From Conexibacter sp. SYSU D00693 (GTDB lineage: Bacteria; Actinomycetota; Thermoleophilia; Solirubrobacterales; Solirubrobacteraceae): a stretch of 64,000 bases of DNA. Positions 1 through 64,000 of this stretch are shown piece after piece. How positions within the stretch are numbered: position 1 is the first letter of the stretch; every line of letters starts with the position of its first letter. The notes beneath the pieces are model-generated. The model was not told where the DNA came from. It did not search any database and was given only the letters and a program-made list of their open reading frames with translations. The translations under genes and the position numbers were made by a program. The stretch spans positions 1,984,001 through 2,048,000 of the forward strand of contig NZ_CP070950.1 of assembly GCF_017084525.1 (NCBI RefSeq), given 5' to 3'.

Positions 1-1
1 G

Positions 2-1144
2 CGGGCGGCGCACGCCGTCGGCCCGCCCGACGACCAGGACCTGCTGGCCCGCATGGCCTGCAGCCAGCTCAAGGCGTCGGACCCCGTGCAGGCGATCCGG
101 ACGCTCGAGGGGGTCACGCCGCGATCGACCGTGGGTCGCCTCGCCCAGGCGCTCACCTACAGCGCCGCGGCGGCCGTCGGCGTCTTCGGCGACCGCGACA
201 CCGCCGCGAGGATGGCCGACGAGGCCCACCGGCTCGCACTCGAGCTCGGCGACCCCGGCGCGATCCTCGACGCGACCTGGGCCCACGCGCTCGCTGCGCA
301 CGCCAAGGGCGAGCTGCCCCAGCGCCTGCGCGAGTACCTGCGCCAGACGAGCGCGCTGCCGGAGATCGCCACGCGGGTGTTCGACGGCCAGCTCTGCGTG
401 ACCGAGCGCATGCTCCACGGCGGCCTGCCCAACGAGGAGCTCATCGCGTTCGCCGACGGCCTCGCCGAGGAGGCGGCGCGGCTCGGCGCCGCCCGGGGGC
501 ACGCCTTCGCCCTCACCCTGCGCGGCGAGGCCGGGCTCCTGGCGGGACGGCTCGAGCGGGCCGAGCGGGACTTCGTCGACGGCGCCCGCGAGCACGGGGC
601 GATCGGCGCGCTCGCCGGGGAGGCGCTGTCGCTCGTGGGCCGCGCGCAGGTCGCCGTCGCCCAGGGCCGCCACCGTCACGCGCGGCCGTTCCTGGACGAC
701 GCGCTGCTCATGGCGCGCGAGTCCGAGGTCGGCCACCACACCCTCGACCGCGTCTTCGGCGCCATGGTCGAGGCCACGCCGGACCCCGACCAGGCGCTCG
801 CGGTGCTGGCGGAGGCCGAGACCGCCGTGGTCGGGCCGGCCGAGACCTGCCCGACCTGCCGGATCGCCTACGTCGTGCCCGCCGCCATCGCGGCCGCGAA
901 GGCCGGCGACCTCGAGCGCGCGCTGCGCTACCGCGAGGACGTGCGGGTGGCGATGGAGCACATCGCGCTGCCGCCCGCGTGGCACGCCGCGGCCGAGGAG
1001 GTCTACGGGCACTGCGCGCTGGCGGAGGGCCGCGAGGGCGAGGCCCGCGCGCACTTCGCCGCGGCCGCCGACGGCTTCCGGCACTGGGGCCAGCCGCTGG
1101 ACGCCGAGCGCTGCAGGGAACGCCTGGGGAACGCCGTCCGGTGA
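2..1144 (+). CDS. TPR-like helical repeat protein, C-terminal part (5' end outside window)
   Basis: The frame is already open at the left edge (R-A-A-H-A-V-G...), so the true start lies outside and about 380 residues are seen. The protein is alanine-, leucine- and arginine-rich, with repeated helix pairs of TPR style (for example AGRLERAERDFVDGARE and AKAGDLERALRYRED). This fits the C-terminal scaffold of a large ATPase or LuxR/BTAD-type regulator. A CPTC pair sits in the last third. No helix-turn-helix is visible at the C-terminus. The role is inferred from architecture only; it could equally be a stand-alone tetratricopeptide protein. The cupin gene follows after 41 bp. Confidence 0.7.
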   Translation, partial: RAAHAVGPPDDQDLLARMACSQLKASDPVQAIRTLEGVTPRSTVGRLAQALTYSAAAAVGVFGDRDTAARMADEAHRLALELGDPGAILDATWAHALAAHAKGELPQRLREYLRQTSALPEIATRVFDGQLCVTERMLHGGLPNEELIAFADGLAEEAARLGAARGHAFALTLRGEAGLLAGRLERAERDFVDGAREHGAIGALAGEALSLVGRAQVAVAQGRHRHARPFLDDALLMARESEVGHHTLDRVFGAMVEATPDPDQALAVLAEAETAVVGPAETCPTCRIAYVVPAAIAAAKAGDLERALRYREDVRVAMEHIALPPAWHAAAEEVYGHCALAEGREGEARAHFAAAADGFRHWGQPLDAERCRERLGNAVR

Positions 1145-1185
1145 GGCTGCGCGGCGTTTCCGTTCCCCCCGCCCTGGAGGCACCC

Positions 1186-1548
1186 ATGCAGCGCATCCCC
1201 CGTCAGGACGTCCCGGTCGCCATCGCCGACGGCGACCTCGAGGTCCGCGTCCTCGACCAGGCCGGCCTGATGGTCGGCTTCGTGAAGCTCCCCGCCGGCG
1301 CCGACCTGCGCCCGGCGACCGTCGGCCTGCCCGACGACCTCTGCCCGTGCCCGCACTGGGGCTACGTCCTCAAGGGCAGGGTCCGCATGCACACGACCGA
1401 CGGCCACCAGGACTTCGCGGCCGGCGAGGCCTTCTACTGGGCGCCGGGCCACGCACCCGAGGCGCTCGAGGACAGCGAGTACGTGGACTTCTCGCCGACG
1501 CACGAGTTCCAGAAGGTGCTGGACCACCTCACGGGGGCGGCCGCCTGA
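1186..1548 (+). CDS. Small cupin-domain protein
   Basis: A 120-residue single-domain cupin. The core GYVLKGRVRMHTTDG...FAAGEAFYWAPGHAPEA is the usual beta-barrel layout, with the second cupin motif G-x5-Y/P-x-G-H. A cluster CPCPHWGYVL lies where the first metal-binding histidine motif would be. ATG at 1186 was chosen because a strong purine-rich site (ctggagg) precedes it by 5 bases; the longer frame upstream overlaps the previous gene and has no such site. Substrate unknown. It may be a sensor or a small metal-dependent enzyme. Confidence 0.8.
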   Translation: MQRIPRQDVPVAIADGDLEVRVLDQAGLMVGFVKLPAGADLRPATVGLPDDLCPCPHWGYVLKGRVRMHTTDGHQDFAAGEAFYWAPGHAPEALEDSEYVDFSPTHEFQKVLDHLTGAAA

Positions 1549-1563
1549 CGGCGGCCGGGTGCG

Positions 1564-1587
1564 GGCGGGCCGCGCCGGCGGCCCGCC
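1564..1587 (+). terminator. GC-rich hairpin after the cupin gene
   Basis: A perfect 10-bp inverted repeat (ggcgggccgc / gcggcccgcc) with a 4-base loop starts 16 bases after the cupin stop. There is no T-run, as is common in very GC-rich actinobacteria. It lies between the cupin gene and the convergent PucR-type gene, so it could serve as a terminator. Confidence 0.45.
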
Positions 1588-1810
1588 GCGCCCGCTGACG
1601 GCGCCGCGTCGACCGCGACCGCCGGGCAGGGCCGTGGGCCGGCGGTCCTTGCGGCGCCGTGCGCACCCCCACGGTGGCCGGGCTCCTCGACCACCCGGAG
1701 CTCGGCAAGCGCATCGCGCGCGCCTACCCCGAGCGCCGCGGCGCGCGACTGACCCGCCGGCCCGGACGCCCGGCCAGGGGCGGGCGGCTGCCGCCCTCGA
1801 GGCCCGGTCC

Positions 1811-3121
1811 CTACGCCCCGGGCTCCAGCACCGCGCTCCCGAGGACGTCGGCCAGCCGCAGCGCGAGGGCGAGGTCGGACCCGGCGCGCAGGACGTCGCG
1901 ACCCAGCAGCTCCGTGCAGGCGGCCACGCGGTTGCTGACCGTGTTCGGGTGCACCGCCAGGCGGTGCGCGGCGGCGCTGCGGCTGCCGTGCTCCTCGAGG
2001 TAGGCCCTGAGCGTGTCCCGCAGCCGGGCGTGTTCCTGCGTGCCGCCGGCCAGCGGGCCGAGCTGGCGCCCCACGAAGCGCCGTGCGCGCTCGAGGTCAC
2101 CGCTGACGAGGGAGATCAGCTCGACGTCGCGGTAGCGGACGACGGCGCCCACACGGCCTGCGGCGAGCAGTGCCACCCGCGCGGCCTCCGAGGCCTCGCG
2201 GTGTGAGTCGCGGAACCCGTCGAGGCCGGGCTGCGGCTCCCCGACGGCGACCGACACCGACTCGGGCCGGCGCCGGCCGACGGCGTCGCTGACCCGCTCG
2301 ACGTCGAGCGGTCCGTCGCTCGCCGCCCACGCCCACAGCAGGCCCCCGCCGACCGGGACCTTGAGGGCCTTCGGGGCGTCCACCGACGCCGCGATCGCAT
2401 CGGCGAGGTCGTTGAGCTCGGCGAGCGCCCGCGGGCGGCTCGACGGCGCCCGCGACCAGACGACGAGGCCCAGGTGGGTCCGGCGCAGCTCGTAGCCGAT
2501 CGCGCGGCTGACCGCGTCGGCGTCCGTCGCGTCCCCCTCGAGGATCGCGCGCACGGTCGCCACGCGGGTCGCCTGCGCACTGCCGACCGCGGCCGCCTGG
2601 GCCTGCTCGTGCTCGTCGGAGAGCCGGCGCACCAGCACGTCCAGCCAGCGGAAGGTCAGCTCCTGGGCCGACCGCAGCGTCTCGGCGAGCACCTCGGCCG
2701 GGAGGGGCTGGGCGGCGAGCTCGCGGTTCCACGCGTCGAGGAAGGCGTGGTGCCCGAAGTGGCACGCTCGCAGCACCGGCTCCAGGCTCCGGCCCGAGCG
2801 GGCGAGGCCTCGAGCGGCCGCGATCGCCTCGGGCGCCGGTCGGATCGCCTCGAGCGGCTCTCCGCGCTGCAGCGTGCGCAGGAAGTCGAGGAGGTGCATG
2901 CGGGCGCCGGACCGCAGCTCCTCGTGCGTCTGCGGGTCGTCGGGCAGCTCCCGGACCTCGCCCTGTGCGTCGTCGGCGACCCGCTGCGCGATCTCATCCG
3001 CACGCTGCTCGATCGCGCGTGCCGCCCGGCGCAGCGCCTCGGCTGCGGCCTCCGAGCGAGGCCTCGATCCTGCCGGGGACGAGCGCATGGGACGAGCATG
3101 ACCGCTCACGGAGGTCGTCAT
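1811..3121 (-). CDS. PucR/CdaR-type transcriptional regulator
   Basis: 436 residues. The C-terminal HTH_30-type domain reads LRDTLRAYLEEHGSRSAAAHRL then AVHPNTVSNRVAACTELLG. It is preceded by a GGDEF-like regulatory region (about residues 175-310) and an N-terminal helical domain. This is the layout of PucR/CdaR regulators, which often control the catabolic genes beside them. It is the last gene of the minus-strand operon, 32 bp after the acyl-CoA synthetase, so it is the best candidate regulator of the nitrilase operon and perhaps of the divergent homogentisate operon. ATG at 3121 (MTTSVSGHAR) was chosen; an ATG three codons upstream is also possible. Confidence 0.88.
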   Translation of the reverse strand: MTTSVSGHARPMRSSPAGSRPRSEAAAEALRRAARAIEQRADEIAQRVADDAQGEVRELPDDPQTHEELRSGARMHLLDFLRTLQRGEPLEAIRPAPEAIAAARGLARSGRSLEPVLRACHFGHHAFLDAWNRELAAQPLPAEVLAETLRSAQELTFRWLDVLVRRLSDEHEQAQAAAVGSAQATRVATVRAILEGDATDADAVSRAIGYELRRTHLGLVVWSRAPSSRPRALAELNDLADAIAASVDAPKALKVPVGGGLLWAWAASDGPLDVERVSDAVGRRRPESVSVAVGEPQPGLDGFRDSHREASEAARVALLAAGRVGAVVRYRDVELISLVSGDLERARRFVGRQLGPLAGGTQEHARLRDTLRAYLEEHGSRSAAAHRLAVHPNTVSNRVAACTELLGRDVLRAGSDLALALRLADVLGSAVLEPGA

Positions 3122-3153
3122 GCGGGGCATCGACGGCGTCGGCGATGGCGCCG

Positions 3154-4662
3154 CTAGGGCGCGGCGCTCGCCCGGCGGTCCTCGAGGAGCAGGTGCTTGC
3201 GCAGCTTGCCGGTGTCCTCGCGCGGCATCCGGCGGACGAACTCCACGCTCCGGGGGCACTTGTAGCTGGCCATCCGCTGCCGGCAGAAGGCGATGAGCTC
3301 GGCCTCGAGCCACGAGCCCGCCAGAGCCATGTCGGTCGGCTGCACCACCGCCTTGACCTCCTCGCCCATCTCCGGGTGGCTGATCCCCACCACCGCCGCA
3401 TCGTCGACGTGCGGGTGCTCGGCGAGGAGGTCCTCGACCTCCTTGGGGTAGACGTTGACCCCGCCGGTGATGATCACGTGGGCCTGGCGGTCGGCGAGGT
3501 ACAGGTAGCCGTCCTCGTCGAGGTGGCCCATGTCGCCCATGGTCGTCCAGCCCGACGGGTGACGGGAGGCCGCGGTCTGCTCCGGCGCGTTGAGGTACTC
3601 GAACGCGTTGCCGCCTTCGAAGAACACCTTGCCGACCTCGCCCGCGGGCAGGTCCCGCCCGGCCTCGTCGACGATGTGCACGCGCCCGATGACCGCCCGC
3701 CCGACGGTCCCCGGCCGGTGCAGCCAGTCCTCGGAGGTCGCGGCGACGAACCCGTTGCGCTCGGTGCCCGCGTAGTACTCGTGGACGATCGGACCGAGCC
3801 ATTCGATGGCGGCCTCCTTGACCGCGGGTGGGCACGGCGCACCCGCATGCACCACGCACCGCAGCGAGCGCAGGTCGTACCTGGCACGCACGCTCGGATC
3901 GAGCGCCAGCAGGCGGACGAGCATCGTCGGCACGACCTGGGTGTGGGTCACGCGATGGCGTTCGACGGCGCGCAGGAACTCCTCGGCGTCGAAGCGGTCG
4001 AGCACCACGACGGCAGCTCCGCAGCGCAGCGCCGACATCGAGAACCGGAAGGGGGCGGCGTGGTAGAGCGGCGCGGCCGACAGGTAGACGCTCGACCCGT
4101 GCACCCCGTAGAGCGGACCGACCAGCCGGTCGAAGGCCGTCGGCGAGCCCGGCGGCGCGTCCGGGAGCGGGAACCTCACGCCCTTCGGCCGGCCGGTCGT
4201 GCCGGCGGAGTAGAGCAGGTCGATGCCCTGGGCCTCGTCGTCGACGGGATGCTCCGGTCGCCCGGCCACGGCCACGTCGTAGGCCTCGAACCCGTCGGCG
4301 GCCGGGCCGCACACCAAGCGGGTCTCGAGCGCGGGCGCCTGCGCCGCCGCAGGCACCGCCACCTCGGCCATCCGCGGTGTCGTGACCAGCGCCCGCGCCG
4401 CGCAGTCGGCGAGGACATAGGCCACCTCGGCCGGTCGCAGGCGCGTGCTGATGGCCGTGTAGTAGAGCCCCGTCCGCTGCGCGGCCCATGCGACCTCGAG
4501 GAAGCGCGGATGGTTCTCCATGAGGATCGCGATCCCGTCGCCGGTCTGCAGACCACGGCTGCGCAGGAGGTGCGCCAGCCGGTTGGACCGCCGGTCGAGG
4601 GCATCGTGGGAGACGGACTCGCCCGTGGCCGCCATCACGTAGGCCAGGCCGGTGCGCCTCAT
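3154..4662 (-). CDS. AMP-dependent acyl/aryl-CoA synthetase (ANL superfamily)
   Basis: 502 residues, full length for the family. Visible motifs: P-loop YSAGTTGRPKG (151-161), EYYAGTERNGF (A5 region), GDMGHLDEDGYLYLADR with the hinge aspartate, and the C-terminal acylation lysine in REDTGKLRK. It activates a carboxylic acid to its CoA thioester through an acyl-adenylate. Its ATG overlaps the stop of the upstream dehydrogenase (ATGA), so translation is probably coupled. In context the substrate is likely an aromatic or branched acid made by the nitrilase or dehydrogenases; the sequence alone does not settle it. Confidence 0.92.
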   Translation of the reverse strand: MRRTGLAYVMAATGESVSHDALDRRSNRLAHLLRSRGLQTGDGIAILMENHPRFLEVAWAAQRTGLYYTAISTRLRPAEVAYVLADCAARALVTTPRMAEVAVPAAAQAPALETRLVCGPAADGFEAYDVAVAGRPEHPVDDEAQGIDLLYSAGTTGRPKGVRFPLPDAPPGSPTAFDRLVGPLYGVHGSSVYLSAAPLYHAAPFRFSMSALRCGAAVVVLDRFDAEEFLRAVERHRVTHTQVVPTMLVRLLALDPSVRARYDLRSLRCVVHAGAPCPPAVKEAAIEWLGPIVHEYYAGTERNGFVAATSEDWLHRPGTVGRAVIGRVHIVDEAGRDLPAGEVGKVFFEGGNAFEYLNAPEQTAASRHPSGWTTMGDMGHLDEDGYLYLADRQAHVIITGGVNVYPKEVEDLLAEHPHVDDAAVVGISHPEMGEEVKAVVQPTDMALAGSWLEAELIAFCRQRMASYKCPRSVEFVRRMPREDTGKLRKHLLLEDRRASAAP

Positions 4663-5756
4663 GCGTCGACGAGCAGGACGGGCTTGACGACCTCGCCGCG
4701 CACCGCGGCCCCCTCCGCGTCGTTGATCGCCGAGAGGGGGAACGTCTCGACCAGGCAGTCGAAGGGGAAGCGACCCTGGCGCCACAGCTCGACGAGCTGC
4801 GGGACGAACACCCGCGGGACGACGCCGCCCTCGATGATCCCCATCACCGTCCGTCCTACGGCGAGGGCGCGACGGCCGAGCGTCAGGTCGCCGGTCGGGA
4901 TCCCGACCAGGCCGCAGACGCCCCGCGGCGTCAGCGACGCCACGGCGTCCGCGGCCACGGACGGGATGCCGGTCGTGTCCAGGGCGAAGTCGAAGCCGCC
5001 GGTGAGGCCCCGCAGCTGATCGACGAGATCGGGGGCCGCCGGGTCCATGGACCGGTGCGCGCCGACCCGCTCCGCGAGCGCGCGACGGCCCGCCCGCGGC
5101 TCGACGGCGACGACGGCGGCCGCCCCCGCGAGCTTGGCCGCCATGACCGCGGAGAGCCCCACCGCGCCTGCGCCGAAGACGACGACGTTCGCCCCCGCGG
5201 GCACGCGGAGCGCCTCGAGGACCGCCCCCGCCCCCGTCTGCACGCCGCAGCCCAGCGGGCCCAGCAGCTCGAGCGGGACGTCGGGTCCCACGGGCACGAC
5301 GTTGCGCGCCGCCACGACCGCGTGGGCCGCGAACGACGACTGACCGAACCACCGGTTGGCCACGGGTGCGTGCGCCCCGTCGACCATGGTCGTGGCGCCG
5401 TCCACGGCTCGCCCGGTGAGGTTGCGCTCGAAGAAGCTGTCGCAGGTCGACGGGCTCCCGGCCAGGCACCCGCGACAGCCGGCGCACGAGTCGAAGCTCA
5501 GCACCACGTGGTCGCCCACCCGGGGTTCAGCGACCCCCGGGCCGACCGCCTCGACCACCCCGGCGCCTTCGTGACCGGCCACCAGCGGGAACGAGACCGG
5601 TGCCTGCGGGCGGCGCGGGAACAGGTCGGTGTGGCAGAGGCCGACGCCCACCACGCGGACGAGCACCTCGCCCGCGGCAGGCTCCTCGAGGCGCACGTCC
5701 TCGAGCGCGAACGGCTGGTCGGGCCCCCGCAGCACGGCGGCGCGCGTGCGGATCAT
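4659..5756 (-). CDS. Zinc-dependent alcohol dehydrogenase (MDR family, aryl-alcohol type)
   Basis: 365 residues. Catalytic zinc ligands are C41 (GLCHTDL) and H62-E63 (GHEGAG), with a further cysteine in PLGCGVQTGAG. The structural zinc site is C91, C94, C97 and C105 (CAGCRGC...STC). A Rossmann motif GAGAVGLSAV follows. The pattern is that of class III-like and benzyl/aryl-alcohol dehydrogenases, which oxidise a primary alcohol to an aldehyde with NAD. It sits between P450 and acyl-CoA synthetase with 4-bp ATGA overlaps on both sides. The P450 product alcohol is a plausible substrate (inference). Confidence 0.92.
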   Translation of the reverse strand: MIRTRAAVLRGPDQPFALEDVRLEEPAAGEVLVRVVGVGLCHTDLFPRRPQAPVSFPLVAGHEGAGVVEAVGPGVAEPRVGDHVVLSFDSCAGCRGCLAGSPSTCDSFFERNLTGRAVDGATTMVDGAHAPVANRWFGQSSFAAHAVVAARNVVPVGPDVPLELLGPLGCGVQTGAGAVLEALRVPAGANVVVFGAGAVGLSAVMAAKLAGAAAVVAVEPRAGRRALAERVGAHRSMDPAAPDLVDQLRGLTGGFDFALDTTGIPSVAADAVASLTPRGVCGLVGIPTGDLTLGRRALAVGRTVMGIIEGGVVPRVFVPQLVELWRQGRFPFDCLVETFPLSAINDAEGAAVRGEVVKPVLLVDA

Positions 5757-7015
5757 CGGAGCTCGTAGCGGACGGGCAGCCGCTTGAGGCCGCCGACGAA
5801 CAGCGTGTGGACGCGGGCGGGCGGTCCCGCGAGCTCGATGCTCGCCAGTCGGGGCAGGAGCTCCCCGAAGAACTCGCGCAGCTCCATGCGCGCGAGCTGG
5901 GCACCGAGGCAGGCGTGGATGCCCGACCCGAAGGCGCGGTGGCGGTTGGGCCTGCGCGCGACGTCGAACTCGTCCGGGCGCTCGAAGACCTCCTCGTCGC
6001 GGTTGGCCGACGGGTAGCAGAGCGTCACCGCCTCGCCGGCGCGGATCGTCACACCGCGCAGGGTGTAGTCCTCGGTGGCGGTGCGCACGAACTGCTTGAC
6101 CGGTGAGACCCACCGCAGCATCTCGTCGACGGCCGTCGGGAGGAGCTCCGGCTCGGCACGCAGGCGCGCGAGCTGGTCTGGGTGCTCCAGGAGCGCCAGC
6201 AGGCCGCCCGAGAGCGTCGAGCTGGTGGTGTCGTGCCCCGCCGTGGCGATGAGCACGTAGTAGGACATCACCGCCATGTCGTCGAGCGGCCGCCCGTCGA
6301 CCTTCGCGTTGGCGATGACGGACGCGAGGTCTTCGGTCGGCGTGCGCCTGCGGTCGGCCGCGAGCTGCGAGAAGTACGCGAAGAAGTCCTCGAAGACCGC
6401 GAGGCGCTCCTCCGCCGACGCGCTGCGCCGCAGCTCGGGGTCCTGCTCGCCGAACATCTGCTGGGTGAGGCCCAGCATGCGCTCGAAGTCCGACTCGGGG
6501 AGGCCCAGGACCGAGAGGATCACCTGCAGCGGGTAGTGCATCGCGACGTCACGGACGACGTCGCACTCACCGGGCATCTCGGCCATCCGGGCCACGGCGC
6601 TCCGCGCCAGGTGGCCGACGCGCTCGTGGATGCGCGCCAGCCCGCGCGGCTGGAACCACGCCTGCGTGATCGCCCGGTGCGCGCGGTGCTCGGGCTCGTC
6701 CATGTGCACCAGCGAGCGGATCGGCGAGCCGCGCTGTGCCCGGAGGTGGTCGGCCTCGGCGGACTGGAGGATCGGCCGAGGGGCGTTGATGAAGACGTCG
6801 TTGCGGGCCTCGACCTCGGTCAGGTCGGCGTGCTTGGTGATCGCCCAGAACGGGTTGAAGCCCGGCGCCTCCACCCGGTGCACGGGAGACTCGCGCCGCA
6901 GCAGCGTGAAGACCTCGTGCAACAGACGCTCGTCGGCGTAGGTCGCGGGGTCCGTGAGTAGCCGCCCTGCCTCCTCCGGGCGCTGCACCGTCATGGTCGT
7001 GCTAGCCGCGGACAT
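5753..7015 (-). CDS. Cytochrome P450
   Basis: 420 residues, a soluble bacterial class I-type P450. I-helix oxygen-binding motif AGHDTT (259-264), ExxR with E298 and R301, and haem-binding loop FGSGIHACLG with Cys369. ATG at 7015 (MSAASTTMTV) follows a gggagagg ribosome site and overlaps the end of the HpaB-like gene by 14 bp. Longer in-frame starts lie inside that gene. No ferredoxin or ferredoxin reductase gene is nearby, so electrons must come from elsewhere. Probably hydroxylates an aromatic or aliphatic substrate of this operon. Confidence 0.93.
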   Translation of the reverse strand: MSAASTTMTVQRPEEAGRLLTDPATYADERLLHEVFTLLRRESPVHRVEAPGFNPFWAITKHADLTEVEARNDVFINAPRPILQSAEADHLRAQRGSPIRSLVHMDEPEHRAHRAITQAWFQPRGLARIHERVGHLARSAVARMAEMPGECDVVRDVAMHYPLQVILSVLGLPESDFERMLGLTQQMFGEQDPELRRSASAEERLAVFEDFFAYFSQLAADRRRTPTEDLASVIANAKVDGRPLDDMAVMSYYVLIATAGHDTTSSTLSGGLLALLEHPDQLARLRAEPELLPTAVDEMLRWVSPVKQFVRTATEDYTLRGVTIRAGEAVTLCYPSANRDEEVFERPDEFDVARRPNRHRAFGSGIHACLGAQLARMELREFFGELLPRLASIELAGPPARVHTLFVGGLKRLPVRYELR

Positions 7016-8417
7016 GTCCCTCTCCCATCCCGGCGACCCCGAGGGCCAGGGCCTTCGCGGCGTCGAGGTCGTAGTGCTTGCGAACGACGAGCTGCTGCGC
7101 GAGGAGGCCGCCCCCGGACTGCACGTGGGTGACGGCGTTCCACCCGCCGAAGGCATCGGCGGTCACGTCGCGGATGGCGTGGAACAGGCGCAGGCGGTGC
7201 TCGCCGTCGGCCGCGGACGTCGCGAGGTACTTGCGCACCCACGGCCCGACCTCCGGGTCGTCGAGGTCGGCGAGGGTGGGCGCGGTCACCACCGCACCGC
7301 CGGCGATGTCGTGCAGGTGGCGGACGAGCACCTCGTGATGCGTCGCGCCGTAGAACTTCGCCGCGTTCGTGCGCAGGTCGTCGGGGTACAGGTAGCCGTC
7401 CGGCGTCGACTGCGCCCGCGCGATCGCCGCCTCGAGCCCCGCGCGCACGAGCGTGGCGTGGATGATCATCTCGGAGATCTTCAGCCGCACGTGGGGCACG
7501 CGGTCCAGGCCGTTGGCCTCCGCGATCAGCTGGGCGAGCCCGACCAGCACGTCGGCCTGCCACGCCATGGCGTTCGTGCCGCTCAGCCGCTCCCACAGTC
7601 CCAGCGCATGGGCGAAGGTCGCTGAGTGCTCGACCTGGCCGTCGATGAAGACGCGGTCCCAGGGGACGAGGACGTCGTCGAAGACGACCATCGCGTCGGG
7701 CATGTTCAGGACCCGGGAGTACGGGAAGTGGCGGTCGTCCTCGGCCGCCGGCGCGTAGCTGCTGGCGATCACCGACACCCCCTCCGACGCGATCGGGACC
7801 GCACACGCCACCGCGTAGTCCTCCTCCCCCTGCTTCATCTGCTTGGTGGGCATCACGAGGAGGTCGTGGCAGAGCGGCCCGCCCGTGATGTGGAGCTTGG
7901 CACCGCGCACGACGATGCCGTCCGAGCGCCGGTCCACCACTCGCAGGTAGGCGTCGGGGTCGCCCTGGTCCCCGGGCCGTCGCACCCGGTCGCCCTTGGC
8001 GTCGGTGATGCAGAACGTGATCCGCACGTCGTCGCGCAGCGCGGCGTCGCGGTAGGCCGTGATCCGCGCGGCGCGGTCGGGATGCGTCCGGCCGACCTCC
8101 GGCGCCACCGAGTGCAGGGTCATCATCGACTGGTAGGTGATGGCGGTCAGCGGGTCCACCGTGCGCAGGAGTGCCGCCTGCTCGTGCAGGCGCTCCACCG
8201 TCCGCGGCCCCTCCATCAGCGGGTTGGTCGCGCCCGGCCGCGCGTCGTGGTGGCGGTCGTAGCCGCGGGCGATCCAGTCGATGGCACGCGAGAACGCGCG
8301 CTCGCCCTCGAGGTCGTCGATCCGGCGCCCGTGCAGGACGACGCGGCGCCCGTCGCGCAGCGAGGCGCGGTACCCACTGCCGGTGAGCATCCCGGGCCGC
8401 CTGGTGGTCTCCTGCAT
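7002..8417 (-). CDS. HpaB / 4-hydroxybutyryl-CoA dehydratase superfamily flavoenzyme
   Basis: 471 residues with family landmarks NPLMEGPRTVERLHEQA, VRGAKLHITGGPLCHDLL, PWDRVFIDGQVEHS, DIAGGAVVTAPTLADLDDPEVG and a C-terminal FGGWNAVTHVQSGGG. The superfamily contains FADH2-dependent 4-hydroxyphenylacetate 3-monooxygenases and the FAD/4Fe4S 4-hydroxybutyryl-CoA dehydratases. The cysteine set needed for a 4Fe4S centre is not evident, which favours a monooxygenase. No HpaC-type flavin reductase gene is nearby. Start and upstream stop overlap by one base. The position among arylacetate-type genes suggests aromatic ring hydroxylation (inference). Confidence 0.85.
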   Translation of the reverse strand: MQETTRRPGMLTGSGYRASLRDGRRVVLHGRRIDDLEGERAFSRAIDWIARGYDRHHDARPGATNPLMEGPRTVERLHEQAALLRTVDPLTAITYQSMMTLHSVAPEVGRTHPDRAARITAYRDAALRDDVRITFCITDAKGDRVRRPGDQGDPDAYLRVVDRRSDGIVVRGAKLHITGGPLCHDLLVMPTKQMKQGEEDYAVACAVPIASEGVSVIASSYAPAAEDDRHFPYSRVLNMPDAMVVFDDVLVPWDRVFIDGQVEHSATFAHALGLWERLSGTNAMAWQADVLVGLAQLIAEANGLDRVPHVRLKISEMIIHATLVRAGLEAAIARAQSTPDGYLYPDDLRTNAAKFYGATHHEVLVRHLHDIAGGAVVTAPTLADLDDPEVGPWVRKYLATSAADGEHRLRLFHAIRDVTADAFGGWNAVTHVQSGGGLLAQQLVVRKHYDLDAAKALALGVAGMGEGHVRG

Positions 8418-9829
8418 CAGGCGACCGCCCGCGCGCGGTGCAGGACCTGGAGCTCGGTGAACTCCGCCAGGCCCCAGGGCCCGTTCTCGACACCGATCCC
8501 GCTGCCACGCCGCCCGCCGAAGGGCTGGTGCGGGGCGAGGGCGAGGTGCGTGTTGACCCACGCCGTGCCGCAGTCCAGCGCGGCAGCGACCTCGGACCCC
8601 CGGTCGGGATCGCTCGTCCACACCGACCCCGCCAGCCCGAACGGCGTCGCGTTGGCGCGCTCGACGGCCTCCTCGACCCGGCGGTACGCCAGGACGGGCA
8701 GGGCCGGGCCGAACTGCTCCTCCGCGACGAGCCGGGCGTCGTCGTCGAGGTCGGTCACGACGGTCGGCTCGTGGAAGAAGCCCGGGCGCTCGATCCGCCG
8801 TCCGCCCGCGGCGATGCGGCCGCCGCGGCGTCGCGCGTCGGACACGAGCTCCTCGACGCGGCGCAGCTGGGGCTCGTTGTTCAGCGGCCCGAGCTCGGAG
8901 CCGGGATCGGCCCCGGGACCCACCCGTGCGCGGCGCGCGCGCTCCGCGAGCGCGTCGACCAGCTCGGCACACCGTGAGCGGGGCGCGTAGACGCGCTTGA
9001 CCGCCGAGCACACCTGCCCGTTGTTGAGGAACGCCGCCCAGAAGAGCCGCTCGGCGACCTGCGCGACGTCGACGTCGTCGAGGACCACGGCCGCGTCGTT
9101 GCCGCCCAGCTCGAGGGTCACGCGCTTGAGGTGGCGCGCGGCGCCGGCGGCGACGCTGCGTCCGGCAGCCACCGATCCCGTGAAGCTCACCTTGCGCGGC
9201 TGCGGGTGCTCGACCATCCAGCGCCCCAGGTCGTCGCCGCCGCTGAGGACGTTCAGCACGCCCGCGGGGAGCACGCCCGCCAGCAGTTCGCCCAGGTGCA
9301 GCGTGGCCAGGGGCGTGTAGGGCGACGGCTTGAGGACGACGGTGTTGCCGGCACGCAGCGCCGGCGCGACCTTCCACACCGCCAGCAGCAGCGGGAAGTT
9401 CCAGGGGGTGATCGCCGCCACCACGCCCACCGGGCGCCGGAGCACCGCGACGTGGGCCAGCCCGTCGTCCTGGATGACCTCGTCCTCCACGTCGAGCTCG
9501 GCGAAGTAGCGCAGCCACCGCGTGCAGCCCGCCACCTCCCGATGGGCCTCGGCGAGCGGCTTGCCCTGTTCGGCGGTGAGGAGGCTCGCGAGGTCGGGCG
9601 CCGCCTGCTCCACCGCCGCGGCGGCCCGGGCGAGCGCACGCCGCCGGGCGTCGTCGTCGCCTCGCCAGCCCGCGAAGGCCGCCGCCGCGCCGGCCATCGC
9701 CTCGTCGAGCTGCTCCCCGGAGCAGCTCGGTGCCTGGGCGAACACGGCGCCGGTCGCCGGGTCGACGACGTCGAGCGCCCCATTGCTCGACGCCGGCTCC
9801 CCCGAGATGGTCATGGACGCTGCGGTCAT
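8417..9829 (-). CDS. NAD(P)-dependent aldehyde dehydrogenase
   Basis: 470 residues. Catalytic general base E240 (TLELGGND) and nucleophile C274 (NNGQVCSA); cofactor loops TPWNFPLLL, KPSPYTPLA and FTGSVAAG. The enzyme oxidises an aldehyde to a carboxylic acid. It is second in the nitrilase operon, 47 bp after the nitrilase stop, and its own stop touches the HpaB-like start. In this setting it would work with the alcohol dehydrogenase to turn an alcohol or aldehyde into the same acid the nitrilase makes. Start at 9829; an ATG five codons later is also possible. Confidence 0.93.
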   Translation of the reverse strand: MTAASMTISGEPASSNGALDVVDPATGAVFAQAPSCSGEQLDEAMAGAAAAFAGWRGDDDARRRALARAAAAVEQAAPDLASLLTAEQGKPLAEAHREVAGCTRWLRYFAELDVEDEVIQDDGLAHVAVLRRPVGVVAAITPWNFPLLLAVWKVAPALRAGNTVVLKPSPYTPLATLHLGELLAGVLPAGVLNVLSGGDDLGRWMVEHPQPRKVSFTGSVAAGRSVAAGAARHLKRVTLELGGNDAAVVLDDVDVAQVAERLFWAAFLNNGQVCSAVKRVYAPRSRCAELVDALAERARRARVGPGADPGSELGPLNNEPQLRRVEELVSDARRRGGRIAAGGRRIERPGFFHEPTVVTDLDDDARLVAEEQFGPALPVLAYRRVEEAVERANATPFGLAGSVWTSDPDRGSEVAAALDCGTAWVNTHLALAPHQPFGGRRGSGIGVENGPWGLAEFTELQVLHRARAVA

Positions 9830-9876
9830 CGTGCAGCGACTCTGACCGCGCGCCGGACGCCGTGGCTGTCGCGCCG

Positions 9877-10935
9877 CTACACCGCGTTGTCGGGCTGTCC
9901 CAAGCCGCCGGTGCTCAGGACGCCGTCGTGGGCGTCGGGCGACGGGTGCACCCGGCCGTCGCCGTCGGCGGCGGCGGGGGCGGGGGCGCTGACGGGCGGA
10001 GCCGGCTCGCGGTTGAACAGCAGCCGCGTCACGTCGGGGCGCGCGTAGTGGCCGGCCGGGTCGGCCAGGGCCTTGGCCAGCGGGATCAGGCCCAGGTCGA
10101 CCTCGGCGAGGACGAGGCCCTCCTCGTCGGGCGCCAGGTAGGCGGCCAGTCGCGAGCCGTCCGGGCCGAAGACCATCGACCGGCCGCCGCCCGGGAGGAC
10201 GAGACGCCGCTGCTCCGGGCTCTCGCAGAGGAGGTCCACGATCTCGGGGGTGACGGGCGTCGTGGCGGCGACGACGAAGCAGCCGCCCTCGGCGGCGTAG
10301 ACCTGGTTGGCCGCGTCGTTGAGGTCGGGCCCGAGCTGGTTGACCTCGGGCGGTGAGGCGAAGCTCGGCCAGGAGGCCGCGTGCACCTGCTCGTCCTGGG
10401 AGTACATCGCGAACTTGGTCAGGGGCTGGAAGTGCTCCCAGCAGGCCAGCGCGCCGAGGCGGCCCACCCCCGCGACGTCATGGACCGCCAGGTGCGACCC
10501 GTCGCCCTCACCGAACACCGTGCGCTCCACGTGGGTCGGCTTGAGCTTGCGTCGCGCGGCGACGCGGCGGCCCTCGGCGTCGAGGATGAGCTGGGCGATG
10601 TAGAGGCTCCCGCCGCTGCGCTCGCTGAAGCCGAGGACGACGTTGATGTCGTGCTGCGCCGCGGCGGCGGCGATCCGGGCCTCCGCCTCGCTGTCGAGCT
10701 CCATCGAGTTCGCGACGTACGCCGGCACCCACTTCATCGCCCAGGCCGGGGGGCCGAGCCAGGCCCAGTAGGGGTAGCCGGGGATCCACGTCTCGGGGAA
10801 GACGACGAGCTTGGCGCCGTTGCGCGCGGCCTCCGCCACCAGGGCGATCGTCTTGTCCACGGTCGCCTCGAGGTCCAGGTAGACCGGGGTCGCCTGCACG
10901 GCTGCGGCGATGAACTTGGGAGCGGGCTGGGCCAT
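9877..10935 (-). CDS. Nitrilase (carbon-nitrogen hydrolase, nitrile to acid)
   Basis: 352 residues. The catalytic triad sits at the classical nitrilase spacing: E48 (FPETW), K130 (RRKLKPTH) and C165 (ACWEHFQ). The CWEH motif and the GYPYWAWLG segment are typical of true nitrilases rather than amidases. The reaction converts a nitrile to a carboxylic acid plus ammonia. The C-terminal tail (after about residue 315) is proline/alanine-rich and low-complexity, as in nitrilases that form spirals. A gaggtg ribosome site lies 5 bases before ATG. It is the first gene of the operon, suggesting that nitriles are the entry substrate. Aliphatic versus arylaceto specificity cannot be read from sequence. 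Confidence 0.93.
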   Translation of the reverse strand: MAQPAPKFIAAAVQATPVYLDLEATVDKTIALVAEAARNGAKLVVFPETWIPGYPYWAWLGPPAWAMKWVPAYVANSMELDSEAEARIAAAAAQHDINVVLGFSERSGGSLYIAQLILDAEGRRVAARRKLKPTHVERTVFGEGDGSHLAVHDVAGVGRLGALACWEHFQPLTKFAMYSQDEQVHAASWPSFASPPEVNQLGPDLNDAANQVYAAEGGCFVVAATTPVTPEIVDLLCESPEQRRLVLPGGGRSMVFGPDGSRLAAYLAPDEEGLVLAEVDLGLIPLAKALADPAGHYARPDVTRLLFNREPAPPVSAPAPAAADGDGRVHPSPDAHDGVLSTGGLGQPDNAV

Positions 10936-11084
10936 GGGTCACCTCGTCGTCAGGAGTGCCAGCGGTGGGGCGTGCGAGCCCGCATCGCCGCGATCGGGGG
11001 AGCCTACGAACGGGTCGGTGGCGCACGCTGTGGCCCGGTCACACGAGGTTGTCGCGCCCCGCCAGGCACGACGGCGGCGCGGCG
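10936..11084. promoter_or_regulatory. Divergent promoter region between nitrilase and homogentisate operons
   Basis: 149 bases separate the divergent starts of the nitrilase (10935) and the MBL-fold gene (11085). Both operons must be transcribed outward from here. I cannot name a -10/-35 box with confidence, and no clear long palindrome stands out. A PucR-type site is expected if the regulator at 1811-3121 acts here. Confidence 0.4.
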
Positions 11085-12080
11085 GTGACGCTGCCGGCCA
11101 TCACCACCTCACCTCCACCCGGGTTCGCGTCCACCGCGGACCTCACCGACAAGCCGGCGACGCTCGACGAGATCGTGCCCGGCGTCCTCGCGTACACGGC
11201 CGAGGGCGACCCGAACGTCGGCGCGATCGTCACGCCCGACGGCATCGTGGCCGTCGACGCGCGCGCCACCCCGGCTGCGGCCCAGCCGTGGCTCGACGAG
11301 CTGCGCCAGGTCACCGACGTGCCGGTGCGCCACCTCGTGCTGACCCACTTCCACGCCGTGCGCGTGCTGGGTGCGTCGGCCTTCGGCGCTCGGGAGGTGG
11401 TGGCGAGCGAGGCGACGCGCGAGCTCATCCGCGAGCGCGGCGCACAGGACTGGGAGTCGGAGTTCCGCCGGATGCCGCGGCTCGCCAAGGACCCGGGCTC
11501 CGTCCCCGGCCTCACGTGGCCGACGGTCACGTTCTGCGACCGCCTGACCCTGCGGCTGGGCGGCCGCACGGTGCAGCTGCGGCGGCTCGGCCGCGGGCAC
11601 ACCGGCGGCGACATCGTCGTGTGGCTCCCCGACGAGCGCGTGCTGTTCGCGGGGGACCTCGTGGAGGCGGGCGCCGCCCTGTACATGGGCGACGCGCACG
11701 TCGAGGAGTGGCGGACGCGCACGTTGGACGCCGTCGCCGCGATGGGCGCGCGGGCGCTGGTCCCCGGGCGCGGACCCGTGGTCCGGGGCGACGACGTCGG
11801 CCTCGCGATCGAGGAGTCGCGCCGCTTCCTCACGCGTCTGCGCGACGCGGTCGCGCGGGCGCGTGACGCGGGAGCCGACCTCCGGCAGGCGTTCGGCGCC
11901 GCCCACGAGGCGATGGCGCCCCACTACGGCGACTGGCCCATCTTCGAGCACTGCCTGCCCTTCAACGTCAAACGGGTGATGGACGAGCTCGACGGCCGCC
12001 CGCCGGCTGTCTGGACAGCCGAGACCGACGCCGCCGTCTGGCACGAGCTCTCGGCGCCGGCCCCCGACACGACCCCGTAG
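11085..12080 (+). CDS. Metallo-beta-lactamase-fold protein with altered zinc motif
   Basis: 331 residues from GTG at 11085 (VTLPAITTSPPPGF). The fold signature is present: GAIVTPDGIVAVDAR, H88 and H90 in LTHFHAVRV, H172 in GRGHTGGD, and D191 in FAGDLVE. The usual H-x-H-x-D-H motif reads H-x-H-x-V-R: the second-site aspartate and histidine are V92 and R93. A mononuclear or non-hydrolytic role is therefore possible. It leads the homogentisate operon with hmgA 13 bp downstream. Function unknown. An ATG at 10956 would give a longer but less likely protein. Confidence 0.82.
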   Translation: MTLPAITTSPPPGFASTADLTDKPATLDEIVPGVLAYTAEGDPNVGAIVTPDGIVAVDARATPAAAQPWLDELRQVTDVPVRHLVLTHFHAVRVLGASAFGAREVVASEATRELIRERGAQDWESEFRRMPRLAKDPGSVPGLTWPTVTFCDRLTLRLGGRTVQLRRLGRGHTGGDIVVWLPDERVLFAGDLVEAGAALYMGDAHVEEWRTRTLDAVAAMGARALVPGRGPVVRGDDVGLAIEESRRFLTRLRDAVARARDAGADLRQAFGAAHEAMAPHYGDWPIFEHCLPFNVKRVMDELDGRPPAVWTAETDAAVWHELSAPAPDTTP

Positions 12081-12093
12081 GAGCACTGCCCCC

Positions 12094-13266
12094 ATGCGCT
12101 ACCACCACCTCGGGCGGGTCCCGCCCAAGCGCCACGTCCAGGTCCGTCGCGACGGCGCCGGCTCGAGCCTGCTGGTGGAGGAGGTCCTCGGCTACGAGGG
12201 GTTCTCCGGCAACCACTCGATCCTCTACCGCCTGCGCTCGCCGTGCGCCGTCGAGCGCGTCGGCGAGTTCCGCGCGATCGACCGCGACGAGTGGGTGCCC
12301 CCGGCGCACGTCCATCGGCTCGCCGACCTCAACGGCGTCCCCGCCGGCGGCGACCCGGTCACGGGTCGCCGGCTGCTGATGGCCAACGCCGACATCGAGG
12401 TCTGGGTCTGCAAGCCCACGGAGCAGGGCGAGGGCTTCTACCGCAACGGCGAAGGCGACGAGCTCGTGTACGTCCATCGCGGCGGCGGCGTGTTGCGGAC
12501 GCAGTTCGGCCGAGTGGCGTTCCGTGAGAAGGACTACGTCGTGGTGCCGCGCGGGACCACCGTCGCCTGGGAGCTCGAGGACCGCGAGCAGTTCTGGCTG
12601 GTCTTCCACACCCCCGGCGAGGTCGAGACGCCGACCCGCTACCGCAACCGCTACGGGCAGCTGCTCGAGCACGCCCCGTTCTCGGCGCGCGACTTCCACG
12701 GGCCCGAGGAGCTCGAGACCCGCGACGAGGCGGGCGAGTTCGTCGTGGTGGTCCGCGTCCGCGACGGTCACCAGCGCTACGTGCTGGGCCGTCACCCCTT
12801 CGACGTCGTCGGCTGGGACGGCTACGTGTGGCCGTACACCTTCAACGCCCTGGACTTCGAGCCGCGCGCGGGACGCCTCCACCTGCCGCCCCCGGCACAC
12901 CAGACGTTCCAGGGGCCCAACTTCGTCATCTGCACCTTCGCTCCCCGGATGCTCGACTGGGACCCGGAGGCGGTGCCGCTGCCCTACCACCACTCGAACA
13001 TCCAGTCCGAGGAGGTCATGTTCTACGCCGACGGCGACTACACCGCGCGCCGGGGCGTCGGCGTCGGGTCCGTGACGCTGCACCCCTCGGGCCTGCCCCA
13101 CGGCCCGCAGCCCGGGACGGTGGAGGCCGCGTTGGGCGCCACGCGGACCGACGAGCTCGCGGTGATGTGGGACACGTTCCGGCCGCTGGCGCTCACGTCG
13201 CTCTGGCAGGCCCACGACCGCGACGAGTACGCCTACAGCTGGAACGACGCCGTCGACGCCGGCTGA
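12094..13266 (+). CDS. hmgA: Homogentisate 1,2-dioxygenase
   Basis: 390 residues. The iron ligands fall at the spacing of the human enzyme (H335, E341, H371): H300 in PYHHSN, E306 in SEEVMFY and H336 in PSGLPHGP. It opens the aromatic ring of homogentisate with O2 to give maleylacetoacetate. The protein is shorter than the 430-440-residue proteobacterial and eukaryotic forms, consistent with the compact actinobacterial type. An aggag site overlaps the stop of the preceding gene. Next come the unknown protein and fumarylacetoacetase of the same pathway. Confidence 0.95.
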   Translation: MRYHHLGRVPPKRHVQVRRDGAGSSLLVEEVLGYEGFSGNHSILYRLRSPCAVERVGEFRAIDRDEWVPPAHVHRLADLNGVPAGGDPVTGRRLLMANADIEVWVCKPTEQGEGFYRNGEGDELVYVHRGGGVLRTQFGRVAFREKDYVVVPRGTTVAWELEDREQFWLVFHTPGEVETPTRYRNRYGQLLEHAPFSARDFHGPEELETRDEAGEFVVVVRVRDGHQRYVLGRHPFDVVGWDGYVWPYTFNALDFEPRAGRLHLPPPAHQTFQGPNFVICTFAPRMLDWDPEAVPLPYHHSNIQSEEVMFYADGDYTARRGVGVGSVTLHPSGLPHGPQPGTVEAALGATRTDELAVMWDTFRPLALTSLWQAHDRDEYAYSWNDAVDAG

Positions 13267-13273
13267 GGGTCCC

Positions 13274-14158
13274 GTGGACGCGCGGTCCATCCTCCTGCGG
13301 GAGGCGATCGACGACGCCGGGCTGTTCCCGCCGGCGCGCAAGCCGCTGGCACGGGCCGTCGCCGACCACGGCGCGGCCCGCCGGTCGGCCGCGGGCTGGA
13401 TGCTCGGCCGCTTCCTCTGCCCCGTGTCGCGCCTGCGGGAGGCCGCCGGTGTGGTGCGGGCCCGATGGCCGCTGGGCGTCGTGCTCGACGCGGCGGGCGG
13501 CGACTGGCTGACCGGCGTCCGGAGCGACCTGGCGCTGTGGGCCAGCTCGGCGGGCTCCGCCTCGGCCACCGCCTTCGAGCTGCGCCTGCCCCACGACGCG
13601 GTCGACCGACCGGCGATCACGGACCTCGTGACGTGCCTGGAGCGCGCCGGGGTCGGCGACCGCATCGTCTTCCTGGAGGTGCCCGGGCACGACCCCGACA
13701 CCGTGCGGGCCGCGCTCGCATCGATCGCCCGGACGGCCGGCGGGCGGCGATTGGGGGCCAAGCTGCGCTGCGGCGGCGTCGTGGCCGAGGCGTTCCCGCC
13801 GTCGTGCGCCGTCGCGACGTTCATCGACGAGGCGCGGCGGCTCGGGCTCCCCTTCAAGGCGACAGCCGGGCTCCACCATCCCTTCCGCACGCGGGAGGCG
13901 GCGCTCGGGGTCCTCCAGCACGGCTTCGTCAACCTCCTCGCCGCCACGGCCCTGGTCGAGGCAGACCCGCTGGAGGTGGTCGAGGAGAAGGATCCGAGCG
14001 CCTTCCACATCGATGCAGACGGGCTCGCCTGGCGCGACCACCGCGCCGATGCGGCGGCGCTCGCGGCAGCTCGTCGGCGGTTCGTCGCCTTCGGCAGCTG
14101 CAGCTTCGACGAGCCCGTCGCCGACCTCGGGCTCGTGCTCGACGGGGCGACGCCGTGA
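13274..14158 (+). CDS. Conserved unknown protein between hmgA and fumarylacetoacetase genes
   Basis: 294 residues, not assigned to a named family by me. It starts 7 bp after hmgA and its stop overlaps the GTG of fumarylacetoacetase, so it belongs to the pathway operon. The C-terminal half is the most enzyme-like: LGAKLRCGGVVAEAFPPS, then FIDEARRLGLPFKATAGLHH and a closing FGSCSFDEPV. Conserved-looking K, C, H and D residues in beta-strand/loop settings suggest a TIM-barrel-like active site. No signal peptide or membrane segment. Position suggests maleylacetoacetate isomerisation or a related step, but this is inference only. Confidence 0.85.
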   Translation: MDARSILLREAIDDAGLFPPARKPLARAVADHGAARRSAAGWMLGRFLCPVSRLREAAGVVRARWPLGVVLDAAGGDWLTGVRSDLALWASSAGSASATAFELRLPHDAVDRPAITDLVTCLERAGVGDRIVFLEVPGHDPDTVRAALASIARTAGGRRLGAKLRCGGVVAEAFPPSCAVATFIDEARRLGLPFKATAGLHHPFRTREAALGVLQHGFVNLLAATALVEADPLEVVEEKDPSAFHIDADGLAWRDHRADAAALAAARRRFVAFGSCSFDEPVADLGLVLDGATP

Positions 14159-15360
14159 GCGGGAGCTGGGTCCCGGGGGCCGACCGGTCGGGCTTCGGGC
14201 TGACCAACCTCCCGTACGGGGTGGTCCGCCGCCGGGGCGCTCACCCGCGCTGCGCCGTGCGCATCGGCGACTTCGCGCTCGACCTCGGACGCCTCGTCGA
14301 CGCGGCGCTCCTCGACCTTCCCGCGGGGACGTTCGCCGGCACCACGCTCAACCGCTTCCTCGAGCTGGGTCCCGCGGTGTGGGCCGCGACGCGACGGCGG
14401 TTGACCGACCTCCTCACCGAGGGCGCCCCGGAGGCCGCAGCGGTGGGCGACGCCCTGGTGGCCCTCGGGGACGTCGAGGTCGTGATGCCGGTGGCGGTCG
14501 GTGACTTCGTCGACGGCTACGCCTCGCTCGAGCACGCAACGAACCTCGGCCGGATCTTCCGCCCCGACGGAGCGCCGCTGCTGGCGAACTGGCGCCACCT
14601 CCCGGTCGCCTACCACGGTCGCGCGGGCACGGTGGTCCCGAGCACGACGCCGATCCGGCGACCCCAGGGCCAGCGCCCACCGGACGCTCCCGGCGCCCGG
14701 CCGACGTTCGGGCCGGAGCGACAGCTGGACGTCGAGGTCGAGCTCGGCTTCGTCACCGGGGCCGGACCGGCGCTCGGCCGGCCGATCGAGATCCGCGACG
14801 TCGCCGACCACGTCTTCGGCGTCGTGCTGCTCAACGACTGGAGCGCCCGCGAGCTGCAGCGCTGGGAGTACCAGCCGCTCGGACCCTTCACGGGCAAGTC
14901 GTTCGCCACGTCCATCTCCCCATGGATGGTGCCGCTCGACGCGCTCGCGGGCCGCCGGGTGGCGGGGCCCGTGCAGGAGCCAGAGCCCCTCCCGTACCTG
15001 CGCACGCCGGAGCCGTGGGGGCTCGACGTGGACCTGGAGCTCGAGCTCAACGGCACGGTGGTCTCCAGGGTCAACGCGCGCGGCCTCTACTGGAACGTCG
15101 CACAGCTGCTCGCCCAGGCGACCGTCAGCGGCGCGACGGTGGCGGCTGGTGACCTGTTCGCCACGGGCACGATCTCCGGCCAGGGACCCGCCTCGCAGGG
15201 GAGCCTGGTCGAGCTGACCTGGGGCGGCCGGCAGCCGCTGCGTCTGGAGGACGGGACGCAGCGGACCTTCCTCGAGGACGGCGACGTGGTCGTGATCCGC
15301 GGGGCCGCGGGCGCGGTGTCGTTCGGGAGCGTCCGCGGCCGGGTCGAGCCCGCGCGGTGA
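14155..15360 (+). CDS. fahA: Fumarylacetoacetase
   Basis: 401 residues from a GTG that overlaps the previous stop (GTGA). Active-site residues match the mammalian enzyme: D120 and H127 in DFVDGYASLEHATN, E194 and E196 in LDVEVELGF, and D228 in LLNDWSAREL, followed by GKSFATSISPWM. The enzyme hydrolyses fumarylacetoacetate to fumarate and acetoacetate, the last step of homogentisate breakdown. Its own stop overlaps the start of the FAD monooxygenase gene by 4 bp. Confidence 0.95.
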   Translation: MSGSWVPGADRSGFGLTNLPYGVVRRRGAHPRCAVRIGDFALDLGRLVDAALLDLPAGTFAGTTLNRFLELGPAVWAATRRRLTDLLTEGAPEAAAVGDALVALGDVEVVMPVAVGDFVDGYASLEHATNLGRIFRPDGAPLLANWRHLPVAYHGRAGTVVPSTTPIRRPQGQRPPDAPGARPTFGPERQLDVEVELGFVTGAGPALGRPIEIRDVADHVFGVVLLNDWSARELQRWEYQPLGPFTGKSFATSISPWMVPLDALAGRRVAGPVQEPEPLPYLRTPEPWGLDVDLELELNGTVVSRVNARGLYWNVAQLLAQATVSGATVAAGDLFATGTISGQGPASQGSLVELTWGGRQPLRLEDGTQRTFLEDGDVVVIRGAAGAVSFGSVRGRVEPAR

Positions 15361-16970
15361 GCGGCCGCGGTCCGGACCAGGGGCCCGTCGTCGTGGTGGG
15401 CAACGGCCCCGTCGGCCAGACCGCCGCGCTGCTGCTGGCGCGCTGGGGCGTCCCCACCACCATCGTGGACGCGCGCGGCGGGCGCGACGGCGCCGGGTCG
15501 CGCGCCATCTGCCAGCAGCGCGACGTCCTGGACGTGTGGTCGGCGGTGGGCGCTGGGGAGCAGATCGCGCGGGAGGGCCTGGCGTGGGAGCGCGGCCGGA
15601 CCTTCTACGGCGACCGCGAGCTGTTCTGCACCACGTTCCCCGACCGCGGACGTTCGCCGTTCCCGCCCCTGGTCAACATCTCGCAGGCGCGGACCGAGCA
15701 GCTCCTGGACCAGGCCGTCGCCGCGTCGCCGCGCATCGACGTGCGCTGGGGGTCCGAGGTGGATGCGCTGACGCAGGACGACCACGGCGTCACGGTCGGC
15801 GGGCGCAGCCCGGCGGGGCGCTTCGAGCTCCGGGCGCCCTACGTCATCGCGTGTGCCGGATCGCGCAGCGACGACCTCCGGGCGGCGCTCGGGCTGGACT
15901 TCCCGGGCCGTACGTTCGACGAGCGGTTCCTCATCTGCGACATCCGCGCCGACCTCCCCGGCTGGCAGCGCGAGAGGCGCTTCTGGTTCGACCCGAGCTG
16001 GAACCCCGGCCGCCAGGTGCTGGTGCACCCCTGCCCGGGCGGCACGTACCGCATCGACTGGCAGGTCGCACCTGGGTTCGAGCTCGCGGGCGAGCGGGCG
16101 ACGGGAGGCCTGCACCGTCGCGTCCGCCAGATCGTCGGCGACCGGCCCTACGAGCTCGTGTGGACGTCGGCGTACCGCTTCCACTCGCGGCGGGTCCCGC
16201 GCATGCGCGTCGGGCGGGTGCTGCTGGCGGGCGACATGGCGCACCTCTTCTCGCCGTTCGGCGCCCGGGGGCTGAACTCGGGCGTCGCCGACGCCGAGAA
16301 CGCCGCCTGGAAGGTGGCGTTCGCGCTGCGCGGATGGGGCGGTGCGGCGCTGCTGGAGAGCTACGACCGCGAGCGCTTGGCCGCAGCGACGGAGAACCTC
16401 GAGGTCACCACGGCCACGATGGAGTTCCTCGTCCCCGCCGACGACCGTGCACGCCGGCGTCGCCGCGAGGTGCTCGAGCGCGCCCTGCTCGACCCCGCCG
16501 CGCGCACGGAGATCGACTCCGGCCGCTTCGCCGAGCCCTACTGGTACGTCGACTCGCCGCTGACGACCACCCATCCCGAGCGGACGTTCTCGGGACGCCC
16601 GCCGCGGGGCCAGGCCCCGCCGGTCGTCCCAGGGATCCTCGTGCCGGACGCGCCGGTCCGGGTCCCCGACCGCCCCGGCGTGACCCGGCTGCGCCAGCTC
16701 GTCCGCAGCGGCCTCCTGGCCCTCACGACCGACGGCGTGGAGCCCAGGCGGGCGCTGGGGACCCTGCGCCGGAGCGTCACCGCCCCGGTGCAGGCCCACG
16801 CACTGGCGTCGATCGACGTCGAGGGCGTCCTGGCCGAGGCGTTGCAGGCCAGGCGCGGAGAGACGTGGCTCATCCGCCCGGACGGCCACCTCGCCGCCGT
16901 CGTCGGGGATGCCTCGGACGCCCTCGAGGCCGCCGCCCGCCGCTGCCTGGGGATGGTCAGGCCCGCGTGA
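15357..16970 (+). CDS. FAD-dependent aromatic monooxygenase (class A, MhpA/PheA-like)
   Basis: 537 residues from a GTG overlapping the fahA stop. FAD-binding GxGxxG (GNGPVG, 15-20), a central substrate-binding region and the second FAD motif VLLAGDMAHLFSPFGARGLN followed by DAENAAWKVA. The thioredoxin-like C-terminal extension is in the right place for the phenol hydroxylase/MhpA branch. It uses NAD(P)H and O2 to hydroxylate a phenolic ring. Last in the homogentisate operon, it is a good candidate to make homogentisate from 3- or 4-hydroxyphenylacetate (inference). Confidence 0.9.
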   Translation: MSGRGPDQGPVVVVGNGPVGQTAALLLARWGVPTTIVDARGGRDGAGSRAICQQRDVLDVWSAVGAGEQIAREGLAWERGRTFYGDRELFCTTFPDRGRSPFPPLVNISQARTEQLLDQAVAASPRIDVRWGSEVDALTQDDHGVTVGGRSPAGRFELRAPYVIACAGSRSDDLRAALGLDFPGRTFDERFLICDIRADLPGWQRERRFWFDPSWNPGRQVLVHPCPGGTYRIDWQVAPGFELAGERATGGLHRRVRQIVGDRPYELVWTSAYRFHSRRVPRMRVGRVLLAGDMAHLFSPFGARGLNSGVADAENAAWKVAFALRGWGGAALLESYDRERLAAATENLEVTTATMEFLVPADDRARRRRREVLERALLDPAARTEIDSGRFAEPYWYVDSPLTTTHPERTFSGRPPRGQAPPVVPGILVPDAPVRVPDRPGVTRLRQLVRSGLLALTTDGVEPRRALGTLRRSVTAPVQAHALASIDVEGVLAEALQARRGETWLIRPDGHLAAVVGDASDALEAAARRCLGMVRPA

Positions 16971-17018
16971 CGGGCGCCGTCGGGGTCGGCCGGGCGTCCC
17001 CGGGATCGACGACCGCGC

Positions 17019-17192
17019 TTCATCGAGCTCACCGGCGAGCTCTCGCTGGCCAGCCCGCGGTTCCGCCAGCTCTGGGCGGGCCACGAGGTGCGCGGGCCGC
17101 GGGGCGAGCGTCGCGGCCGATGCCTGCTGGGCATCACGGCCCACCCACTCGGTCTTGGACGGCGGCTCGCGGCTCGCCCAGCCTGGTGCGGG
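17019..17192 (+). pseudogene. Relic of an MmyB-like XRE regulator (ligand-binding domain fragment)
   Basis: In the frame starting at 17019 the translation reads FIELTGELSLASPRFRQLW then AGHEVRGP and, further on, AHPLG. This matches the pattern ELS-L-S-P-x-F-x-x-LW-x-x-H-x-V...HP-x-G of MmyB-like ligand-binding domains in actinobacterial XRE-family regulators. There is no start, no helix-turn-helix and the frame runs into a stop soon after. It is a fragment left beside the island insertion site. The call rests on motif memory, not on a search. Confidence 0.55.
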
Positions 17193-17303
17193 TGAACGAC
17201 ACGAAGACCCCGCGACCCACGGCTGGCGACCCGCAGCGGTCGCGGGCAGGTGAGCACGCAAGTGAGGCCTCGCTCGGAGGCCTCGACCGTCTCGGGAACG
17301 CGA

Positions 17304-17326
17304 AAGGCCCGGCAGAACCGGGCCTT
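17304..17326 (-). terminator. Original terminator of tRNA-fMet, displaced by the island
   Basis: A 9-bp perfect stem (aaggcccgg / ccgggcctt) with a 5-base loop lies 10 bases beyond the tRNA 3'-half fragment, in the orientation of minus-strand transcription. A closely similar hairpin follows the intact tRNA at 22348-22374. This is what is expected if both ends of the island carry a tRNA 3' end plus terminator. Confidence 0.65.
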
Positions 17327-17335
17327 CCAGGAGTG

Positions 17336-17376
<41 letters not shown>

Positions 17377-17533
17377 GAGCGCCAAGGCGCTCTGTAGCGC
17401 GCTGCAGCCTCGGATGAGGTCCGGTCAGGTGATCTCAGATGCTCGGAGGTTCGCGCATGTCAAGACCACGAACGAGACCACGACCCGCGGGTCGGCGGGG
17501 GGACGTCCGCCACGGGCGCGACCAGGGGACACG

Positions 17534-18656
17534 ATGAGCTCCTCGAACCGTCGCGCCTACGGAACCGGCAGCCTCGAGATCCGCACCGACGGGTCGGGGC
17601 GCCAGACCTACTACGCCCGCTTCTACGCCCACGGACGCCAGGTCCGCGCGCCTCGGGCCCGCGCGGCGCGGAAACCAGCGCGCCGGCCTGACCCGCGCCG
17701 AGGCCGAGCGCGCGTTGCGCAAGCTCATCGAGCAGGAACAGCGGTTGGTGCCGGTGGCCGAGCGCGTCGACATCGCCACCGCCGGCGAGCGCTACCTCGT
17801 CCATCTCGAGCAGGTGATGCAGCGCAAGCCCAGCACGCTGCAGGACTACAAGGTCATGCTGCGCCGCCACATCGCGCCGTTCTTCGGCGGCCGCTCGCTG
17901 GAGCGCATCGACACCCAGCTGGTCTCGGAGTTCCTGCTGGCCCAGCAGGCCAAGGGCATGGCGACCAAGACGGTCGCCAACCACCTCACGTTCCTGCACG
18001 GCGTCTTCCGCCACGCGATGAAGAAGGGCTGGACGCACACCAACCCCGTCGCCGCGGTCGACCGCCCCCGCGACCAGCACGTCGATCCCGACATCCGCTT
18101 CCTCGAACACGAAGAAGTCGAAGCACTCCTGCGGGCCGTCCCGGACGACGCCCTGGGCCGAGTGGAGCGGGTCCTGTACCTCGTCGCCGCCACCAGCGGG
18201 CTGCGCCAGGGCGAGCTCGTAGCCCTGCGATGGCGGGACGTCGACTGGACCGCCGGCGTGATCCGCGTTCGGCGCAACTACACCCGAGGCGAGTGGGGCA
18301 CCCCGAAGTCCCGGCGCTCCAGCCGCGCCGTCCCGATGATCACCCGCGTCGCCGCAGAGCTCGAGCGCCTCCACCAGCACTCGGCCCACCAAGGCGATGA
18401 CGACCTCGTCTTCGCCCACCCCATCCTCGGCGGCGTTCTCGACGCCTCCAAGATCCGCAAGCGCTTCAAGGCCGCCCTCACCGCCGCCCGGCTACGACCG
18501 ATCCGCTTCCACGACCTGCGCCACACCTTCGGCACCCAAGCCGCCGCCGCCGGCGTCCCCCTGCGCACCCTTCAAGAGTGGATGGGCCACCGCTACAAGA
18601 CCACCCTCATCTACGCCGACTACGCACCCCGCGCCCACGAACAAGCCCTGATGTAA
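17534..18656 (+). pseudogene. Tyrosine recombinase/integrase with a frameshift near the N-terminus
   Basis: An ATG at 17534 with an aggggac site opens MSSSNRRAYGTGSLEIRTDG and continues through YYARFYAHGRQV, an arm-binding domain start. The rest of the protein (RLGPARRGNQRAGLTRAEAE... to the stop) is in the +1 frame. Removing one base in the cgcgcg run near 17648-17653 restores one frame of about 370 residues. The core-binding and catalytic domains are intact: R in SGLRQGELVALRW, K in TPKSRRSS, HDLRHTF, GHRYKTT and the nucleophile Y in IYADY. It could be dead, a sequencing error, or partly active from an internal TTG at 17715. Confidence 0.85.
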
Positions 18657-18830
18657 CAGGCATTCAGTTCGGCGAGTATCCGCACGTCGACCGCCGACGA
18701 CGGCCGTCCATCCGGACGGTGAGGATCCGAGCGAGATGCCGCGGTCGAGGCCGCGCGCGGCTTTCGAGACCCACAGCAGGGATCTCGCCGCAGAACGGCG
18801 TGAGGCTCTGTGACCCGAGCGACGTCCAGC

Positions 18831-19151
18831 TCACCGGTTACGACGGAAGGGCACCAAACCCTCGGCCTGCTCCATCTCAGCCTCGGAGTCGTAGCACGTG
18901 GTGCGCATCTGCTTCTCGATGCACGCCAGTCCACGGCGAGCGGCCTCATCGGAATCGATCGTCCCGTCTCGGTAACGGAAGCGCCGCTCAGATGGCGCCA
19001 CGGGACCGTTCTTGGTGGAAAGCTCGTCGGCAGCGAGCGGCGCAGGGAGCCCAGCCCGAGCCGCCGGAGGCGTCCCAGACGCGCCGTGCGCCATGGCCAG
19101 CACAGCGGCGACGAGCACGCCCGACAGCGCGAGGAATACCGTCGTTCTCAT
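18831..19151 (-). CDS. Small secreted protein of the island
   Basis: 106 residues. It starts with a clear signal peptide (MRTTVFLALSGVLVAAVLAM...AHGASG). The mature part is short and polar, with two cysteines (GLACIEK and TTCYDS) that could form a disulphide. Its ATG overlaps the stop of the upstream 418-residue gene by 4 bp, so the two are probably translated together. I do not recognise the family. Confidence 0.7.
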   Translation of the reverse strand: MRTTVFLALSGVLVAAVLAMAHGASGTPPAARAGLPAPLAADELSTKNGPVAPSERRFRYRDGTIDSDEAARRGLACIEKQMRTTCYDSEAEMEQAEGLVPFRRNR

Positions 19152-20404
19152 CCTCGTTCACCTCGTCTCTTGTTCTTGTGCAGGCGGGTCATCGTGTACA
19201 CCACGCGATCCTCGCCCTCAAGCACGGGATGCAGAAGGTATCGATGAGCTCCTTGGCTGATCGCAGTGACGTTGGGGCCGAAGAGCCATGGTCCCCTCGC
19301 GAGAACACGCGCCTGTGTCAAGGACTGTTTCCAGCGGCGTCGGTCCTTCGGTAGCTCGGCCACTCGCAGGACCGCGTCGAACGTTGCGCTCTGGTGGTCA
19401 ACCAGGAACTCCTTCCACGCCACCGCCGCGCGACCGTCGTGTACGAGGACCTGGCCCTGGGCTTGCCCGTTCGGTGCCAACGGCGCGAACGCGAATCGGC
19501 CGTCACGCAGCGACGCCACGCCGAACCGGCTTCGCAGGGGTGGGGCATCGAGTCCCTGGGCCTCGGGGCCCGCCGTGACACGAATCGAGAGGCCCAAGAG
19601 CAGGTCATGACCCCAACGACGCGGTACCCCGAGGAGTGCTGAATGCCCGACTCGGCCAAGCCTTCTGAGGACGGCGCGAGGCCGGACGGTGCGCCAGCGG
19701 CCCTCAGGCTCGAGCCTCAGCAGACGTAGCTGAGGATTCAACGGCTGGAGGATCGTGACCACCAAGTGGCCGCCGAGCGCCGACGCTTCGGCAGTGCCGC
19801 CGCGATAGCTGAACGCGGGGCCCGCCGCTCGCCACGTCCGCCCGACGAGCCGATACGGCCGGGCTCGGCGACCCTGTGGCGTCGACGACGCCACCACGAC
19901 GTACAGCGCATCGCCGACAGCGGCTACGTCATACGCCGCGTCTCCGCGGTGGGGCGGCGTCGGCAGCGTTGCCCACGGTGCGTTGCCTCGTCGACATGCC
20001 CCCATGAAACTCTGCTCTGGCGAAACCGCCGTCACGCACCACGCTCGTCCCAAACGCAGGACGCGGGCTTGGTGGTCATCCGAGACCCTGTCGAAGGGCG
20101 CCGGCACTGCCTGCGCCGAGCCGCGCTTGTCGATCCGAAACAGGCGTAGCTCCCTGCTGTCGTCCTCCTCGTGCAGAGGCCGATTTCGCCCGACCATCGC
20201 AAGCAGCTGCTCGCGCCGACCCTCTGCAACGGAGACCCCTCCGACGATGTCGAAGGTGTCGCGCAGCGCGGACGTCAGCGTCACAGCCGCCGGCTTGGGC
20301 GGAGGCGTGCCCGCGTCCGCCCAAGTCAGTGCTGCGGCCCCTAGGACGACGCCGGCCACCAGCGCGGAGAGCGAGGAGCCAACGTTGTGGGCAGGACCTT
20401 TCAC
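19148..20404 (-). CDS. Secreted protein of unknown function, island cargo
   Basis: 418 residues from GTG. The N-terminal hydrophobic stretch (SSLSALVAGVVLGAAALTWADA) acts as a signal peptide or anchor. The rest contains repeated short beta-strand segments with alternating W/R and G (GRAWCVTAVSP, GDALYVVVASS, GGHLVVTILQP, GRAAVAWKEFLV), resembling blades of a beta-propeller. No catalytic motif was recognised. It is 8 bp from the crystallin-like gene upstream and overlaps the small secreted protein downstream. Codon third positions are less GC-rich than in the flanking genome. Confidence 0.72.
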   Translation of the reverse strand: MKGPAHNVGSSLSALVAGVVLGAAALTWADAGTPPPKPAAVTLTSALRDTFDIVGGVSVAEGRREQLLAMVGRNRPLHEEDDSRELRLFRIDKRGSAQAVPAPFDRVSDDHQARVLRLGRAWCVTAVSPEQSFMGACRRGNAPWATLPTPPHRGDAAYDVAAVGDALYVVVASSTPQGRRARPYRLVGRTWRAAGPAFSYRGGTAEASALGGHLVVTILQPLNPQLRLLRLEPEGRWRTVRPRAVLRRLGRVGHSALLGVPRRWGHDLLLGLSIRVTAGPEAQGLDAPPLRSRFGVASLRDGRFAFAPLAPNGQAQGQVLVHDGRAAVAWKEFLVDHQSATFDAVLRVAELPKDRRRWKQSLTQARVLARGPWLFGPNVTAISQGAHRYLLHPVLEGEDRVVYTMTRLHKNKRRGERG

Positions 20405-20412
20405 GGCGACCG

Positions 20413-20682
20413 TCAGCAGCGGTGGCGCGAACTCACATCATCGTTGTACGTATCGAACCCGAAGTTTCGGGTGTAGTCGCCCAGCGACCCGATGAGCACC
20501 CTCGGACCCCAACCGATCCGATCGCCCTCGCCGTCGTTGTCAACGGACAGCGTGCCAGTGTGGTTGCCGGTATCCAGAGAGGAAGCGTTGTCGTTGTAGC
20601 TGCCCGTGAGGTTGAACCAGGAGTAGCACGAGTTCGTGTCCACTCGCCAGCCGTGCCACCCGCCGTGCTCCCAGATCTTCAT
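20413..20682 (-). CDS. Beta/gamma-crystallin-like small protein
   Basis: 89 residues. The opening KIWEHGGWHGWRVDT and GSYNDNASSL match the Greek-key pattern of beta/gamma-crystallins and peptidase-inhibitor I36-like proteins (v-x-l-y-e-h-x-x-y-G-G...N-D-x-v/a-S-S). A second copy near the end reads FDTYNDDVSS. N/D-D-x-S-S motifs usually bind calcium in microbial members. There is no signal peptide, which is odd for the family, so the N-terminus may have been lost. ATG overlaps the stop of the DUF1963-like gene (ATGA). Confidence 0.65.
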   Translation of the reverse strand: MKIWEHGGWHGWRVDTNSCYSWFNLTGSYNDNASSLDTGNHTGTLSVDNDGEGDRIGWGPRVLIGSLGDYTRNFGFDTYNDDVSSRHRC

Positions 20683-21593
20683 GGGCTCGGCCGTTGAGTG
20701 GTAGGCGGCCCGGGCGCGCGCGTTCCGTCGCTTCTTGGCGACCCGACGGCAAGCGTGCCCGCCGCGGGCAGGAGCTCTCGACCCGCGATGTCCGGAAGCT
20801 CGTCAAGGACCATCGTCGCGAGGTGCGTAAGCCGTCGACCCTCCCCCGCGGGCCAGTCGGTTCCCGTAGGAAGGAGCGGTCGACCGCCCAACCGGCTGAG
20901 TCCATGCCCCCCGGCCTCCAGGACGAGCGCCCAGCTACCCGCGACGTGGTCGTTGGTGACAGGCGTCCCCAGCCGCCTCGCCGCATCCCGAGCGAGGCTC
21001 GGTTCCGATGCCGCATGAAGCGCGTCGCCGCGGAGGATGGCGTGGAGGCGGTCGTTGCCGAGCGCAACGCGGCTGGGCCTGAGCGCGTCCCCGTCCTCGT
21101 AGACATCTTGTGCTTGGACCAGGACGGCAAACCCCTCCCCGATCTGGGACCAGTCGCGGCTCGCGAGGACCGCAGCGAGATCCTGCGCGAGAATTCCGAC
21201 GGTCTCCTGATCGCCCTGCGCGGCCTCGAGGACGACGGCACGGGCCCCACCGAGATCGAGCCGAACCGCGTCCCAGTCTCCGCGGCCAGCTTCTGGCCAG
21301 CCTGCCTCATACGCGATGCTGGTGAGGGCATCCTCGCGGCTCGAGGTCCGCTCGTCACCGACTCGAAGGAAGCCGTCGCCGACAAGCGCGCCGACCACCG
21401 CAGCGTCGTCGCCCCACCACGCGATGTCGACCACTGCGAAGACGGGGCTCGCAACGAGATGGCAAGCCCCGCGGATCGCGGCGGACACCGCTTCCGCCAG
21501 CGCACGCACGGACTCAACAGATGGATGTCCCACCTCAGTCGTGCGCCGTCCCGGCTGCCAATGGATCGACCGGACGCGGTGGCCGGGTCTCAC
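20679..21593 (-). CDS. DUF1963/YwqG-like protein, probably C-terminally truncated
   Basis: 304 residues from GTG. The first two thirds are not recognised. The last third carries the DUF1963 (YwqG) pattern: GHGLSRLGGRPLLPTGTDWP then GEGRRLTHLATMVLDELPD and LPAAGTLAV. The family normally continues with an FFYD-type strand and another domain half; here it changes into low-complexity proline-rich sequence and stops, so the end looks replaced. YwqG of Bacillus sits beside an LXG toxin operon and DUF1963 proteins recur as presumed immunity genes. Here it lies directly downstream of an AHH nuclease gene. Confidence 0.6.
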   Translation of the reverse strand: MRPGHRVRSIHWQPGRRTTEVGHPSVESVRALAEAVSAAIRGACHLVASPVFAVVDIAWWGDDAAVVGALVGDGFLRVGDERTSSREDALTSIAYEAGWPEAGRGDWDAVRLDLGGARAVVLEAAQGDQETVGILAQDLAAVLASRDWSQIGEGFAVLVQAQDVYEDGDALRPSRVALGNDRLHAILRGDALHAASEPSLARDAARRLGTPVTNDHVAGSWALVLEAGGHGLSRLGGRPLLPTGTDWPAGEGRRLTHLATMVLDELPDIAGRELLPAAGTLAVGSPRSDGTRAPGPPTTQRPSP

Positions 21594-21740
21594 GCTTCGT
21601 CCGTCGGAGTCGCCCGGCTCGACCTCGTTGGGTAACGCAGCGGATCAGGTTCATCGTCTACGCGATATCACACGAGGCAGCGACCGACCGGGCCCGCGGG
21701 TTTGCGCTCAGGCGCTCACCGGTCCCGCGCCGCTTCCAAC

Positions 21741-22280
21741 CTAGTACCCGGGACGCTCCACTCCGAAGTTGCCCGCATGGAGCCGGGTCTTGGCAACGGC
21801 CAGACTGTCCAACATGGCGGTTCGGTTCGCCGGCTTGCAGTACTCGGGGACAACAGCAATGGTCTGTTCAAGCCGGTCGAAGTACGCATTCTGGAATGTG
21901 TCGGCGTGGTACGTGCGCTGCGCGAGGTCAGGGGCGCTCTCGCGTAGCTGCCGGTAGGCCCTCGTTTCCTTCCCGTTACGTGTCTTGCGGAGGCCCGGCC
22001 CTCGAAGGTAGATGCCGTTCGCCGCCAGATTCGGATGTAGCCGACACCGGAACGACCTCGCACGTTGCACTCTCGCACGGCGATCACCGGTCGGGATGAT
22101 GTGGTGAGCATCCCAGCCACGCTGAACGCCCGCCGGCTTGAACGGCTCATCGCCGAGTACCAGCCTCAGCTGCCGCGCAGGTGGCCTCGTCTGCAGATCA
22201 CCGGTATCACGGCTGTACTTGCCCAACGTGGAGTATGCGGCTGCCTCGCGAAGGCGTCGCAGCTTCATCTCGACGATCAC
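21741..22280 (-). CDS. AHH-type HNH/ENDO VII-superfamily nuclease
   Basis: 179 residues from GTG at 22280. The AHH signature is clear: GWDAHHIIPTGD (H59-H60), then LHPNLAANGIYLRGP (N88-G89) and RTYHADTFQNAYFDRL (H125). AHH nucleases are mostly C-terminal toxin domains of polymorphic toxins. Here only about 55 residues precede the domain, and the frame stays open upstream through the terminator and tRNA, so it may be an N-terminally truncated toxin or a stand-alone nuclease. The next gene on the same strand is DUF1963-like. Expected to cut DNA or RNA; not provable from sequence. Confidence 0.72.
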   Translation of the reverse strand: MIVEMKLRRLREAAAYSTLGKYSRDTGDLQTRPPARQLRLVLGDEPFKPAGVQRGWDAHHIIPTGDRRARVQRARSFRCRLHPNLAANGIYLRGPGLRKTRNGKETRAYRQLRESAPDLAQRTYHADTFQNAYFDRLEQTIAVVPEYCKPANRTAMLDSLAVAKTRLHAGNFGVERPGY

Positions 22281-22347
22281 GTGCTTGCCACCGTGACGAC
22301 GATCCCGGCCTGCTGAAGCCCGTACGACACACAGCCCGCAGAACGAG

Positions 22348-22374
22348 GAGAGGCCCGGTAGAACCGGGCCTCTC
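22348..22374 (-). terminator. Terminator of the intact tRNA-fMet (island-derived copy)
   Basis: An 11-bp perfect stem (gagaggcccgg / ccgggcctctc) with a 5-base loop starts 5 bases after the tRNA 3' end on the minus strand. It resembles the hairpin at 17304-17326 but has a longer stem and a different sequence at the base. Confidence 0.65.
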
Positions 22375-22379
22375 GGAAG

Positions 22380-23195
<816 letters not shown>

Positions 23196-23204
23196 CCCGA
23201 TCGG

Positions 23205-23630
23205 TCATGCCCGGCGCGTCGAGATGAAGAGCGCCTCGGCCCGCGCGATCGGCTCGTCGCCGACGCGCAGGTCGCCGCTGACCCACAGCTTGCGGCCCTC
23301 GCGGCGCACGACCTCGCACGCCACGACAGGCCGCTGCCCCGGCGCGCCCGGCCGCAGGAAGTCGACCGACATGGTCGCCGTGACGCAGTCGCCGCCGAGC
23401 TCGAGGTACGCCAGGCGGCCGAGCCCCTCGTCGAGGGCGGTCATGAGCATGCCGCCATGGGCCCGGCCCGCGGCGCCCTCGTGCACGTCGCGCAGCGCCA
23501 CCGTCGCCCTGAGCGCCCCGTCCGCCCAGCGCTCCACGGTGAACCCGAGCGACGCGGGGTTGCGCGAGCCGCAGGCCAGGCATCCCGGGTTGTGGTCCTC
23601 GGCGGCGGCGAGGCGCTCCTGGGCGTTCAC
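23205..23630 (-). CDS. PaaI-type hotdog thioesterase
   Basis: 141 residues from a GTG that overlaps the SDR stop. The hotdog core reads RAHGGMLMTALDEGLGRLAYL and TATMSVDFLRPGAPGQ. A CLACGSRNPASLGF segment near the N-terminus is common in this subfamily. It likely hydrolyses acyl-CoA thioesters. Operon order is SDR - thioesterase - DUF72 - tRNA-fMet. Confidence 0.88.
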   Translation of the reverse strand: MNAQERLAAAEDHNPGCLACGSRNPASLGFTVERWADGALRATVALRDVHEGAAGRAHGGMLMTALDEGLGRLAYLELGGDCVTATMSVDFLRPGAPGQRPVVACEVVRREGRKLWVSGDLRVGDEPIARAEALFISTRRA

Positions 23631-24505
23631 CGCACCGGCCCGCCGAACGCGCGCCAGGTCGCCAAGCCGATCGCGTCGGGGTTCAGCGGCTCGTGGACCG
23701 CCGGGTCGCCCGCGAAGGCGGCGAGCGCGTCGTCGTCCCAGGGGCCGTCGGCGCGGCGGGTCGCCCGCGGCGCCGGGTGCGACCAGACGGTGAGCTCGCG
23801 CCCGTCGAACGCGAACAGCTGGCCGCGGACGTGGGCCGACGCCGGCGACGCGAGGTACGAGACGAGCGGCGCGACCTGCGCCGCGTCCCCCAGGTGGGCG
23901 GCCACCTCGGGCGCCGCCTCCACGCCGGCGGTGAGGTCGGTCCTCGCCCGCGGGTAGACGGCGTTGACGCGACACCCGCGGTCGTGCAGCTCCACGGTGA
24001 GCGCCCGGGTCAGGGCGTCGATCCCGCCCTTGGCCGCCGCGTAGTTCGACTGGCCCGTGAGGCCGAAGAGCGAGCTGCCGGAGGTGACGTTGACCACGCT
24101 GAGCCCGTCGTCGCCGCGCGCCGCGTAGGCCGCGCGGGTCATGAGCCACGTCCCGCGCAGGTGGACGGCGAGCACCGCGTCGAGGTCCTCGGGCGCCAGC
24201 CGGCCGAGCCGCCCGTCGCGTGCGATGCCCGCGTTGTTGACCAGCGCGTCGGGCGGGCCGAAGCGCTCCGTCGCGAGCCCGACGAGCCGGGCGGCCACCG
24301 CCTCGTCGGCGACGGAGCCCGCGACGCCCGCAACCGCATGGCCGTCGGCCGTGAGCTCTTCGACCACCCGCGCGAGGCGGTCCTCGTCGACGCCGTTGAC
24401 CACCACCCGGGCGCCGCGCCGGGCGAGGTCGCGCGCGAAGGCGAGGCCGAGCCCGCGCGTGGAGCCGGTGACGACGACCACCCGGTCAGACAGCTGTCCA
24501 GACAC
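23627..24505 (-). CDS. Short-chain dehydrogenase/reductase
   Basis: 292 residues from GTG at 24505. Cofactor motif TGSTRGLGLAFA, NNAG at the start of strand beta-4, and active-site S...YAAAK (SGSSLFG then SNYAAAKGG). Related to the 3-oxoacyl-reductase-like half of MFE-2 type proteins (VNVTSGSSLFGLTGQSNY). The C-terminal 50 residues after FAFDGRELTVWS extend beyond the minimal SDR fold. Substrate unknown. Coupled to the thioesterase by a 4-bp overlap. Confidence 0.9.
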   Translation of the reverse strand: MSGQLSDRVVVVTGSTRGLGLAFARDLARRGARVVVNGVDEDRLARVVEELTADGHAVAGVAGSVADEAVAARLVGLATERFGPPDALVNNAGIARDGRLGRLAPEDLDAVLAVHLRGTWLMTRAAYAARGDDGLSVVNVTSGSSLFGLTGQSNYAAAKGGIDALTRALTVELHDRGCRVNAVYPRARTDLTAGVEAAPEVAAHLGDAAQVAPLVSYLASPASAHVRGQLFAFDGRELTVWSHPAPRATRRADGPWDDDALAAFAGDPAVHEPLNPDAIGLATWRAFGGPVR

Positions 24506-24516
24506 GACGTCTGAGG

Positions 24517-25122
24517 CTACTGCCTGCGCGCCGGCGCGAGCACCCGCGCCGCGACGACGCCGCCCACGGCGCCGAAGAGGTGACCCTGCCAGGAGATGCC
24601 GTCCTCCGGCACGAGGCCCTGCAGGAGCGTCACGCCCCACACCGCCAGGACGAGCGCGCCGACCGCCAGCTCGAGCAACCGCCCGCTCAGCACGCCACGC
24701 GCGACGAGGTACGCCGCGAAGCCGAAGACGAGGCCGCTGGCCCCGATGTGGACCGTGTTCTCGGGCGCCACCAACCAGGTCCCCAGGCCCCCGACGACCA
24801 TGACGATCGCCATCACGCCGAGCAGCCGCGCCGCGCCGCTGAGGGCGATGAGCCCGCCGAGCAGCGCGAACGGGACGGTGTTGCCGACGAGGTGGTCGAA
24901 GCCGCCGTGCAGGAACGGGGAGAAGAGGATCCCGTCGAGGCCGTCGACGTGGCGCGGGACGATGCCGAAGCGGTCGAGGTCCAGGTCGCCGACGCGGTCG
25001 ACCACCCCCTCGGCCCACATCACCCCGAGCGAGCCCGCGACGATCGCCAGGCCGGTCTCGCGGCTGGCCGCCGCGTCGCTGCGCTCGACCCCGTCTCCGA
25101 CGCGCTCCCCCAGGGCCGCCAT
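24517..25122 (-). CDS. Rhomboid-family intramembrane serine protease
   Basis: 201 residues with about six membrane segments. The active-site set is complete: H72-x8-N81 region (HGGFDHLVGN), nucleophile S129 in GASGLVFGF and base H181 in SWQGHLFGAVGG. Cleaves membrane proteins within the bilayer. It sits between an SDR and a divergent MBL-like gene. A second rhomboid-like protein in this window (50846-51610) lacks these residues. Confidence 0.92.
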   Translation of the reverse strand: MAALGERVGDGVERSDAAASRETGLAIVAGSLGVMWAEGVVDRVGDLDLDRFGIVPRHVDGLDGILFSPFLHGGFDHLVGNTVPFALLGGLIALSGAARLLGVMAIVMVVGGLGTWLVAPENTVHIGASGLVFGFAAYLVARGVLSGRLLELAVGALVLAVWGVTLLQGLVPEDGISWQGHLFGAVGGVVAARVLAPARRQ

Positions 25123-25168
25123 GGCGACCCACGCTACCGGCCGCCCCGGGCGGGGTAGGGCCGCGGGC

Positions 25169-25777
25169 ATGGACGAGGTGCTCCCCGGACTGCTGCACTG
25201 GCCGACCTTCCACGACGGCATCGGGCAGGTGGTCCACTCCCACCTGCACGTCGCCTCGGGCGCGATCTTCGACCCGCGGCTGCCCGAGGGCGGCGTCGCG
25301 GGGCTCGAGCACGCCGGCATCCCGTCGGTGGTCCTGCTCTCCAACCGCCACCACCTGCGCCACAGCGCCGAGGTCGCCGAGGCCTTCGGGTGTCCGATCC
25401 GCTGCCACGAGGCCGGCCTGCACGAGTTCGAGGGCGACGAGGCGCCACAGGTGGAGGGCTTCGCCTGGGGCGACGAGGTCGCGGCGGGCGTGCGCGCGGT
25501 CGAGCTCGGCGTGCTCTGCCCGGAGGAGACGGTCTTCCACATCGACGCCGGCCCCGGCGTCCTGCTCTTCGCCGACGCGGTCGTGCGCTGGGAGGGCGAG
25601 CTGGCCTTCGTGCCCGACGACCTCCTCGGCGACGACCCCGAGGCGATCAAGGCGGGCATCAAGGAGCACCTGGGTCGCATCGCGCAGGACGAGGAGTTCG
25701 ACGCGCTGCTCTTCGCGCACGGCGAGCCCATGCCCACCGGCGGCCGGGAGGCGCTGCAGGCCTTCGCCGCTGGCTAG
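25169..25777 (+). CDS. MBL-fold-like hydrolase, degenerate
   Basis: 202 residues. The layout VVHSHLHVASGAIFDP...HAGIPSVVLLSNRHHLRHSAEVA...HIDAGPGVLLFADAV...LLFAHGEPMPTGG is that of a short metallo-beta-lactamase-like protein in which the H-x-H-x-D-H motif has been replaced by NRHHLRHS. Similar genes are usually annotated as hypothetical or MBL-fold. It may not be zinc-dependent. The exopolyphosphatase gene follows after 13 bp. Confidence 0.78.
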   Translation: MDEVLPGLLHWPTFHDGIGQVVHSHLHVASGAIFDPRLPEGGVAGLEHAGIPSVVLLSNRHHLRHSAEVAEAFGCPIRCHEAGLHEFEGDEAPQVEGFAWGDEVAAGVRAVELGVLCPEETVFHIDAGPGVLLFADAVVRWEGELAFVPDDLLGDDPEAIKAGIKEHLGRIAQDEEFDALLFAHGEPMPTGGREALQAFAAG

Positions 25778-25790
25778 GGTCCCGCGCCGC

Positions 25791-26738
25791 ATGCGCGTGG
25801 CCGTCGTCGACATCGGGACCAACTCGACCCGCCTGCTCGTGGCCGACGTCGCGCCCGACGGCGCCGTCAGCGAGCTGGAGCGCCGTTCGACCGTCACCCG
25901 CCTGGGCCAGGGCGTCGACACCTCCGGCGCGCTGGCCGAGGAGGCGATGGACCGTGTCCGCGCGGTGCTCACCGGCTACCGCGCGTGCATCGACGAGCTC
26001 GGCGCGACCGCGACCCGCGCCGTCCTGACGTCGGCGGTGCGCGACGCGCGCAACGGCGCGGCCTTCACCGAGGAGGTCCGCGAGCGCTTCGGCCTCGACG
26101 CCCGCACGCTGCCCGGCGAGGAGGAGGCGCGCCTGACCTTCCTCGGCGCGACCTCCGAGCGCGCGGACGACCGCGACACCGTGCTCGTCGTCATCGACGT
26201 CGGCGGCGGCTCGACGGAGTTCGTCGTCGGCGCCGGGCGCGAGGTGCGCTTCGAGGTCTCCACGCAGGCCGGCGTCGTGCGCCAGACCGAGCGCCACCTC
26301 CACGACGACCCGCCCACCGCCGAGCAGGTGCAGGCGCTCGTCGACGACGTCGCGCGCACGTTCGCCGACGCCGTCCCCGCGGACGTCCGCGCCAGCGTCC
26401 AGGCCGGCATCGCCGTCGCCGGCACCGCGACCTCCAGCGCCTCGATCACCCTGGGCCTCGAGCCCTACGACCCCGACCGCGTCCACGGCTTCACCGTCAC
26501 CGCCGACCAGGTCGACGCCCTGGTGCAGCGCATGGCGGCCCTGCCGCTGGAGGAGCGCCGCGACGTCGCCGGCCTGCACCCCGACCGCGCGCCGACGATC
26601 ATCGCCGGCATGGTCCTGCTGCGCGAGGCGCTGCGGACCTTCGGCCTCGCCCACGTCGAGGTCTCCGAGCACGACATCCTGCGCGGCGCCGCGCTGTCGC
26701 TGGCCCGCGAGGCCACCGGTGCCGATCCACCGTCCTGA
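25791..26738 (+). CDS. ppx: Exopolyphosphatase / pppGpp phosphohydrolase (Ppx/GppA)
   Basis: 315 residues, the short actinobacterial form. ASKHA nucleotide motifs: VVDIGTNSTRLLVAD at the N-terminus, GEEEARLTFLGA, IDVGGGSTEFVVG and GTATSSAS. It hydrolyses inorganic polyphosphate from the end, and possibly pppGpp. The catalytic glutamate is probably in EEEA. No HD domain is present, unlike the E. coli enzyme. Confidence 0.92.
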   Translation: MRVAVVDIGTNSTRLLVADVAPDGAVSELERRSTVTRLGQGVDTSGALAEEAMDRVRAVLTGYRACIDELGATATRAVLTSAVRDARNGAAFTEEVRERFGLDARTLPGEEEARLTFLGATSERADDRDTVLVVIDVGGGSTEFVVGAGREVRFEVSTQAGVVRQTERHLHDDPPTAEQVQALVDDVARTFADAVPADVRASVQAGIAVAGTATSSASITLGLEPYDPDRVHGFTVTADQVDALVQRMAALPLEERRDVAGLHPDRAPTIIAGMVLLREALRTFGLAHVEVSEHDILRGAALSLAREATGADPPS

Positions 26739-26785
26739 CCGCTCAGCCGCCCCGCGTGGCAGGGTCGTGTCCCGCGTGGCGCTGG

Positions 26786-27469
26786 TCAGCGGATGACGAG
26801 CTGGGCGTCGGTGCCCTCGCGGGCCGACGCCCACATCGCAGCGGCGAGGTCCGCCGGGGCGTGGCCGCCCTCGCCGATCGGGCCGACGATGACGGTGTGC
26901 AGGACATGGACGCCCTCGGGCGCGAGCTGGTCGTGGAGCATCCCGAACCAGGTGGCCTGTGCGGCGTTGACGATGCCGCTGGCCGCGCGCTCGGGCCGCG
27001 GGGTCAGGACGGCGGAACCGGTGGTGAACAGCAGCGTCCCGCGGCCGGCCTCGCGCATCGCCGGCAGGACCGCCGAGACGGCGGCGGCCGGCCCGACGAC
27101 CCCGAGTGCGAGCGCCGCGCCGAGGTCCTGCGCCGTGGTGTCGACCGCGGGCTTGATCGTCGCGACGTCCGGCAGCGGGCTCACGCAGAGCACCTCGACC
27201 GGCCCGAGGCGCCTCTGCAGGTCGCCGACGGCCGCGGCGACGGCGTCGGGGTCGCGGACGTCGGCCAGGGCGTAGGCGGCGCGACGGCCGTCGGCCTCGA
27301 GGTCACGGACCGTCGCGCTGAGCCGCTCGCGGTCACGCGCGACGAGGGCGACCGGGTGACCGTCGTCGGCGAAGCGCCGAGCGACGGCGAGGCCGACACC
27401 CGGGCCCGCGCCGAGGACGAGGACGGCGCCGGGCTGCGCCCGGCCGGTGGTGTCCGTGCTCGGGGTCAC
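26786..27469 (-). CDS. Short-chain dehydrogenase-like protein
   Basis: 227 residues from GTG overlapping the upstream SDR stop (GTGA). The Rossmann motif GAGPGVGLAVARRF is intact. The usual NNAG is replaced by VSPLP, and the catalytic Y-x3-K is not evident (AAQATWFG), so it may bind NAD(P) without standard catalysis. Second gene of an SDR pair facing the AraC-type regulator. Confidence 0.82.
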   Translation of the reverse strand: MTPSTDTTGRAQPGAVLVLGAGPGVGLAVARRFADDGHPVALVARDRERLSATVRDLEADGRRAAYALADVRDPDAVAAAVGDLQRRLGPVEVLCVSPLPDVATIKPAVDTTAQDLGAALALGVVGPAAAVSAVLPAMREAGRGTLLFTTGSAVLTPRPERAASGIVNAAQATWFGMLHDQLAPEGVHVLHTVIVGPIGEGGHAPADLAAAMWASAREGTDAQLVIR

Positions 27470-28209
27470 TGCGCCGTCCACCCGCCGTCGACGGCGACGA
27501 GCGCGCCGGTGATGAAGCTCGACGCGTCCGAGGCGAGGAACGCGATGGCCTCCGCGACCTCCTCGGGGCGGCCGATGCGCCCGATCGGGTGGGCGTCGCC
27601 GAAGCTCGCGAGCATCGCCCGGCCGTCCTCGACCACCCCCTCCATGATGTCGGTGTCGATGACGCCCGGCAGGACGGCGTTGGCGCGGATGCCGCGCCGG
27701 CCGCCCTCGAGCGCCAGGACGCGGGTGATCTGCGCGATGGCGCCCTTGGACGCGGCGTAGGCCACCTGGGTCTCGAACGCCACGACGGAGGACACCGAGC
27801 CGACGTTGACGATCGCCCCGCCGTCGTCCATCGCCGTGAAGGCCGCGCGCGCGTGGAGGAAGGTGCCGCGGGCGTTGATGGCGAGGATGCGGTCGAAGTC
27901 CTCGACCGTGGTCTCGGTGACCGGCTCGTTGAGCGTGCGTCCGGCGTTGTTGACCAGGACGTCGAGGCGGCCGAAGCGCTCGAGGGCGAGGCCGACGGCG
28001 GCGCTCGCCGCGGCCTCGTCGGCGACGTCGCCGGTGGCGGTGGCCACGTCGTCGGCGGCGAGGTCGTGGACGGCGTCGGCGCGGTCCGTGGCGACGACGC
28101 GGGCGCCGCGCTCGCGCAGCAGCTCGGCCGTCGCGCGGCCGATGCCGCGGGCCGCGCCGGTGACGAGGGCGACGCGGCCCGTCAGGCCGTAGGCGGTGGT
28201 GGTGGCCAT
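27466..28209 (-). CDS. Short-chain dehydrogenase/reductase (FabG-like)
   Basis: 247 residues with a full classical SDR set: TGAARGIGRA, NNAG, VNVGSVSSV and Y-x3-K in YAASKGA, ending with the common GALVAVDGGW. NAD(P)H-dependent oxidoreductase of unknown substrate. It is divergent from the AraC-family gene at 28333, which is its likely regulator. Confidence 0.92.
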   Translation of the reverse strand: MATTTAYGLTGRVALVTGAARGIGRATAELLRERGARVVATDRADAVHDLAADDVATATGDVADEAAASAAVGLALERFGRLDVLVNNAGRTLNEPVTETTVEDFDRILAINARGTFLHARAAFTAMDDGGAIVNVGSVSSVVAFETQVAYAASKGAIAQITRVLALEGGRRGIRANAVLPGVIDTDIMEGVVEDGRAMLASFGDAHPIGRIGRPEEVAEAIAFLASDASSFITGALVAVDGGWTAQ

Positions 28210-28332
28210 GGCCTCAGCGTCGCCCCGCGCGGTCGCAGATCCTGGCCGGATCGGGCCGCGTCCTTGCACGATCCTGCCGACGGCGCCCGGATCGGCGCCT
28301 GGTCAGCCGTCCTCCGGGGCACACTCGGGGTC

Positions 28333-29241
28333 ATGGACCTCGCGCTCGAGCGCCTGCGGGACGGCATCGACCGCCACGCGCAGCAGCCACGGACCTCCAC
28401 GCGCATCGACGGCCTCACGCTCTTCCGCCAGGCCGTGGTCCGCGACGGGGTCGCGACGATGTACCAGCCGTCGCTGTGCGTCGTGGCGGGCGGGCGCAAG
28501 CAGGTGGTCCTCGGCGACCGCGTCTTCGACCTCGGCCCCGGCGACCTCCTCGTCGTCGCCGTCGAGGTGCCCGTCACCGGATGCGTCGTCGCGGCCACAC
28601 CGGAGGACCCGTACCTCGGGCTGACCGTCGACCTCGACCGCGCACGGCTGGCCGACCTCCTGCTCACCCTGCCGCCGGCACGCGGCGCTGCCCCATCCGC
28701 GGGGGCAGCCGCCGGGATCGCCACCGGCCAGCTCGACGGGCCGCTCCTCGACGCGCTCGCCCGGCTCGTCGGGCTGCTCGACGAGCCGCAGGCCGCGCCG
28801 GCGCTCGCGCCGCTCGTGGAGCGCGAGCTGCACTTCCGGCTGCTGACCGGCGACCACGCCCCGCTGGTGCGCCAGATCGCCACGGCCGACAGCCACCTCG
28901 CGCAGATCGCCTCTGCCACGGACTGGATCCGCGAGCACCACGCCGAGCCGATGCGCGTCGAGGAGCTCGCCCGCCGAAGCGCCATGAGCGCCACCTCGTT
29001 CCACCGCCACTTCAAGGCCGTGACGATGCTGACGCCGCTCGAGTACCGCACGCGCATCCGCCTGCAGGAGGCGCGGCGGCTCATGCTCGTCGAGGACCTC
29101 GACGCGGCCTCCATCGGTCTGGCCGTGGGCTACGAGAGTCCCTCCCAGTTCAGCCGCGAGTACCGCCGGCACTTCGGCGCGACGCCCGCGGCCGACGCGG
29201 TGCGGCTGCGCGCGCAGGCCACGGGCCGGGTCGCGGCCTAG
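28333..29241 (+). CDS. AraC-family transcriptional regulator (AraC_N type)
   Basis: 302 residues. N-terminal AraC-type arm and cupin region (YQPSLCVVAGGRKQVVLGD...PGDLLVVAVEVPVTG), then a two-part HTH: MRVEELARRSAMSATSFHRH and SIGLAVGYESPSQFSREYRR followed by HFGATP. Divergent from the SDR pair with 123 bp between starts; AraC_N-type regulators commonly control a neighbouring oxidoreductase. Confidence 0.93.
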   Translation: MDLALERLRDGIDRHAQQPRTSTRIDGLTLFRQAVVRDGVATMYQPSLCVVAGGRKQVVLGDRVFDLGPGDLLVVAVEVPVTGCVVAATPEDPYLGLTVDLDRARLADLLLTLPPARGAAPSAGAAAGIATGQLDGPLLDALARLVGLLDEPQAAPALAPLVERELHFRLLTGDHAPLVRQIATADSHLAQIASATDWIREHHAEPMRVEELARRSAMSATSFHRHFKAVTMLTPLEYRTRIRLQEARRLMLVEDLDAASIGLAVGYESPSQFSREYRRHFGATPAADAVRLRAQATGRVAA

Positions 29242-29250
29242 GACATGCGC

Positions 29251-29673
29251 TCACGGATGCCGGCGCAGGCCGCGCAACACGGCGTCGGCATCGCGGTGGG
29301 GCGCCCGCAGCCCCAGGCCGACGAGCTCGAGCTCCTCGGTCGGCACGGCGCGCACGGCGGCGCGGTTCTCGGCGTCGTCGCCGGTCGAGAACATCTGCGC
29401 GGTGTAGATCGCGAGCTCGACGCCCCGGTTGGCCGCCCGGGCGCGGGCGCGGGCCAGCTCAGCGCCTGAGGCCTCGAGGACGAGCAGCGGCTGGACCAGC
29501 AGCGGCAGGTAGCGCGCGCCGTCGGCGTCCTCGTAGGGCTCGCCGATCGCCTCGGGCTCGGCGGCGCCGACGAGCCCGCTGACCAGGAAGGCGGTGACGT
29601 TGAGCCGCTGCCAGGCGGCGAGGTCGTCGCGCACGACGACGGCCGCCTTGGTGGGGAAGTCGGTGACGCCCAT
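29251..29673 (-). CDS. DUF2000 family protein
   Basis: 140 residues. The family start TDFPTKAAVVVRDDLAAWQRL and NVTAFLVSGLVG are clear. DUF2000 proteins resemble peptidyl-tRNA hydrolase 2-like folds and have no established role. The gene is divergent from an Lrp/AsnC regulator 79 bp away, a common pairing that suggests regulation by it. Confidence 0.85.
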   Translation of the reverse strand: MGVTDFPTKAAVVVRDDLAAWQRLNVTAFLVSGLVGAAEPEAIGEPYEDADGARYLPLLVQPLLVLEASGAELARARARAANRGVELAIYTAQMFSTGDDAENRAAVRAVPTEELELVGLGLRAPHRDADAVLRGLRRHP

Positions 29674-29752
29674 CGCGGCGAAGTGCTACCAGCCGTCCGG
29701 CGACTCCGCCCATCTTCCGCACGCTGTCCGGCCGACAGCCATGATCTCCGGC

Positions 29753-30220
29753 ATGGATGCGGTGGACTGGGAGATCGTGCGGATCCTGCAGGACGATGCA
29801 CGGGTGACGAACCGCGAGCTCGCGGAGCGCGTGCACGTCTCCCCGTCGACGAGCTCGGAGCGCACGCGCGCGCTGCAGGCCTCCGGCGTCGTCTCGGGGT
29901 ACCACGCGACGATCGCCATGGACGCCCTCGGCCGCCACGTCCAGGCGATGATCGCCGTGACCGTGCGCCCGCCCACTCGCGAGCTCGTGGAGGGCTTTCG
30001 CAACTGGGCGGCCGGCCTGCCGGAGGTGCTCAGCGTGTTCGTCGTCTCCGGCGGCAGCGACTTCCTGCTCCACGTGGGGGTCCCCGACACCGACGCCCTC
30101 TACGGCTTCGTCATCGACCGCCTCACCCAGCGCCCCGAGGTCGCCGACGTCAACACGTCGGTCGTCTACGAGCACCTGCGCCGGGCGGTGCTCGAGCCGC
30201 TGGGCGACGACGCGCCCTAG
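29753..30220 (+). CDS. Lrp/AsnC-family transcriptional regulator
   Basis: 155 residues. An N-terminal HTH (VDWEIVRILQDDARVTNREL then AERVHVSPSTSSERTRALQ) is followed by the RAM ligand-binding domain (AVTVRPPTRELVEGF...VVSGGSDFLLHVGV). ATG at 29753 gives the usual family start; an ATG four codons earlier (29741) is equally possible and neither has a strong ribosome site. The last 4 bases overlap the convergent tetR stop. Confidence 0.9.
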   Translation: MDAVDWEIVRILQDDARVTNRELAERVHVSPSTSSERTRALQASGVVSGYHATIAMDALGRHVQAMIAVTVRPPTRELVEGFRNWAAGLPEVLSVFVVSGGSDFLLHVGVPDTDALYGFVIDRLTQRPEVADVNTSVVYEHLRRAVLEPLGDDAP

Positions 30221-30780
30221 CGCGGCTTGAGGCCGTCGAGGGCGACGCGCAGCAACGGCTCGACGTAGGCCGGCTCACGGTCCAGCCGTCCCACCGCGAT
30301 CACGAGGTCCAGCGCCTGCTCGAGCGTCACGTCGCTGCGCACCTCCCCCGCCTCCTGCGCGACCGCGAGCAGCGGGGCACCGGCGGCCAGGACGCGGGCG
30401 CGGTTGGAGTCGAAGACCGGGTCCTCCCCGCCGACCTGGTCGAGGAGCTCCGCGGCGATCGGGCGCTTGGTCGTGAAGTAGTCGAGGAAGCGTCGCGCCC
30501 AGGCCTCGAAGCGCGCGCCCGGCGTCTCGCCCTCCACGGTCTCCGCCGCCGCGCAGAGCGCATCGACCTCGTCGACGTAGAGCGCCTCGAGCAGCTCCCG
30601 GCGGCCCGGGAAGTTGCGGTAGAGGGTCGCCATCCCCACGCCGGCACGGCGGGCGACCTCGGCCATCGAGACCTGCGCGCCCTCGGCGGCGAAGGCCTCG
30701 CGGGCCGCGGCGAGGACCCTCTCGCGGTTGCGCTGGGCGTCGGCGCGACGGCTCGTCGGTCTGGGGGTGGACGGGGGCAC
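30217..30780 (-). CDS. TetR-family transcriptional regulator
   Basis: 187 residues. HTH near the N-terminus: VLAAAREAFAAEGAQVSMAE followed by VARRAGVGMATLYRNFPGRRE. The C-terminal ligand domain matches SBP/TetR_C types (ALLDQ-like segments AAELLDQVGGEDPVF). It is divergent from an aldo/keto reductase gene, and two palindromic sites occupy the shared spacer, so it probably represses itself and the reductase/LLM operon. Confidence 0.92.
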   Translation of the reverse strand: MPPSTPRPTSRRADAQRNRERVLAAAREAFAAEGAQVSMAEVARRAGVGMATLYRNFPGRRELLEALYVDEVDALCAAAETVEGETPGARFEAWARRFLDYFTTKRPIAAELLDQVGGEDPVFDSNRARVLAAGAPLLAVAQEAGEVRSDVTLEQALDLVIAVGRLDREPAYVEPLLRVALDGLKPR

Positions 30781-30786
30781 GTTGCT

Positions 30787-30807
30787 AAGTGGATAGGCTA
30801 TCCGCTA
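30787..30807. promoter_or_regulatory. Probable TetR operator 1
   Basis: A 21-bp near-perfect palindrome aagtggata-ggc-tatccgcta starting 6 bp from the tetR start. It shares its half-sites with the second copy 26 bp away. Confidence 0.7.
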
Positions 30808-30812
30808 CGGTG

Positions 30813-30833
30813 AAGCGGACAGGCAATCCGCTT
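30813..30833. promoter_or_regulatory. Probable TetR operator 2
   Basis: A 21-bp palindrome aagcggaca-ggc-aatccgctt, nearly the same as operator 1. It lies 38 bp before the aldo/keto reductase start, so a bound repressor would block both divergent genes. Confidence 0.7.
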
Positions 30834-30871
30834 CTTCTCCGCGGACTGTACCCCACCCGCAAGGAGTCCAC

Positions 30872-31906
<1,035 letters not shown>

Positions 31907-31919
31907 GGAGACGACGACC

Positions 31920-32786
31920 ATGCCCGCCGCTGCGAGCTTCGGCCTCATGACCGCGCCCCAGCAGGTCGCCTACGACGACGTGCTGCGCGTCTGGCAGGAG
32001 GCCGACGCCCTTGCCGAGCTCGAGCACGCCTGGCTCTTCGACCACCTCATGCCGATCGGCGGCGACCCGCTCGGGCCGTGCTTCGAGGGCTGGACGCTGC
32101 TGTCCGCCCTGGCCGCGCAGACCTCGCGCCTGCGCGTCGGCGTCCTGGTCACCAGCAACCGCTTCCGGCCACCGGCGATGCTGGCCAAGATGGCGGCGAC
32201 GGTCGACGTCGTCTGCGGCGGGCGGCTGGATCTCGGCATCGGCGCGGGCTCGCGCCCCGCAGCGCCGATCGCCCGCCGCGAGTACGACGCCCACGGCCTG
32301 CCGTTCCACGACTTCGGGCACTCCGTCGACGCGCTCGGCGAGGCCTGCGCCGCCATCCGGCGGCTGTGGACCGCCGACGCGCCGTTCGACGTCCACGGCG
32401 AGCACGTGCGACTGACCGGCGCCTTCTGCAGCCCCAAGCCGGTGCAGCGCCCCGGCCCGCCGATCGTCATCGGCGGGCGCACCGACCGCCTGCTGCGCGT
32501 CGTCGCCGAGCACGCCGATGTGTGGAACGTGCCGGGCGGCGGCGACCTCGACGACGTCGTCGCCCGCAGCAGGCGGCTCGACGAGCTCTGCGCCGAGGTC
32601 GGCCGCGATCCCGCCGCCATCACCCGCTCGATCCACCTGCCCGTGGCCTACGACGCGCCGCGGACCACCCGCGAGGCGATCGCCGCGGCCGTCGGCGCCG
32701 GGTTCTCCCACGTCGTCCTCGGCCTCACCGCCCCGTACCCCGAGGGCGTCGCCCGGTGGGTGGTCGACGAGGTCCTCCCCCGCTGA
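31920..32786 (+). CDS. LLM-class (F420-dependent type) oxidoreductase
   Basis: 288 residues. Luciferase-like TIM-barrel features: HAWLFDHLMPIGGDP, SRLRVGVLVTSNRFRPPAML, GRLDLGIGAGSR and PGPPIVIGGRTDRLLR. Members use F420H2 or FMNH2. F420 use is inferred from the family and actinobacterial context. A possible partner of the aldo/keto reductase just upstream. Confidence 0.9.
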   Translation: MPAAASFGLMTAPQQVAYDDVLRVWQEADALAELEHAWLFDHLMPIGGDPLGPCFEGWTLLSALAAQTSRLRVGVLVTSNRFRPPAMLAKMAATVDVVCGGRLDLGIGAGSRPAAPIARREYDAHGLPFHDFGHSVDALGEACAAIRRLWTADAPFDVHGEHVRLTGAFCSPKPVQRPGPPIVIGGRTDRLLRVVAEHADVWNVPGGGDLDDVVARSRRLDELCAEVGRDPAAITRSIHLPVAYDAPRTTREAIAAAVGAGFSHVVLGLTAPYPEGVARWVVDEVLPR

Positions 32787-32980
32787 ACGGCGCCCCATGG
32801 ACGCACGTCCGATTGTGGCCGCCGCGTCCACGAGGGAAGCTGCGACGGCCGGTGGCGACACCGGCCCCACATAGGCCGGGCAGCAGCCGCGCGAGCGGCA
32901 CCTCCCGTGTCCCGGCCACCCTGCACCCTCGGCCCCTTCCGGCAACGTACCCCTGCCCGTCCCCGGGGACCGAGACCTCT

Positions 32981-33014
32981 GAGAGCGCCGCCCCTCCCCT
33001 TGGGCGGCGCTCTC
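32981..33014. terminator. Bidirectional terminator
   Basis: A 13-bp perfect stem (gagagcgccgccc / gggcggcgctctc) with an 8-base loop between the convergent LLM and TPP-enzyme genes. The rest of the 32787-33029 spacer shows nothing. Confidence 0.85.
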
Positions 33015-33029
33015 GCGTTCTGCGGGCGC

Positions 33030-34664
33030 CTAGGCCAGGTTGGACTTGCGCGGGTAGACGACGTCCGGGTCGGTCAGGACGTTGACCAGCGCGGGCTTGC
33101 CCGCCTCGAACGCGCGGGCCAGCGCCGGCTTGAGGTCGTCCGGACGCTCGACGAGCTCGCCGTGGCCGCCGAGCGCCTCGACGACCTGGTCGTAGCGCGT
33201 GGCCGGGCGGAGCTCCGCGGCGACCGAGTAGCCGTAGAGGAACTCCATCGGGTGCTTCTCGAGCGCCCAGATGCCGTTGTTGCCCATCACCCCGACGACG
33301 TTGACGCCGTGGCGCGCGAGGGTGTCGAACTCCATGCCGCTGAAGCCGAAGGCGCCGTCGCCCTGGAGCAGCACGACCTGGCGGTCGGGGTGGGCGATCT
33401 TCGCCGCCAGCGCGTAGCCCGGCCCGCAGCCCAGGCAGCCGAACGGGCCCGGGTCCAGCCAGCAGCCCGGCTGGTAGGTGTCCATCACGCGCCCGGCGTA
33501 GGAGACGAAGTCGCCGCCGTCGCCGATGACGATCGCGTCGCGGTCAAGGACCTCGCCGAGCTCCTGGTACAGCCGCATCGGGTGCAGCGGCGCGCGCGGG
33601 TCCTCGAGCTCGGCGCGCTCGGCCTCGCGCTTGGCCGTCTCGGCCTCGCGCAGCCGCGCCACCCACGACGACGTGTCGCGCCCGTCGCCGACGAGGGCGC
33701 GCAGCGTCGCGTCGAGGCCGCCGACGAGGTCGGCGGCCACCTCGCGCGGGTGCTGGCGGATCGCCGGGGCGCGGTCGAGGACGACGACCTTCGTCTCGTC
33801 GCCGAACGACCCGCCGAAGCCCAGGCGGAAGTCCATCGGCACGCCGATCACCAGCGCGACGTCGGCGCCCTTGAGCCCCTCCCCGCGCGCGCGGGAGAAG
33901 AAGAGCTCGTGGTCGGCCGGGACGCAGCCGCGGGCCAGGCCGTTGAGGAAGACCGGGATGCCGCGGCGCTCGGCGAGCTCGAGCAGGGCCGTCTCGCCGT
34001 GGCCCCAGTAGAGCCCCGAGCCCGCCATGACGACCGGGCGCTCGGCGCCGTCGAGCAGGGCGAGGACCTCCTCGACGCCCGGCGCCGCCGGCTCGTCGCG
34101 CGGGTGCGTGACCGCCGCGGGGCCGGCGGGGTCCTGCGCCTCCATGAAGACGTGGTCCAGCGGGAAGTCGACGAAGGTGGGCCCGCAGTGCGGCGCCAGC
34201 GCGGTGGTGATCGCCTCGTCGACCAGCCCCGGGATCTCGGCGCTGGACTGCGCGGTGCGGGCGGACTTCGCCAGCGGCGCGGCGAACGGGACGTGGTCGA
34301 TCTCCTGGAGCGAGCCCTGGCCCCAGCGCATCGCCGGCGCGCGGCCGCCGAGCACGACCATCGGCGAGCCGCCCTGCAGCGCCGAGCCCATGGCGCTGAG
34401 GCCGTTGGTCACGCCGGGCCCCGCCGTGAGCGCGCACACGCCAACCTCGCGGGTGACCTTGGCCCACCCCTCGGCCGCGAACGCCGCGGCCTGCTCGTGG
34501 CGCACGTCCACGATGTCGATGCCCTCTTCGCGACATCCGTCGTAGATGGAGAAGAGGTGTCCACCACTCAGGGTGAACAGCTTGGTGACCCCGTGCGCCT
34601 TGAGGCGCCTGGCCACCAACCGCCCGCCGTGGACCTTCGTGGCTTGCTCCGTGTCCGCTCCCAT
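33030..34664 (-). CDS. Thiamine-diphosphate enzyme, acetolactate synthase-like
   Basis: 544 residues. Three-domain TPP fold: N-terminal PYR domain with the catalytic glutamate in [13 protein letters not shown], a middle domain, and a C-terminal PP domain with the GDG...NN motif ([21 protein letters not shown], then GVMGNNG). It lacks the regulatory-subunit partner gene of biosynthetic acetolactate synthase, and the [14 protein letters not shown] segment is shared with several decarboxylases and ligases of this family. Exact substrate not determined. Divergent from an HxlR-type regulator. Confidence 0.88.
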
Positions 34665-34773
34665 CCCCAGAAGCTATCCGCCGAGCGGTCCTCGGGAAGC
34701 CCTGAGCGGCGGAATCGACACGGTGTCGCCATCTCCGGGTCTCCGGGCTATCGTTGCTCCGTCCCACGACGCA

Positions 34774-35481
34774 TTGCCTGAACTGCCACGGAGGGAGGCA
34801 GCCATTCCGCCCGTACCGCCGCCGAAGCGGCACCCGTACAACCAGTGGGCGCCTGACGCGCGCGCGCTGGACATCGTCGGTGACAAGTGGACGCTCCTGA
34901 TCGTCCGCGACCTCGCCACGGGCCCGCGACGCTTCGTCGAGCTCCAGCGCACGCTGCCCGGCATCTCGACCGAGCAGCTGCGCTCGCGCCTGAACCGCAT
35001 GGTGGCCGACGACCTGCTCACGCGCGTCCGGTACCGCGAGGTGCCGCCGCGCGTGGACTACGAGCTCACCGAGCGCGCCCGCGCGCTGCTGCCCGTGGTC
35101 GGCGCCGTCGCCCGCTGGGGCTGGCAGTGGGCGTGGGGTGCGCCCGCCGAGGCCGAGCAGGTCGACGTCGGCGCGATCCTGCGCGTGCTCCCCGGTCTGG
35201 ACCTCGGTCCCGAGGTCGAGGGCACGGTGGAGGTCGTCGTCGAGCGTCCGACCGGCGCCCGCCACCACGTCCTCGAGGTCGAGGGCGGCCGCGTGACCAT
35301 CACCGAGGGCGAGGCCGAGCAGGCCGACGCCCGCCTGCGCGGCCCCGAGGCCGCCTGGGTCGACGCGCTGGGCCCCGCGGCCGAGCGCGGCGGCCTGCAG
35401 CTCGACGGCGACGACGACCTCGCCGCCGCCTTCCTCGACGCCCTCGCGCCGGTCGCGGCTCGCGCCGCCACCGTCGCCTAG
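34774..35481 (+). CDS. HxlR-family regulator with C-terminal SCP2-like domain
   Basis: About 235 residues. HxlR winged helix: DIVGDKWTLLIVRDLATGPR then RFVELQRTLPGISTEQLRSR and LTERARALLPV. The C-terminal part (VEVVVERPTGARHHVLEVEG...ADARLRGPEAAWV) resembles an SCP2 sterol-carrier-like sensor. The start is uncertain: TTG at 34774 has no clear ribosome site, while an in-frame ATT at 34804 follows a strong gagggagg at 5-base spacing. Divergent from the TPP enzyme gene and probably its regulator. Confidence 0.85.
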   Translation: MPELPRREAAIPPVPPPKRHPYNQWAPDARALDIVGDKWTLLIVRDLATGPRRFVELQRTLPGISTEQLRSRLNRMVADDLLTRVRYREVPPRVDYELTERARALLPVVGAVARWGWQWAWGAPAEAEQVDVGAILRVLPGLDLGPEVEGTVEVVVERPTGARHHVLEVEGGRVTITEGEAEQADARLRGPEAAWVDALGPAAERGGLQLDGDDDLAAAFLDALAPVAARAATVA

Positions 35482-35517
35482 CGCGTCCCGTCCGACACCG
35501 GCCTCCGCCGGGTGCGC

Positions 35518-36996
35518 TCAGCGCCCGGCGGAGTAGTCGGCCCGCGTGATCCGCGGGTACTTGCCGGCCACGCCGGTGGGCGGCGTCTGGACGCCCTGCA
35601 CCCAGCACGACGGCGCGTCGCTGGTCTGGTCGGTCGCCGGGCCCTTCGGGTCGGGCAGCTTGGTCAGGTACGGCGTCGCGTGGCCCGTGTTGTCGCAGTC
35701 GAAGCTCGGCAGCGCCATGTACTTCGCGTGCTCGGCGCCCGTCCCGGCGTCCGGCTTGAGGTACGCGTTGCCGCGGTTGCTCGGCAGGCGGTCGGGCCAC
35801 ATCGCGACCGTCTCCAGGCCGTTGGGCCCGAACTGGCGCAGGTAGTGGCCGCGCTCCTGCGGCGTGCGGGTCGCCGTCGTGTCGGCCAGCGCGGCGGCGC
35901 CGTTGGTGAAGAAGTCGCTGGTGGTCGACTGGTGGACCTCGAGCCACTCGAGCACCGGGTTGAGCTCCTCGAGGAAGGGCTGCAGCGACCCGAGCAGCGG
36001 CTTGGCGGCGCCGAGCACCTCCGTGAGCGCCGGCAGGCCGTCCTTCGACGCGCTGATGAGCGGGTCCAGGCTGCGGTAGGTGCGCTCGAGGCGCGGGGCG
36101 AGCGTGCGCAGGTCGCGCACGGCCGGGACGAGGTCCTGGGCGGCGGGCCGCAGGTCGCGCACCACGGGACGGGTGCGCCGGGCGAAGCGCTCGAGGCTCG
36201 CGAACGTCAGGCGTGACTCGTCGAGGAACGTCGGCAGGATGCGGATGGTCTGGGCCAGGTCCTCCTGGCGGGCGGCCGTGGCCGCGAACGTGTCGCCCGC
36301 GCCCGTGACGAGCGTGCGCAGGCGGCCCTCGTCCTGGCTGAGGGCCTCGAAGACCGACCCGGTGTTGCGCACCAGCCGCCGGACGTCGTCCTCCTGGCCG
36401 TCGAGGACCTGGAGCAGCGCGGTGGCGCTGCGCGAGAACGCCGGCAGCGTCCCGATGGCGCCGCTGAGGTCGGCCCCGCGGCGCTCGATGCCCTTGGCCA
36501 GCTCCTGCTGCCAGGTCCGGAAGGCCGTGCGGGTCGCCGGGTCGAAGGCCTGGATGACCTCGTCGAGCTCGACGGTGGCCTGGACGCGCGCGTCGGGCAG
36601 CCGGGAGCCCTCGCGCAGCGTCGGTCCTGCGCGCGTGCCGGGGGTCAGCTCGACGTAGGTCTCCCCCAGCAGCGTCTTCTGGCGCAGCGTCGCGCGGACG
36701 TCGCGCGGCAGCGGCGAGAAGCCGGGGTCGATCTCGAGCGTGGCGAGCGTCCGGTTGCCCTCCGGCGCGAGCTGCTTGTCGCGCACCTTGCCGACCGTCA
36801 CGCCGGCGACGCGCACGTCGGCCTCGAGGCCGAGCTGCGTGGCCTCGGGGAAGCCGACCTGCACGCGGTAGCCCTTCGGCGCCAGCGGCGTCGGGCCGCC
36901 GAAGCTCAGCCACAGGAACAGCAGCAGGCCGAAGCAGGACAGCGCGAAGAGCACCATCGTCAGCAGCCGGCCGAAGGTGGGCGCCTGCTTCTGCAT
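35518..36996 (-). CDS. Mce-family protein 6 (last of six-gene cluster)
   Basis: 492 residues. One N-terminal membrane helix (LLTMVLFALSCFGLLLFLWL), then the MCE domain (YRVQVGFPEATQLGLEADVR and VAGVTVGKVRDKQL), and a long helical region that in related proteins forms the lipid tunnel. A C-terminal Cys pair (FDCDNTG, SCWVQG) may be disulphide-bonded. Start and upstream stop share one base. Predicted periplasmic/envelope lipid-transport subunit. It ends 36 bp from the convergent HxlR gene. Confidence 0.9.
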   Translation of the reverse strand: MQKQAPTFGRLLTMVLFALSCFGLLLFLWLSFGGPTPLAPKGYRVQVGFPEATQLGLEADVRVAGVTVGKVRDKQLAPEGNRTLATLEIDPGFSPLPRDVRATLRQKTLLGETYVELTPGTRAGPTLREGSRLPDARVQATVELDEVIQAFDPATRTAFRTWQQELAKGIERRGADLSGAIGTLPAFSRSATALLQVLDGQEDDVRRLVRNTGSVFEALSQDEGRLRTLVTGAGDTFAATAARQEDLAQTIRILPTFLDESRLTFASLERFARRTRPVVRDLRPAAQDLVPAVRDLRTLAPRLERTYRSLDPLISASKDGLPALTEVLGAAKPLLGSLQPFLEELNPVLEWLEVHQSTTSDFFTNGAAALADTTATRTPQERGHYLRQFGPNGLETVAMWPDRLPSNRGNAYLKPDAGTGAEHAKYMALPSFDCDNTGHATPYLTKLPDPKGPATDQTSDAPSCWVQGVQTPPTGVAGKYPRITRADYSAGR

Positions 36997-38327
36997 CAGC
37001 CGCCGCCTCCCGTGCCCGGGCAGAGCGCCGGGTCGCTGAGCAGCGGCGTGAGCAGGACGTCGAGCGGGTTGCCGCCGTCGGAGGCGACCTGCCGGAGCAC
37101 GCCGCACGTCGCCGCGATCGCGCCGGCGCGCATCGGCCCGTGCGCGTCGGAGGTCGGCCAGATCGCGGTGCTGTTGTGGTTGAGCCAGGCGATCCAGAAG
37201 AGGAAGCCCTCGTCGCGCGCCTTGACCGCCGGGCCCTCGCGCCCGCGCGGGTTGAAGCCGACCATGTTCAGCAGGTGGTTGAGCACCGTGAAGGAGCGGG
37301 TGAGCTGCGGCGTCGCGGACCGCAGCTGCTCGGCCGGCGCGTCGAGGCGGCGGACCGTCGGGCGGGCCTGGCGCACGAACGGGCGCACCTGGTCGCGCAG
37401 GACCGGCGCCGTCTCGCGGGCGAACGGGGCGAGCTGCGCGTTGGCCCCGGTCAACGCGCGGGCCACAGGACGCAGCTCGTCGGCCGCCGGGGTCAGCACG
37501 TCGGCGAAGCGCTCGACGCGGCCCAGCGCGTCGGTCGTCTGGCGCAGGGCGTCGGGCAGCTCGCGCACGGCGGCCGAGACGTCGGTGCCCTCCTGGGCGA
37601 AGGCACGCAGGACCTTCGCCGAGGAGCCGACCAGCTCGGCCAGCTCGTCGTCCTTGCCGCCCAGCTCGGCGTTCAGGACGTGGAGGGCGTGGACGAGTCG
37701 CCGGAGGTTGGACGCGCGCTCGGCCACCGCCCCGTTGACGCGGGCGAGGTCGCGGTGGGTGGGCTCGAAGCGCCGCAGCACCTCGCGCAGGTCGCCTGCG
37801 CGGCCGCGCAGGCCCTCGGCGCCGTCCCCGACGAGGAGCTTCACGTAGTCCCGGGTGTCGGCGTCCAGCGCGGCGAGGACCTCGTCGGTGTTGACGTCGG
37901 GCTGGGTGGCGCGGATCGGCATCGTCCAGCCCTCGCGGGCCACCGGCGCCCGCCGAGTGCCGGGCTGCAGCTCGACGAACATGTCCTTCAGTCCGGTCTT
38001 CGGACGCAGGAGCGCCGTCGCGTCCGTGCGCACCAGGTCGTCGAACTCGGGGTCGAGCTCGAAGGTCACGACCGCACGCCCCTCCTCCAGCTCGACCTTG
38101 CTGATGTCGCCGACGCGCACGCCGCTGACGCGCACGGTCTGGCCCTGGCCCGGCGTGACGGCCTGCGCGGTGGAGAACTCCGCCTTGAGCGTGAACGGCG
38201 CCTCCTCCAGCAGCGGGAAGCGCAGCCGCTGGTTGGCCAGGACGTAGCCCGCGACGGCCAGCGCGATCGCGGCGAGCCCGAGGATCGCGATCGCCGGGCG
38301 CAGCGACGTGCGGATCGCGCGCCTCAC
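36996..38327 (-). CDS. Mce-family protein 5
   Basis: 443 residues from GTG overlapping the previous stop. Membrane anchor AIAILGLAAIALAVAGYVL, MCE core VTPGQGQTVRVSGVRVGDIS and FVELQPGTRRAPV. The C-terminus carries FWIAWLNHNSTAIWPTSDAHG, a pattern also found in actinobacterial Mce proteins. Helical coiled region in between. No lipobox cysteine after the anchor. Confidence 0.9.
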   Translation of the reverse strand: MRRAIRTSLRPAIAILGLAAIALAVAGYVLANQRLRFPLLEEAPFTLKAEFSTAQAVTPGQGQTVRVSGVRVGDISKVELEEGRAVVTFELDPEFDDLVRTDATALLRPKTGLKDMFVELQPGTRRAPVAREGWTMPIRATQPDVNTDEVLAALDADTRDYVKLLVGDGAEGLRGRAGDLREVLRRFEPTHRDLARVNGAVAERASNLRRLVHALHVLNAELGGKDDELAELVGSSAKVLRAFAQEGTDVSAAVRELPDALRQTTDALGRVERFADVLTPAADELRPVARALTGANAQLAPFARETAPVLRDQVRPFVRQARPTVRRLDAPAEQLRSATPQLTRSFTVLNHLLNMVGFNPRGREGPAVKARDEGFLFWIAWLNHNSTAIWPTSDAHGPMRAGAIAATCGVLRQVASDGGNPLDVLLTPLLSDPALCPGTGGGG

Positions 38328-39892
38328 CGGCCGGCCCTCAGTGCGCGCTGGGTCGCCGCCCGCACCTTCGCGAGCGTCTCGCGGGTGGCGGGCTCGGTGA
38401 TCGCCTTGAGCCGGCGGCCCAGGCCGAGGTCCTTGATCTGGCGGTTGAGCTCGCGGACCTGGCGCTGGACCAGGCGCAGGTAGGGCTGCACCGCATCGGG
38501 CGACAGCTCGACCCTGCGGCTCGCGGGCGCCGGATCGGGGACGGTGCGCAGGTCCGGGCGCTCCTGGGTCTCGCACGGCACGTCGGGCCGGTAGGTGGGG
38601 CGTGCCGCCGGCTTGGGCGGGTTGAAGCCGAGCACCGGGTTGCCGGTGAGCAGGAGCCGGTCGGCGCCGAGGACCGACGCGTACGTCGAGCTGATGAGCA
38701 CGCGGAACCACTGGCCGTTGGCGTCGCCCGAGCGCGACTCGCCCGAGATGCCCGGCAGGAACTTCGTGGCCTCCTCGTAGACCTTGCCCTGCGCCTTGAT
38801 CACCGGGTCCGGGACCGTGTCCTGCGTCCACGGCAGGACGACCTCGTTCTGGCAGCTCGAGGCGGCGCGGACCTGCTCGTAGAGCGGGCGGGTGTCGATG
38901 TTCAGGCGGGCCAGGTCCGGGACCAGCGGCCTGAGGTCGGCGGCGAGGCCGCGCAGCTCGGCCTTCGAGGCCAGCCCGCGCAGCTGGCGGGCGAACGGCG
39001 CGGTCGCGTCGAGCGCCGGACCGTTCGAGCGCACGGCGGGTCGCAGGTCGGCGACCAGGCGGCGCAGCGGGCCGAAGGAGCGGTTGAGCGACGCGAGCGC
39101 GGGCTGGCCGGCCCGCAGCGTGCGTGGCAGCTCGGCGACCGCGCGGCCCAGCGCGACGTCCTCGCGCGCGAAGGCGCCCGCGGCGGCGCGCAGGTCGGTG
39201 ACGAGCGCCTGCAGTGCGGCCGGGTCGCGGTCGAGGCCCTCCGCGGTCCGCGCCGCCCCCCGCAGCCAGCCGCGGACGTCGCCGCGCTCGGTGCCCAGCG
39301 CCGCGGTGCTCACCACCGCGCCGTCGCGGTAGGCGCCCTCCATGTGCCCGATGGCGCCGTTGATGCCGCGCGCGCCGTCGCCCTCGAGCCCGCGGCCGAG
39401 CTCGTCGAGCAGCTGCTGCAGGCTCTTGCGGGTGTCGGCCTGCAGCGTCTGCAGGACCTGGTCGACCTGCACCGGCGCCGAGGTCTGCCCGATGCCGATG
39501 GTCGCGCCGTCCTCGAGCTCCGGCGCCGAGGGCGAGCCGGGCGAGACGTCGAGGAAGACGTTGCCCTCGAGGAAGATGCGGGGGCGGACCTTGACCGTCG
39601 CGTCGCGGTGGATCGGCAGCGCCTTGTCGTCCACGCGCATCGTCACCCTCGTGGCGTCCTCGCCCGGGGCGACGGCCTCCACGTCGGTGACCTCGCCGAC
39701 GGTGACGCCCGCGACGCGCACGACCGTCCCCTGCTTGACCGACGGCGCCTGCTGGAAGACGGCACGGACCTCGTGGTGGCCGCGGAACGGGACCTCCTTG
39801 GTCACCGCGAAGTACGCGACGACGAGCGCGAGGGCGATCGTCAGCAGACCGGCGGGGACGAGCCCGAGGCCGCCGCGGTGGCGCGGGTTCAC
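38324..39892 (-). CDS. Mce-family protein 4
   Basis: 522 residues. Anchor LVPAGLLTIALALVVAYFAV, MCE core VKQGTVVRVAGVTVGEVTDV and FLDVSPGSPSAPELEDG, then a long helical segment with alternating leucine and arginine. ATG overlaps the upstream stop (ATGA). C-terminal residues SCQNEVVLPWTQDTVPDPVI and ISGESRSGDANGQWFRVL match the conserved tail of this Mce subtype. Confidence 0.9.
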   Translation of the reverse strand: MNPRHRGGLGLVPAGLLTIALALVVAYFAVTKEVPFRGHHEVRAVFQQAPSVKQGTVVRVAGVTVGEVTDVEAVAPGEDATRVTMRVDDKALPIHRDATVKVRPRIFLEGNVFLDVSPGSPSAPELEDGATIGIGQTSAPVQVDQVLQTLQADTRKSLQQLLDELGRGLEGDGARGINGAIGHMEGAYRDGAVVSTAALGTERGDVRGWLRGAARTAEGLDRDPAALQALVTDLRAAAGAFAREDVALGRAVAELPRTLRAGQPALASLNRSFGPLRRLVADLRPAVRSNGPALDATAPFARQLRGLASKAELRGLAADLRPLVPDLARLNIDTRPLYEQVRAASSCQNEVVLPWTQDTVPDPVIKAQGKVYEEATKFLPGISGESRSGDANGQWFRVLISSTYASVLGADRLLLTGNPVLGFNPPKPAARPTYRPDVPCETQERPDLRTVPDPAPASRRVELSPDAVQPYLRLVQRQVRELNRQIKDLGLGRRLKAITEPATRETLAKVRAATQRALRAGR

Positions 39893-41466
39893 GGGTTCAC
39901 CCCCCGCCCGCCGGGCTGGTCGGTGAACGTCTGGCCCTCGGGCACGCGCGAGCGGGTGCGCCCGCTGCCCTTGCCGTTCTTGTCGAAGGTCCGGAAGTTC
40001 GGGCCGATGGCCTGCTGGTCGGGGAAGTCGGCCAGCGTCGGCGTGTCGACGACCGCGCGGTCGTAGCGGCCCCCGTACTCCTTGGGCGCCTTGAGGTTGC
40101 CGCGCTCGAGGTAGCCCGCGTTGCCCGCCTGGCAGTTGGCGTTGCCGTCGCGGTCGATCGCGTCGTTGCCCCAGGTGTTGGCGTGCAGGTGCTGGGGGGC
40201 GGCGCCGGGCTCGACGCCGGGCACGCCGTGGACGAACTCGTTGGCGCCCTGCGCGGTCACGGTGTCGGGCGCCGTCGGGTCGGCGAGGTTGAGCAGGGCC
40301 CGCTGGCTCGAGCCCGAGTCGTCGGGCACCGTGAAGTGCTCGGCGGTGAACGTCCAGAACGCGTTCCAGGTGTTGCAGACCGTGACGAACGGCCCGAGGT
40401 AGCGCAGCTGGGGCTGGAGCGTGGTGACCGTGGCGCGCAGGCCGCGCAGCGCCCCGGACGTCGTCGGCGCCTCGGCGAGCTCGCGCAGCGCGACGAACGA
40501 CCGCTGCAGCGGCGGGTAGAGCGCGAGGCTGCGGCGGGTCACGGGCGTGCCGGCCCGCACCGCGCGCGTCAGGGACGGCACGGCGCGGCGCAGCTCGGTC
40601 GTGGCGGCGTCCAGGTCGTCGCTGAGCAGGGCGACGTCCTGGAGGAACGGCCGGCCGACGGCCAGCGAGCGCGTGCCCGCGCGCAGCGTCGCGGGACCCT
40701 TGGCGATCGTCTGCTGCAGTGCCGGGACGTCGCGCGAGAAGGCGGCGAACGTGTCGGCCATGCTCGTGGCCAGGCGCGCGTTGACCTCGGAGACCGGCGC
40801 CACCTCGCCGGCCGCGTCGGACAGCGCGCGGACGAGGCGGTCGAGCTGCGTGCGGTCGTCGGCGAGGTTGGCCATCACCGGGCGCAGGAGGCCGGTGAGC
40901 CGCGGCGCGTCCTCGATGAAGGCGCGCACGTCGGTCCCGCGGCCGGCGAGCGCGTCGCCGCCGCCGCGCAGGGCGCGCTGCGCGGCGTCGCGCGTGTCGG
41001 CGTCGAAGGTGCCGAAGACCTCGTCGAGGTCGACCGGCACGGTCGTCTGGCGCACGGGGATCGTGCCGCCGTCGGGCAGCGTCTGCCGCGCGCGGCCGCG
41101 CTGCAGCTCGACGTACTTCAGGCCGAGCGCGGAGCGGGCGCGCACGACGACGCGGGAGTCGACCGGCAGCGGGCCGACCTCCTCGTCGAGCTTGAGCGAG
41201 AGCTTCGCCCCCACCGTCCCGTCGGGCAGCGCGACGGGCTCCATGTCGTCGACGACGCCGACGCGGTAGCCGCCCGTGCGCACCTCGTTGCCGCGCACGA
41301 CGTTCGCGCCGTTGGCCAGCTGGACCTCGACGGCGCGGGTCGGCACGAAGGGCAGACCGCTGTTGGCGTTGTAGGCCAGGAAGACCGCGACCACGACGAC
41401 GAGCGTCGTGACGGCCCCGACGAGCACCGGGCTGGCGACGACGGCGGAGGACGGACGGCGGGTCAT
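39889..41466 (-). CDS. Mce-family protein 3
   Basis: 525 residues. Anchor VLVGAVTTLVVVVAVFLAYN, then NSGLPFVPTRAVEVQLANGA, GNEVRTGGYRVGVVDDM and LGLKYVELQRGRA. The C-terminus contains TVCNTWNAFWTFTAEHFTVP and a cysteine in NANCQAGNAGYLERG. The N-S-G-L-P-F-V-P segment is typical of the MceB/C-like branch. Overlaps its neighbours by 4 bp on both sides. Confidence 0.9.
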   Translation of the reverse strand: MTRRPSSAVVASPVLVGAVTTLVVVVAVFLAYNANSGLPFVPTRAVEVQLANGANVVRGNEVRTGGYRVGVVDDMEPVALPDGTVGAKLSLKLDEEVGPLPVDSRVVVRARSALGLKYVELQRGRARQTLPDGGTIPVRQTTVPVDLDEVFGTFDADTRDAAQRALRGGGDALAGRGTDVRAFIEDAPRLTGLLRPVMANLADDRTQLDRLVRALSDAAGEVAPVSEVNARLATSMADTFAAFSRDVPALQQTIAKGPATLRAGTRSLAVGRPFLQDVALLSDDLDAATTELRRAVPSLTRAVRAGTPVTRRSLALYPPLQRSFVALRELAEAPTTSGALRGLRATVTTLQPQLRYLGPFVTVCNTWNAFWTFTAEHFTVPDDSGSSQRALLNLADPTAPDTVTAQGANEFVHGVPGVEPGAAPQHLHANTWGNDAIDRDGNANCQAGNAGYLERGNLKAPKEYGGRYDRAVVDTPTLADFPDQQAIGPNFRTFDKNGKGSGRTRSRVPEGQTFTDQPGGRGVNP

Positions 41467-42992
41467 CGGCCGTCTCCGAGGAGGAAGTCGAGCAGGCGGT
41501 CGGTGGCCTGCGGGATGACCCTCGGGAGGTCCTGCAGCGTCGGGACCTTCGGCGCAGGCGGGGCGGTCGTCGGCGTGGGCTGCTGCGGCGCCGGCGCGGC
41601 CGGCGCGGGCGCCGCGGGCGTGACGGCGGGCGCCTCGCGGTCGACGCGCGGCGCGGGCCGGCGCGGGGCGGCCCGGCGCCTGGCCGGCTTGGCCTGGGCG
41701 GTCGGGTCCTGCGAGACGAGGCCGATCGGGTTGGGCCCGAGGCGCGCCCCGCACTGCGCCTCGACCTCCGGGTGCTCCTTGACCGCGTCGAGGTCCTTGT
41801 AGCTCGAGCAGTTCGACATGAACGGCGCGATCTTCAGGTAGTGCTGGCCCTTGTCGTAGAGGTTCGTGGCCATCGTCTGGTCGAAGACGAAGGTGAGGAG
41901 CGCCTCGAGGCCGGTGTAGCCCTTGCCGCCCGGGCTGCGCGGGTCCTCCTCGACGGCCCAGTCGCGGTCGTCGAGGTGCTCGAGCACGATCGCGAGGTTG
42001 CGCCCGAGCTCGGGCGTGCCGCGCACGGCGCCGCGCAGCAGCTCGGCGACCGGCCCGGCCGCCCTGACCGCGGGGGTGCCCTGGGCGGCCGCCCGGCCGA
42101 CGGCGGCGAACGCGGGCCGCGAGGCCTGGGCCAGCGGGCCGAGGCCGTCGAGCAGGCGGGTCAGGCCGCGGGCGGAGGCGCGGAGGTTCGCGAGCGTCCG
42201 GCCCTGGCTGTCGGCGGCGCGGCCGAGGGCGCGCATCGACGGGGTCAGCTGGCGCAGGAAGCCCGGCAGCTCGTCGAGGCCCGCGGCGAGGTCGTCGCGC
42301 CGGGCGGCCGAGGCGGTCGCCGTCTCGCCCGCCTCGACGACGAAGCGCCCGACGTCGCGCCGGTTGGCGGCGAGGTCGCCGATGACGCGGTCGGCGTCCT
42401 CGGTCAGCCGGCCGATGGCGTCGGACTGGCGGGCGAGCGTGGCCAGGACGCGGTTGGTCTCGCGCAGGGCCGGCGCCGCGCGGCGCACGGCGGCGTTGAG
42501 CGCGCGGCCGTTGCCCGCGACGCCCGCGCCGAGCTCGCCGAGCACGAGCGACAGGCGTTCGCGGTACGGGCGGCGCAGGATGCCGTTGACGAGGTCGGGC
42601 GCCACCGTCGAGCCCGTCTGCGCGACGGGGATGCGCGCGCCGTCCTCGAGCTCGCGCCGTGCCGTGCCGGGGAGGCAGTCGAGGAAGTACTCGCCCACCA
42701 GCGACTGGGGGCGGCTCTCGCAGTGGACGTCGGCGCGCAGCGCGCCGAAGCCGTCCTCGTCGACGCGGATGCCGACGAGCGCGCGGTTCGTGGCGCGGTC
42801 CAGGCGCATCTCGGTGATCGTCCCGGCGCGCACGCCGGCGACCTTGAGGTCGCCGCCCTCGACGAGGCCGAAGGCGTTGTCGAGCTCGACGGTGTACTCG
42901 CGGCCACCGCCGTCGCTGCCGCCCGCGCCCAGCGCGGCGACGCCCGCCACGACGACGGCCACGAGCACGAGGGCTGTCGCGACGCGCCTCAT
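41463..42992 (-). CDS. Mce-family protein 2
   Basis: 509 residues. Anchor VATALVLVAVVVAGVAALGA, MCE core NAFGLVEGGDLKVAGVRAGT and LVGEYFLDCLPGTA. A 90-residue C-terminal tail is proline/alanine-rich (APAPAAPAPQQPTPTTAPPA), probably exposed or wall-spanning. KIAPFMSNCSSYKD carries a cysteine that may pair with the one in EAQCGARLG. Coupled to protein 1 by ATGA. Confidence 0.9.
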   Translation of the reverse strand: MRRVATALVLVAVVVAGVAALGAGGSDGGGREYTVELDNAFGLVEGGDLKVAGVRAGTITEMRLDRATNRALVGIRVDEDGFGALRADVHCESRPQSLVGEYFLDCLPGTARRELEDGARIPVAQTGSTVAPDLVNGILRRPYRERLSLVLGELGAGVAGNGRALNAAVRRAAPALRETNRVLATLARQSDAIGRLTEDADRVIGDLAANRRDVGRFVVEAGETATASAARRDDLAAGLDELPGFLRQLTPSMRALGRAADSQGRTLANLRASARGLTRLLDGLGPLAQASRPAFAAVGRAAAQGTPAVRAAGPVAELLRGAVRGTPELGRNLAIVLEHLDDRDWAVEEDPRSPGGKGYTGLEALLTFVFDQTMATNLYDKGQHYLKIAPFMSNCSSYKDLDAVKEHPEVEAQCGARLGPNPIGLVSQDPTAQAKPARRRAAPRRPAPRVDREAPAVTPAAPAPAAPAPQQPTPTTAPPAPKVPTLQDLPRVIPQATDRLLDFLLGDGR

Positions 42993-44368
42993 CGCCCGAG
43001 CGGCACCTGGTTCTCGTCGCACGGGAAGTCAGGCGCCGGCTTCCACACCGCCCCGCGCTCGACCGAGCCCGGGCAGCGCCAGCGCTGGCCGGTCGACACG
43101 CCGGCCGCGTTGAACAGCTCGCGCAGCTGCGGCGGGATCGGCAGCAGCGTCCCGTCGGTGACGGCGAAGAGGTTCACGGAGGCGGCGGCGCGGCTGCCGC
43201 CGCCCAGGGCGTCGTAGACGCCCGAGTGGCTGAAGTCGTCGAACCAGCCCGTGAGGTCGGGCGCGTACGGACGGGCGGTGGCCAGCAGCGGCGCGCTGCG
43301 CTCCAGCGCCTTGGTCGAGGCGGGCAGCGCGCCCTCGCGCTCCACCCCGCCGACGATGGTCGGGCCGACGGCGACGTCGCGCAACGCGGGGGTCGAGCGC
43401 ACCAGGTCGACGAGGTCGTTGGCGGCGCCGTCGCGGCGCAGCACCTGGTCGAGGTCGCGCAGGGCGGGCGCGGCGTCGCGGGCGGCGGGGCGCAGCTCGG
43501 CCAGCGCGCGGCGGAGCTTCGGCGCCACGGGCCGTGCGTCGTCGACCAGCGGCTCGAGGTCGCGCAGCGCCGCGCGGAGGTTCACGAACGTCGTGTTGGA
43601 GCGGCGCAGGAACGGCGGCAGGCGCGAGAGGGCGTCGCGCAGGTCGCCGCCGCGGTCGCCGATGGCCTTGGTCGTGGTGGCGAGCTCGTCGACCAGGCCG
43701 CGGACGTCGTCGCGGCGGGCGGCGACGTCGGTGACGAGCTTCGCGGAGGCGGTGACGAAGCGGTCGAGGACCTGCTGGTCGCCCGCCAGCGCGTCGAACA
43801 GCCGGCTCGAGGACGACAGCGAGGGCTCGAGGTAGGCCAGGCCGCGGTCGAGCTGGTCGCCGCGCTGCGCGTAGGAGGCCCCGAAGCCCTGCACGACGCG
43901 TTGCAGCGCCTTGCGTGAGCGCGGGTCGAAGGTGTTGAAGAGCTGGTCGAGGTCGACGGCGCTCGTCGTGGCGCCGGCGGGCAGGCGGCCGCCGTCGGGC
44001 AGGTCGGCGCCCGCGCGGTCCTCCGGCGGCATCTGCAGGTCGACGTAGCGGTTGGCCACGCCCGAGAGCGACGTCTGGCGCACGACGGCCTGCACGCCGG
44101 CGCGCAGCGGGACGTAGTCCTCGTCGGTGATGCGCAGGTGGACGTCGGCGCCGCCGTCGTCGCCCAGGCGGATCTCCTCCACCTCGCCGATCGCGCGGCC
44201 GGCGACCTGCACGAGGTTGCCCTTGACGAGCTGCCCGGCGTTCTCGAAGCGCGCCGTCAGGCGGTAGTCCGCCCCGCCGCCGCCGAGCACGACGACGGCC
44301 AGGACCGCCACCGCCACCACCAGGGCGGCAGCCGTCAGGACACGGCTGATCTGTCGCGACCCGCGCAC
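42989..44368 (-). CDS. Mce-family protein 1 (first of the cluster)
   Basis: 459 residues. Anchor LVVAVAVLAVVVLGGGG, MCE core GQLVKGNLVQVAGRAIGEVE and NRYVDLQMPPEDRAG. Helical middle region, then a C-terminal TGQRWRCPGS...DFPCDENQ cysteine pair. It is the promoter-proximal gene of the minus-strand mce operon, yet no YrbE-type permease gene precedes it: the spacer of 258 bp leads straight to the divergent sigma factor gene. Confidence 0.9.
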   Translation of the reverse strand: MRGSRQISRVLTAAALVVAVAVLAVVVLGGGGADYRLTARFENAGQLVKGNLVQVAGRAIGEVEEIRLGDDGGADVHLRITDEDYVPLRAGVQAVVRQTSLSGVANRYVDLQMPPEDRAGADLPDGGRLPAGATTSAVDLDQLFNTFDPRSRKALQRVVQGFGASYAQRGDQLDRGLAYLEPSLSSSSRLFDALAGDQQVLDRFVTASAKLVTDVAARRDDVRGLVDELATTTKAIGDRGGDLRDALSRLPPFLRRSNTTFVNLRAALRDLEPLVDDARPVAPKLRRALAELRPAARDAAPALRDLDQVLRRDGAANDLVDLVRSTPALRDVAVGPTIVGGVEREGALPASTKALERSAPLLATARPYAPDLTGWFDDFSHSGVYDALGGGSRAAASVNLFAVTDGTLLPIPPQLRELFNAAGVSTGQRWRCPGSVERGAVWKPAPDFPCDENQVPLGR

Positions 44369-44626
44369 CTCTCCTCAACCCGGACCTGGCCGGCCGCTCC
44401 CCAACCGACCAAGATCCGGGGCGACGGTACCCCGGCGCGGAGATCCGGGTCAACCGCCTACCGGGCGCTGGCGCGCGGACATGGGTGGGCGCCGCGCTGT
44501 GGCTACCCTGGACCTCCAGGCCGTCGAAGCCGGTGCTTCGGGGCCGAGCAAGTGCGCAACCCCTGGCGCTCCCAGGGGTTCTGCTCCTTGCGGAGGCGTT
44601 CTGCCCTCCGTCTGACCGACCGCTGC
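44369..44626. promoter_or_regulatory. Divergent spacer between mce operon and sigma factor gene
   Basis: 258 bases that must hold both promoters. The clearest structure is the hairpin at 44558-44580. A second imperfect repeat (gaagccggtgcttc) lies just before it near 44526-44539. I cannot assign promoter boxes with confidence. Confidence 0.45.
44558..44580 (+). other. Hairpin in the presumed leader of the sigma factor gene
   Basis: A 9-bp perfect stem (aacccctgg / ccaggggtt) with a 5-base loop, 46 bases before the ATG of the sigma factor gene. It could be a terminator-like attenuator or part of a structured leader RNA. It is not matched to any riboswitch class I know. Confidence 0.45.
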
Positions 44627-46189
44627 ATGGAAGCCCACACGACATCCCTGCCGCTGCGCCACGCGGGCCTGCGCGCGCCGTCGCCGCTCCTGCGCCTGCA
44701 GGGCGACGAGAAGCTCATCGCGCTCACGCGCAAGGGCCACCCGGGCGCCTACGAGGTGCTCGTCGCGCGCTACCAGGCGCGGCTCCTCGCCTTCTGCCGG
44801 CACATGCTCAGCTCCCGCGAGGACGCCGAGGACGTCCTCCAGGAGGTCTTCGCCGCCGCCTACCGCGCGCTGCTGCAGGACGAGCGCCCGATCAACGTGC
44901 GGCCGTGGCTGTACCGGATCGCCCGCAACCGGTCGCTCAACCACCTGCGCAAGCAGACCGCCATCGGCGTGGACTCCATGGACGTCCACCTCGCCGACGG
45001 TGGCCAGACGACCGCCGAGCAGGTCCATCGGCGCGAGGACTTCCGCCAGCTCGTCGCCGACGTCCAGACGCTGCCCGAGACGCAGCGCACGGCGCTGCTG
45101 CTGCGCGAGATCGACGCGCTGAGCTACGAGCAGATCGCCGAGGCGATGGAGACGACCGTCCCGTCGGTCAAGTCGCTGCTCGTCCGCGCCCGCGTCTCGC
45201 TCGCGGAGGCCGCCGAGGCGCGCAAGCTCACCTGCGAGGAGGTGCGCGACGAGCTCGGCGAGTGGTCCGAGGGCCTGGGCCGCGTCTCGCCGCCCGTGCG
45301 CCGCCACCTGCGCGGATGCGAGCGCTGCAGTGCCTTCAAGAAGCAGCTGAGCTCCACGAACAAGGCGCTGGCCGCGGTCTTCCCCGTCGGCCCGCTGCTG
45401 CTGCTCAAGAAGTTCCTCATCGCCCAGGGCGGCATGTCGGCCGGCTCGGCCGCCGCGGCAGGCACCGCCGCCGCCGGCTCCGCGGGCGCCGCCTCCGCGC
45501 TGACCGCCGGCGCCTCGGCGATCGCCACCAAGACCGCCGCCGGCCTGGCCGCCGCGGCGATCGTCACCGCGGGCGCCGTCGAGGTCGACCACGCCCGCCA
45601 GTCGCGGACCAAGGCCGCCAAGGCCCAGCCGGAGAAGGTCGTCGCCGCCGCGCCGGCCGCCCCCGCCGCGGTCGCGGCGCCGCCGGTCGTGGTGGCCAGC
45701 GAGCCGCAGCCGGGCGCCGCCCCGGCCGCGCCCGTCAAGGAGCCCGTCGCCGAGCCGCACGAGGCCACGGCCGTCAAGGCCGACGCCGGTGCCGACGCCC
45801 CGGCCGCCGAGCGCCCCGTCCCGGTCATCATCGAGGGCCAGGACCAGCCGGCCGCCGGCGAGCCCGCCGCCGCGCCGCTCGGCCCCCAGCAGGGCTCCAC
45901 CACCTCGCGCCTCCCGCACCAGCCGGGCGTCTCCCAGCCCGGCCAGGTCCCGCACGCCTCCACCGCGACGCCGCCGGCGCCGCAGCCGATCCCCACCCCG
46001 GCCGCGCAGCCCGCGGCCGCGCCGCCGGCCGACCCGGCGCCCGCCGCACCGGCGCCGACGGCCGCGACCGAGCCGGTCACGGCGTCGCAGCCCGCGCCCG
46101 CTGAGCCGGTGGCCCCGGTGCAGCCCACGCCCGCCCCGGCGCCGCAGCCGCCCGCGCCGGTCGTCCCGGACGCGTCCGCGCAGCCGTAG
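44627..46189 (+). CDS. ECF-type sigma factor with anti-sigma-like zinc motif and membrane/proline-rich extension
   Basis: 520 residues. Sigma region 2 is at about 28-105 (SSREDAEDVLQEVFAAAYRA, WLYRIARN) and region 4 at about 148-192 (LPETQRTALLLREIDALSYE, AMETTVPSVKSLL). Then LTCEEVRDELGEWSEG and H227-x3-C231-x2-C234 (RRHLRGCERC), the zinc-finger pattern of anti-sigma factors. Hydrophobic stretches follow at 250-266 and about 290-318, and a 200-residue Ala/Pro-rich tail closes the protein. This suggests a sigma factor with a built-in anti-sigma module tethered to the membrane, tail outside (inference). Confidence 0.88.
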   Translation: MEAHTTSLPLRHAGLRAPSPLLRLQGDEKLIALTRKGHPGAYEVLVARYQARLLAFCRHMLSSREDAEDVLQEVFAAAYRALLQDERPINVRPWLYRIARNRSLNHLRKQTAIGVDSMDVHLADGGQTTAEQVHRREDFRQLVADVQTLPETQRTALLLREIDALSYEQIAEAMETTVPSVKSLLVRARVSLAEAAEARKLTCEEVRDELGEWSEGLGRVSPPVRRHLRGCERCSAFKKQLSSTNKALAAVFPVGPLLLLKKFLIAQGGMSAGSAAAAGTAAAGSAGAASALTAGASAIATKTAAGLAAAAIVTAGAVEVDHARQSRTKAAKAQPEKVVAAAPAAPAAVAAPPVVVASEPQPGAAPAAPVKEPVAEPHEATAVKADAGADAPAAERPVPVIIEGQDQPAAGEPAAAPLGPQQGSTTSRLPHQPGVSQPGQVPHASTATPPAPQPIPTPAAQPAAAPPADPAPAAPAPTAATEPVTASQPAPAEPVAPVQPTPAPAPQPPAPVVPDASAQP

Positions 46190-46440
46190 GGGCGTTCCGC
46201 CCCGGCGGTCGTCGTGGGATCCCGCGGCCGCCGATCGTGACCAAGGGAGGGCGGGCGCCAGCTGCGTGGCGCCCCGCGCGCGACGGTCACGGTCCAGCGG
46301 AGCGGGGATGCGCCACGCCCCGTCGACCCGCGGAGCCCGCGAACGCGGGGCGCCCCGGCCACACCACCCGACCGCCCCACCCCGCCGCCCGCCCGGTCGG
46401 ACCGTCCGCCCGGCGCTCAAGGGGCGCCCCCGAGAGGCCG

Positions 46441-48105
46441 ATGCCCCGAAGAGCGGCGTGTCTGCCGTGCCCCCGGATGTCCGCCGCCCTCCCCGCCAAG
46501 CCGTTTCGCCTCTGCTTCCCGGCAGCGGGTGCCCTGGGACTGCTGTCGGTGCTCGTCCCGCACGACCCGGCCACCGACGAGGCGGCGGTGCTCGTCATCT
46601 CGCTCCTGTCGCTCGCGCTGGGCGTGCCGTTCCTGCGCCGGCCGACGCTGCCGGCGGGCTGGGTCTCCGCCGCGCTGGCCGCCGCGACGGGCCTGGCCTC
46701 CGCCGCGATCCTCGCCACCGGCGGCGTGCCCAACGCCTCGACGGCGCTGTACACGTGGATCGCGCTCTACGCCGCCTACCTCCTCCGCCGCAGCGTCGCC
46801 GTCGCGCACGTGGTCCTCATCGCCGGGCTGTACGCGGCGGTCGTCGCCCTCTCGCCGCCCGACACCCCGCCGGTCGCGCACTGGACGACCTCGATGGGCA
46901 CGCTCCTCGGCGCGACGCTCCTGGTGAGCGCCCTGAAGGGCCGCCTCGACGGCGTCATCGACGACCTCAGCGATGCCGCGCGGACCGACCCGCTGACCGG
47001 GCTGCTCAACCGCCGCGCCCTGCACGAGGTCCTGGACCTCGAGCTCGAGCGCGCCCGGCGGACGGGCCGCCCGCTCGCGCTGCTCGTCCTGGACGTCGAC
47101 CGCTTCAAGCTCATCAACGACGTGCACGGCCACGCCGAGGGCGACCGGCTCCTGCGCGACATCGGCGCCGTGCTGCGCGCCGAGGCTCGTCGCACGGACT
47201 CGCCCGCGCGCCTGGGCGGCGAGGAGCTCGCCGTCCTGCTCCCGGAGACCTCGGCCCAGCAGGCCGTCCTGGTCGCCGAGCGCCTGCGCACCGGCATCAC
47301 CCAGGCGCTGTCGGGCGCCGGCCACGTCGTGACCTGCTCGTTCGGCATCGCCGCCTTCCCCGAGCACGGCGAGACCCAGGATGCGCTGCTGCACTGCGCC
47401 GACCAGGCGATGTACGCCGCCAAGCGCGCGGGCCGCGACCGCGTCGTGCGCTTCCAGCCCGGTACGACCGAGGAGCTCCTGGGTCGCGGAGGCGACCCGA
47501 GCGCCCGCAGCCGGGTCGACGCGCTCGTCCTGCTCGCCGAGTCGTTGGACCTCCGCGACACCGGCACCGCCGCCCACTCGCGGACCGTCGGCCGCTACGC
47601 CGGCGCGCTGGCCGACGCCCTCGGCTTCGGCGACGACGGCGTCGAGCGCGTGCGCCTCGCGGGCGTCCTGCACGACGTCGGCAAGCTCTCGATGCCCCAC
47701 GACGTCCTGCACGCGGCCCGCGCCCTCACGCCCGAGGAGCGCACGCTGGTCGAGCGCCACCCCGAGCTCGGCGCGCGCCTGCTGGAGAGCGCCGGCCTGT
47801 CGGACCTCAGCGTCTGGGTCGAGTGCCACCACGAGCGCCCCGACGGCCGCGGCTACCCGCGCGGCCTGCGCGGCGACGCGATCCCGCTCGAGGCCCGCGT
47901 CCTGGCCGTCGCCGACGCCTTCGAGGCGATGACCGCCGACCGCCCCTACCGCGCCGGCATGAGCGTCGCCGAGGCCCGTGCGGAGCTGCGGCGCTGCGCG
48001 GGCACGCAGTTCGACGAGCAGGTCGTCGCCGCCTTCGACGACCTCCTCGAGCGCGGCGCGCTCAGCCCAGGCGGTCGCCCGGCTGCGCTTCGGGCGACGG
48101 GCTGA
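46441..48105 (+). CDS. Membrane GGDEF diguanylate cyclase fused to HD-GYP phosphodiesterase
   Basis: 554 residues. About five to six membrane helices (25-165), then a GGDEF domain with DPLTGLLNRR, DVDRFKLIND and the active loop GGEEL (259-263), plus a product-inhibition I-site R250-x-x-D253. The HD-GYP domain has H411-D412 (HDVGKL), HPELG, ECHHERPDGRGYP (GYP at 471-473) and VADAFEAMTADRPYR. Both halves look catalytically competent, so the protein could make and break c-di-GMP. The GGDEF side may instead be regulatory. ATG at 46441 follows a gagagg site; ATG 46477 is an alternative. Confidence 0.92.
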   Translation: MPRRAACLPCPRMSAALPAKPFRLCFPAAGALGLLSVLVPHDPATDEAAVLVISLLSLALGVPFLRRPTLPAGWVSAALAAATGLASAAILATGGVPNASTALYTWIALYAAYLLRRSVAVAHVVLIAGLYAAVVALSPPDTPPVAHWTTSMGTLLGATLLVSALKGRLDGVIDDLSDAARTDPLTGLLNRRALHEVLDLELERARRTGRPLALLVLDVDRFKLINDVHGHAEGDRLLRDIGAVLRAEARRTDSPARLGGEELAVLLPETSAQQAVLVAERLRTGITQALSGAGHVVTCSFGIAAFPEHGETQDALLHCADQAMYAAKRAGRDRVVRFQPGTTEELLGRGGDPSARSRVDALVLLAESLDLRDTGTAAHSRTVGRYAGALADALGFGDDGVERVRLAGVLHDVGKLSMPHDVLHAARALTPEERTLVERHPELGARLLESAGLSDLSVWVECHHERPDGRGYPRGLRGDAIPLEARVLAVADAFEAMTADRPYRAGMSVAEARAELRRCAGTQFDEQVVAAFDDLLERGALSPGGRPAALRATG

Positions 48106-48415
48106 CGAGCAGCACCGTGCCGTCCTGGGCGTAGGTCCCGAGGACGAGGACCTCGCTGCGCACGGGTCCGACCTGGCGCGGCGGGAAGTTCACGACGCCG
48201 AGCACGAGCCGGCCGACGAGCTCCTCGCGCGGGTAGTTCGTGATCTGCGCGCTCGAGCGCTTCACGCCGAGCTCCTCGCCGAAGTCGACGCGCAGCTTCC
48301 ACGCCGGCTTGCGCGCCTCGGGGAACTCCTCGACCTCGACGATCCGCCCGACGCGGACGTCGACCTCGAGGAAGCGCTCGAAGCTCGTCTGGGCCTCGAC
48401 GAGCGGGTCCCTCAC
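48062..48415 (-). CDS. csaA: CsaA-like tRNA-binding-domain protein
   Basis: 117 residues from GTG overlapping the upstream stop. The OB-fold tRNA-binding domain is clear: FLEVDVRVGRIVEVEEFPEA, LRVDFGEELGVKRSSAQITN and VLGVVNFPPRQVG. CsaA proteins are small dimeric chaperones with tRNA-binding ability. The 3' end overlaps the convergent GGDEF-HD-GYP gene by 44 bp. Confidence 0.9.
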   Translation of the reverse strand: MRDPLVEAQTSFERFLEVDVRVGRIVEVEEFPEARKPAWKLRVDFGEELGVKRSSAQITNYPREELVGRLVLGVVNFPPRQVGPVRSEVLVLGTYAQDGTVLLVSPSPEAQPGDRLG

Positions 48416-49053
48416 GGGCGCTCCGTGCCGAAGCGGAACGAGCGCAGCGCGACCTTCATCGGGCCGTTCTGGCCGACCGCCGAGAAGCGCGGGACGGCCG
48501 GCGTGCGGCGGACCTCGAGGCGCAGGTCGGCGCCCTTGCGCTGCGTCGGGTCGGGCAGCAGCAGCAGCCGGCGCCCGTACCACGTGGCGCCGTCGCGCTT
48601 GAACTGGAAGTACAGCTCGTAGCCCTGCTGGCGGTTGATGTTCGCCCGCCCCTCCTGGCGGCGGACGAACCCGTCGTACTCGCGCTCCATCTCGCGCACG
48701 AGCGTCTCGACGTAGATCGGCAGGATGCCCGCCGCGTCGCCGCGGAACGGCGGCAGCTCGAGCGGCGCCACGCGGTAGGCCAGGCCGCGGCCCCGCAGGG
48801 CGACGCGCCCGTCGCGCGGCTGGCCGGCGAGCCGCAGGGCGTCGTCGTGGACGAAGTTGTAGGCCGGGTCGGCGTCGCGGACGACGACCACCGTGCGGTC
48901 GTCGCCGCGCGAGGCGTACGCGACGGCGACCAGCACCACCACGAGGGCCGCCAGCCCGGCGAGCGCGAGCTGCGCGGCGCGCGGGAGCCGGCGCAGCCGG
49001 GGCGCCAGCACCTCGGGCAGCGTCGGGCCGAACTCGGGGCGGACGACCGACAT
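48412..49053 (-). CDS. Membrane-anchored protein of unknown function
   Basis: 213 residues. One N-terminal transmembrane helix (LALAGLAALVVVLVAVAYA) after a basic cytoplasmic stretch, then a soluble outer domain with ADPAYNFVHDDALRL, LRGRGLAYRVAPLELPPFRG and a charged helix EREYDGFVRRQEGRANIN. No family recognised. It is coupled to csaA by a 4-bp overlap and preceded by a lipoprotein gene 31 bp upstream. Confidence 0.82.
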   Translation of the reverse strand: MSVVRPEFGPTLPEVLAPRLRRLPRAAQLALAGLAALVVVLVAVAYASRGDDRTVVVVRDADPAYNFVHDDALRLAGQPRDGRVALRGRGLAYRVAPLELPPFRGDAAGILPIYVETLVREMEREYDGFVRRQEGRANINRQQGYELYFQFKRDGATWYGRRLLLLPDPTQRKGADLRLEVRRTPAVPRFSAVGQNGPMKVALRSFRFGTERP

Positions 49054-49084
49054 CGTCCGCTGGAGGCTAGAGGTCCGCCCGCGG

Positions 49085-49492
49085 CTAGGGCGCCGCGGTG
49101 CCGCCCGGCGAGGCGTCCGGGCGCTCGTCGCCCGCGCCGCCCTCCTGCTCCTCGCCGCCGGGCGAGACGCCGCCGGTGCCGCGAGGGGTGGTCTGGGCGG
49201 GCGCCGGCGCCGGCGCCGGAGCGGTCTGGGCCGGGGCGGGCGTGGGTGCGGCCCCGCCGGTGCCCTGCGGCGACGCGCTGCCGCCGCCGGCCTCGGTCGT
49301 CGTCGTGTCCGTCGGCGTCGTCGGGACCGTGTCGGTCTCCGCGGGCGCCTCGAGCGGTGGGGCGGTCACCGTCTGCATCGGCAGCTCCTCCGCGCTGGGC
49401 TCGTCGTCCCCGCACGCGGCGAGCGCGACGCAGAGCGGCAGGACCGGCAGCAGGCGGGCGAGACGGGCGGCACGGCGGCGACGGCGGGACAT
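49085..49492 (-). CDS. Pro/Thr-rich surface lipoprotein
   Basis: 135 residues. A basic N-terminus, hydrophobic stretch and lipobox LAAC (VALAACGDDEPS) predict lipid attachment and export. The remainder is low-complexity Thr/Ala/Pro/Gly repeats. No domain. ATG at 49492 ([13 protein letters not shown]) was chosen because it puts the signal peptide at the start; a GTG at 49531 is longer. Confidence 0.75.
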   Translation of the reverse strand: MSRRRRRAARLARLLPVLPLCVALAACGDDEPSAEELPMQTVTAPPLEAPAETDTVPTTPTDTTTTEAGGGSASPQGTGGAAPTPAPAQTAPAPAPAPAQTTPRGTGGVSPGGEEQEGGAGDERPDASPGGTAAP

Positions 49493-49541
49493 GCCCTGCG
49501 CCCTTCGCCGCGAGCCCCGCCGATCCTGCACGGGGCGGCCC

Positions 49542-49817
49542 TCAGCCGCCGACGTCGAACAGCGCCTCGAGGTCGTGCTTGGAGAAGACCTCGAAGGCGA
49601 CCATGGTCTTCGTGCGCACGACGCCCGGCAGCTGCACGACCTGCCCCGTGATGACCTCCGCGAGCTGCTCGTGGCGCGGCACGCGGACGATCGCGACGAA
49701 GTCCCACTCGCCGGTGACGCTGTAGGCCTCGGCGACCCCCTCGAGGTCGGCGAGCGCGCCGCCGAGCGACGGCAGCGCGTCGCGCTCGGCCTCGACCAGG
49801 ACGACGGCGTGGGTCAC
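49542..49817 (-). CDS. Stand-alone Lrp/AsnC ligand-binding (RAM) domain protein
   Basis: 91 residues from GTG, with no HTH. The RAM fold reads AVVLVEAERDALPSLGGALA, SVTGEWDFVAIVRVP and LPGVVRTKTMVAFEVFSKHD. Such proteins may bind amino acids and act as effector sensors. Overlaps the UPF0173 stop by 4 bp. Confidence 0.85.
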   Translation of the reverse strand: MTHAVVLVEAERDALPSLGGALADLEGVAEAYSVTGEWDFVAIVRVPRHEQLAEVITGQVVQLPGVVRTKTMVAFEVFSKHDLEALFDVGG

Positions 49818-50491
49818 AGCGACAGCACCTCACCCGGGTCGAGCAGGACGACCTCCTGCGCATGGCCGGCCGCCTCCACCTCGCGCTTGAACGCCGCGGC
49901 GTCGGTCGCGATCGGCGGGAACGTGTCGTAGTGGCACGGGACGATCCGCGTGGCCCCGACGAGCTCGGCGGCGACGACGGCGTCGTGGCGGTCCATCGTG
50001 TAGTGGCCGCCGATGCACATCAGCGCGAGGTCGATCTGCTGGCGGCGGGCCGGCAGCGCGAGGTCGCTGAACAGGCCGGTGTCGCCCAGGTGGTAGACGG
50101 TCGTGCCGCCCAGCTCGACCACGAGCCCCGCCGGCGTGTTCGACGTGCCCTTGGGCGTCGTCGAGGTGTGCCACGCCGGGGTCAGCCTCGCCGTGACGAA
50201 GCCGAGGTCGACGGTGCCGCCGATGTTCGGGTCGCGCACGTCGAGGCCCTCGTCGGCCAGCTCGCGGGCCAGCTCGACGATCGCCACGACCGTCGCGCCG
50301 GTGCGCTTGGCGATCGCCACCGTGTCGCCGAGGTGGTCGGCGTGGCCGTGGGTGAGCAGGATCGCGTCGGCCGTGACCTCGTCGGCCGACGCGGCGGCCT
50401 TCGGGTTGCCCGTGAGGAACGGGTCGACGAGCACCGTCTTGCCGTCGTGCTCGAGGGCGAACGCGGCGTGCCCCAGGAACCGGACGTCCAT
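49814..50491 (-). CDS. UPF0173-type metal-dependent hydrolase (MBL fold)
   Basis: 225 residues. Standard MBL motif HGHADHLGD, plus FLGHAAFALEHDGKTVLVDP, GDTGLFSDL and a C-terminal GATRIVPCHYDTFPPI. Matches the YtkL/UPF0173 family of small hydrolases. The zinc site is complete, unlike the MBL-like proteins at 11085 and 25169. Substrate unknown. Confidence 0.93.
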   Translation of the reverse strand: MDVRFLGHAAFALEHDGKTVLVDPFLTGNPKAAASADEVTADAILLTHGHADHLGDTVAIAKRTGATVVAIVELARELADEGLDVRDPNIGGTVDLGFVTARLTPAWHTSTTPKGTSNTPAGLVVELGGTTVYHLGDTGLFSDLALPARRQQIDLALMCIGGHYTMDRHDAVVAAELVGATRIVPCHYDTFPPIATDAAAFKREVEAAGHAQEVVLLDPGEVLSL

Positions 50492-50824
50492 CTAGGCCTC
50501 CTCTCGCTGCCGGCGCAGCTCCGTGGCGAGCTCGAGGCCCGCGGCCACGCCGACGAGCATCCCGAGCCGGGTCTCCTCCGCGACGAGCGTCCGCACGGCG
50601 GTGAGCCGCTCCTGGACGTCGTCGGCGCCCGCCGCCTGCGCGACGGCCTCCTCGTGGGCCTCGCCGAACCAGCCCCCGGCGTGCAGGGCCTCGTTGAGCA
50701 CGCGCGTCAGCGTCGGCGCCGCGTGCTGGACGATCTCCTGGGCGTGGGCGAACCGCTCGGGGTCCTCGCTCAGCGCGGCGACCGCGGCGTCGACCTCCTC
50801 GGCCGTGAAGCGCTCGTCGGGCAC
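50492..50824 (-). CDS. Small helical protein of unknown function
   Basis: 110 residues. Mostly alpha-helical (AEEVDAAVAALSEDPERFAH and VRTLVAEETRLGMLVGVAAG), no signal peptide or membrane segment. It sits directly against the UPF0173 gene and 21 bp after the zinc-ribbon rhomboid-like gene, so it belongs to that operon. Not recognised. Confidence 0.78.
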   Translation of the reverse strand: MPDERFTAEEVDAAVAALSEDPERFAHAQEIVQHAAPTLTRVLNEALHAGGWFGEAHEEAVAQAAGADDVQERLTAVRTLVAEETRLGMLVGVAAGLELATELRRQREEA

Positions 50825-50845
50825 GCGCCCGACTCTACCCAGCGA

Positions 50846-51610
50846 CTAGCGGTTGGCCTCGGTGCGCAGCAGCAGCGCACCGACCACGGCGCCGACCCCG
50901 AGGCCGACGAGCTCGGCGACCGCGCTGGCCTCCTCGGTGGCCAGCGGCAGCAGCCCGAGGACCAGCGCGAGGACGAGGGTCCCGAGCAGGTCTCCGTCGT
51001 GCTCCTCGCCGCGGCGCGCGCGCAGCAGGTCCGGCAGCGCCCAGGCCGTCAGGAGGCCGAGGGCGGCGCCCGGGGCGCCCAGCACGAACGGGTCGGGCTC
51101 GACGGCGGCGGCGACCGCGTTGCCGCCGACGCCGGCGGCGAGGAACAGCGCGATGACCAGCAGCGCGCCGTGGCGCAGCTCGAGCCGCCAGCCGTAGATG
51201 CCCACGGCCAGCAGGACCGGCAGCTGGTACCAGACGTCGACGTAGGTGAACGACGCCGTGAGCAGCCGCCACTGCTCGCCGCCGAGGTCCGAGAGCGCGA
51301 CGTCGACCGGCTCGACGAACGACAGGACGAGGTAGCCGACGAGCGACAGCGCGAGCAGGGCGATCGTCGCCCGCGGCTTGCCGATCGGGTCCACGCGCAG
51401 GCCGGGGATCTCGCCCGAGCGCAGCGGCCCGAGCGTCGGGCGCGGCATCCGCCGGCGCGGCTCGGCGGGCTGGGCCTCGCCGCTGCCGCGGTCGATCTTC
51501 GGCGCGCGCTTGCGCAACCGGGTGCCGCAGTACGGGCACTCGGTGATGTACGGGCTCACCTCCGACCCGCACTTCTTGCAGACCACGAACAGGTCGGGGG
51601 CGCCCGCCAT
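50846..51610 (-). CDS. Zinc-ribbon rhomboid-like pseudoprotease
   Basis: 254 residues. An N-terminal zinc ribbon (C11, C14, C25, C28; VVCKKCGSEVS...ECPYCGT) is followed by six membrane segments with rhomboid layout: GEQWRLLTASFTYVDVWYQL, then LGAPGAALGL and AELVGLGVGAVVGALLL. The catalytic residues are gone: the serine of GASGA is P180, the HxxxN loop has no His or Asn, and the base histidine of AHLGG is a glutamate. It probably binds membrane proteins without cutting them. Confidence 0.85.
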   Translation of the reverse strand: MAGAPDLFVVCKKCGSEVSPYITECPYCGTRLRKRAPKIDRGSGEAQPAEPRRRMPRPTLGPLRSGEIPGLRVDPIGKPRATIALLALSLVGYLVLSFVEPVDVALSDLGGEQWRLLTASFTYVDVWYQLPVLLAVGIYGWRLELRHGALLVIALFLAAGVGGNAVAAAVEPDPFVLGAPGAALGLLTAWALPDLLRARRGEEHDGDLLGTLVLALVLGLLPLATEEASAVAELVGLGVGAVVGALLLRTEANR

Positions 51611-51658
51611 GCCGCTCCGATGATACGAGCCGACGGTGCTCGGCCGGCGTGCTCGGAC

Positions 51659-52777
51659 CTACGGCGCTTCCGGGTCGCCCGCGGTGGCCTTCACGATCTC
51701 CGACATCACCTCGCGGAGGTCGTGGTTGGCCTCGTAGACGACGACCTGGCGGGCGGCGCCGTTGCCGCGCGCCAGGATGTCCTCGACGCCGTCGAGCTCG
51801 GCGGCCGAGCCGAGGTCCTGCGCGTGGTCGCGCAGGCGGTCCAGCAGGCGGCGCGCGAGGGTGCGGGTGCTCACGCGCTCCGACGAGGGCAGGTCGACGA
51901 GCTCGCCCTCCAGGCCGTGGCGCGCGGCGAGCCACTTGTTCTCGTCGAGCATCTGCCACGGGTACTCGCCGAGGTGCCGGCCCTCCTCGAAGTGGATGGC
52001 GAGCTCGCGGACCATCGCCTGGATCAGCGCCGCCAGGCCGAGCGTGTGCTCCACGCGTGTCTGCGCGTCGCACACGCGGATCTCGACGGTGCCGAGCTTC
52101 GGGTGCGGGCGGACGTCGTACCAGAGCCACGTGTAGTCCTCCATGACCCCGGCCTCGACCATGAAGCCGACCTCCTTGGCGTAGTCGTCCCAGTCGCGGT
52201 AGGACGGCGGGACGCCCACGCGCGGGAAGGCGCGGAAGATCGGCATGCGGGTCGACGCCAGGCCGGTGCCGTCGGCGCGCCAGAACGGCGAGTTGGCGCT
52301 CAGCGCGAGCAGGACCGGCAGGTGCACGCGCATGCCGTTGGCGACGTGGATGGCCTTGTCGGGGTCGTCGAGGCCGACGTGGACGTGCATCCCGAAGATG
52401 AGCTCCTGGCGCGCGACGAAGCGCAGCTCGGAGATGAGGTCGCGGTAGCGGGGGCGCGCGACGATGCGCTGGTCCTCCCACATCGCGAACGGGTGCGTCC
52501 CCGCCGAGCCGATGGTCAGCCCGCGCTGCTGCGCGGCGTCGGTGACCTGCCGGCGCAGCAGGCGCAGCTGGTCGCCCGCGGCGGCCGTGTTCGGGTGCGG
52601 GTCGGTGGCGATCTCGCAGACCGACTCCATGAGCTCGGGCTTGATCCCGGTGCCCGACGGCGCCTGCTCGAGCAGCGACTCGATGGCGTTCACCAGGTCA
52701 TGGGACTGCTCGTCGACGATCATGAGCTCCTCCTCGATCCCGAGGGTGAAGCTCGGCCCGGTGAAGGCGTGCTCCAT
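51659..52777 (-). CDS. Glutamate-cysteine ligase-like carboxylate-amine ligase (YbdK/GCS2 family)
   Basis: 372 residues. GCS2-type features: TLGIEEELMIVDEQSHDL, GTGIKPELMESVCEIATDPH, ELIFGMHVHVGLDDPDKAIH and LGTVEIRVCDAQTRVEHTLG. It joins a carboxylate to an amine with ATP; some members make gamma-glutamylcysteine slowly. No glutathione synthetase gene is nearby. Divergent from the aldolase gene with only 40 bp between starts. Confidence 0.92.
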   Translation of the reverse strand: MEHAFTGPSFTLGIEEELMIVDEQSHDLVNAIESLLEQAPSGTGIKPELMESVCEIATDPHPNTAAAGDQLRLLRRQVTDAAQQRGLTIGSAGTHPFAMWEDQRIVARPRYRDLISELRFVARQELIFGMHVHVGLDDPDKAIHVANGMRVHLPVLLALSANSPFWRADGTGLASTRMPIFRAFPRVGVPPSYRDWDDYAKEVGFMVEAGVMEDYTWLWYDVRPHPKLGTVEIRVCDAQTRVEHTLGLAALIQAMVRELAIHFEEGRHLGEYPWQMLDENKWLAARHGLEGELVDLPSSERVSTRTLARRLLDRLRDHAQDLGSAAELDGVEDILARGNGAARQVVVYEANHDLREVMSEIVKATAGDPEAP

Positions 52778-52817
52778 GTAGCGGCGGACCCTACCCGCGC
52801 CGGGTAGGTTTCCCTGC

Positions 52818-53903
52818 ATGACCACTGCCGAGATGACCAGCTCGCGCCTCGAGGAGCTCCTCGGCGCGGACGGGGCCTCGCTGCTCACGCACGAGTGCAA
52901 GACGATCCCCGCCTCGAACCTCCACCTGCCGGGGCCCGACTTCATCGACCGGGTCTTCACGGACACCGACCGGCCGGTCAACGTCCTGCGCAACCTCCAG
53001 TGGCTGCACAACTCCGGCCGGCTCACCGGCACGGGCTACGTCTCGATCCTCCCCGTCGACCAGGGCATCGAGCACTCGGGCGGCGCGTCCTTCGCGCCCA
53101 ACCCCCTCTACTTCGACCCCGAGAACATCGTGAAGCTCGCGATCGAGGGCGGCTGCAACGCGGTCGCCTCGACGGTGGGCGTGCTCGGCGCGGTCAGCCG
53201 GAAGTACGCGCACAAGTTCCCCTTCATCGTGAAGCTGAACCACAACGAGTTCATCTCGTACCCCAACGCCTACGACCAGATCGCCTTCGGGTCGGTCCGC
53301 AAGGCGTGGGAGCTCGGCGCGGCCGGCGTCGGCGCCACGATCTACTTCGGCTCGCAGGAGTCGCGCCGCCAGATCGTCGAGATCGCGGAGGCCTTCGAGG
53401 AGGCCCACCGCCTCGGGATGTTCACCGTCCTCTGGTGCTACCTGCGCAACAGCGCCTTCAAGGTCGACGGCGTCGACTACCACACGGCCGCCGACCTCAC
53501 GGGCCAGGCCAACCACCTCGGCGTGACGATCGAGGCGGACATCATCAAGCAGAAGCTGCCGGAGACCAACGGCGGCTACACGGCGCTCAACCAGAACGGC
53601 TCGTACGGCAAGACGAACAAGCTCGTCTACGAGAAGCTCACGACCGACAACCCGATCGACCTCACCCGCTACCAGGTGGCCAACTGCTACCTCGGCCGGG
53701 CGGGCCTCATCAACTCGGGCGGCGCCTCGGCGGGCGAGACGGACCTCCAGGAGGCCGTGACCACCGCCGTCATCAACAAGCGCGCCGGCGGCATGGGCCT
53801 CATCTCGGGGCGCAAGGCCTTCCAGCGCCCGATGGACGAGGGCATCGGCCTGCTCAACGCGATCCAGGACGTGTACCTCTCCCCCGAGGTCACGATCGCC
53901 TAG
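52818..53903 (+). CDS. fbaB: Class I fructose-bisphosphate aldolase (DhnA/FbaB type)
   Basis: 361 residues. Typical segments: [52 protein letters not shown] and [17 protein letters not shown]. It cleaves fructose 1,6-bisphosphate via a lysine Schiff base and needs no metal. The aldolase step of glycolysis in this organism may run through this enzyme. A terminator hairpin follows at 53931. Confidence 0.93.
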
Positions 53904-53930
53904 CGCTCGCGCGCGCATCGACGGCAGTGC

Positions 53931-53957
53931 GGAGGGCGGCCCGGTGGGCCGCCCTCC
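53931..53957. terminator. Bidirectional terminator
   Basis: Stem ggagggcggcc / ggccgccctcc with a short loop lies between the convergent aldolase and deazaflavin-reductase genes. Confidence 0.8.
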
Positions 53958-53963
53958 GTCGTC

Positions 53964-54473
53964 TCAGGGCCGGGCGGTCGCGGGCGTGAGCCGCATGACC
54001 GGGATGCGCCGGCCGATCGGCGCCGTGCGCTTCTGGTAGTCGGCGTAGCCCGGGAAGATCCGGACGGCCTGCGCGAAGAGGCGCTCGCACTCGTCGGGGT
54101 CCGCGACCTCCTTGGCGACGAACGGCTCGCCGCCGAGGCGGCACGCGGGGTGGGCCTTGAGGTTGTGGTACCAGGACGGGTGCTTCTCGCGGCCGAAGCT
54201 CGAGGCGATGAGGACGACCTCGTCGCCCTCGTGGAAGTACAGGACCGTCGCCTCGCGCGGCTGGCCGGACTTCGCGCCCGTGGTCTCCAGCAGCGCGCTC
54301 GGGATCATCAGCCCGAACCCGACGCGCCCGTTGGAGTGGCTCAGCAGCCACGGGTCGACGCGCGAGGCGATGTTGATCGCGATCCACCGCCCGGGCGGCG
54401 TGCGCAGCACGCCCATGTAGGCGCGCCGCGCGAGCCCGTGCTGGCGGCTGGGGTCGACGTGCGTGAGGGCCAT
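53964..54473 (-). CDS. Deazaflavin (F420)-dependent nitroreductase-family protein
   Basis: 169 residues with the DDN pattern: LLETTGAKSGQPREATVLYF, VLIASSFGREKHPSWYHNLKA and ACRLGGEPFVAKEVAD. Members use reduced F420 and were named after the M. tuberculosis nitroimidazole reductase. Natural substrate unknown. Confidence 0.9.
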   Translation of the reverse strand: MALTHVDPSRQHGLARRAYMGVLRTPPGRWIAINIASRVDPWLLSHSNGRVGFGLMIPSALLETTGAKSGQPREATVLYFHEGDEVVLIASSFGREKHPSWYHNLKAHPACRLGGEPFVAKEVADPDECERLFAQAVRIFPGYADYQKRTAPIGRRIPVMRLTPATARP

Positions 54474-54535
54474 CGGCCGACGCTATCGGCGCGGCGCGCC
54501 GGGCCGCGGACGAACCGGCGCGCCGCGATCTGTGG

Positions 54536-55399
54536 TCATCGCACCTTGACGGTGCGCACCATGCCGCGCCGCGTGTGCTCCCGGTCCTGCGAGGCCTTCG
54601 ACGCCCAGAAGCAGGCGAGCACGACGCTGCCCTTGCGCGGGCCGATCGGGACGTCGACCTGCGCACCGGGCGAGACCAGTGCGACGGGCTCGCTCGGCGG
54701 GCCGCCGAAGAGGCGCTCGGCCGGCCGGCCGCCGCGCTTGAACGTCGCGACGAGCCGCTTGGCGGCGGCCGCGCTGCGCGCCGGGAAGGCGATGGCCATG
54801 TGCAGCTGCTCGCCCGCGTTCGTGAGGCGGACGGTGCCGCCGGCCGGCAGCGTGCCGCTGGGCCCGTAGGAGTACTCGTCCATCGCGATCGTCGCGCTCG
54901 GCGCGGGGGCGGCGGCACCGGTCGGGTTGCCGGCCACGTCGAAGAACGTCGAGCGCACGCGGGCGTCGGTGACGTCGAGCACGCCGTAGGTCCCGGCGGC
55001 CAGGTCGAGCACGGCCTTGCGCGCGGCGCCACGGCGGGCGTTGCCGCCGTCGACGAAGTCCCCGACGTCCTTGGCGATCTGGTCGATCTGGTTGGGCGTC
55101 AGCTCCTTGCCGCCGTTGGCCAGGCGCGCGGCGGCGGCCTCCCGGGTGACGCCGGGCTTGAGCCGCAGCAGCTCGTACTCGCGGCCATCGCCGGTGGCCT
55201 GGCTCGTGATGACGACCCGCGTGACGCCGGGCCGGACGCCCGTGGACACGATCGCCGGTGCGCGGCCCTTGGCGACTGACGCCTGGAAGGTCGCGGGCTG
55301 GACGGGCGCCTGCGCGTCGGCGGTGACGGCGCCGGCCGTCAGGACGCTCGCGAAGGCGGTCGCCGCCGCGGCGCGGCGGCGCATGGTGGTGCTGGCCAT
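54536..55399 (-). CDS. Secreted protein, possible cupredoxin-like fold
   Basis: 287 residues. Signal peptide (RRAAAATAFASVLTAGAVTA...DAQA). Two copies of a beta-sandwich-like layout: TFQASVAKGRAPAIVSTGVR and SGTLPAGGTVRLTNAGEQLH followed by MAIAFPAR, resembling cupredoxins or DUF4397-type domains. No full copper-ligand set is evident (H in EQLHM, C in VVLACFW). A gggggagg site precedes ATG. Function unknown. Confidence 0.8.
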   Translation of the reverse strand: MASTTMRRRAAAATAFASVLTAGAVTADAQAPVQPATFQASVAKGRAPAIVSTGVRPGVTRVVITSQATGDGREYELLRLKPGVTREAAAARLANGGKELTPNQIDQIAKDVGDFVDGGNARRGAARKAVLDLAAGTYGVLDVTDARVRSTFFDVAGNPTGAAAPAPSATIAMDEYSYGPSGTLPAGGTVRLTNAGEQLHMAIAFPARSAAAAKRLVATFKRGGRPAERLFGGPPSEPVALVSPGAQVDVPIGPRKGSVVLACFWASKASQDREHTRRGMVRTVKVR

Positions 55400-55561
55400 C
55401 GGTGGACCTCCCCCTGGTGTGTGCGGCCGGTGCGGCCCTGGTGGCGCGCGACGCTACGCCGAGCCGTTCGTGGCATGTGTGACGTGCGCATCACGGTTGT
55501 CGCACTTCCGTTGCACGTCGGCGTGCACGCCGTCGGCGCCGGGTCCTAGCCTCGGGCGCCG

Positions 55562-56077
55562 ATGCGGATCAGCGCCCCCTTCCCGTGGTTCCTGCTCGCC
55601 GGGCTCCTCGCCGCCCTGGCCCTCGGGGTGGGCGGCGTCCCCGGCTCCGGCGGCGCCCAGCGCGCGCGCCTCGAGGGGCGCGTCGTCCGGGTCGTCGACG
55701 GCGACACCGTCCGCGTGCGCCTCGACGGCCGGGCGAAGGACGAGCCCGTGCGCCTCATCGGCGTCGACACGCCCGAGTCGGTCAAGCCGGGGTCCCCGGT
55801 CGAGTGCTTCGGCAAGAGCGCGGCGGCCTTCACCCGGCGCGAGCTCGACGGCCAGCGCGTGCGCCTGGAGCGCGACGCCGAGGAGCGCGACCGCTACGGC
55901 CGACTGCTGGCCTACGTCCGCCGCGACCGCGACGGCTGGTTCCACAACGCCGAGCTGGTCCGCCAGGGCTACGCGCAGCCGCTCACGATCCCGCCCAACG
56001 TCCGCTACGCGTCGCGCCTGCGCGACCTGTCGCGGGCCGCGCGGCGCGACGGCCGGGGGCTGTGGTCGCGCTGCTAG
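55562..56077 (+). CDS. Thermonuclease-family secreted nuclease
   Basis: 171 residues. An N-terminal hydrophobic segment (WFLLAGLLAALALGVGGVPG) exports or anchors it. The SNase domain has GRVVRVVDGDTVRVRLDG, VRLIGVDTPESV, ERDRYGRLLAYVRR and LVRQGYAQPLTIPPN, with the two catalytic arginine positions and the acidic D/E cluster kept. Cleaves DNA or RNA in a calcium-dependent way in known members. Its last 4 bases overlap a convergent reductase gene. Confidence 0.92.
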   Translation: MRISAPFPWFLLAGLLAALALGVGGVPGSGGAQRARLEGRVVRVVDGDTVRVRLDGRAKDEPVRLIGVDTPESVKPGSPVECFGKSAAAFTRRELDGQRVRLERDAEERDRYGRLLAYVRRDRDGWFHNAELVRQGYAQPLTIPPNVRYASRLRDLSRAARRDGRGLWSRC

Positions 56078-56613
56078 ACGACCCGGAACCAGAGCATCCC
56101 GCCGACCGGCGACGGGTCCACCGGCTCGAGTGCCACCTCCGCCCCGCCCGGCACCCCGTACACGGGCGTGCCGTCGCCGAGCAGGACCGGCACGACGTGC
56201 ATCGCGACCTCGTCGAGCTCCCCGAGCTCCAGGCACCGCCGGGCGACCTCCGCGCCGAGGACGTTGACGTAGCGGCCCGCCGCCGCCTCCCGGGCCTGCG
56301 CGATCGCGGCCGGGAGGTCGTCGAGGAACGTGGTGTGGGCGACGGCGGCGTCCGCGGGCGGGTCGTGGCTCACGACGAACGCCGGTCCCTCCCACTGCCC
56401 GCCGAACGCGCCCTCGGCTTCGGTCCCGGCGTTGGGGTCGTCGCCGAAGAACGTCCTGCGGCCGATCAGCAGCGCCCCGACCTGGGCCAACAGGTCCCCG
56501 GTCTCCGGCGCCCGCGCGGCGTGGCGCGCGAGCCACTGCATGTCGCCCTGAGGACCGGCGATGAAGCCGTCCAGGGACATCGATGCCGCGTACAGGAGCG
56601 TGCTCTGGGCCAT
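56074..56613 (-). CDS. Dihydrofolate reductase/RibD C-terminal-family protein
   Basis: 179 residues. RibD-C pattern YAASMSLDGFIAGPQGDMQW, LLIGRRTFFGD, GRYVNVLGAEVARRCLE and LDEVAMHVVPVLLGDGTPVY. NADPH-dependent reductase of unknown substrate. ATG at 56613 (MAQSTLLYAA) gives the normal N-terminus. Confidence 0.9.
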   Translation of the reverse strand: MAQSTLLYAASMSLDGFIAGPQGDMQWLARHAARAPETGDLLAQVGALLIGRRTFFGDDPNAGTEAEGAFGGQWEGPAFVVSHDPPADAAVAHTTFLDDLPAAIAQAREAAAGRYVNVLGAEVARRCLELGELDEVAMHVVPVLLGDGTPVYGVPGGAEVALEPVDPSPVGGMLWFRVV

Positions 56614-56674
56614 GGTCCTGAGACCGTCGCAGACGCTGCGGCTCATCGCCGGTGAGCTAGCCTTCCCGGGGTCC

Positions 56675-56914
56675 ATGCGGATGCGCCAGGAACTCGCGCA
56701 GCTCGAGCAGGCCTTCGTCGAGGAGGCGGAGGCCGCACGCCTGCAGCGCGAGCGGCTCCAGCGCCAGGCCCAGATCCGCTCCTACGAGCGCCACCGCCGC
56801 CGCGCGCACAAGCGCGGCACGCTGCGGTTCACCGGCCTCGTCCTGGTCCTCATCGCCACCGCCGTCCTGGTGACGCTGGCGATGTTCCAGACGCTGTACA
56901 TCGTGATGGGCTGA
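56675..56914 (+). CDS. Small membrane protein with N-terminal coiled coil
   Basis: 79 residues. A charged helix rich in E, R and Q (LEQAFVEEAEAARLQRERLQ) is followed by one transmembrane segment (FTGLVLVLIATAVLVTLAMF). Short, no known family. In layout it resembles small septation or membrane-adaptor proteins. The start lies near the divergent reductase start. Confidence 0.72.
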   Translation: MRMRQELAQLEQAFVEEAEAARLQRERLQRQAQIRSYERHRRRAHKRGTLRFTGLVLVLIATAVLVTLAMFQTLYIVMG

Positions 56915-57008
56915 GCGGCGTCCCTGTCCGTGATGACGCGCGTCGGGGTCGCCGCGGCGGACGGGATCGCCGCTGCTCGGCACCGAAGAGGGGACGCCGG
57001 GCGGCGCG

Positions 57009-57239
57009 CTACGCGCCGGCGAGCTTCTTCAGCGCGGTGTCCACCTCGGCCCGCACGGCGCCCGGCTCCGCGCCGCGCTCCTGCTGGATCTCGAGGTAGA
57101 CCTCCTTGCGGAAGACCGGGATGTCCCGCGGGGCCTGGATCCCGATGCGCACCTTCTCGCCCATGATCGAGAGCACCGAGACCTCGATGTCGTCCCCGAT
57201 CATGATGCTCTGGTTGGACTTTCGCGTCAGGACCAGCAT
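57009..57239 (-). CDS. csrA: Carbon storage regulator CsrA
   Basis: 76 residues with the complete CsrA fold: [20 protein letters not shown] then [20 protein letters not shown] and [12 protein letters not shown]. Binds GGA-containing mRNA leaders. In motile bacteria it is usually linked to fliW and controls flagellin synthesis; no fliW or flagellar gene lies in this window. Divergent from the acidic protein at 57376. Confidence 0.96.
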
Positions 57240-57375
57240 CCAGCGGCCTCCGGTTGAGCCGTTTCCCCTTGCACCAGGCTCCGCCCCGCGCTTCCCTGGA
57301 AGAGCAGAACCATCGCAGTGTCGACGCGCGGTTGCAAGCCGCCCGCCCGAGGCTGGCGGTAGGGTGGCACGCCAC

Positions 57376-57936
57376 ATGGCACGTCGTTCCCTCCGACCGC
57401 AGCTCAACCAGATCCGGACGTGGGTGCGCCAGGGGCGCACGGACGCGTGGATCGCCCACCAGCTCGAGGTCACCGTCCAGGACATCGAGGCGTTCAAGAA
57501 GCAGAACGACCTCGCTCCTGCGGGTGACGGCGACGGGCCCGCGGCCGACTTCGACGACGACATCGACCTGCGCGCCGAGGACGACGCGGCCATCGCCGCC
57601 GAGCTCGAGGCCGAGGCCGAGGCGCGCGCCGCCGAGGAGGCCGCCAAGGCCGCCGCCGGCGAGGACGACGACGCCGAGGACGACGACGACAAGCCCCGTC
57701 GCCGGGGTCGTCGCGGCGGGCGTGGGCGCGGTCGCAAGAAGTCGACGCAGACGACCTTCGAGGGCACCTTCGACCACGGCGAGGAGGGCTACGGGCTGTG
57801 GCTCGACCCCGCCGTCGCCGACAGCGCCGTCTACGCCGAGCACTGGGCCGGGGCCCGCGCGCTCGAGGTCGTCCTCGAGGAGGACCAGATCGTCCTGCGC
57901 CGCGCGGCCGAGGCCGACGACGGCGACGACGACTAG
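57376..57936 (+). CDS. Low-complexity charged protein with HTH-like start
   Basis: 186 residues. The first 45 residues ([20 protein letters not shown] then [14 protein letters not shown]) look like a small helix-turn-helix. A strongly acidic stretch (residues 55-118) follows, then a basic RG-rich patch ([14 protein letters not shown]) and a C-terminal domain [20 protein letters not shown]. The basic patch may bind nucleic acid. Not recognised as a named family. Confidence 0.78.
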
Positions 57937-58271
57937 TCCTCGGGCTCGATCCGCCGGCCGCCGGCGTAGTCGCTGGCCTCGCGCAGGTACCGCGCGAAGG
58001 CCGCGTCGGCGACCGTCCGGGCGTCCCAGGCCCACGGCGCGCCCGGCGCCGCGGCGTAGGCGACGTCGAGGGTCCACGACGTCCCACCGCGCTCGTAGAG
58101 GTCCACGAGCTCGTCGACGGTGAACGGCCCGCCGAGCCGGCGGCGCAGCTCGGCCACCAGCCGCTCGACCACCCGGTCCATCGCGGGCCGCTCGTGGGGC
58201 TGGGCGCCGGCGACGCGGCGCTCCCCGTCGCGCCACTGCTGCACCGCGGTCTCGAACGACACCGCGCCCAA
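57933..58271 (-). CDS. Conserved small protein of unknown function
   Basis: 112 residues. Opens SFETAVQQWRDGERRVAGAQ and contains LGGPFTVDELVDLYERGGTS plus WDARTVADAAFARYLREASD. Looks globular and cytoplasmic. The stop overlaps the convergent charged-protein gene by 4 bp. Not recognised. Confidence 0.78.
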   Translation of the reverse strand: MGAVSFETAVQQWRDGERRVAGAQPHERPAMDRVVERLVAELRRRLGGPFTVDELVDLYERGGTSWTLDVAYAAAPGAPWAWDARTVADAAFARYLREASDYAGGRRIEPED

Positions 58272-58360
58272 GCTAGCGCGCCCTCACCGCCGCCCGGCTG
58301 TCGTGCGCGTATGGAGATCCGCAGACGCACCGGCAACACGCCACCGCCTTCACTGGCGCG

Positions 58361-58639
58361 ATGGCCAGACACCTCCGAAGCCCGCTGGTGGCGCTCGCCG
58401 CCGCCGCCCTGCTCGGCGCCGCCGGCGCCTCCCCGAGCCACGCCGCCGGCGGCCACACCGCCCAGGCGCCCGGGACGCTGCCGCCGAGGGGTGCCCCCTC
58501 GGCGCCCGCCAGGACGCTGCCTCCTCGGCGGCGCTCCCAGCCCGGCCGGCCCTCCACCCCGGGCAAGCCGCGACTGCGCCGCCGGCCGTCGCAGCGCCAG
58601 CGGCACCCTGGCGCGCCGGGCCGCCGCCTGCCCAGGTAG
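58361..58639 (+). CDS. Possible small secreted Pro/Arg-rich protein
   Basis: 92 residues. A plausible signal peptide (PLVALAAAALLGAAGASPSH) is followed by low-complexity proline/arginine sequence. No domain and no strong ribosome site. May be a real surface peptide or a chance reading frame in GC-rich DNA. Confidence 0.4.
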   Translation: MARHLRSPLVALAAAALLGAAGASPSHAAGGHTAQAPGTLPPRGAPSAPARTLPPRRRSQPGRPSTPGKPRLRRRPSQRQRHPGAPGRRLPR

Positions 58640-58765
58640 GGCGGCGAACGGCGCCGGGCGGCTGAGCGGGCCGGATCGTCGTCCCTGGGGAGGAGGAGGG
58701 CGAGGCACAGTGCGCCGGCACGGGCCTCGCCCGATGACACTGCCAGGGGCGGCGAGGCGCCCCGC

Positions 58766-59161
58766 TCAGTCGCCGGGCGCGCCCGGCAGGCCCTTGACGA
58801 TGTAGCCCCGCTCGCCCGGCTTGACCATGCCCAGCCGGCGCGCCTCGGCCTCCAGCACGCGCGGGTCCTGCAGCGCCGCCCGGCGCTCGCGCAGCTTGCG
58901 GTTCTCGACCTTGAGCTTCTGGACCTCGGCGCGGCGGCTGCCCGCCTCGCGCCACGTCTCGACGTAGGTGATCGTCGGGCCGACGTAGAGGTACAGCAGG
59001 CCCACGAGGACGACGAGCAGCCCGACGCGGCCGATGCGGTCCCAGCGGATGCCGGGCCGCGCGCCGCCCTGGACGACCCGCGGCCGAGGGCGCGGCGGTG
59101 CCGGCCGTCCGGCGGGGGCGCGGCGCTCGTCGCGCGCGCGGGCGGTGCTGCGCTGGGCCAT
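58766..59161 (-). CDS. Septum formation initiator (FtsB/DivIC-like)
   Basis: 131 residues. A basic proline-rich cytoplasmic N-terminus, a single membrane helix (VGLLVVLVGLLYLYVGPTIT) and a coiled coil (AEVQKLKVENRKLRERRAAL) followed by DPRVLEAEARRLGMVKPGER. The E-x-E-A-R-x-L-G-M-V-x-P-G-E signature is diagnostic for the DivIC/FtsB family. It acts in the divisome with FtsL and FtsQ. Downstream of eno, as in many actinobacteria. Confidence 0.92.
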   Translation of the reverse strand: MAQRSTARARDERRAPAGRPAPPRPRPRVVQGGARPGIRWDRIGRVGLLVVLVGLLYLYVGPTITYVETWREAGSRRAEVQKLKVENRKLRERRAALQDPRVLEAEARRLGMVKPGERGYIVKGLPGAPGD

Positions 59162-59226
59162 CCCCTGCCGCGTTCGCCGCCGGCGCGCGGGCTCCTGCCC
59201 GCGCAGCCGGACGTGCGAGCGACGGC

Positions 59227-61280
<2,054 letters not shown>

Positions 61281-61308
61281 GCCCGGACGGTAGCGGCACC
61301 GTCCGGGC
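61281..61308 (-). terminator. Hairpin between PPIase and mazG genes
   Basis: A perfect 10-bp stem (gcccggacgg / ccgtccgggc) with an 8-base loop, directly before the mazG start. It could end the PPIase transcript or act as an attenuator for mazG. Confidence 0.6.
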
Positions 61309-61333
61309 GTGCCGTCAGCGACGAGGCCTCGGG

Positions 61334-62515
61334 CTAGGAGCCGCCGTTGGCCGGCGGGGCCTGCTGCTGCGGGACCTGCGACGGCGCGACGGTGGTCGCG
61401 GTCGAGGAGGTCTTCGGCGCGTTCTTGCAGTCCTGCGTGACGAAGCCGTCCTTGCAGTTCGTGCGGTCCTTCCACGTCTCGCGGAAGTCCTTCACGAAGC
61501 CGTCCAGCGACTTCTGCTGGCGCTCGGAGGTCAGCAGCGACTTGATCGTCGCCTCGGACTGCTTGAGCGACTGCTTCGAGCCCGGGGTGATCTTCTGGAC
61601 CTGGAAGACGTAGAAGCCGAACTGCGTCTTGATCGGCCCGGTGAGCTGGCCCTTCTTGGCGGAGAAGATCGCCTCGTCCAGCGCCTTCTCCTGCTGGCCC
61701 TTGGAGACGGCGAGCAGGACGCCGCCCTGGCTCTTGGAGGCCTGGTCGATCGAGTAGCGCTTGGCGACCGCGGCGAAGGACTGGCCGCCGGCGATGGCGG
61801 CGCGGGCCTGGTCGGCGCGCTCCTTGGTCTTGGTCAGCACGATGCGCAGGTCACGGCGCTCGGGCTGCGAGAAGCGCTGCGGGTTCTTCTCGTAGTAGCT
61901 CTTGATGTCGGCGGCGGAGACCTTCGCCGCGTCCTTGACGACCTTCTCGCGCAGCTTGTTGGAGACCGCGTCGAGCTTGACGCGGTACATCAGGTCCTCC
62001 TCGACGTAGCCCGAGCTCTTGAGGAACTTCGTGAAGTCCGAGGCGTTGGGGAACGACTGCTGCTTGGTCTGGTCCCACTGCTTCTTGACCTCGGCGTCGG
62101 TGACCTTGACGTCGCGGTCGGCGGCCTCGCCGAGGATCCACTGGGCCGACAGCAGGAACTGCATGACCTGGTCGCGCAGGCTCTCGTACTCCTGCTTGCA
62201 CTGGGTCTTGTACTGCGCCGGCGTCGGCTTGGGCTGGCCCTTGGCGGGCTTGGTCGCCGTCTTGGTCTTGTTGGCGACGCACTTGTCGAAGTTCGGCGGG
62301 TCCGGCACGACCGGCTTGGCGGCGGTGGTGCCCGCGGCGCCCGAGGTCGAGATCGCGGCGATGTTCATCCAGTGGTCGAACGTCGCCTTCTTGATGCTCT
62401 CGTCGCCGACCCGGGCGACAGAGTTGCCGGGGACGCTGTCGCCGCAGGCGGCCAGGCCTGCCGACACAGCGAGGGCGGCGGCAGCCGCCGCCGTCTTGCG
62501 CAGCTTCGTCGTCAT
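61334..62515 (-). CDS. Parvulin-type peptidyl-prolyl isomerase lipoprotein (SurA/PrsA-like)
   Basis: 393 residues. Lipobox LAAC after a signal peptide (AAALAVSAGLAACGDS). An N-terminal SurA-like helical part is followed by a rotamase domain (RRDLRIVLTKTKERADQARA, FAAVAKRYSIDQASKSQGG, ISA-type AIFSAKKGQLTGPIKTQFG). Acts outside the membrane in folding of exported proteins. Ends with a disulphide-capable Cys pair (NCKDGFVTQDCKN) and a Pro/Gln-rich tail. Confidence 0.92.
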   Translation of the reverse strand: MTTKLRKTAAAAAALAVSAGLAACGDSVPGNSVARVGDESIKKATFDHWMNIAAISTSGAAGTTAAKPVVPDPPNFDKCVANKTKTATKPAKGQPKPTPAQYKTQCKQEYESLRDQVMQFLLSAQWILGEAADRDVKVTDAEVKKQWDQTKQQSFPNASDFTKFLKSSGYVEEDLMYRVKLDAVSNKLREKVVKDAAKVSAADIKSYYEKNPQRFSQPERRDLRIVLTKTKERADQARAAIAGGQSFAAVAKRYSIDQASKSQGGVLLAVSKGQQEKALDEAIFSAKKGQLTGPIKTQFGFYVFQVQKITPGSKQSLKQSEATIKSLLTSERQQKSLDGFVKDFRETWKDRTNCKDGFVTQDCKNAPKTSSTATTVAPSQVPQQQAPPANGGS

Positions 62516-62560
62516 GTGCCGCGGACGGTACCAACGGCCTCTAAGACTGGCGTCAGAGGG

Positions 62561-64000
62561 TCAGACTGAGGCCTCGGCGACCGGGGTAGGTCCTTCGGCC
62601 TCCTCCCCGGTGGCACCGCCGCTGCAGACCGCCAGGAGGACGTCGGCCGCCCGGACGACCGCCGGGAAGCGCTCCTCCGGGGCGTCGGGCACCCGCAGCG
62701 AGACCTGGGAGCGGCCCGGCTCGACCACGACGCCCGGGAGCTCGTCCTTGAGCTGGGCGGCCTGCTCGCCGGAGAGGTCGATGGGCGTGACCGCGAGGCG
62801 GCCCTGGCGGAACGAGACGACCTTCGCCCCGGCCCGGCCGAGCTTGATGCGCGCCTGCTGCAGGAGCAGGAGGTTCTCCAGCGGCTCGGGCGGCGCGCCG
62901 AAGCGGTCCTCGAGCTCCTCGCGCAGCGCACCGAGCTCGGAGACCTCGCGGGCGCTGGCGATCCGGCGGTGGACCTCGATCTTGGCCTGCTCGTAGGGGA
63001 CGTAGTCGGCCGGGACGTACGCGTCGACGTTGACGTCGAGGCGCACCGGCTCGGTGTCGTCGGCGTCGTCGGTGCCCTCCATGGAGGCGACGGCCTCGTC
63101 GAGCATCGACATGTACAGCTCGAAGCCCAGCGCCGCGACGTGGCCGGACTGCTCGTCGCCGAGCAGGTTGCCCGCGCCGCGGATCTCGAGGTCGCGCATG
63201 GCGATCTTGAAGCCGGCGCCGAGCTCGGTGTAGTCGCTGAGGGCACTGAGGCGCTTCGTCGCCTCCTCCGTCAGGACCGCGTGCGAGGGGTACAGCAGGT
63301 ACGCGTAGGCGCGCTCCCGGGCCCGGCCGACGCGCCCGCGGATCTGGTAGAGCTGGGCGAGGCCGAAGAGGTCGGCGCGCTCGACGATCAGCGTGTTGGC
63401 GCTGGGCACGTCGATGCCCGACTCGACGATCGACGTGGCCACCAGGACGTCGGCCTCGCCGCGCACGAAGCCGAGCATCCGCTGCTCGAGCTCCTTCTCG
63501 TCGAGCTGGCCGTGGGCGACCTCGAAGCGCACGCCCGGGCACAGGCCGCGCAGGCGCTCGGCCACCTCGTCGATCGTCTCGACGCGGTTGTGGATGAAGA
63601 ACGCCTGACCGCCACGGGCCTTCTCGCGCATGATGGCCGTCTTGACGAGCTCCTCGTCGTACTCGCCGACGTAGGTCTTGACCGGGCGCCGGCCCTCCGG
63701 CGGCGTCTCGATGACCGAGATGTCGCGCACGCCGGCCAGCGACATCTGGAGCGTGCGGGGGATCGGCGTGGCGCTCATCGCGATGACGTCGACCTTGAGC
63801 TTGAGCTGGCGCAGCAGCTCCTTCTGCTTGACGCCGAAGCGCTGCTCCTCGTCGACGACGATCAGCCCGATGTCCTTGCCGCGCAGGTCGCGGCCGAGCA
63901 GCCGGTGGGTGCCGATGAGGATGTCGACCGTCCCCTCGTTGAAGCGGGCGATCGCCTCCTTCTGCTGCTTGGGCGTGCGGAAGCGGCTGACGTGCTCGAC
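62561..64000 (-). CDS. mfd: Transcription-repair coupling factor, C-terminal part (5' end outside window)
   Basis: About 480 residues are visible and the frame is open at the right edge. Helicase motifs: LIGTHRLLGRDL, Walker B DEEQRFGVKQKE, SATPIPRTLQMSLAGVRDIS, FFIHNRVETIDEVAERL, VLVATSIVESGIDVPSANTL and QIRGRVGRARERAYAYLL. The C-terminal TRCF domain follows (DAYVPADYVPYEQAKIEVHR). Mfd removes stalled RNA polymerase and recruits UvrA. The N-terminal UvrB-homology and RNA-polymerase-binding parts lie outside. Confidence 0.96.
   Translation of the reverse strand, partial: VEHVSRFRTPKQQKEAIARFNEGTVDILIGTHRLLGRDLRGKDIGLIVVDEEQRFGVKQKELLRQLKLKVDVIAMSATPIPRTLQMSLAGVRDISVIETPPEGRRPVKTYVGEYDEELVKTAIMREKARGGQAFFIHNRVETIDEVAERLRGLCPGVRFEVAHGQLDEKELEQRMLGFVRGEADVLVATSIVESGIDVPSANTLIVERADLFGLAQLYQIRGRVGRARERAYAYLLYPSHAVLTEEATKRLSALSDYTELGAGFKIAMRDLEIRGAGNLLGDEQSGHVAALGFELYMSMLDEAVASMEGTDDADDTEPVRLDVNVDAYVPADYVPYEQAKIEVHRRIASAREVSELGALREELEDRFGAPPEPLENLLLLQQARIKLGRAGAKVVSFRQGRLAVTPIDLSGEQAAQLKDELPGVVVEPGRSQVSLRVPDAPEERFPAVVRAADVLLAVCSGGATGEEAEGPTPVAEASV

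Follow-up and report, generated by a model that had tools for sequence, protein, structure and literature searches.

Homogentisate is the route by which many organisms break down tyrosine, phenylalanine, and hydroxyphenylacetates, and the textbook maleylacetoacetate isomerase of this route (MaiA, a zeta-class glutathione transferase) requires glutathione, whose synthesis is absent from most actinobacteria, from bacilli, and from numerous further lineages. Two described gene arrangements come closest to the locus reported here. In the mhaAB-hmgABC systems of Pseudomonas putida U and Burkholderia xenovorans LB400, the MhaAB genes lie beside hmgABC (PMC3053370), such that a FAD monooxygenase, homogentisate dioxygenase, and fumarylacetoacetase are clustered and entry from tyrosine is not needed. 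In a second arrangement, an alphaproteobacterial operon found on plasmids of Alloyangia (two plasmids), Ponticoccus, Roseomonas, and Paracoccus, hmgA, fahA, maiA, and genes for a metallo-beta-lactamase (MBL)-fold protein, a FAD monooxygenase, and a DUF2783 protein occur together. Judged by its predicted products, the plus-strand operon in our window (the entire 64,000-nucleotide stretch of the Conexibacter sp. SYSU D00693 genome that was analysed) matches this alphaproteobacterial module, a relative of the systems that degrade 3-hydroxyphenylacetate by way of homogentisate; its MBL protein is 46% identical, and its monooxygenase 37%, to the Alloyangia counterpart. However, the alphaproteobacterial operon encodes a long canonical HmgA and the glutathione-dependent MaiA, whereas the window encodes a short HmgA and an unnamed 294-aa protein. 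Compared with mhaAB-hmgABC, the window likewise has the short HmgA and has the 294-aa open reading frame (ORF) in place of maiA (hmgC), as well as an extra MBL protein and no evident MhaB/DUF2783. We consider the best explanation of the locus to be a glutathione-free homogentisate route, with the 294-aa protein as isomerase, next to a separate minus-strand cassette (probability roughly 0.6).

The two gene sets are divergent—seven genes on the minus strand (1811–10935) and five on the plus strand (11085–16970), with a 149-bp intergenic region between them (10936–11084, from gene boundaries). All 12 genes of a preliminary description of the locus proved real and correctly placed, as judged by gene boundaries, domain matches, and codon-position G+C, which is coding-like in each frame of both operons. 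All six junctions of the minus operon are overlaps of at most 14 bp or gaps of less than 50 bp, and in the plus operon, the junctions lie between extremes of a 4-bp overlap and a 13-bp gap. The same description had called the locus an island; with the operons at 74.5% G+C versus 74.2% for the window, composition lends this term no support, and a compositional genomic island was rejected.

The plus operon begins with a MBL-fold metallohydrolase (331 aa; 11085–12080; PF00753; PDB 8d2z, 301 bits); the preliminary description assigned no role to this protein or to the 294-aa ORF. The second gene encodes a short homogentisate 1,2-dioxygenase-like cupin (390 aa; 12094–13266), in which H300, E306, and H336 align with the iron ligands H335, E341, and H371 of human HGD (1ey2). 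The two histidines are present in 43/43 relatives, and position 306 is glutamate or aspartate in 43/43. Thus, the earlier hmgA call holds with respect to iron ligands and the PF20510 and PF04209 cut-offs, both exceeded, but not with respect to TIGR01015, where the protein attained 56 bits versus a cut-off of 510.75; because of this score, we assign it to a short divergent branch with predicted iron ligands kept, not to canonical HmgA. Fumarylacetoacetase (FahA, 401 aa; 14155–15360) exceeded its own threshold (TIGR01266, 415.6 bits; cut-off 375.3). The last gene encodes a class A FAD monooxygenase (537 aa; 15357–16970; PF01494, E = 6e-53), over the cut-off of the PRK08132 subfamily at 443.5 bits, which we propose to be a hydroxyphenylacetate hydroxylase; like MhaA, it is a class A flavoprotein within a hmg cluster. 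Which isomer it would hydroxylate is uncertain, as it is 29% identical to a MhaA-like Acinetobacter protein and has no evident DUF2783 partner: no coding-like ORF of at least 60 aa that might encode the small MhaB/DUF2783 subunit was found in the stretch that runs from 16970 to the att repeat at 17302. The genome encodes no 4-hydroxyphenylpyruvate dioxygenase (HPPD); tyrosine is therefore not the source of homogentisate, and a tyrosine pathway feeding the plus operon was ruled out. The observations support a homogentisate-cleavage operon, probably fed by its own FAD hydroxylase.

We also weighed whether the substrate of the operon is another hydroquinone, such as a 2,5-dihydroxyphenyl acid that is not the acetate, with a short HmgA and a FahA of shifted specificity. 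While the low TIGR01015 score, the missing HPPD, and a monooxygenase only distantly related to MhaA would all fit, FahA passes the fumarylacetoacetase cut-off, and short HmgAs 52–79% identical to that in the window lie near HPPD in most relatives from the class, which indicates homogentisate as the substrate. In addition, Bacillus thuringiensis breaks down homogentisate with a hmgA whose length, 1,173 bp, is identical (PMC6193087). Taken together, we regard a different hydroquinone as improbable.

The 294-aa ORF (13274–14158, plus strand) lies directly upstream of fahA and had no Pfam, NCBIfam, or PDB match. It belongs to an unnamed family of more than 560 loci across many phyla, with 22 residues invariant among 79 family sequences, including E102, E135, K163, K195, H201, H202, and C276. 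An AlphaFold model predicts a TIM-like barrel with high confidence (pLDDT 93.8, pTM 0.92). The proposed reaction and operon membership are those of MaiA, but the sequences are unrelated: the ORF has no match to TIGR01262, the predicted barrel replaces the glutathione transferase fold, and glutathione is not expected to take part. Among class I aldolases the resemblance of fold is weak, with deoxyribose-phosphate aldolase (which also has strand-end lysines) as the best match at a TM of about 0.5, yet at 11–18% identity and with no profile similarity (hhalign probability 0.3%); membership in the DeoC family was therefore rejected in favour of fold resemblance only. Glutathione-free isomerisation of a related compound does exist in actinobacteria, in the form of the DinB-like, mycothiol-dependent maleylpyruvate isomerase of the gentisate pathway, although that enzyme is unlike the 294-aa protein in both fold and sequence.

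The family is associated with FahA—in 62 of 73 loci with enough room for the test, spanning many phyla, FahA is encoded directly downstream, and the other 11 have no adjacent FahA. In a sample of 267 Actinomycetota genomes, every ORF carrier had FahA directly downstream (12/12; Fisher p = 4e-13, kinship ignored), while 18 of the 30 FahA-bearing genomes had no ORF beside it. True MaiA (TIGR01262) was found in none of 50 ORF-bearing genomes, and the genome containing the window likewise yielded no protein passing TIGR01262. Where HmgA instead adjoins a short FAH-family protein, the ORF was absent (0/16 genomes). Finally, the window and Rhodococcus have the ORF, and lack maiA, in operons equivalent to the alphaproteobacterial one; by gene content, the 294-aa ORF thus appears to substitute for maiA within this operon type.

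Because of this linkage to fahA, the absence of MaiA, the invariant residues, the confident model, the equivalence with maiA operons, and the absence of the ORF beside short FAH-family proteins, we interpret the 294-aa protein as probably the long-missing glutathione-free isomerase. We lean, by a modest degree, towards the broader proposal of a new family of cofactor-free, barrel-fold maleylacetoacetate isomerases, unrelated to MaiA, through which part of the MaiA-less bacteria, from many phyla, would complete homogentisate degradation. Counting against a glutathione-free isomerase, cyanobacterial lineages with family members do make glutathione. The 11 loci with no adjacent FahA and the weakness of the aldolase resemblance likewise weigh against it. 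Moreover, the ORF is missing beside FahA in the 18 Actinomycetota genomes noted above, and three members of the taxonomic family carry HPPD-HmgA-FahA but lack both the ORF and MaiA, which implies that other isomerases exist or that FahA works without one; no common neighbour that might be an alternative isomerase was found beside FahA in FahA-only genomes. These considerations bear on a rival interpretation, in which the 294-aa protein has some other task tied to FahA (as a tautomerase, a FahA partner, or in repair of side products) and maleylacetoacetate is left to an unlinked isomerase, to spontaneous isomerisation, or to direct hydrolysis by FahA. The many genomes with FahA and no ORF, and the lack of a sequence link to any isomerase, favour this possibility; on the contrary, the ORF replaces maiA without co-occurring with true MaiA, and the invariant residues of the family look catalytic, such that we judge another FahA-tied task somewhat unlikely.

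If the 294-aa protein is indeed the isomerase, the FAD monooxygenase would hydroxylate a hydroxyphenylacetate, most likely 3-hydroxyphenylacetate, to homogentisate, which the short HmgA would open to maleylacetoacetate. The 294-aa protein would then convert the cis double bond to trans, forming fumarylacetoacetate for cleavage by FahA to fumarate and acetoacetate, and the whole route would be independent of glutathione. Isomerisation might dispense with a thiol cofactor: K163 or K195, both invariant lysines, would activate the ketone, and the invariant Cys276 would add to the double bond to allow rotation. The maleylacetoacetate isomerase gene of Bacillus has been stated to be unidentified (PMC4457819, PMC6193087). 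The conserved family directly upstream of fumarylacetoacetase, not found alongside true MaiA, is a concrete candidate for such missing genes and supplies named residues for mutation; if the assignment is true, hundreds of “hypothetical protein” annotations would be corrected.

The minus-strand operon is, by its domain and homology matches, centred on a P450terp-like cassette. Its cytochrome P450 (420 aa; 5753–7015; PF00067) carries the heme motif FGSGIHACLG and is CYP108-like by its close match to P450terp (1cpt, 386 bits over 406 residues; next P450tol and 3tkt), without an official CYP family assignment. The remaining members are a zinc alcohol dehydrogenase (ADH, 365 aa; 4659–5756; PF08240, PF00107; 223 bits versus a cut-off of 440 for NDMA-dependent ADHs), an aldehyde dehydrogenase (ALDH, 470 aa; 8417–9829; PF00171, E = 3e-145), and an AMP-binding acyl-CoA synthetase (ACS, 502 aa; 3154–4662; PF00501, PF13193; FadD4-like, 603 bits). 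Together, these four enzymes could oxidise the side chain of a substrate to a CoA ester. Also encoded is a PucR-type regulator (436 aa; 1811–3121; PF13556 HTH_30, E = 1e-13; PF17853 GGDEF_2; 127 bits to the Rv1453-like NCBIfam, under its cut-off). A nitrilase (352 aa; 9877–10935; PDB NitA 6zby, E = 8e-113), with an intact E48-K130-C165 triad in its CN_hydrolase domain (PF00795), and a HpaB-like flavin monooxygenase (471 aa; 7002–8417) are additions to this second, distinct cassette. The latter has both HpaB_N and HpaB domains (PF11794, E = 1e-59; PF03241, E = 1e-47), attaining 166 bits against NCBIfam HpaB-1 (cut-off 480). It was rejected as a 4-hydroxybutyryl-CoA dehydratase/vinylacetyl-CoA isomerase, as the 4Fe-4S ligands are absent, with E and A where the dehydratase has H292 and C299. 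Its close relatives are few and keep the company of other genes.

The preliminary description had joined both operons into one aromatic-nitrile pathway, of which the homogentisate-cleaving operon and the intact nitrilase are supported and the single nitrile-to-homogentisate route is not. In that scheme, nitrilase makes a phenylacetate from an aryl-acetonitrile, ring hydroxylation by the oxygenases follows, and the resulting homogentisate is cleaved through the plus operon, with co-induction from the common intergenic region. The short divergent gap and the nitrilase triad are compatible with this, as are two Rhodococcus plasmids with a 55%-identical nitrilase and the monooxygenase/hmg/ORF/fah genes, albeit more than 100 kb apart, and one distant genome with a HpaB homologue near a HmgA-like cupin. 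But on the preliminary description's own test, whether relatives have the operons apart, no nitrilase, P450, or HpaB gene adjoins hmgA in any of 20 wide loci around HmgA genes of this class, the pairing sought in relatives was found in the window alone among genomes examined, and each cassette occurs elsewhere without the other (the MBL/monooxygenase/hmg/fah module without minus genes, P450-ADH-ALDH-ACS without hmg). Furthermore, the CoA synthetase would divert phenylacetate to its CoA ester. P450terp and P450tol, to which the P450 is closest, have side chains or non-phenolic carbon as their targets, whereas catechols, not the 2,5-diol, are the products of HpaB-type enzymes, making the proposed use of three oxygenases for ring hydroxylation unlikely. 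We found no paper combining nitrilase, homogentisate, and phenylacetonitrile, and a single one combining mycothiol, homogentisate, and maleylacetoacetate. A single pathway is accordingly quite unlikely, and the operons look like two separate catabolic cassettes. A search of plasmids with the window's ADH at E = 1e-60 returned nothing, though the Sphingobium TomTYG65 plasmid ADH aligns at 46%, and we treat this empty result as a threshold or masking effect. That plasmid has adjacent genes for counterparts of the P450 (51% identical), ADH (an aryl-alcohol dehydrogenase), ACS (47%), and ALDH (31%); to such P450terp-type cassettes, the window adds the nitrilase, HpaB-like enzyme, and PucR regulator, and its operon has no ferredoxin gene.

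ORF listing, G+C content by codon position and domain searches together recovered all twelve genes of the divergent nitrilase and homogentisate sets claimed by the preliminary description, at 1984001-2048000 of one 4.43-Mb contig. The minus-strand set (1811-10935) comprises, in gene order, a nitrilase, an aldehyde dehydrogenase, an HpaB-like enzyme, a P450, a zinc alcohol dehydrogenase, an acyl-CoA synthetase and a PucR-type regulator; the plus-strand set (11085-16970) runs from an MBL-fold protein through an HmgA-like cupin, a 294-aa ORF (13274-14158, plus strand) and FahA to a class A FAD monooxygenase. The sets are spaced 149 bases apart, and because neighbouring genes within either share a few bases or leave gaps of <50 bases, each set, judged from this layout, very probably forms one transcription unit.

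The HmgA-like protein scored below the TIGR01015 cut-off (56 bits; cut-off 510.75) and above both Pfam cut-offs, can be aligned with homogentisate dioxygenases from human and bacteria, and retains the iron ligands H300, E306 and H336. Mutation experiments established a role in homogentisate breakdown for a Bacillus thuringiensis hmgA of equal length (1,173 bp; PMC6193087). FahA lies above the NCBIfam fumarylacetoacetase cut-off.

HmgA produces maleylacetoacetate and FahA uses fumarylacetoacetate; the known isomerase between them, MaiA, is glutathione-dependent. Profile searches found no MaiA in this genome (best 50 bits; cut-off 171) and none in 50 ORF-carrying genomes (0/50), many being incomplete metagenome bins, with a Caulobacter positive control recovered; otherwise equivalent operons without the ORF contain maiA. 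For Bacillus anthracis and B. thuringiensis the isomerase gene was reported as not identifiable (PMC4457819, PMC6193087). As our main result, we propose from gene context that the 294-aa ORF is a candidate for the missing isomerase, acting on maleylacetoacetate without glutathione.

The ORF had no matches in Pfam, NCBIfam or PDB, and its family turned up at no fewer than 564 loci in 84,980 scanned species genomes. The best 80 of these at least 564 span many phyla (for example Planctomycetota, Chloroflexota, Gemmatimonadota, Acidobacteriota, Eremiobacterota, Cyanobacteria and archaeal metagenome bins), and, of 73 loci with room, 62 have FahA as the next gene downstream in the same orientation. 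Across 267 evenly drawn Actinomycetota genomes, 12 carry the ORF, with FahA present and adjacent in all 12 (Fisher p 4e-13, counting genomes as independent despite kinship); the gap is 12-266 bases in the eleven other than the present genome. Homologues also occur on actinobacterial, Priestia and cyanobacterial plasmids, immediately upstream of fahA in those examined (Rhodococcus pNit and pN1, Tsukamurella, Priestia, Streptomyces, Nonomuraea); a plasmid search found none on proteobacterial plasmids, though FahA is present on 119 plasmid records. One family member, on a Heimdallarchaeota metagenome contig (L133:6980-7906), has no FahA within 7 kb.

It is possible that the 294-aa protein instead has another FahA-linked role, a reading favoured by how often FahA occurs without an adjacent ORF (18 of 30 FahA genomes in the Actinomycetota sample, flanks checked with the family model). 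Three relatives encode HPPD, HmgA and FahA and lack both ORF and MaiA; the ORF is therefore not the sole solution. The idea of direct maleylacetoacetate hydrolysis is reported for some bacilli in work cited by PMC4457819. Where HmgA genes of the Thermoleophilia adjoin a short FAH-family protein, the ORF is absent (0/16); direct hydrolysis would fit that absence, making the short protein a candidate maleylacetoacetate hydrolase. At loci of class relatives (L033, L036, L037, L040, L041, L044-L046, L048, L049, L052), HmgA and HPPD lie near this short protein rather than FahA and the 294-aa ORF.

Returning to the proposed isomerase, a 79-sequence alignment of the family contains 22 invariant residues, including D13, E102, E135, K163, R165, K195, H201, H202 and C276. 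Among PDB structures, its AlphaFold model (pLDDT 93.8, pTM 0.92) best matches class I deoxyribose-phosphate aldolases, with a TM of about 0.5. Because profile comparison with E. coli DeoC found no similarity, membership of that family is excluded and the likeness is one of barrels. For the chemistry, we infer that a lysine would form an imine at the maleylacetoacetate ketone, a cysteine would add to the double bond, and rotation about the former double bond would be followed by elimination.

In most class relatives the HmgA-like orthologue lies near 4-hydroxyphenylpyruvate dioxygenase, which a profile search did not find in this genome (best 33.8 bits; cut-off 277); homogentisate is therefore of other origin, and its obvious source would be the operon's FAD monooxygenase. 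Comparable genes cluster on alphaproteobacterial plasmids (hmgA, fahA, MBL protein, FAD monooxygenase, a DUF2783 protein of ~60 aa, and maiA), whereas Dinoroseobacter has this cluster without maiA, adjoining phenylacetate genes; the Alloyangia MBL protein and FAD monooxygenase are 46% and 37% identical to those here. The alphaproteobacterial monooxygenase and its ~60-aa partner by hmg genes match the description of MhaAB, a 3-hydroxyphenylacetate 6-hydroxylase composed of a large flavoprotein and a 60-aa partner adjoining hmg genes (PMC3053370), and by analogy we infer 3-hydroxyphenylacetate as the probable substrate isomer of the enzyme in the present operon. Rhodococcus pNit and pN1 (L083, L084) carry FAD monooxygenase, short HmgA, ORF and FahA plus CoA-transferase and thiolase genes, a complete gene content for the route from homogentisate to acetyl-CoA.

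Support for the earlier proposal that an aromatic-nitrile pathway feeds homogentisate stops at co-location, as no other examined locus has both sets side by side; on two Rhodococcus plasmids a related nitrilase and hmg module lie >100 kb apart. The shared 149-base gap could possibly drive joint induction. The nitrilase itself is an ordinary family member that is probably active. By analogy, the minus operon core is a cassette for oxidising a side chain as far as a CoA ester, because a Sphingobium plasmid has consecutive P450, ADH, ALDH and acyl-CoA synthetase genes (51, 46, 31 and 47% identical), and because the nearest PDB relatives of the P450 are P450terp, then P450tol. No hmg genes occur in the neighbourhood of the Sphingobium row. 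In the HpaB-like protein the iron-sulphur ligands known from 4-hydroxybutyryl-CoA dehydratase are absent, which rejects that assignment; the protein has no relative above 39% identity in 299 class genomes, and the two closer relatives in the phylum have different neighbours. A distant actinobacterium (L211:4403-10489) has an HpaB homologue (53%) whose neighbours are an HmgA-like cupin (29%), an alpha/beta hydrolase and an acyl-CoA dehydrogenase; going by gene content, this is another uncharacterised ring-cleavage cluster.

A small integrated element (17302-22422; G+C 68% versus 74%) flanks the operons. It encodes an integrase (17715-18656). A direct repeat of 75 bp bounds it, with copies at 17302-17376 and 22348-22422 that are 91% identical, and covers the end of tRNA-Met (22379-22453). 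Within it, minus-strand ORFs with an AHH (HNH-type) nuclease domain (21741-22280) and DUF1963 (20679-21593) might form a toxin/immunity pair (20679-22280).

Follow-up and report, generated by a model that had tools for sequence, protein, structure and literature searches.

An unnamed protein family encoded next to fahA as candidate maleylacetoacetate isomerases of bacteria without GST-type MaiA

Degradation of homogentisate, as it would proceed from the operon considered here, comprises three steps: HmgA would open the ring to give maleylacetoacetate, this intermediate would be converted to fumarylacetoacetate, and FahA would cleave the latter to fumarate and acetoacetate. In a 64,000-nucleotide stretch of Conexibacter sp. 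SYSU D00693 DNA (NZ_CP070950.1, positions 1,984,001 to 2,048,000; the window below) the genes for the first and third steps lie close together, the GST-type isomerase MaiA is absent from the cluster, as the initial annotation had already remarked, and the place between hmgA and fahA is occupied by an open reading frame designated here as X. Is X the enzyme of the middle step, and how firmly is it bound to the pathway?

The description of X as a 294-residue frame set between hmgA and fahA by a 7-bp gap and a 4-bp overlap is borne out (hmgA ends at 13266 and fahA starts at 14155). Along the + strand the spacings of hmgA, X, fahA and the FAD-dependent hydroxylase gene are +7, -4 and -4 bp (Table 1), and the hydroxylase gene, overlapping fahA by 4 bp, is probably co-transcribed with it. 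The fahA product exceeds the curated TIGR01266 cut-off (415.6 versus 375.3 bits). The HmgA of the window exceeds the Pfam gathering scores of PF20510 (31.1 bits; 20.2 required) and PF04209 (27.6 bits; 21 required) and stays far below the cut-off of TIGR01015 (56 versus 510.75 bits). The integrase gene just 3′ of the X operon may mark the edge of a mobile island. On the 5′ side, the minus-strand genes between 5753 and 10935 encode a P450, an aldehyde dehydrogenase and a Nit6803-like nitrilase (under the NCBIfam cut-off), possibly for peripheral aromatic or nitrile degradation.

Table 1 Features of the X operon and its surroundings. Coordinates are those of the window; residue numbering and counts refer to X of the window and to the alignment of 28 X sequences.
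Feature	Coordinates	Strand	Evidence
Metallo-beta-lactamase-fold hydrolase, 5′ of hmgA, first codon unsure	10956-12080	+	PF00753
hmgA-type gene, short divergent homogentisate 1,2-dioxygenase family, 390 aa	12094-13266	+	PF20510, PF04209
Gene X, candidate maleylacetoacetate isomerase independent of glutathione, probably a (beta/alpha)8 barrel	13274-14158	+	ORF, 294 aa, GTG start
X motif D13-x-A15-...-F18-P19-P20, N-terminal, near expected first strand	13310-13333	+	D13, A15, P19, P20 28/28; F18 27/28
X Glu102, end of predicted strand (model 100-104)	13577-13579	+	27/28, Asp in remaining row
X Glu135, end of predicted strand (model 131-135)	13676-13678	+	28/28
X motif K163-x-R165-x-G167-G168, proposed active-site Lys and carboxylate-binding Arg	13760-13777	+	K163 27/28, R165 28/28; model strand 160-165
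X motif K195-x-T-A-G-L-H201-H202, proposed active-site Lys and His	13856-13879	+	K195, T197, G199, L200 28/28; H201 27/28; model strand 194-197
X motif G274-S-C276, proposed active-site Cys	14093-14101	+	G274 28/28, C276 27/28
fahA, fumarylacetoacetase, 401 aa, GTG start	14155-15360	+	TIGR01266
FAD-dependent aromatic hydroxylase, PRK08132 type	15357-16970	+	NF006002 443.5 bits vs cut-off 416
Tyrosine-type integrase	17715-18656	+	PF00589, 99 bits

The low TIGR01015 score of HmgA would suit a cluster that degrades another hydroquinone, X then isomerising an analogue of maleylacetoacetate, and so would the flanking PRK08132-type hydroxylase and metallo-beta-lactamase-fold genes, which according to tblastn mapping recur with X at loci L033, L035 and L036. 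However, Priestia has an HmgA of this short family, 46% identical, together with hppD, X and fahA, and in the part of PMC6193087 drawn on here mutants show that a short B. thuringiensis HmgA (1,173 bp) acts on homogentisate; we regard the other substrate as improbable. The metallo-beta-lactamase-fold and hydroxylase pair also recurs with hmgA at locus L118, which has no X, and these two genes perhaps represent a conserved route that supplies homogentisate from an aromatic acid.

Single-sequence and profile searches of X against Pfam, NCBIfam, PHROGs and PDB sequences returned chance-level matches only (best NCBIfam row, E 0.21). On sequence comparison X is nevertheless a member of a conserved family without a name. 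Its relatives in other genomes and phyla share roughly 30-54% protein identity with it, and since X is conserved as a protein across genomes and phyla, and lies 5′ of fahA wherever the two are linked, the reading frame is real beyond chance. Its members come from four phyla, Actinomycetota, Chloroflexota, Bacillota and Cyanobacteriota. A four-row profile, with the best 5 candidates per genome scored, detected X in 21 of 396 Actinomycetota genomes, and a 28-row profile in 15 of 301 Chloroflexota genomes; a scan with a degenerate pattern detected it in the Chloroflexi genome OHK40, and tblastn on 24 of 72,556 plasmid records. The plasmids come from Streptomyces (11), Priestia (6), Pseudonocardia (2), Rhodococcus (2), Tsukamurella, Nonomuraea and Kovacikia (1 each). 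Wherever an existing annotation of X was encountered it read "hypothetical protein", and the viral contigs searched contained no X. Close to home the gene is rare, being present in 4 of 101 near-relative genomes, that of the window included, and in none of the 6 other genomes of the same genus, which points to horizontal gain.

Could an orthodox isomerase be encoded elsewhere in these genomes? The initial annotation had named a needed MaiA homologue elsewhere in the genome as what would speak against its proposal; in the single 4.43-Mb contig of the window genome the best TIGR01262 matches, GST-like proteins, scored 50.3 and 43.0 bits where the cut-off asks for 171.05, and the MDMPI_N domain of mycothiol-dependent maleylpyruvate isomerase was not found. 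MaiA over the cut-off was likewise detected in none of 50 Actinomycetota genomes carrying fahA or X and in none of 9 X-bearing records or genomes, while both Pseudomonadota controls were positive in the latter search. In these controls, records of Sphingobium and Acinetobacter, maiA lies directly 3′ of fahA. The X-bearing cyanobacterium encodes GSTs below the MaiA cut-off (up to 87 bits); as cyanobacteria as a group use glutathione, X is not a strict marker of glutathione-free organisms. On a Streptomyces plasmid (L059) a coding sequence annotated as maleylpyruvate isomerase N-terminal domain (positions 4361-5017) lies about 1 kb 5′ of X-fahA, so that both kinds of putative isomerase are seen in one place. 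X itself is no disguised member of these families at the level of sequence: X and 19 relatives gave no match to GST families, and X none to PF11716 or DinB domains, at E <= 1.

The attachment of X to fahA was examined in 46 loci other than the window, 22 of them from Actinomycetota genomes, 9 from plasmids, one from OHK40 and 14 from other Chloroflexota. In 43 of them fahA follows X directly on the same strand, with gaps of approximately -73 to +202 bp, mostly between -60 and +60, many of the pairs overlapping by a few bases; the order fahA-then-X does not occur among the 46. The three exceptions (L033, L147 and L150, the last two from Chloroflexota genomes) have X without fahA nearby and fahA on another contig of the same genome. 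Because hmgA adjoins X at some loci and lies elsewhere in others, it is fahA that appears as the fixed partner. The co-occurrence of X with fahA, part of a survey that the initial annotation had recommended, proved strong. With fahA called at E <= 1e-60, it is present in 49 of the 396 Actinomycetota genomes and in 20 of the 21 that have X (Fisher p 2.4e-19, kinship ignored), and in 24 of the 301 Chloroflexota genomes and all 15 that have X (p 1.6e-19, kinship again ignored). The lone X genome without fahA (G357) is a 590-contig assembly in which a fragment of X stands at a contig end. On plasmids, fahA was matched in 115 records; the 60 of them that were listed include 23 of the 24 X records, and the remaining X record (Kovacikia) has fahA beside X. 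The other listed fahA records comprise one of Nocardia farcinica without X and 36 from Pseudomonadota genera, none of which is among the X records, as far as the listed matches go.

X and FahA have also diverged in step. Their pairwise distances correlate with r 0.88 over 41 loci, and in the 15 loci that have hmgA as well r is 0.80 for X and FahA and 0.65 for X and HmgA. In a FahA tree of 81 rows (quick method; here and in the distance tests rows outside length limits were left out) the distribution of X requires at least 13 changes, of which well-supported branches force at least 9, which implies that X has been gained or lost repeatedly and has still stayed attached to fahA. The surroundings tell the same pathway: hppD-hmgA-X-fahA in Tsukamurella, hppD-X-fahA-hisC-hmgA in Priestia, hmgA-X-fahA followed by genes for CoA transferase A and B in Streptomyces Alt3, a cupin (hmgA)-X-fahA on Rhodococcus pNit and pN1, and hmgA-X-fahA in Pseudonocardia. 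The Tsukamurella, Priestia and Streptomyces loci are pathway sets in which the isomerase is the only missing enzyme. Because X is linked to fahA in four phyla, co-occurs with it in genomes, is found where MaiA is absent and takes a slot resembling that of maiA in Pseudomonadota, it is very likely, as far as comparison of sequences and gene order can tell, that X has a role at or near the step from maleylacetoacetate to FahA.

Gene context alone does not tell whether X isomerises these intermediates or acts on them in some other way. X might hydrolyse maleylacetoacetate, remove a toxic by-product or, with a Schiff-base lysine, act in the manner of acetoacetate decarboxylase; the linkage fits any enzyme tied to FahA, conserved lysines of X suit Schiff-base chemistry, and a maleylacetoacetate hydrolase has been reported for some Bacillus, as cited in the part of PMC4457819 drawn on here. 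Against this, direct hydrolysis would deprive FahA of its substrate, yet X almost never occurs without fahA; in Streptomyces Alt3 CoA-transferase genes next to X-fahA already take care of acetoacetate; and isomerisation is the step that has no enzyme. A function of this kind other than isomerisation therefore seems unlikely to us.

The conservation pattern of X was derived from the 28-row alignment (Table 1). Alignments A2 and A3 omit the fragments L046 and L052, the degenerate L049 and the near-identical L037, and A3 also omits the Nonomuraea sequence L062. Invariant in all 28 rows are D13, A15, P19, P20, E135, R165, P175, K195, T197, G199, L200, G217, R267, G274 and P281, while each of K163, H201, C276, E102, H216, N220, G167 and G168 is replaced in a single row. 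This pattern bears on whether X could be a partner of FahA or HmgA that does no catalysis itself, such as a chaperone, a channelling subunit or a regulator. Translational coupling with fahA through the short overlaps, and the closer tracking of FahA than of HmgA, would be expected of such a partner, but enzyme-like Lys, Arg, Glu, His, Cys and Gly residues are fixed at predicted strand ends from Actinomycetota to Bacillota and Cyanobacteriota, and 38 genomes of the two draws possess fahA without X, which makes a purely structural or regulatory X very improbable. Two sequences depart from the pattern: X of L034 (positions 4905-5834), in an hmgA-X-fahA arrangement, lacks K163, H201 and C276 all together, and X of L049 (4721-5662), beside fahA, lacks the lysine, histidine and cysteine motifs. 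As the motif residues vanish together, we prefer to read both as putative degenerate copies rather than as a sign that the residues are not needed; a functional shift of X is the alternative.

What fold would carry these residues? The initial annotation had pointed to TIM-barrel relatives as something that structure prediction might reveal. Two models, each built from a two-row alignment, favour such a fold and are both of low confidence, with mean pLDDT 49.3 and pTM 0.53 for X of the window and 58.9 and 0.63 for X of OHK40 (L005). Strands and helices alternate in both, and E102, E135, K163/R165 and K195 lie on or end successive strands. With these low-confidence models most of the top Foldseek "pdb" rows are TIM barrels, with a best E of 3.3e-3 and none below 1e-3. 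VIA-align matched the OHK40 model to the deoxyribose-phosphate aldolase (DERA) 2a4a_B (Z 10.9, rmsd 4.3, 199 residues aligned), which ties with other TIM barrels, and the low-confidence window model to DERA 1n7k_A (Z 9.7, rmsd 4.2, 184 aligned), with DERAs recurring down the list. A viral fold library gave nothing significant with the X model. Fold families missing from these lists may still be related to X. The models thus suggest that X is probably a TIM barrel, (beta/alpha)8. Homology of X and DERA by sequence was considered and rejected: the hhalign probability was 0.3%, and X had no match to TIGR00126 or the DeoC Pfam family at E <= 1. The crude profile alignment, which placed K195 on the strand-7 lysine of DERA and K163 away from that of strand 6, was set aside as well, a circularly permuted DERA having scored equally.

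Taking these observations together, we consider it moderately probable that X is a maleylacetoacetate cis-trans isomerase unrelated to GSTs, serving a homogentisate pathway without GST-type MaiA. X would convert maleylacetoacetate to fumarylacetoacetate and leave the cleavage to the FahA made from the overlapping or closely spaced gene. The chemistry would need no added thiol: Lys163 or Lys195 may form an iminium with the ketone beside the cis double bond and so allow the bond to rotate, or Cys276 may attack the double bond in the manner of maleate isomerase, with the same outcome, and Arg165 and the histidines would hold the carboxylates. A more far-reaching reading takes X as a family of cofactor-free isomerases with a DERA-like barrel and a lysine iminium or cysteine mechanism, which replaces MaiA non-orthologously and spreads with fahA, on plasmids too, through at least four phyla; in it, FahA of lineages that lost X may take maleylacetoacetate directly. 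This reading is offered tentatively, as possible rather than probable.

The proposal in the initial annotation of a glutathione-independent isomerase or helper thus stands as far as a role near the maleylacetoacetate/FahA step is concerned; it is tempered by the X carrier among the cyanobacteria and by the many fahA genomes that have neither X nor MaiA. X is not detectable in 29 of the 49 Actinomycetota and 9 of the 24 Chloroflexota genomes with fahA, and is thus no general requirement of an HmgA-FahA pathway that lacks MaiA. None of the 29 actinobacterial genomes, 15 of which belong to one family (f27), has MaiA over the cut-off, and tblastn of the fahA loci of the 9 Chloroflexota found no MaiA near the gene. 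X therefore appears dispensable in some settings. Profile re-search of 33 genomes (the 29 and 4 X carriers) returned for the 29 no more than two rows, both at chance level (E 0.006 and 0.0098), unfiltered hmmsearch of 22 and 11 loci revealed no hidden X near fahA, and clustering of predicted genes at 23 loci, with crude gene calling that missed several fahA and with clusters lacking annotation, recognised no shared alternative gene.

No gene separates hmgA from the fahA that follows it in G040 and Nocardia farcinica. The same direct succession without X is seen at L122 and L123, from the window's own family, and at L113 and L126; the FahA proteins of L122 and L123 are unusual and long-branched and match TIGR01266 only from about position 60. 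In genomes without X either FahA takes the cis isomer, or cellular thiols isomerise it, or another enzyme does so. The depth of FahA from the midpoint root has a median of 1.33 without X (17 rows) and 0.94 with X (29 rows; p 0.004, on a thinned set in which kin rows are not independent), and a deeper FahA in genomes without X would fit a changed enzyme, which is suggestive only. FahA position 184 was tried as a specificity site and rejected, since this best separator of the two groups likely reflects kinship.

X is a concrete, small and expressible candidate for a named gap in the tyrosine breakdown of bacteria without MaiA, and we propose that this new and unnamed family performs a known job. 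If this is true, X explains the use of tyrosine and homogentisate in many Actinomycetota and Chloroflexota, gives a name to a family that pipelines label as hypothetical, and adds a glutathione-free cis-trans isomerase to known chemistry. The natural operons without X raise the question of whether the cis isomer is itself a substrate of some FahA enzymes.

For Bacillus the gap has been described in print. The portions of PMC4457819 and PMC6193087 drawn on here describe the maleylacetoacetate isomerase gene as unidentifiable in Bacillus anthracis and B. thuringiensis, and the operon they give, hppD-fahA-hmgA, is without X. The open-access literature searched names no glutathione-free maleylacetoacetate isomerase. 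For the analogous step of the gentisate pathway the actinobacterial answer is the mycothiol-dependent maleylpyruvate isomerase, whose MDMPI_N/DinB-like family consists of helical bundles and acts on maleylpyruvate; X differs in having no PF11716 match, and MDMPI_N is missing from the window genome. Maleate cis-trans isomerase, of the Asp/Glu racemase superfamily, needs no thiol cofactor and uses a cysteine of the enzyme, which is one chemistry proposed for Cys276, but X matches neither PF01177 nor any such family.

DERA, one of the class I Schiff-base TIM barrels, with its Schiff-base lysine K167 on strand 6 and a helper lysine, K201, on strand 7, is the recurrent, best-tied structural match of both low-confidence X models, in the same N- to C-terminal register. 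The 32 residues between K163 and K195 of X, on consecutive predicted strands, compare with 30 in DERA (alignment A7). X differs in lacking a significant sequence relation to DERA and a phosphate sugar context, and it has about 55 extra residues after the K195 strand. MaiA, or GST zeta (TIGR01262), described in the part of a recent review drawn on here (PMC10950700) as a glutathione-dependent maleylacetoacetate isomerase, differs from X in its sequence, its predicted fold, its need for glutathione and its position 3′ rather than 5′ of fahA; what the two would have in common is the proposed reaction and the slot next to fahA.
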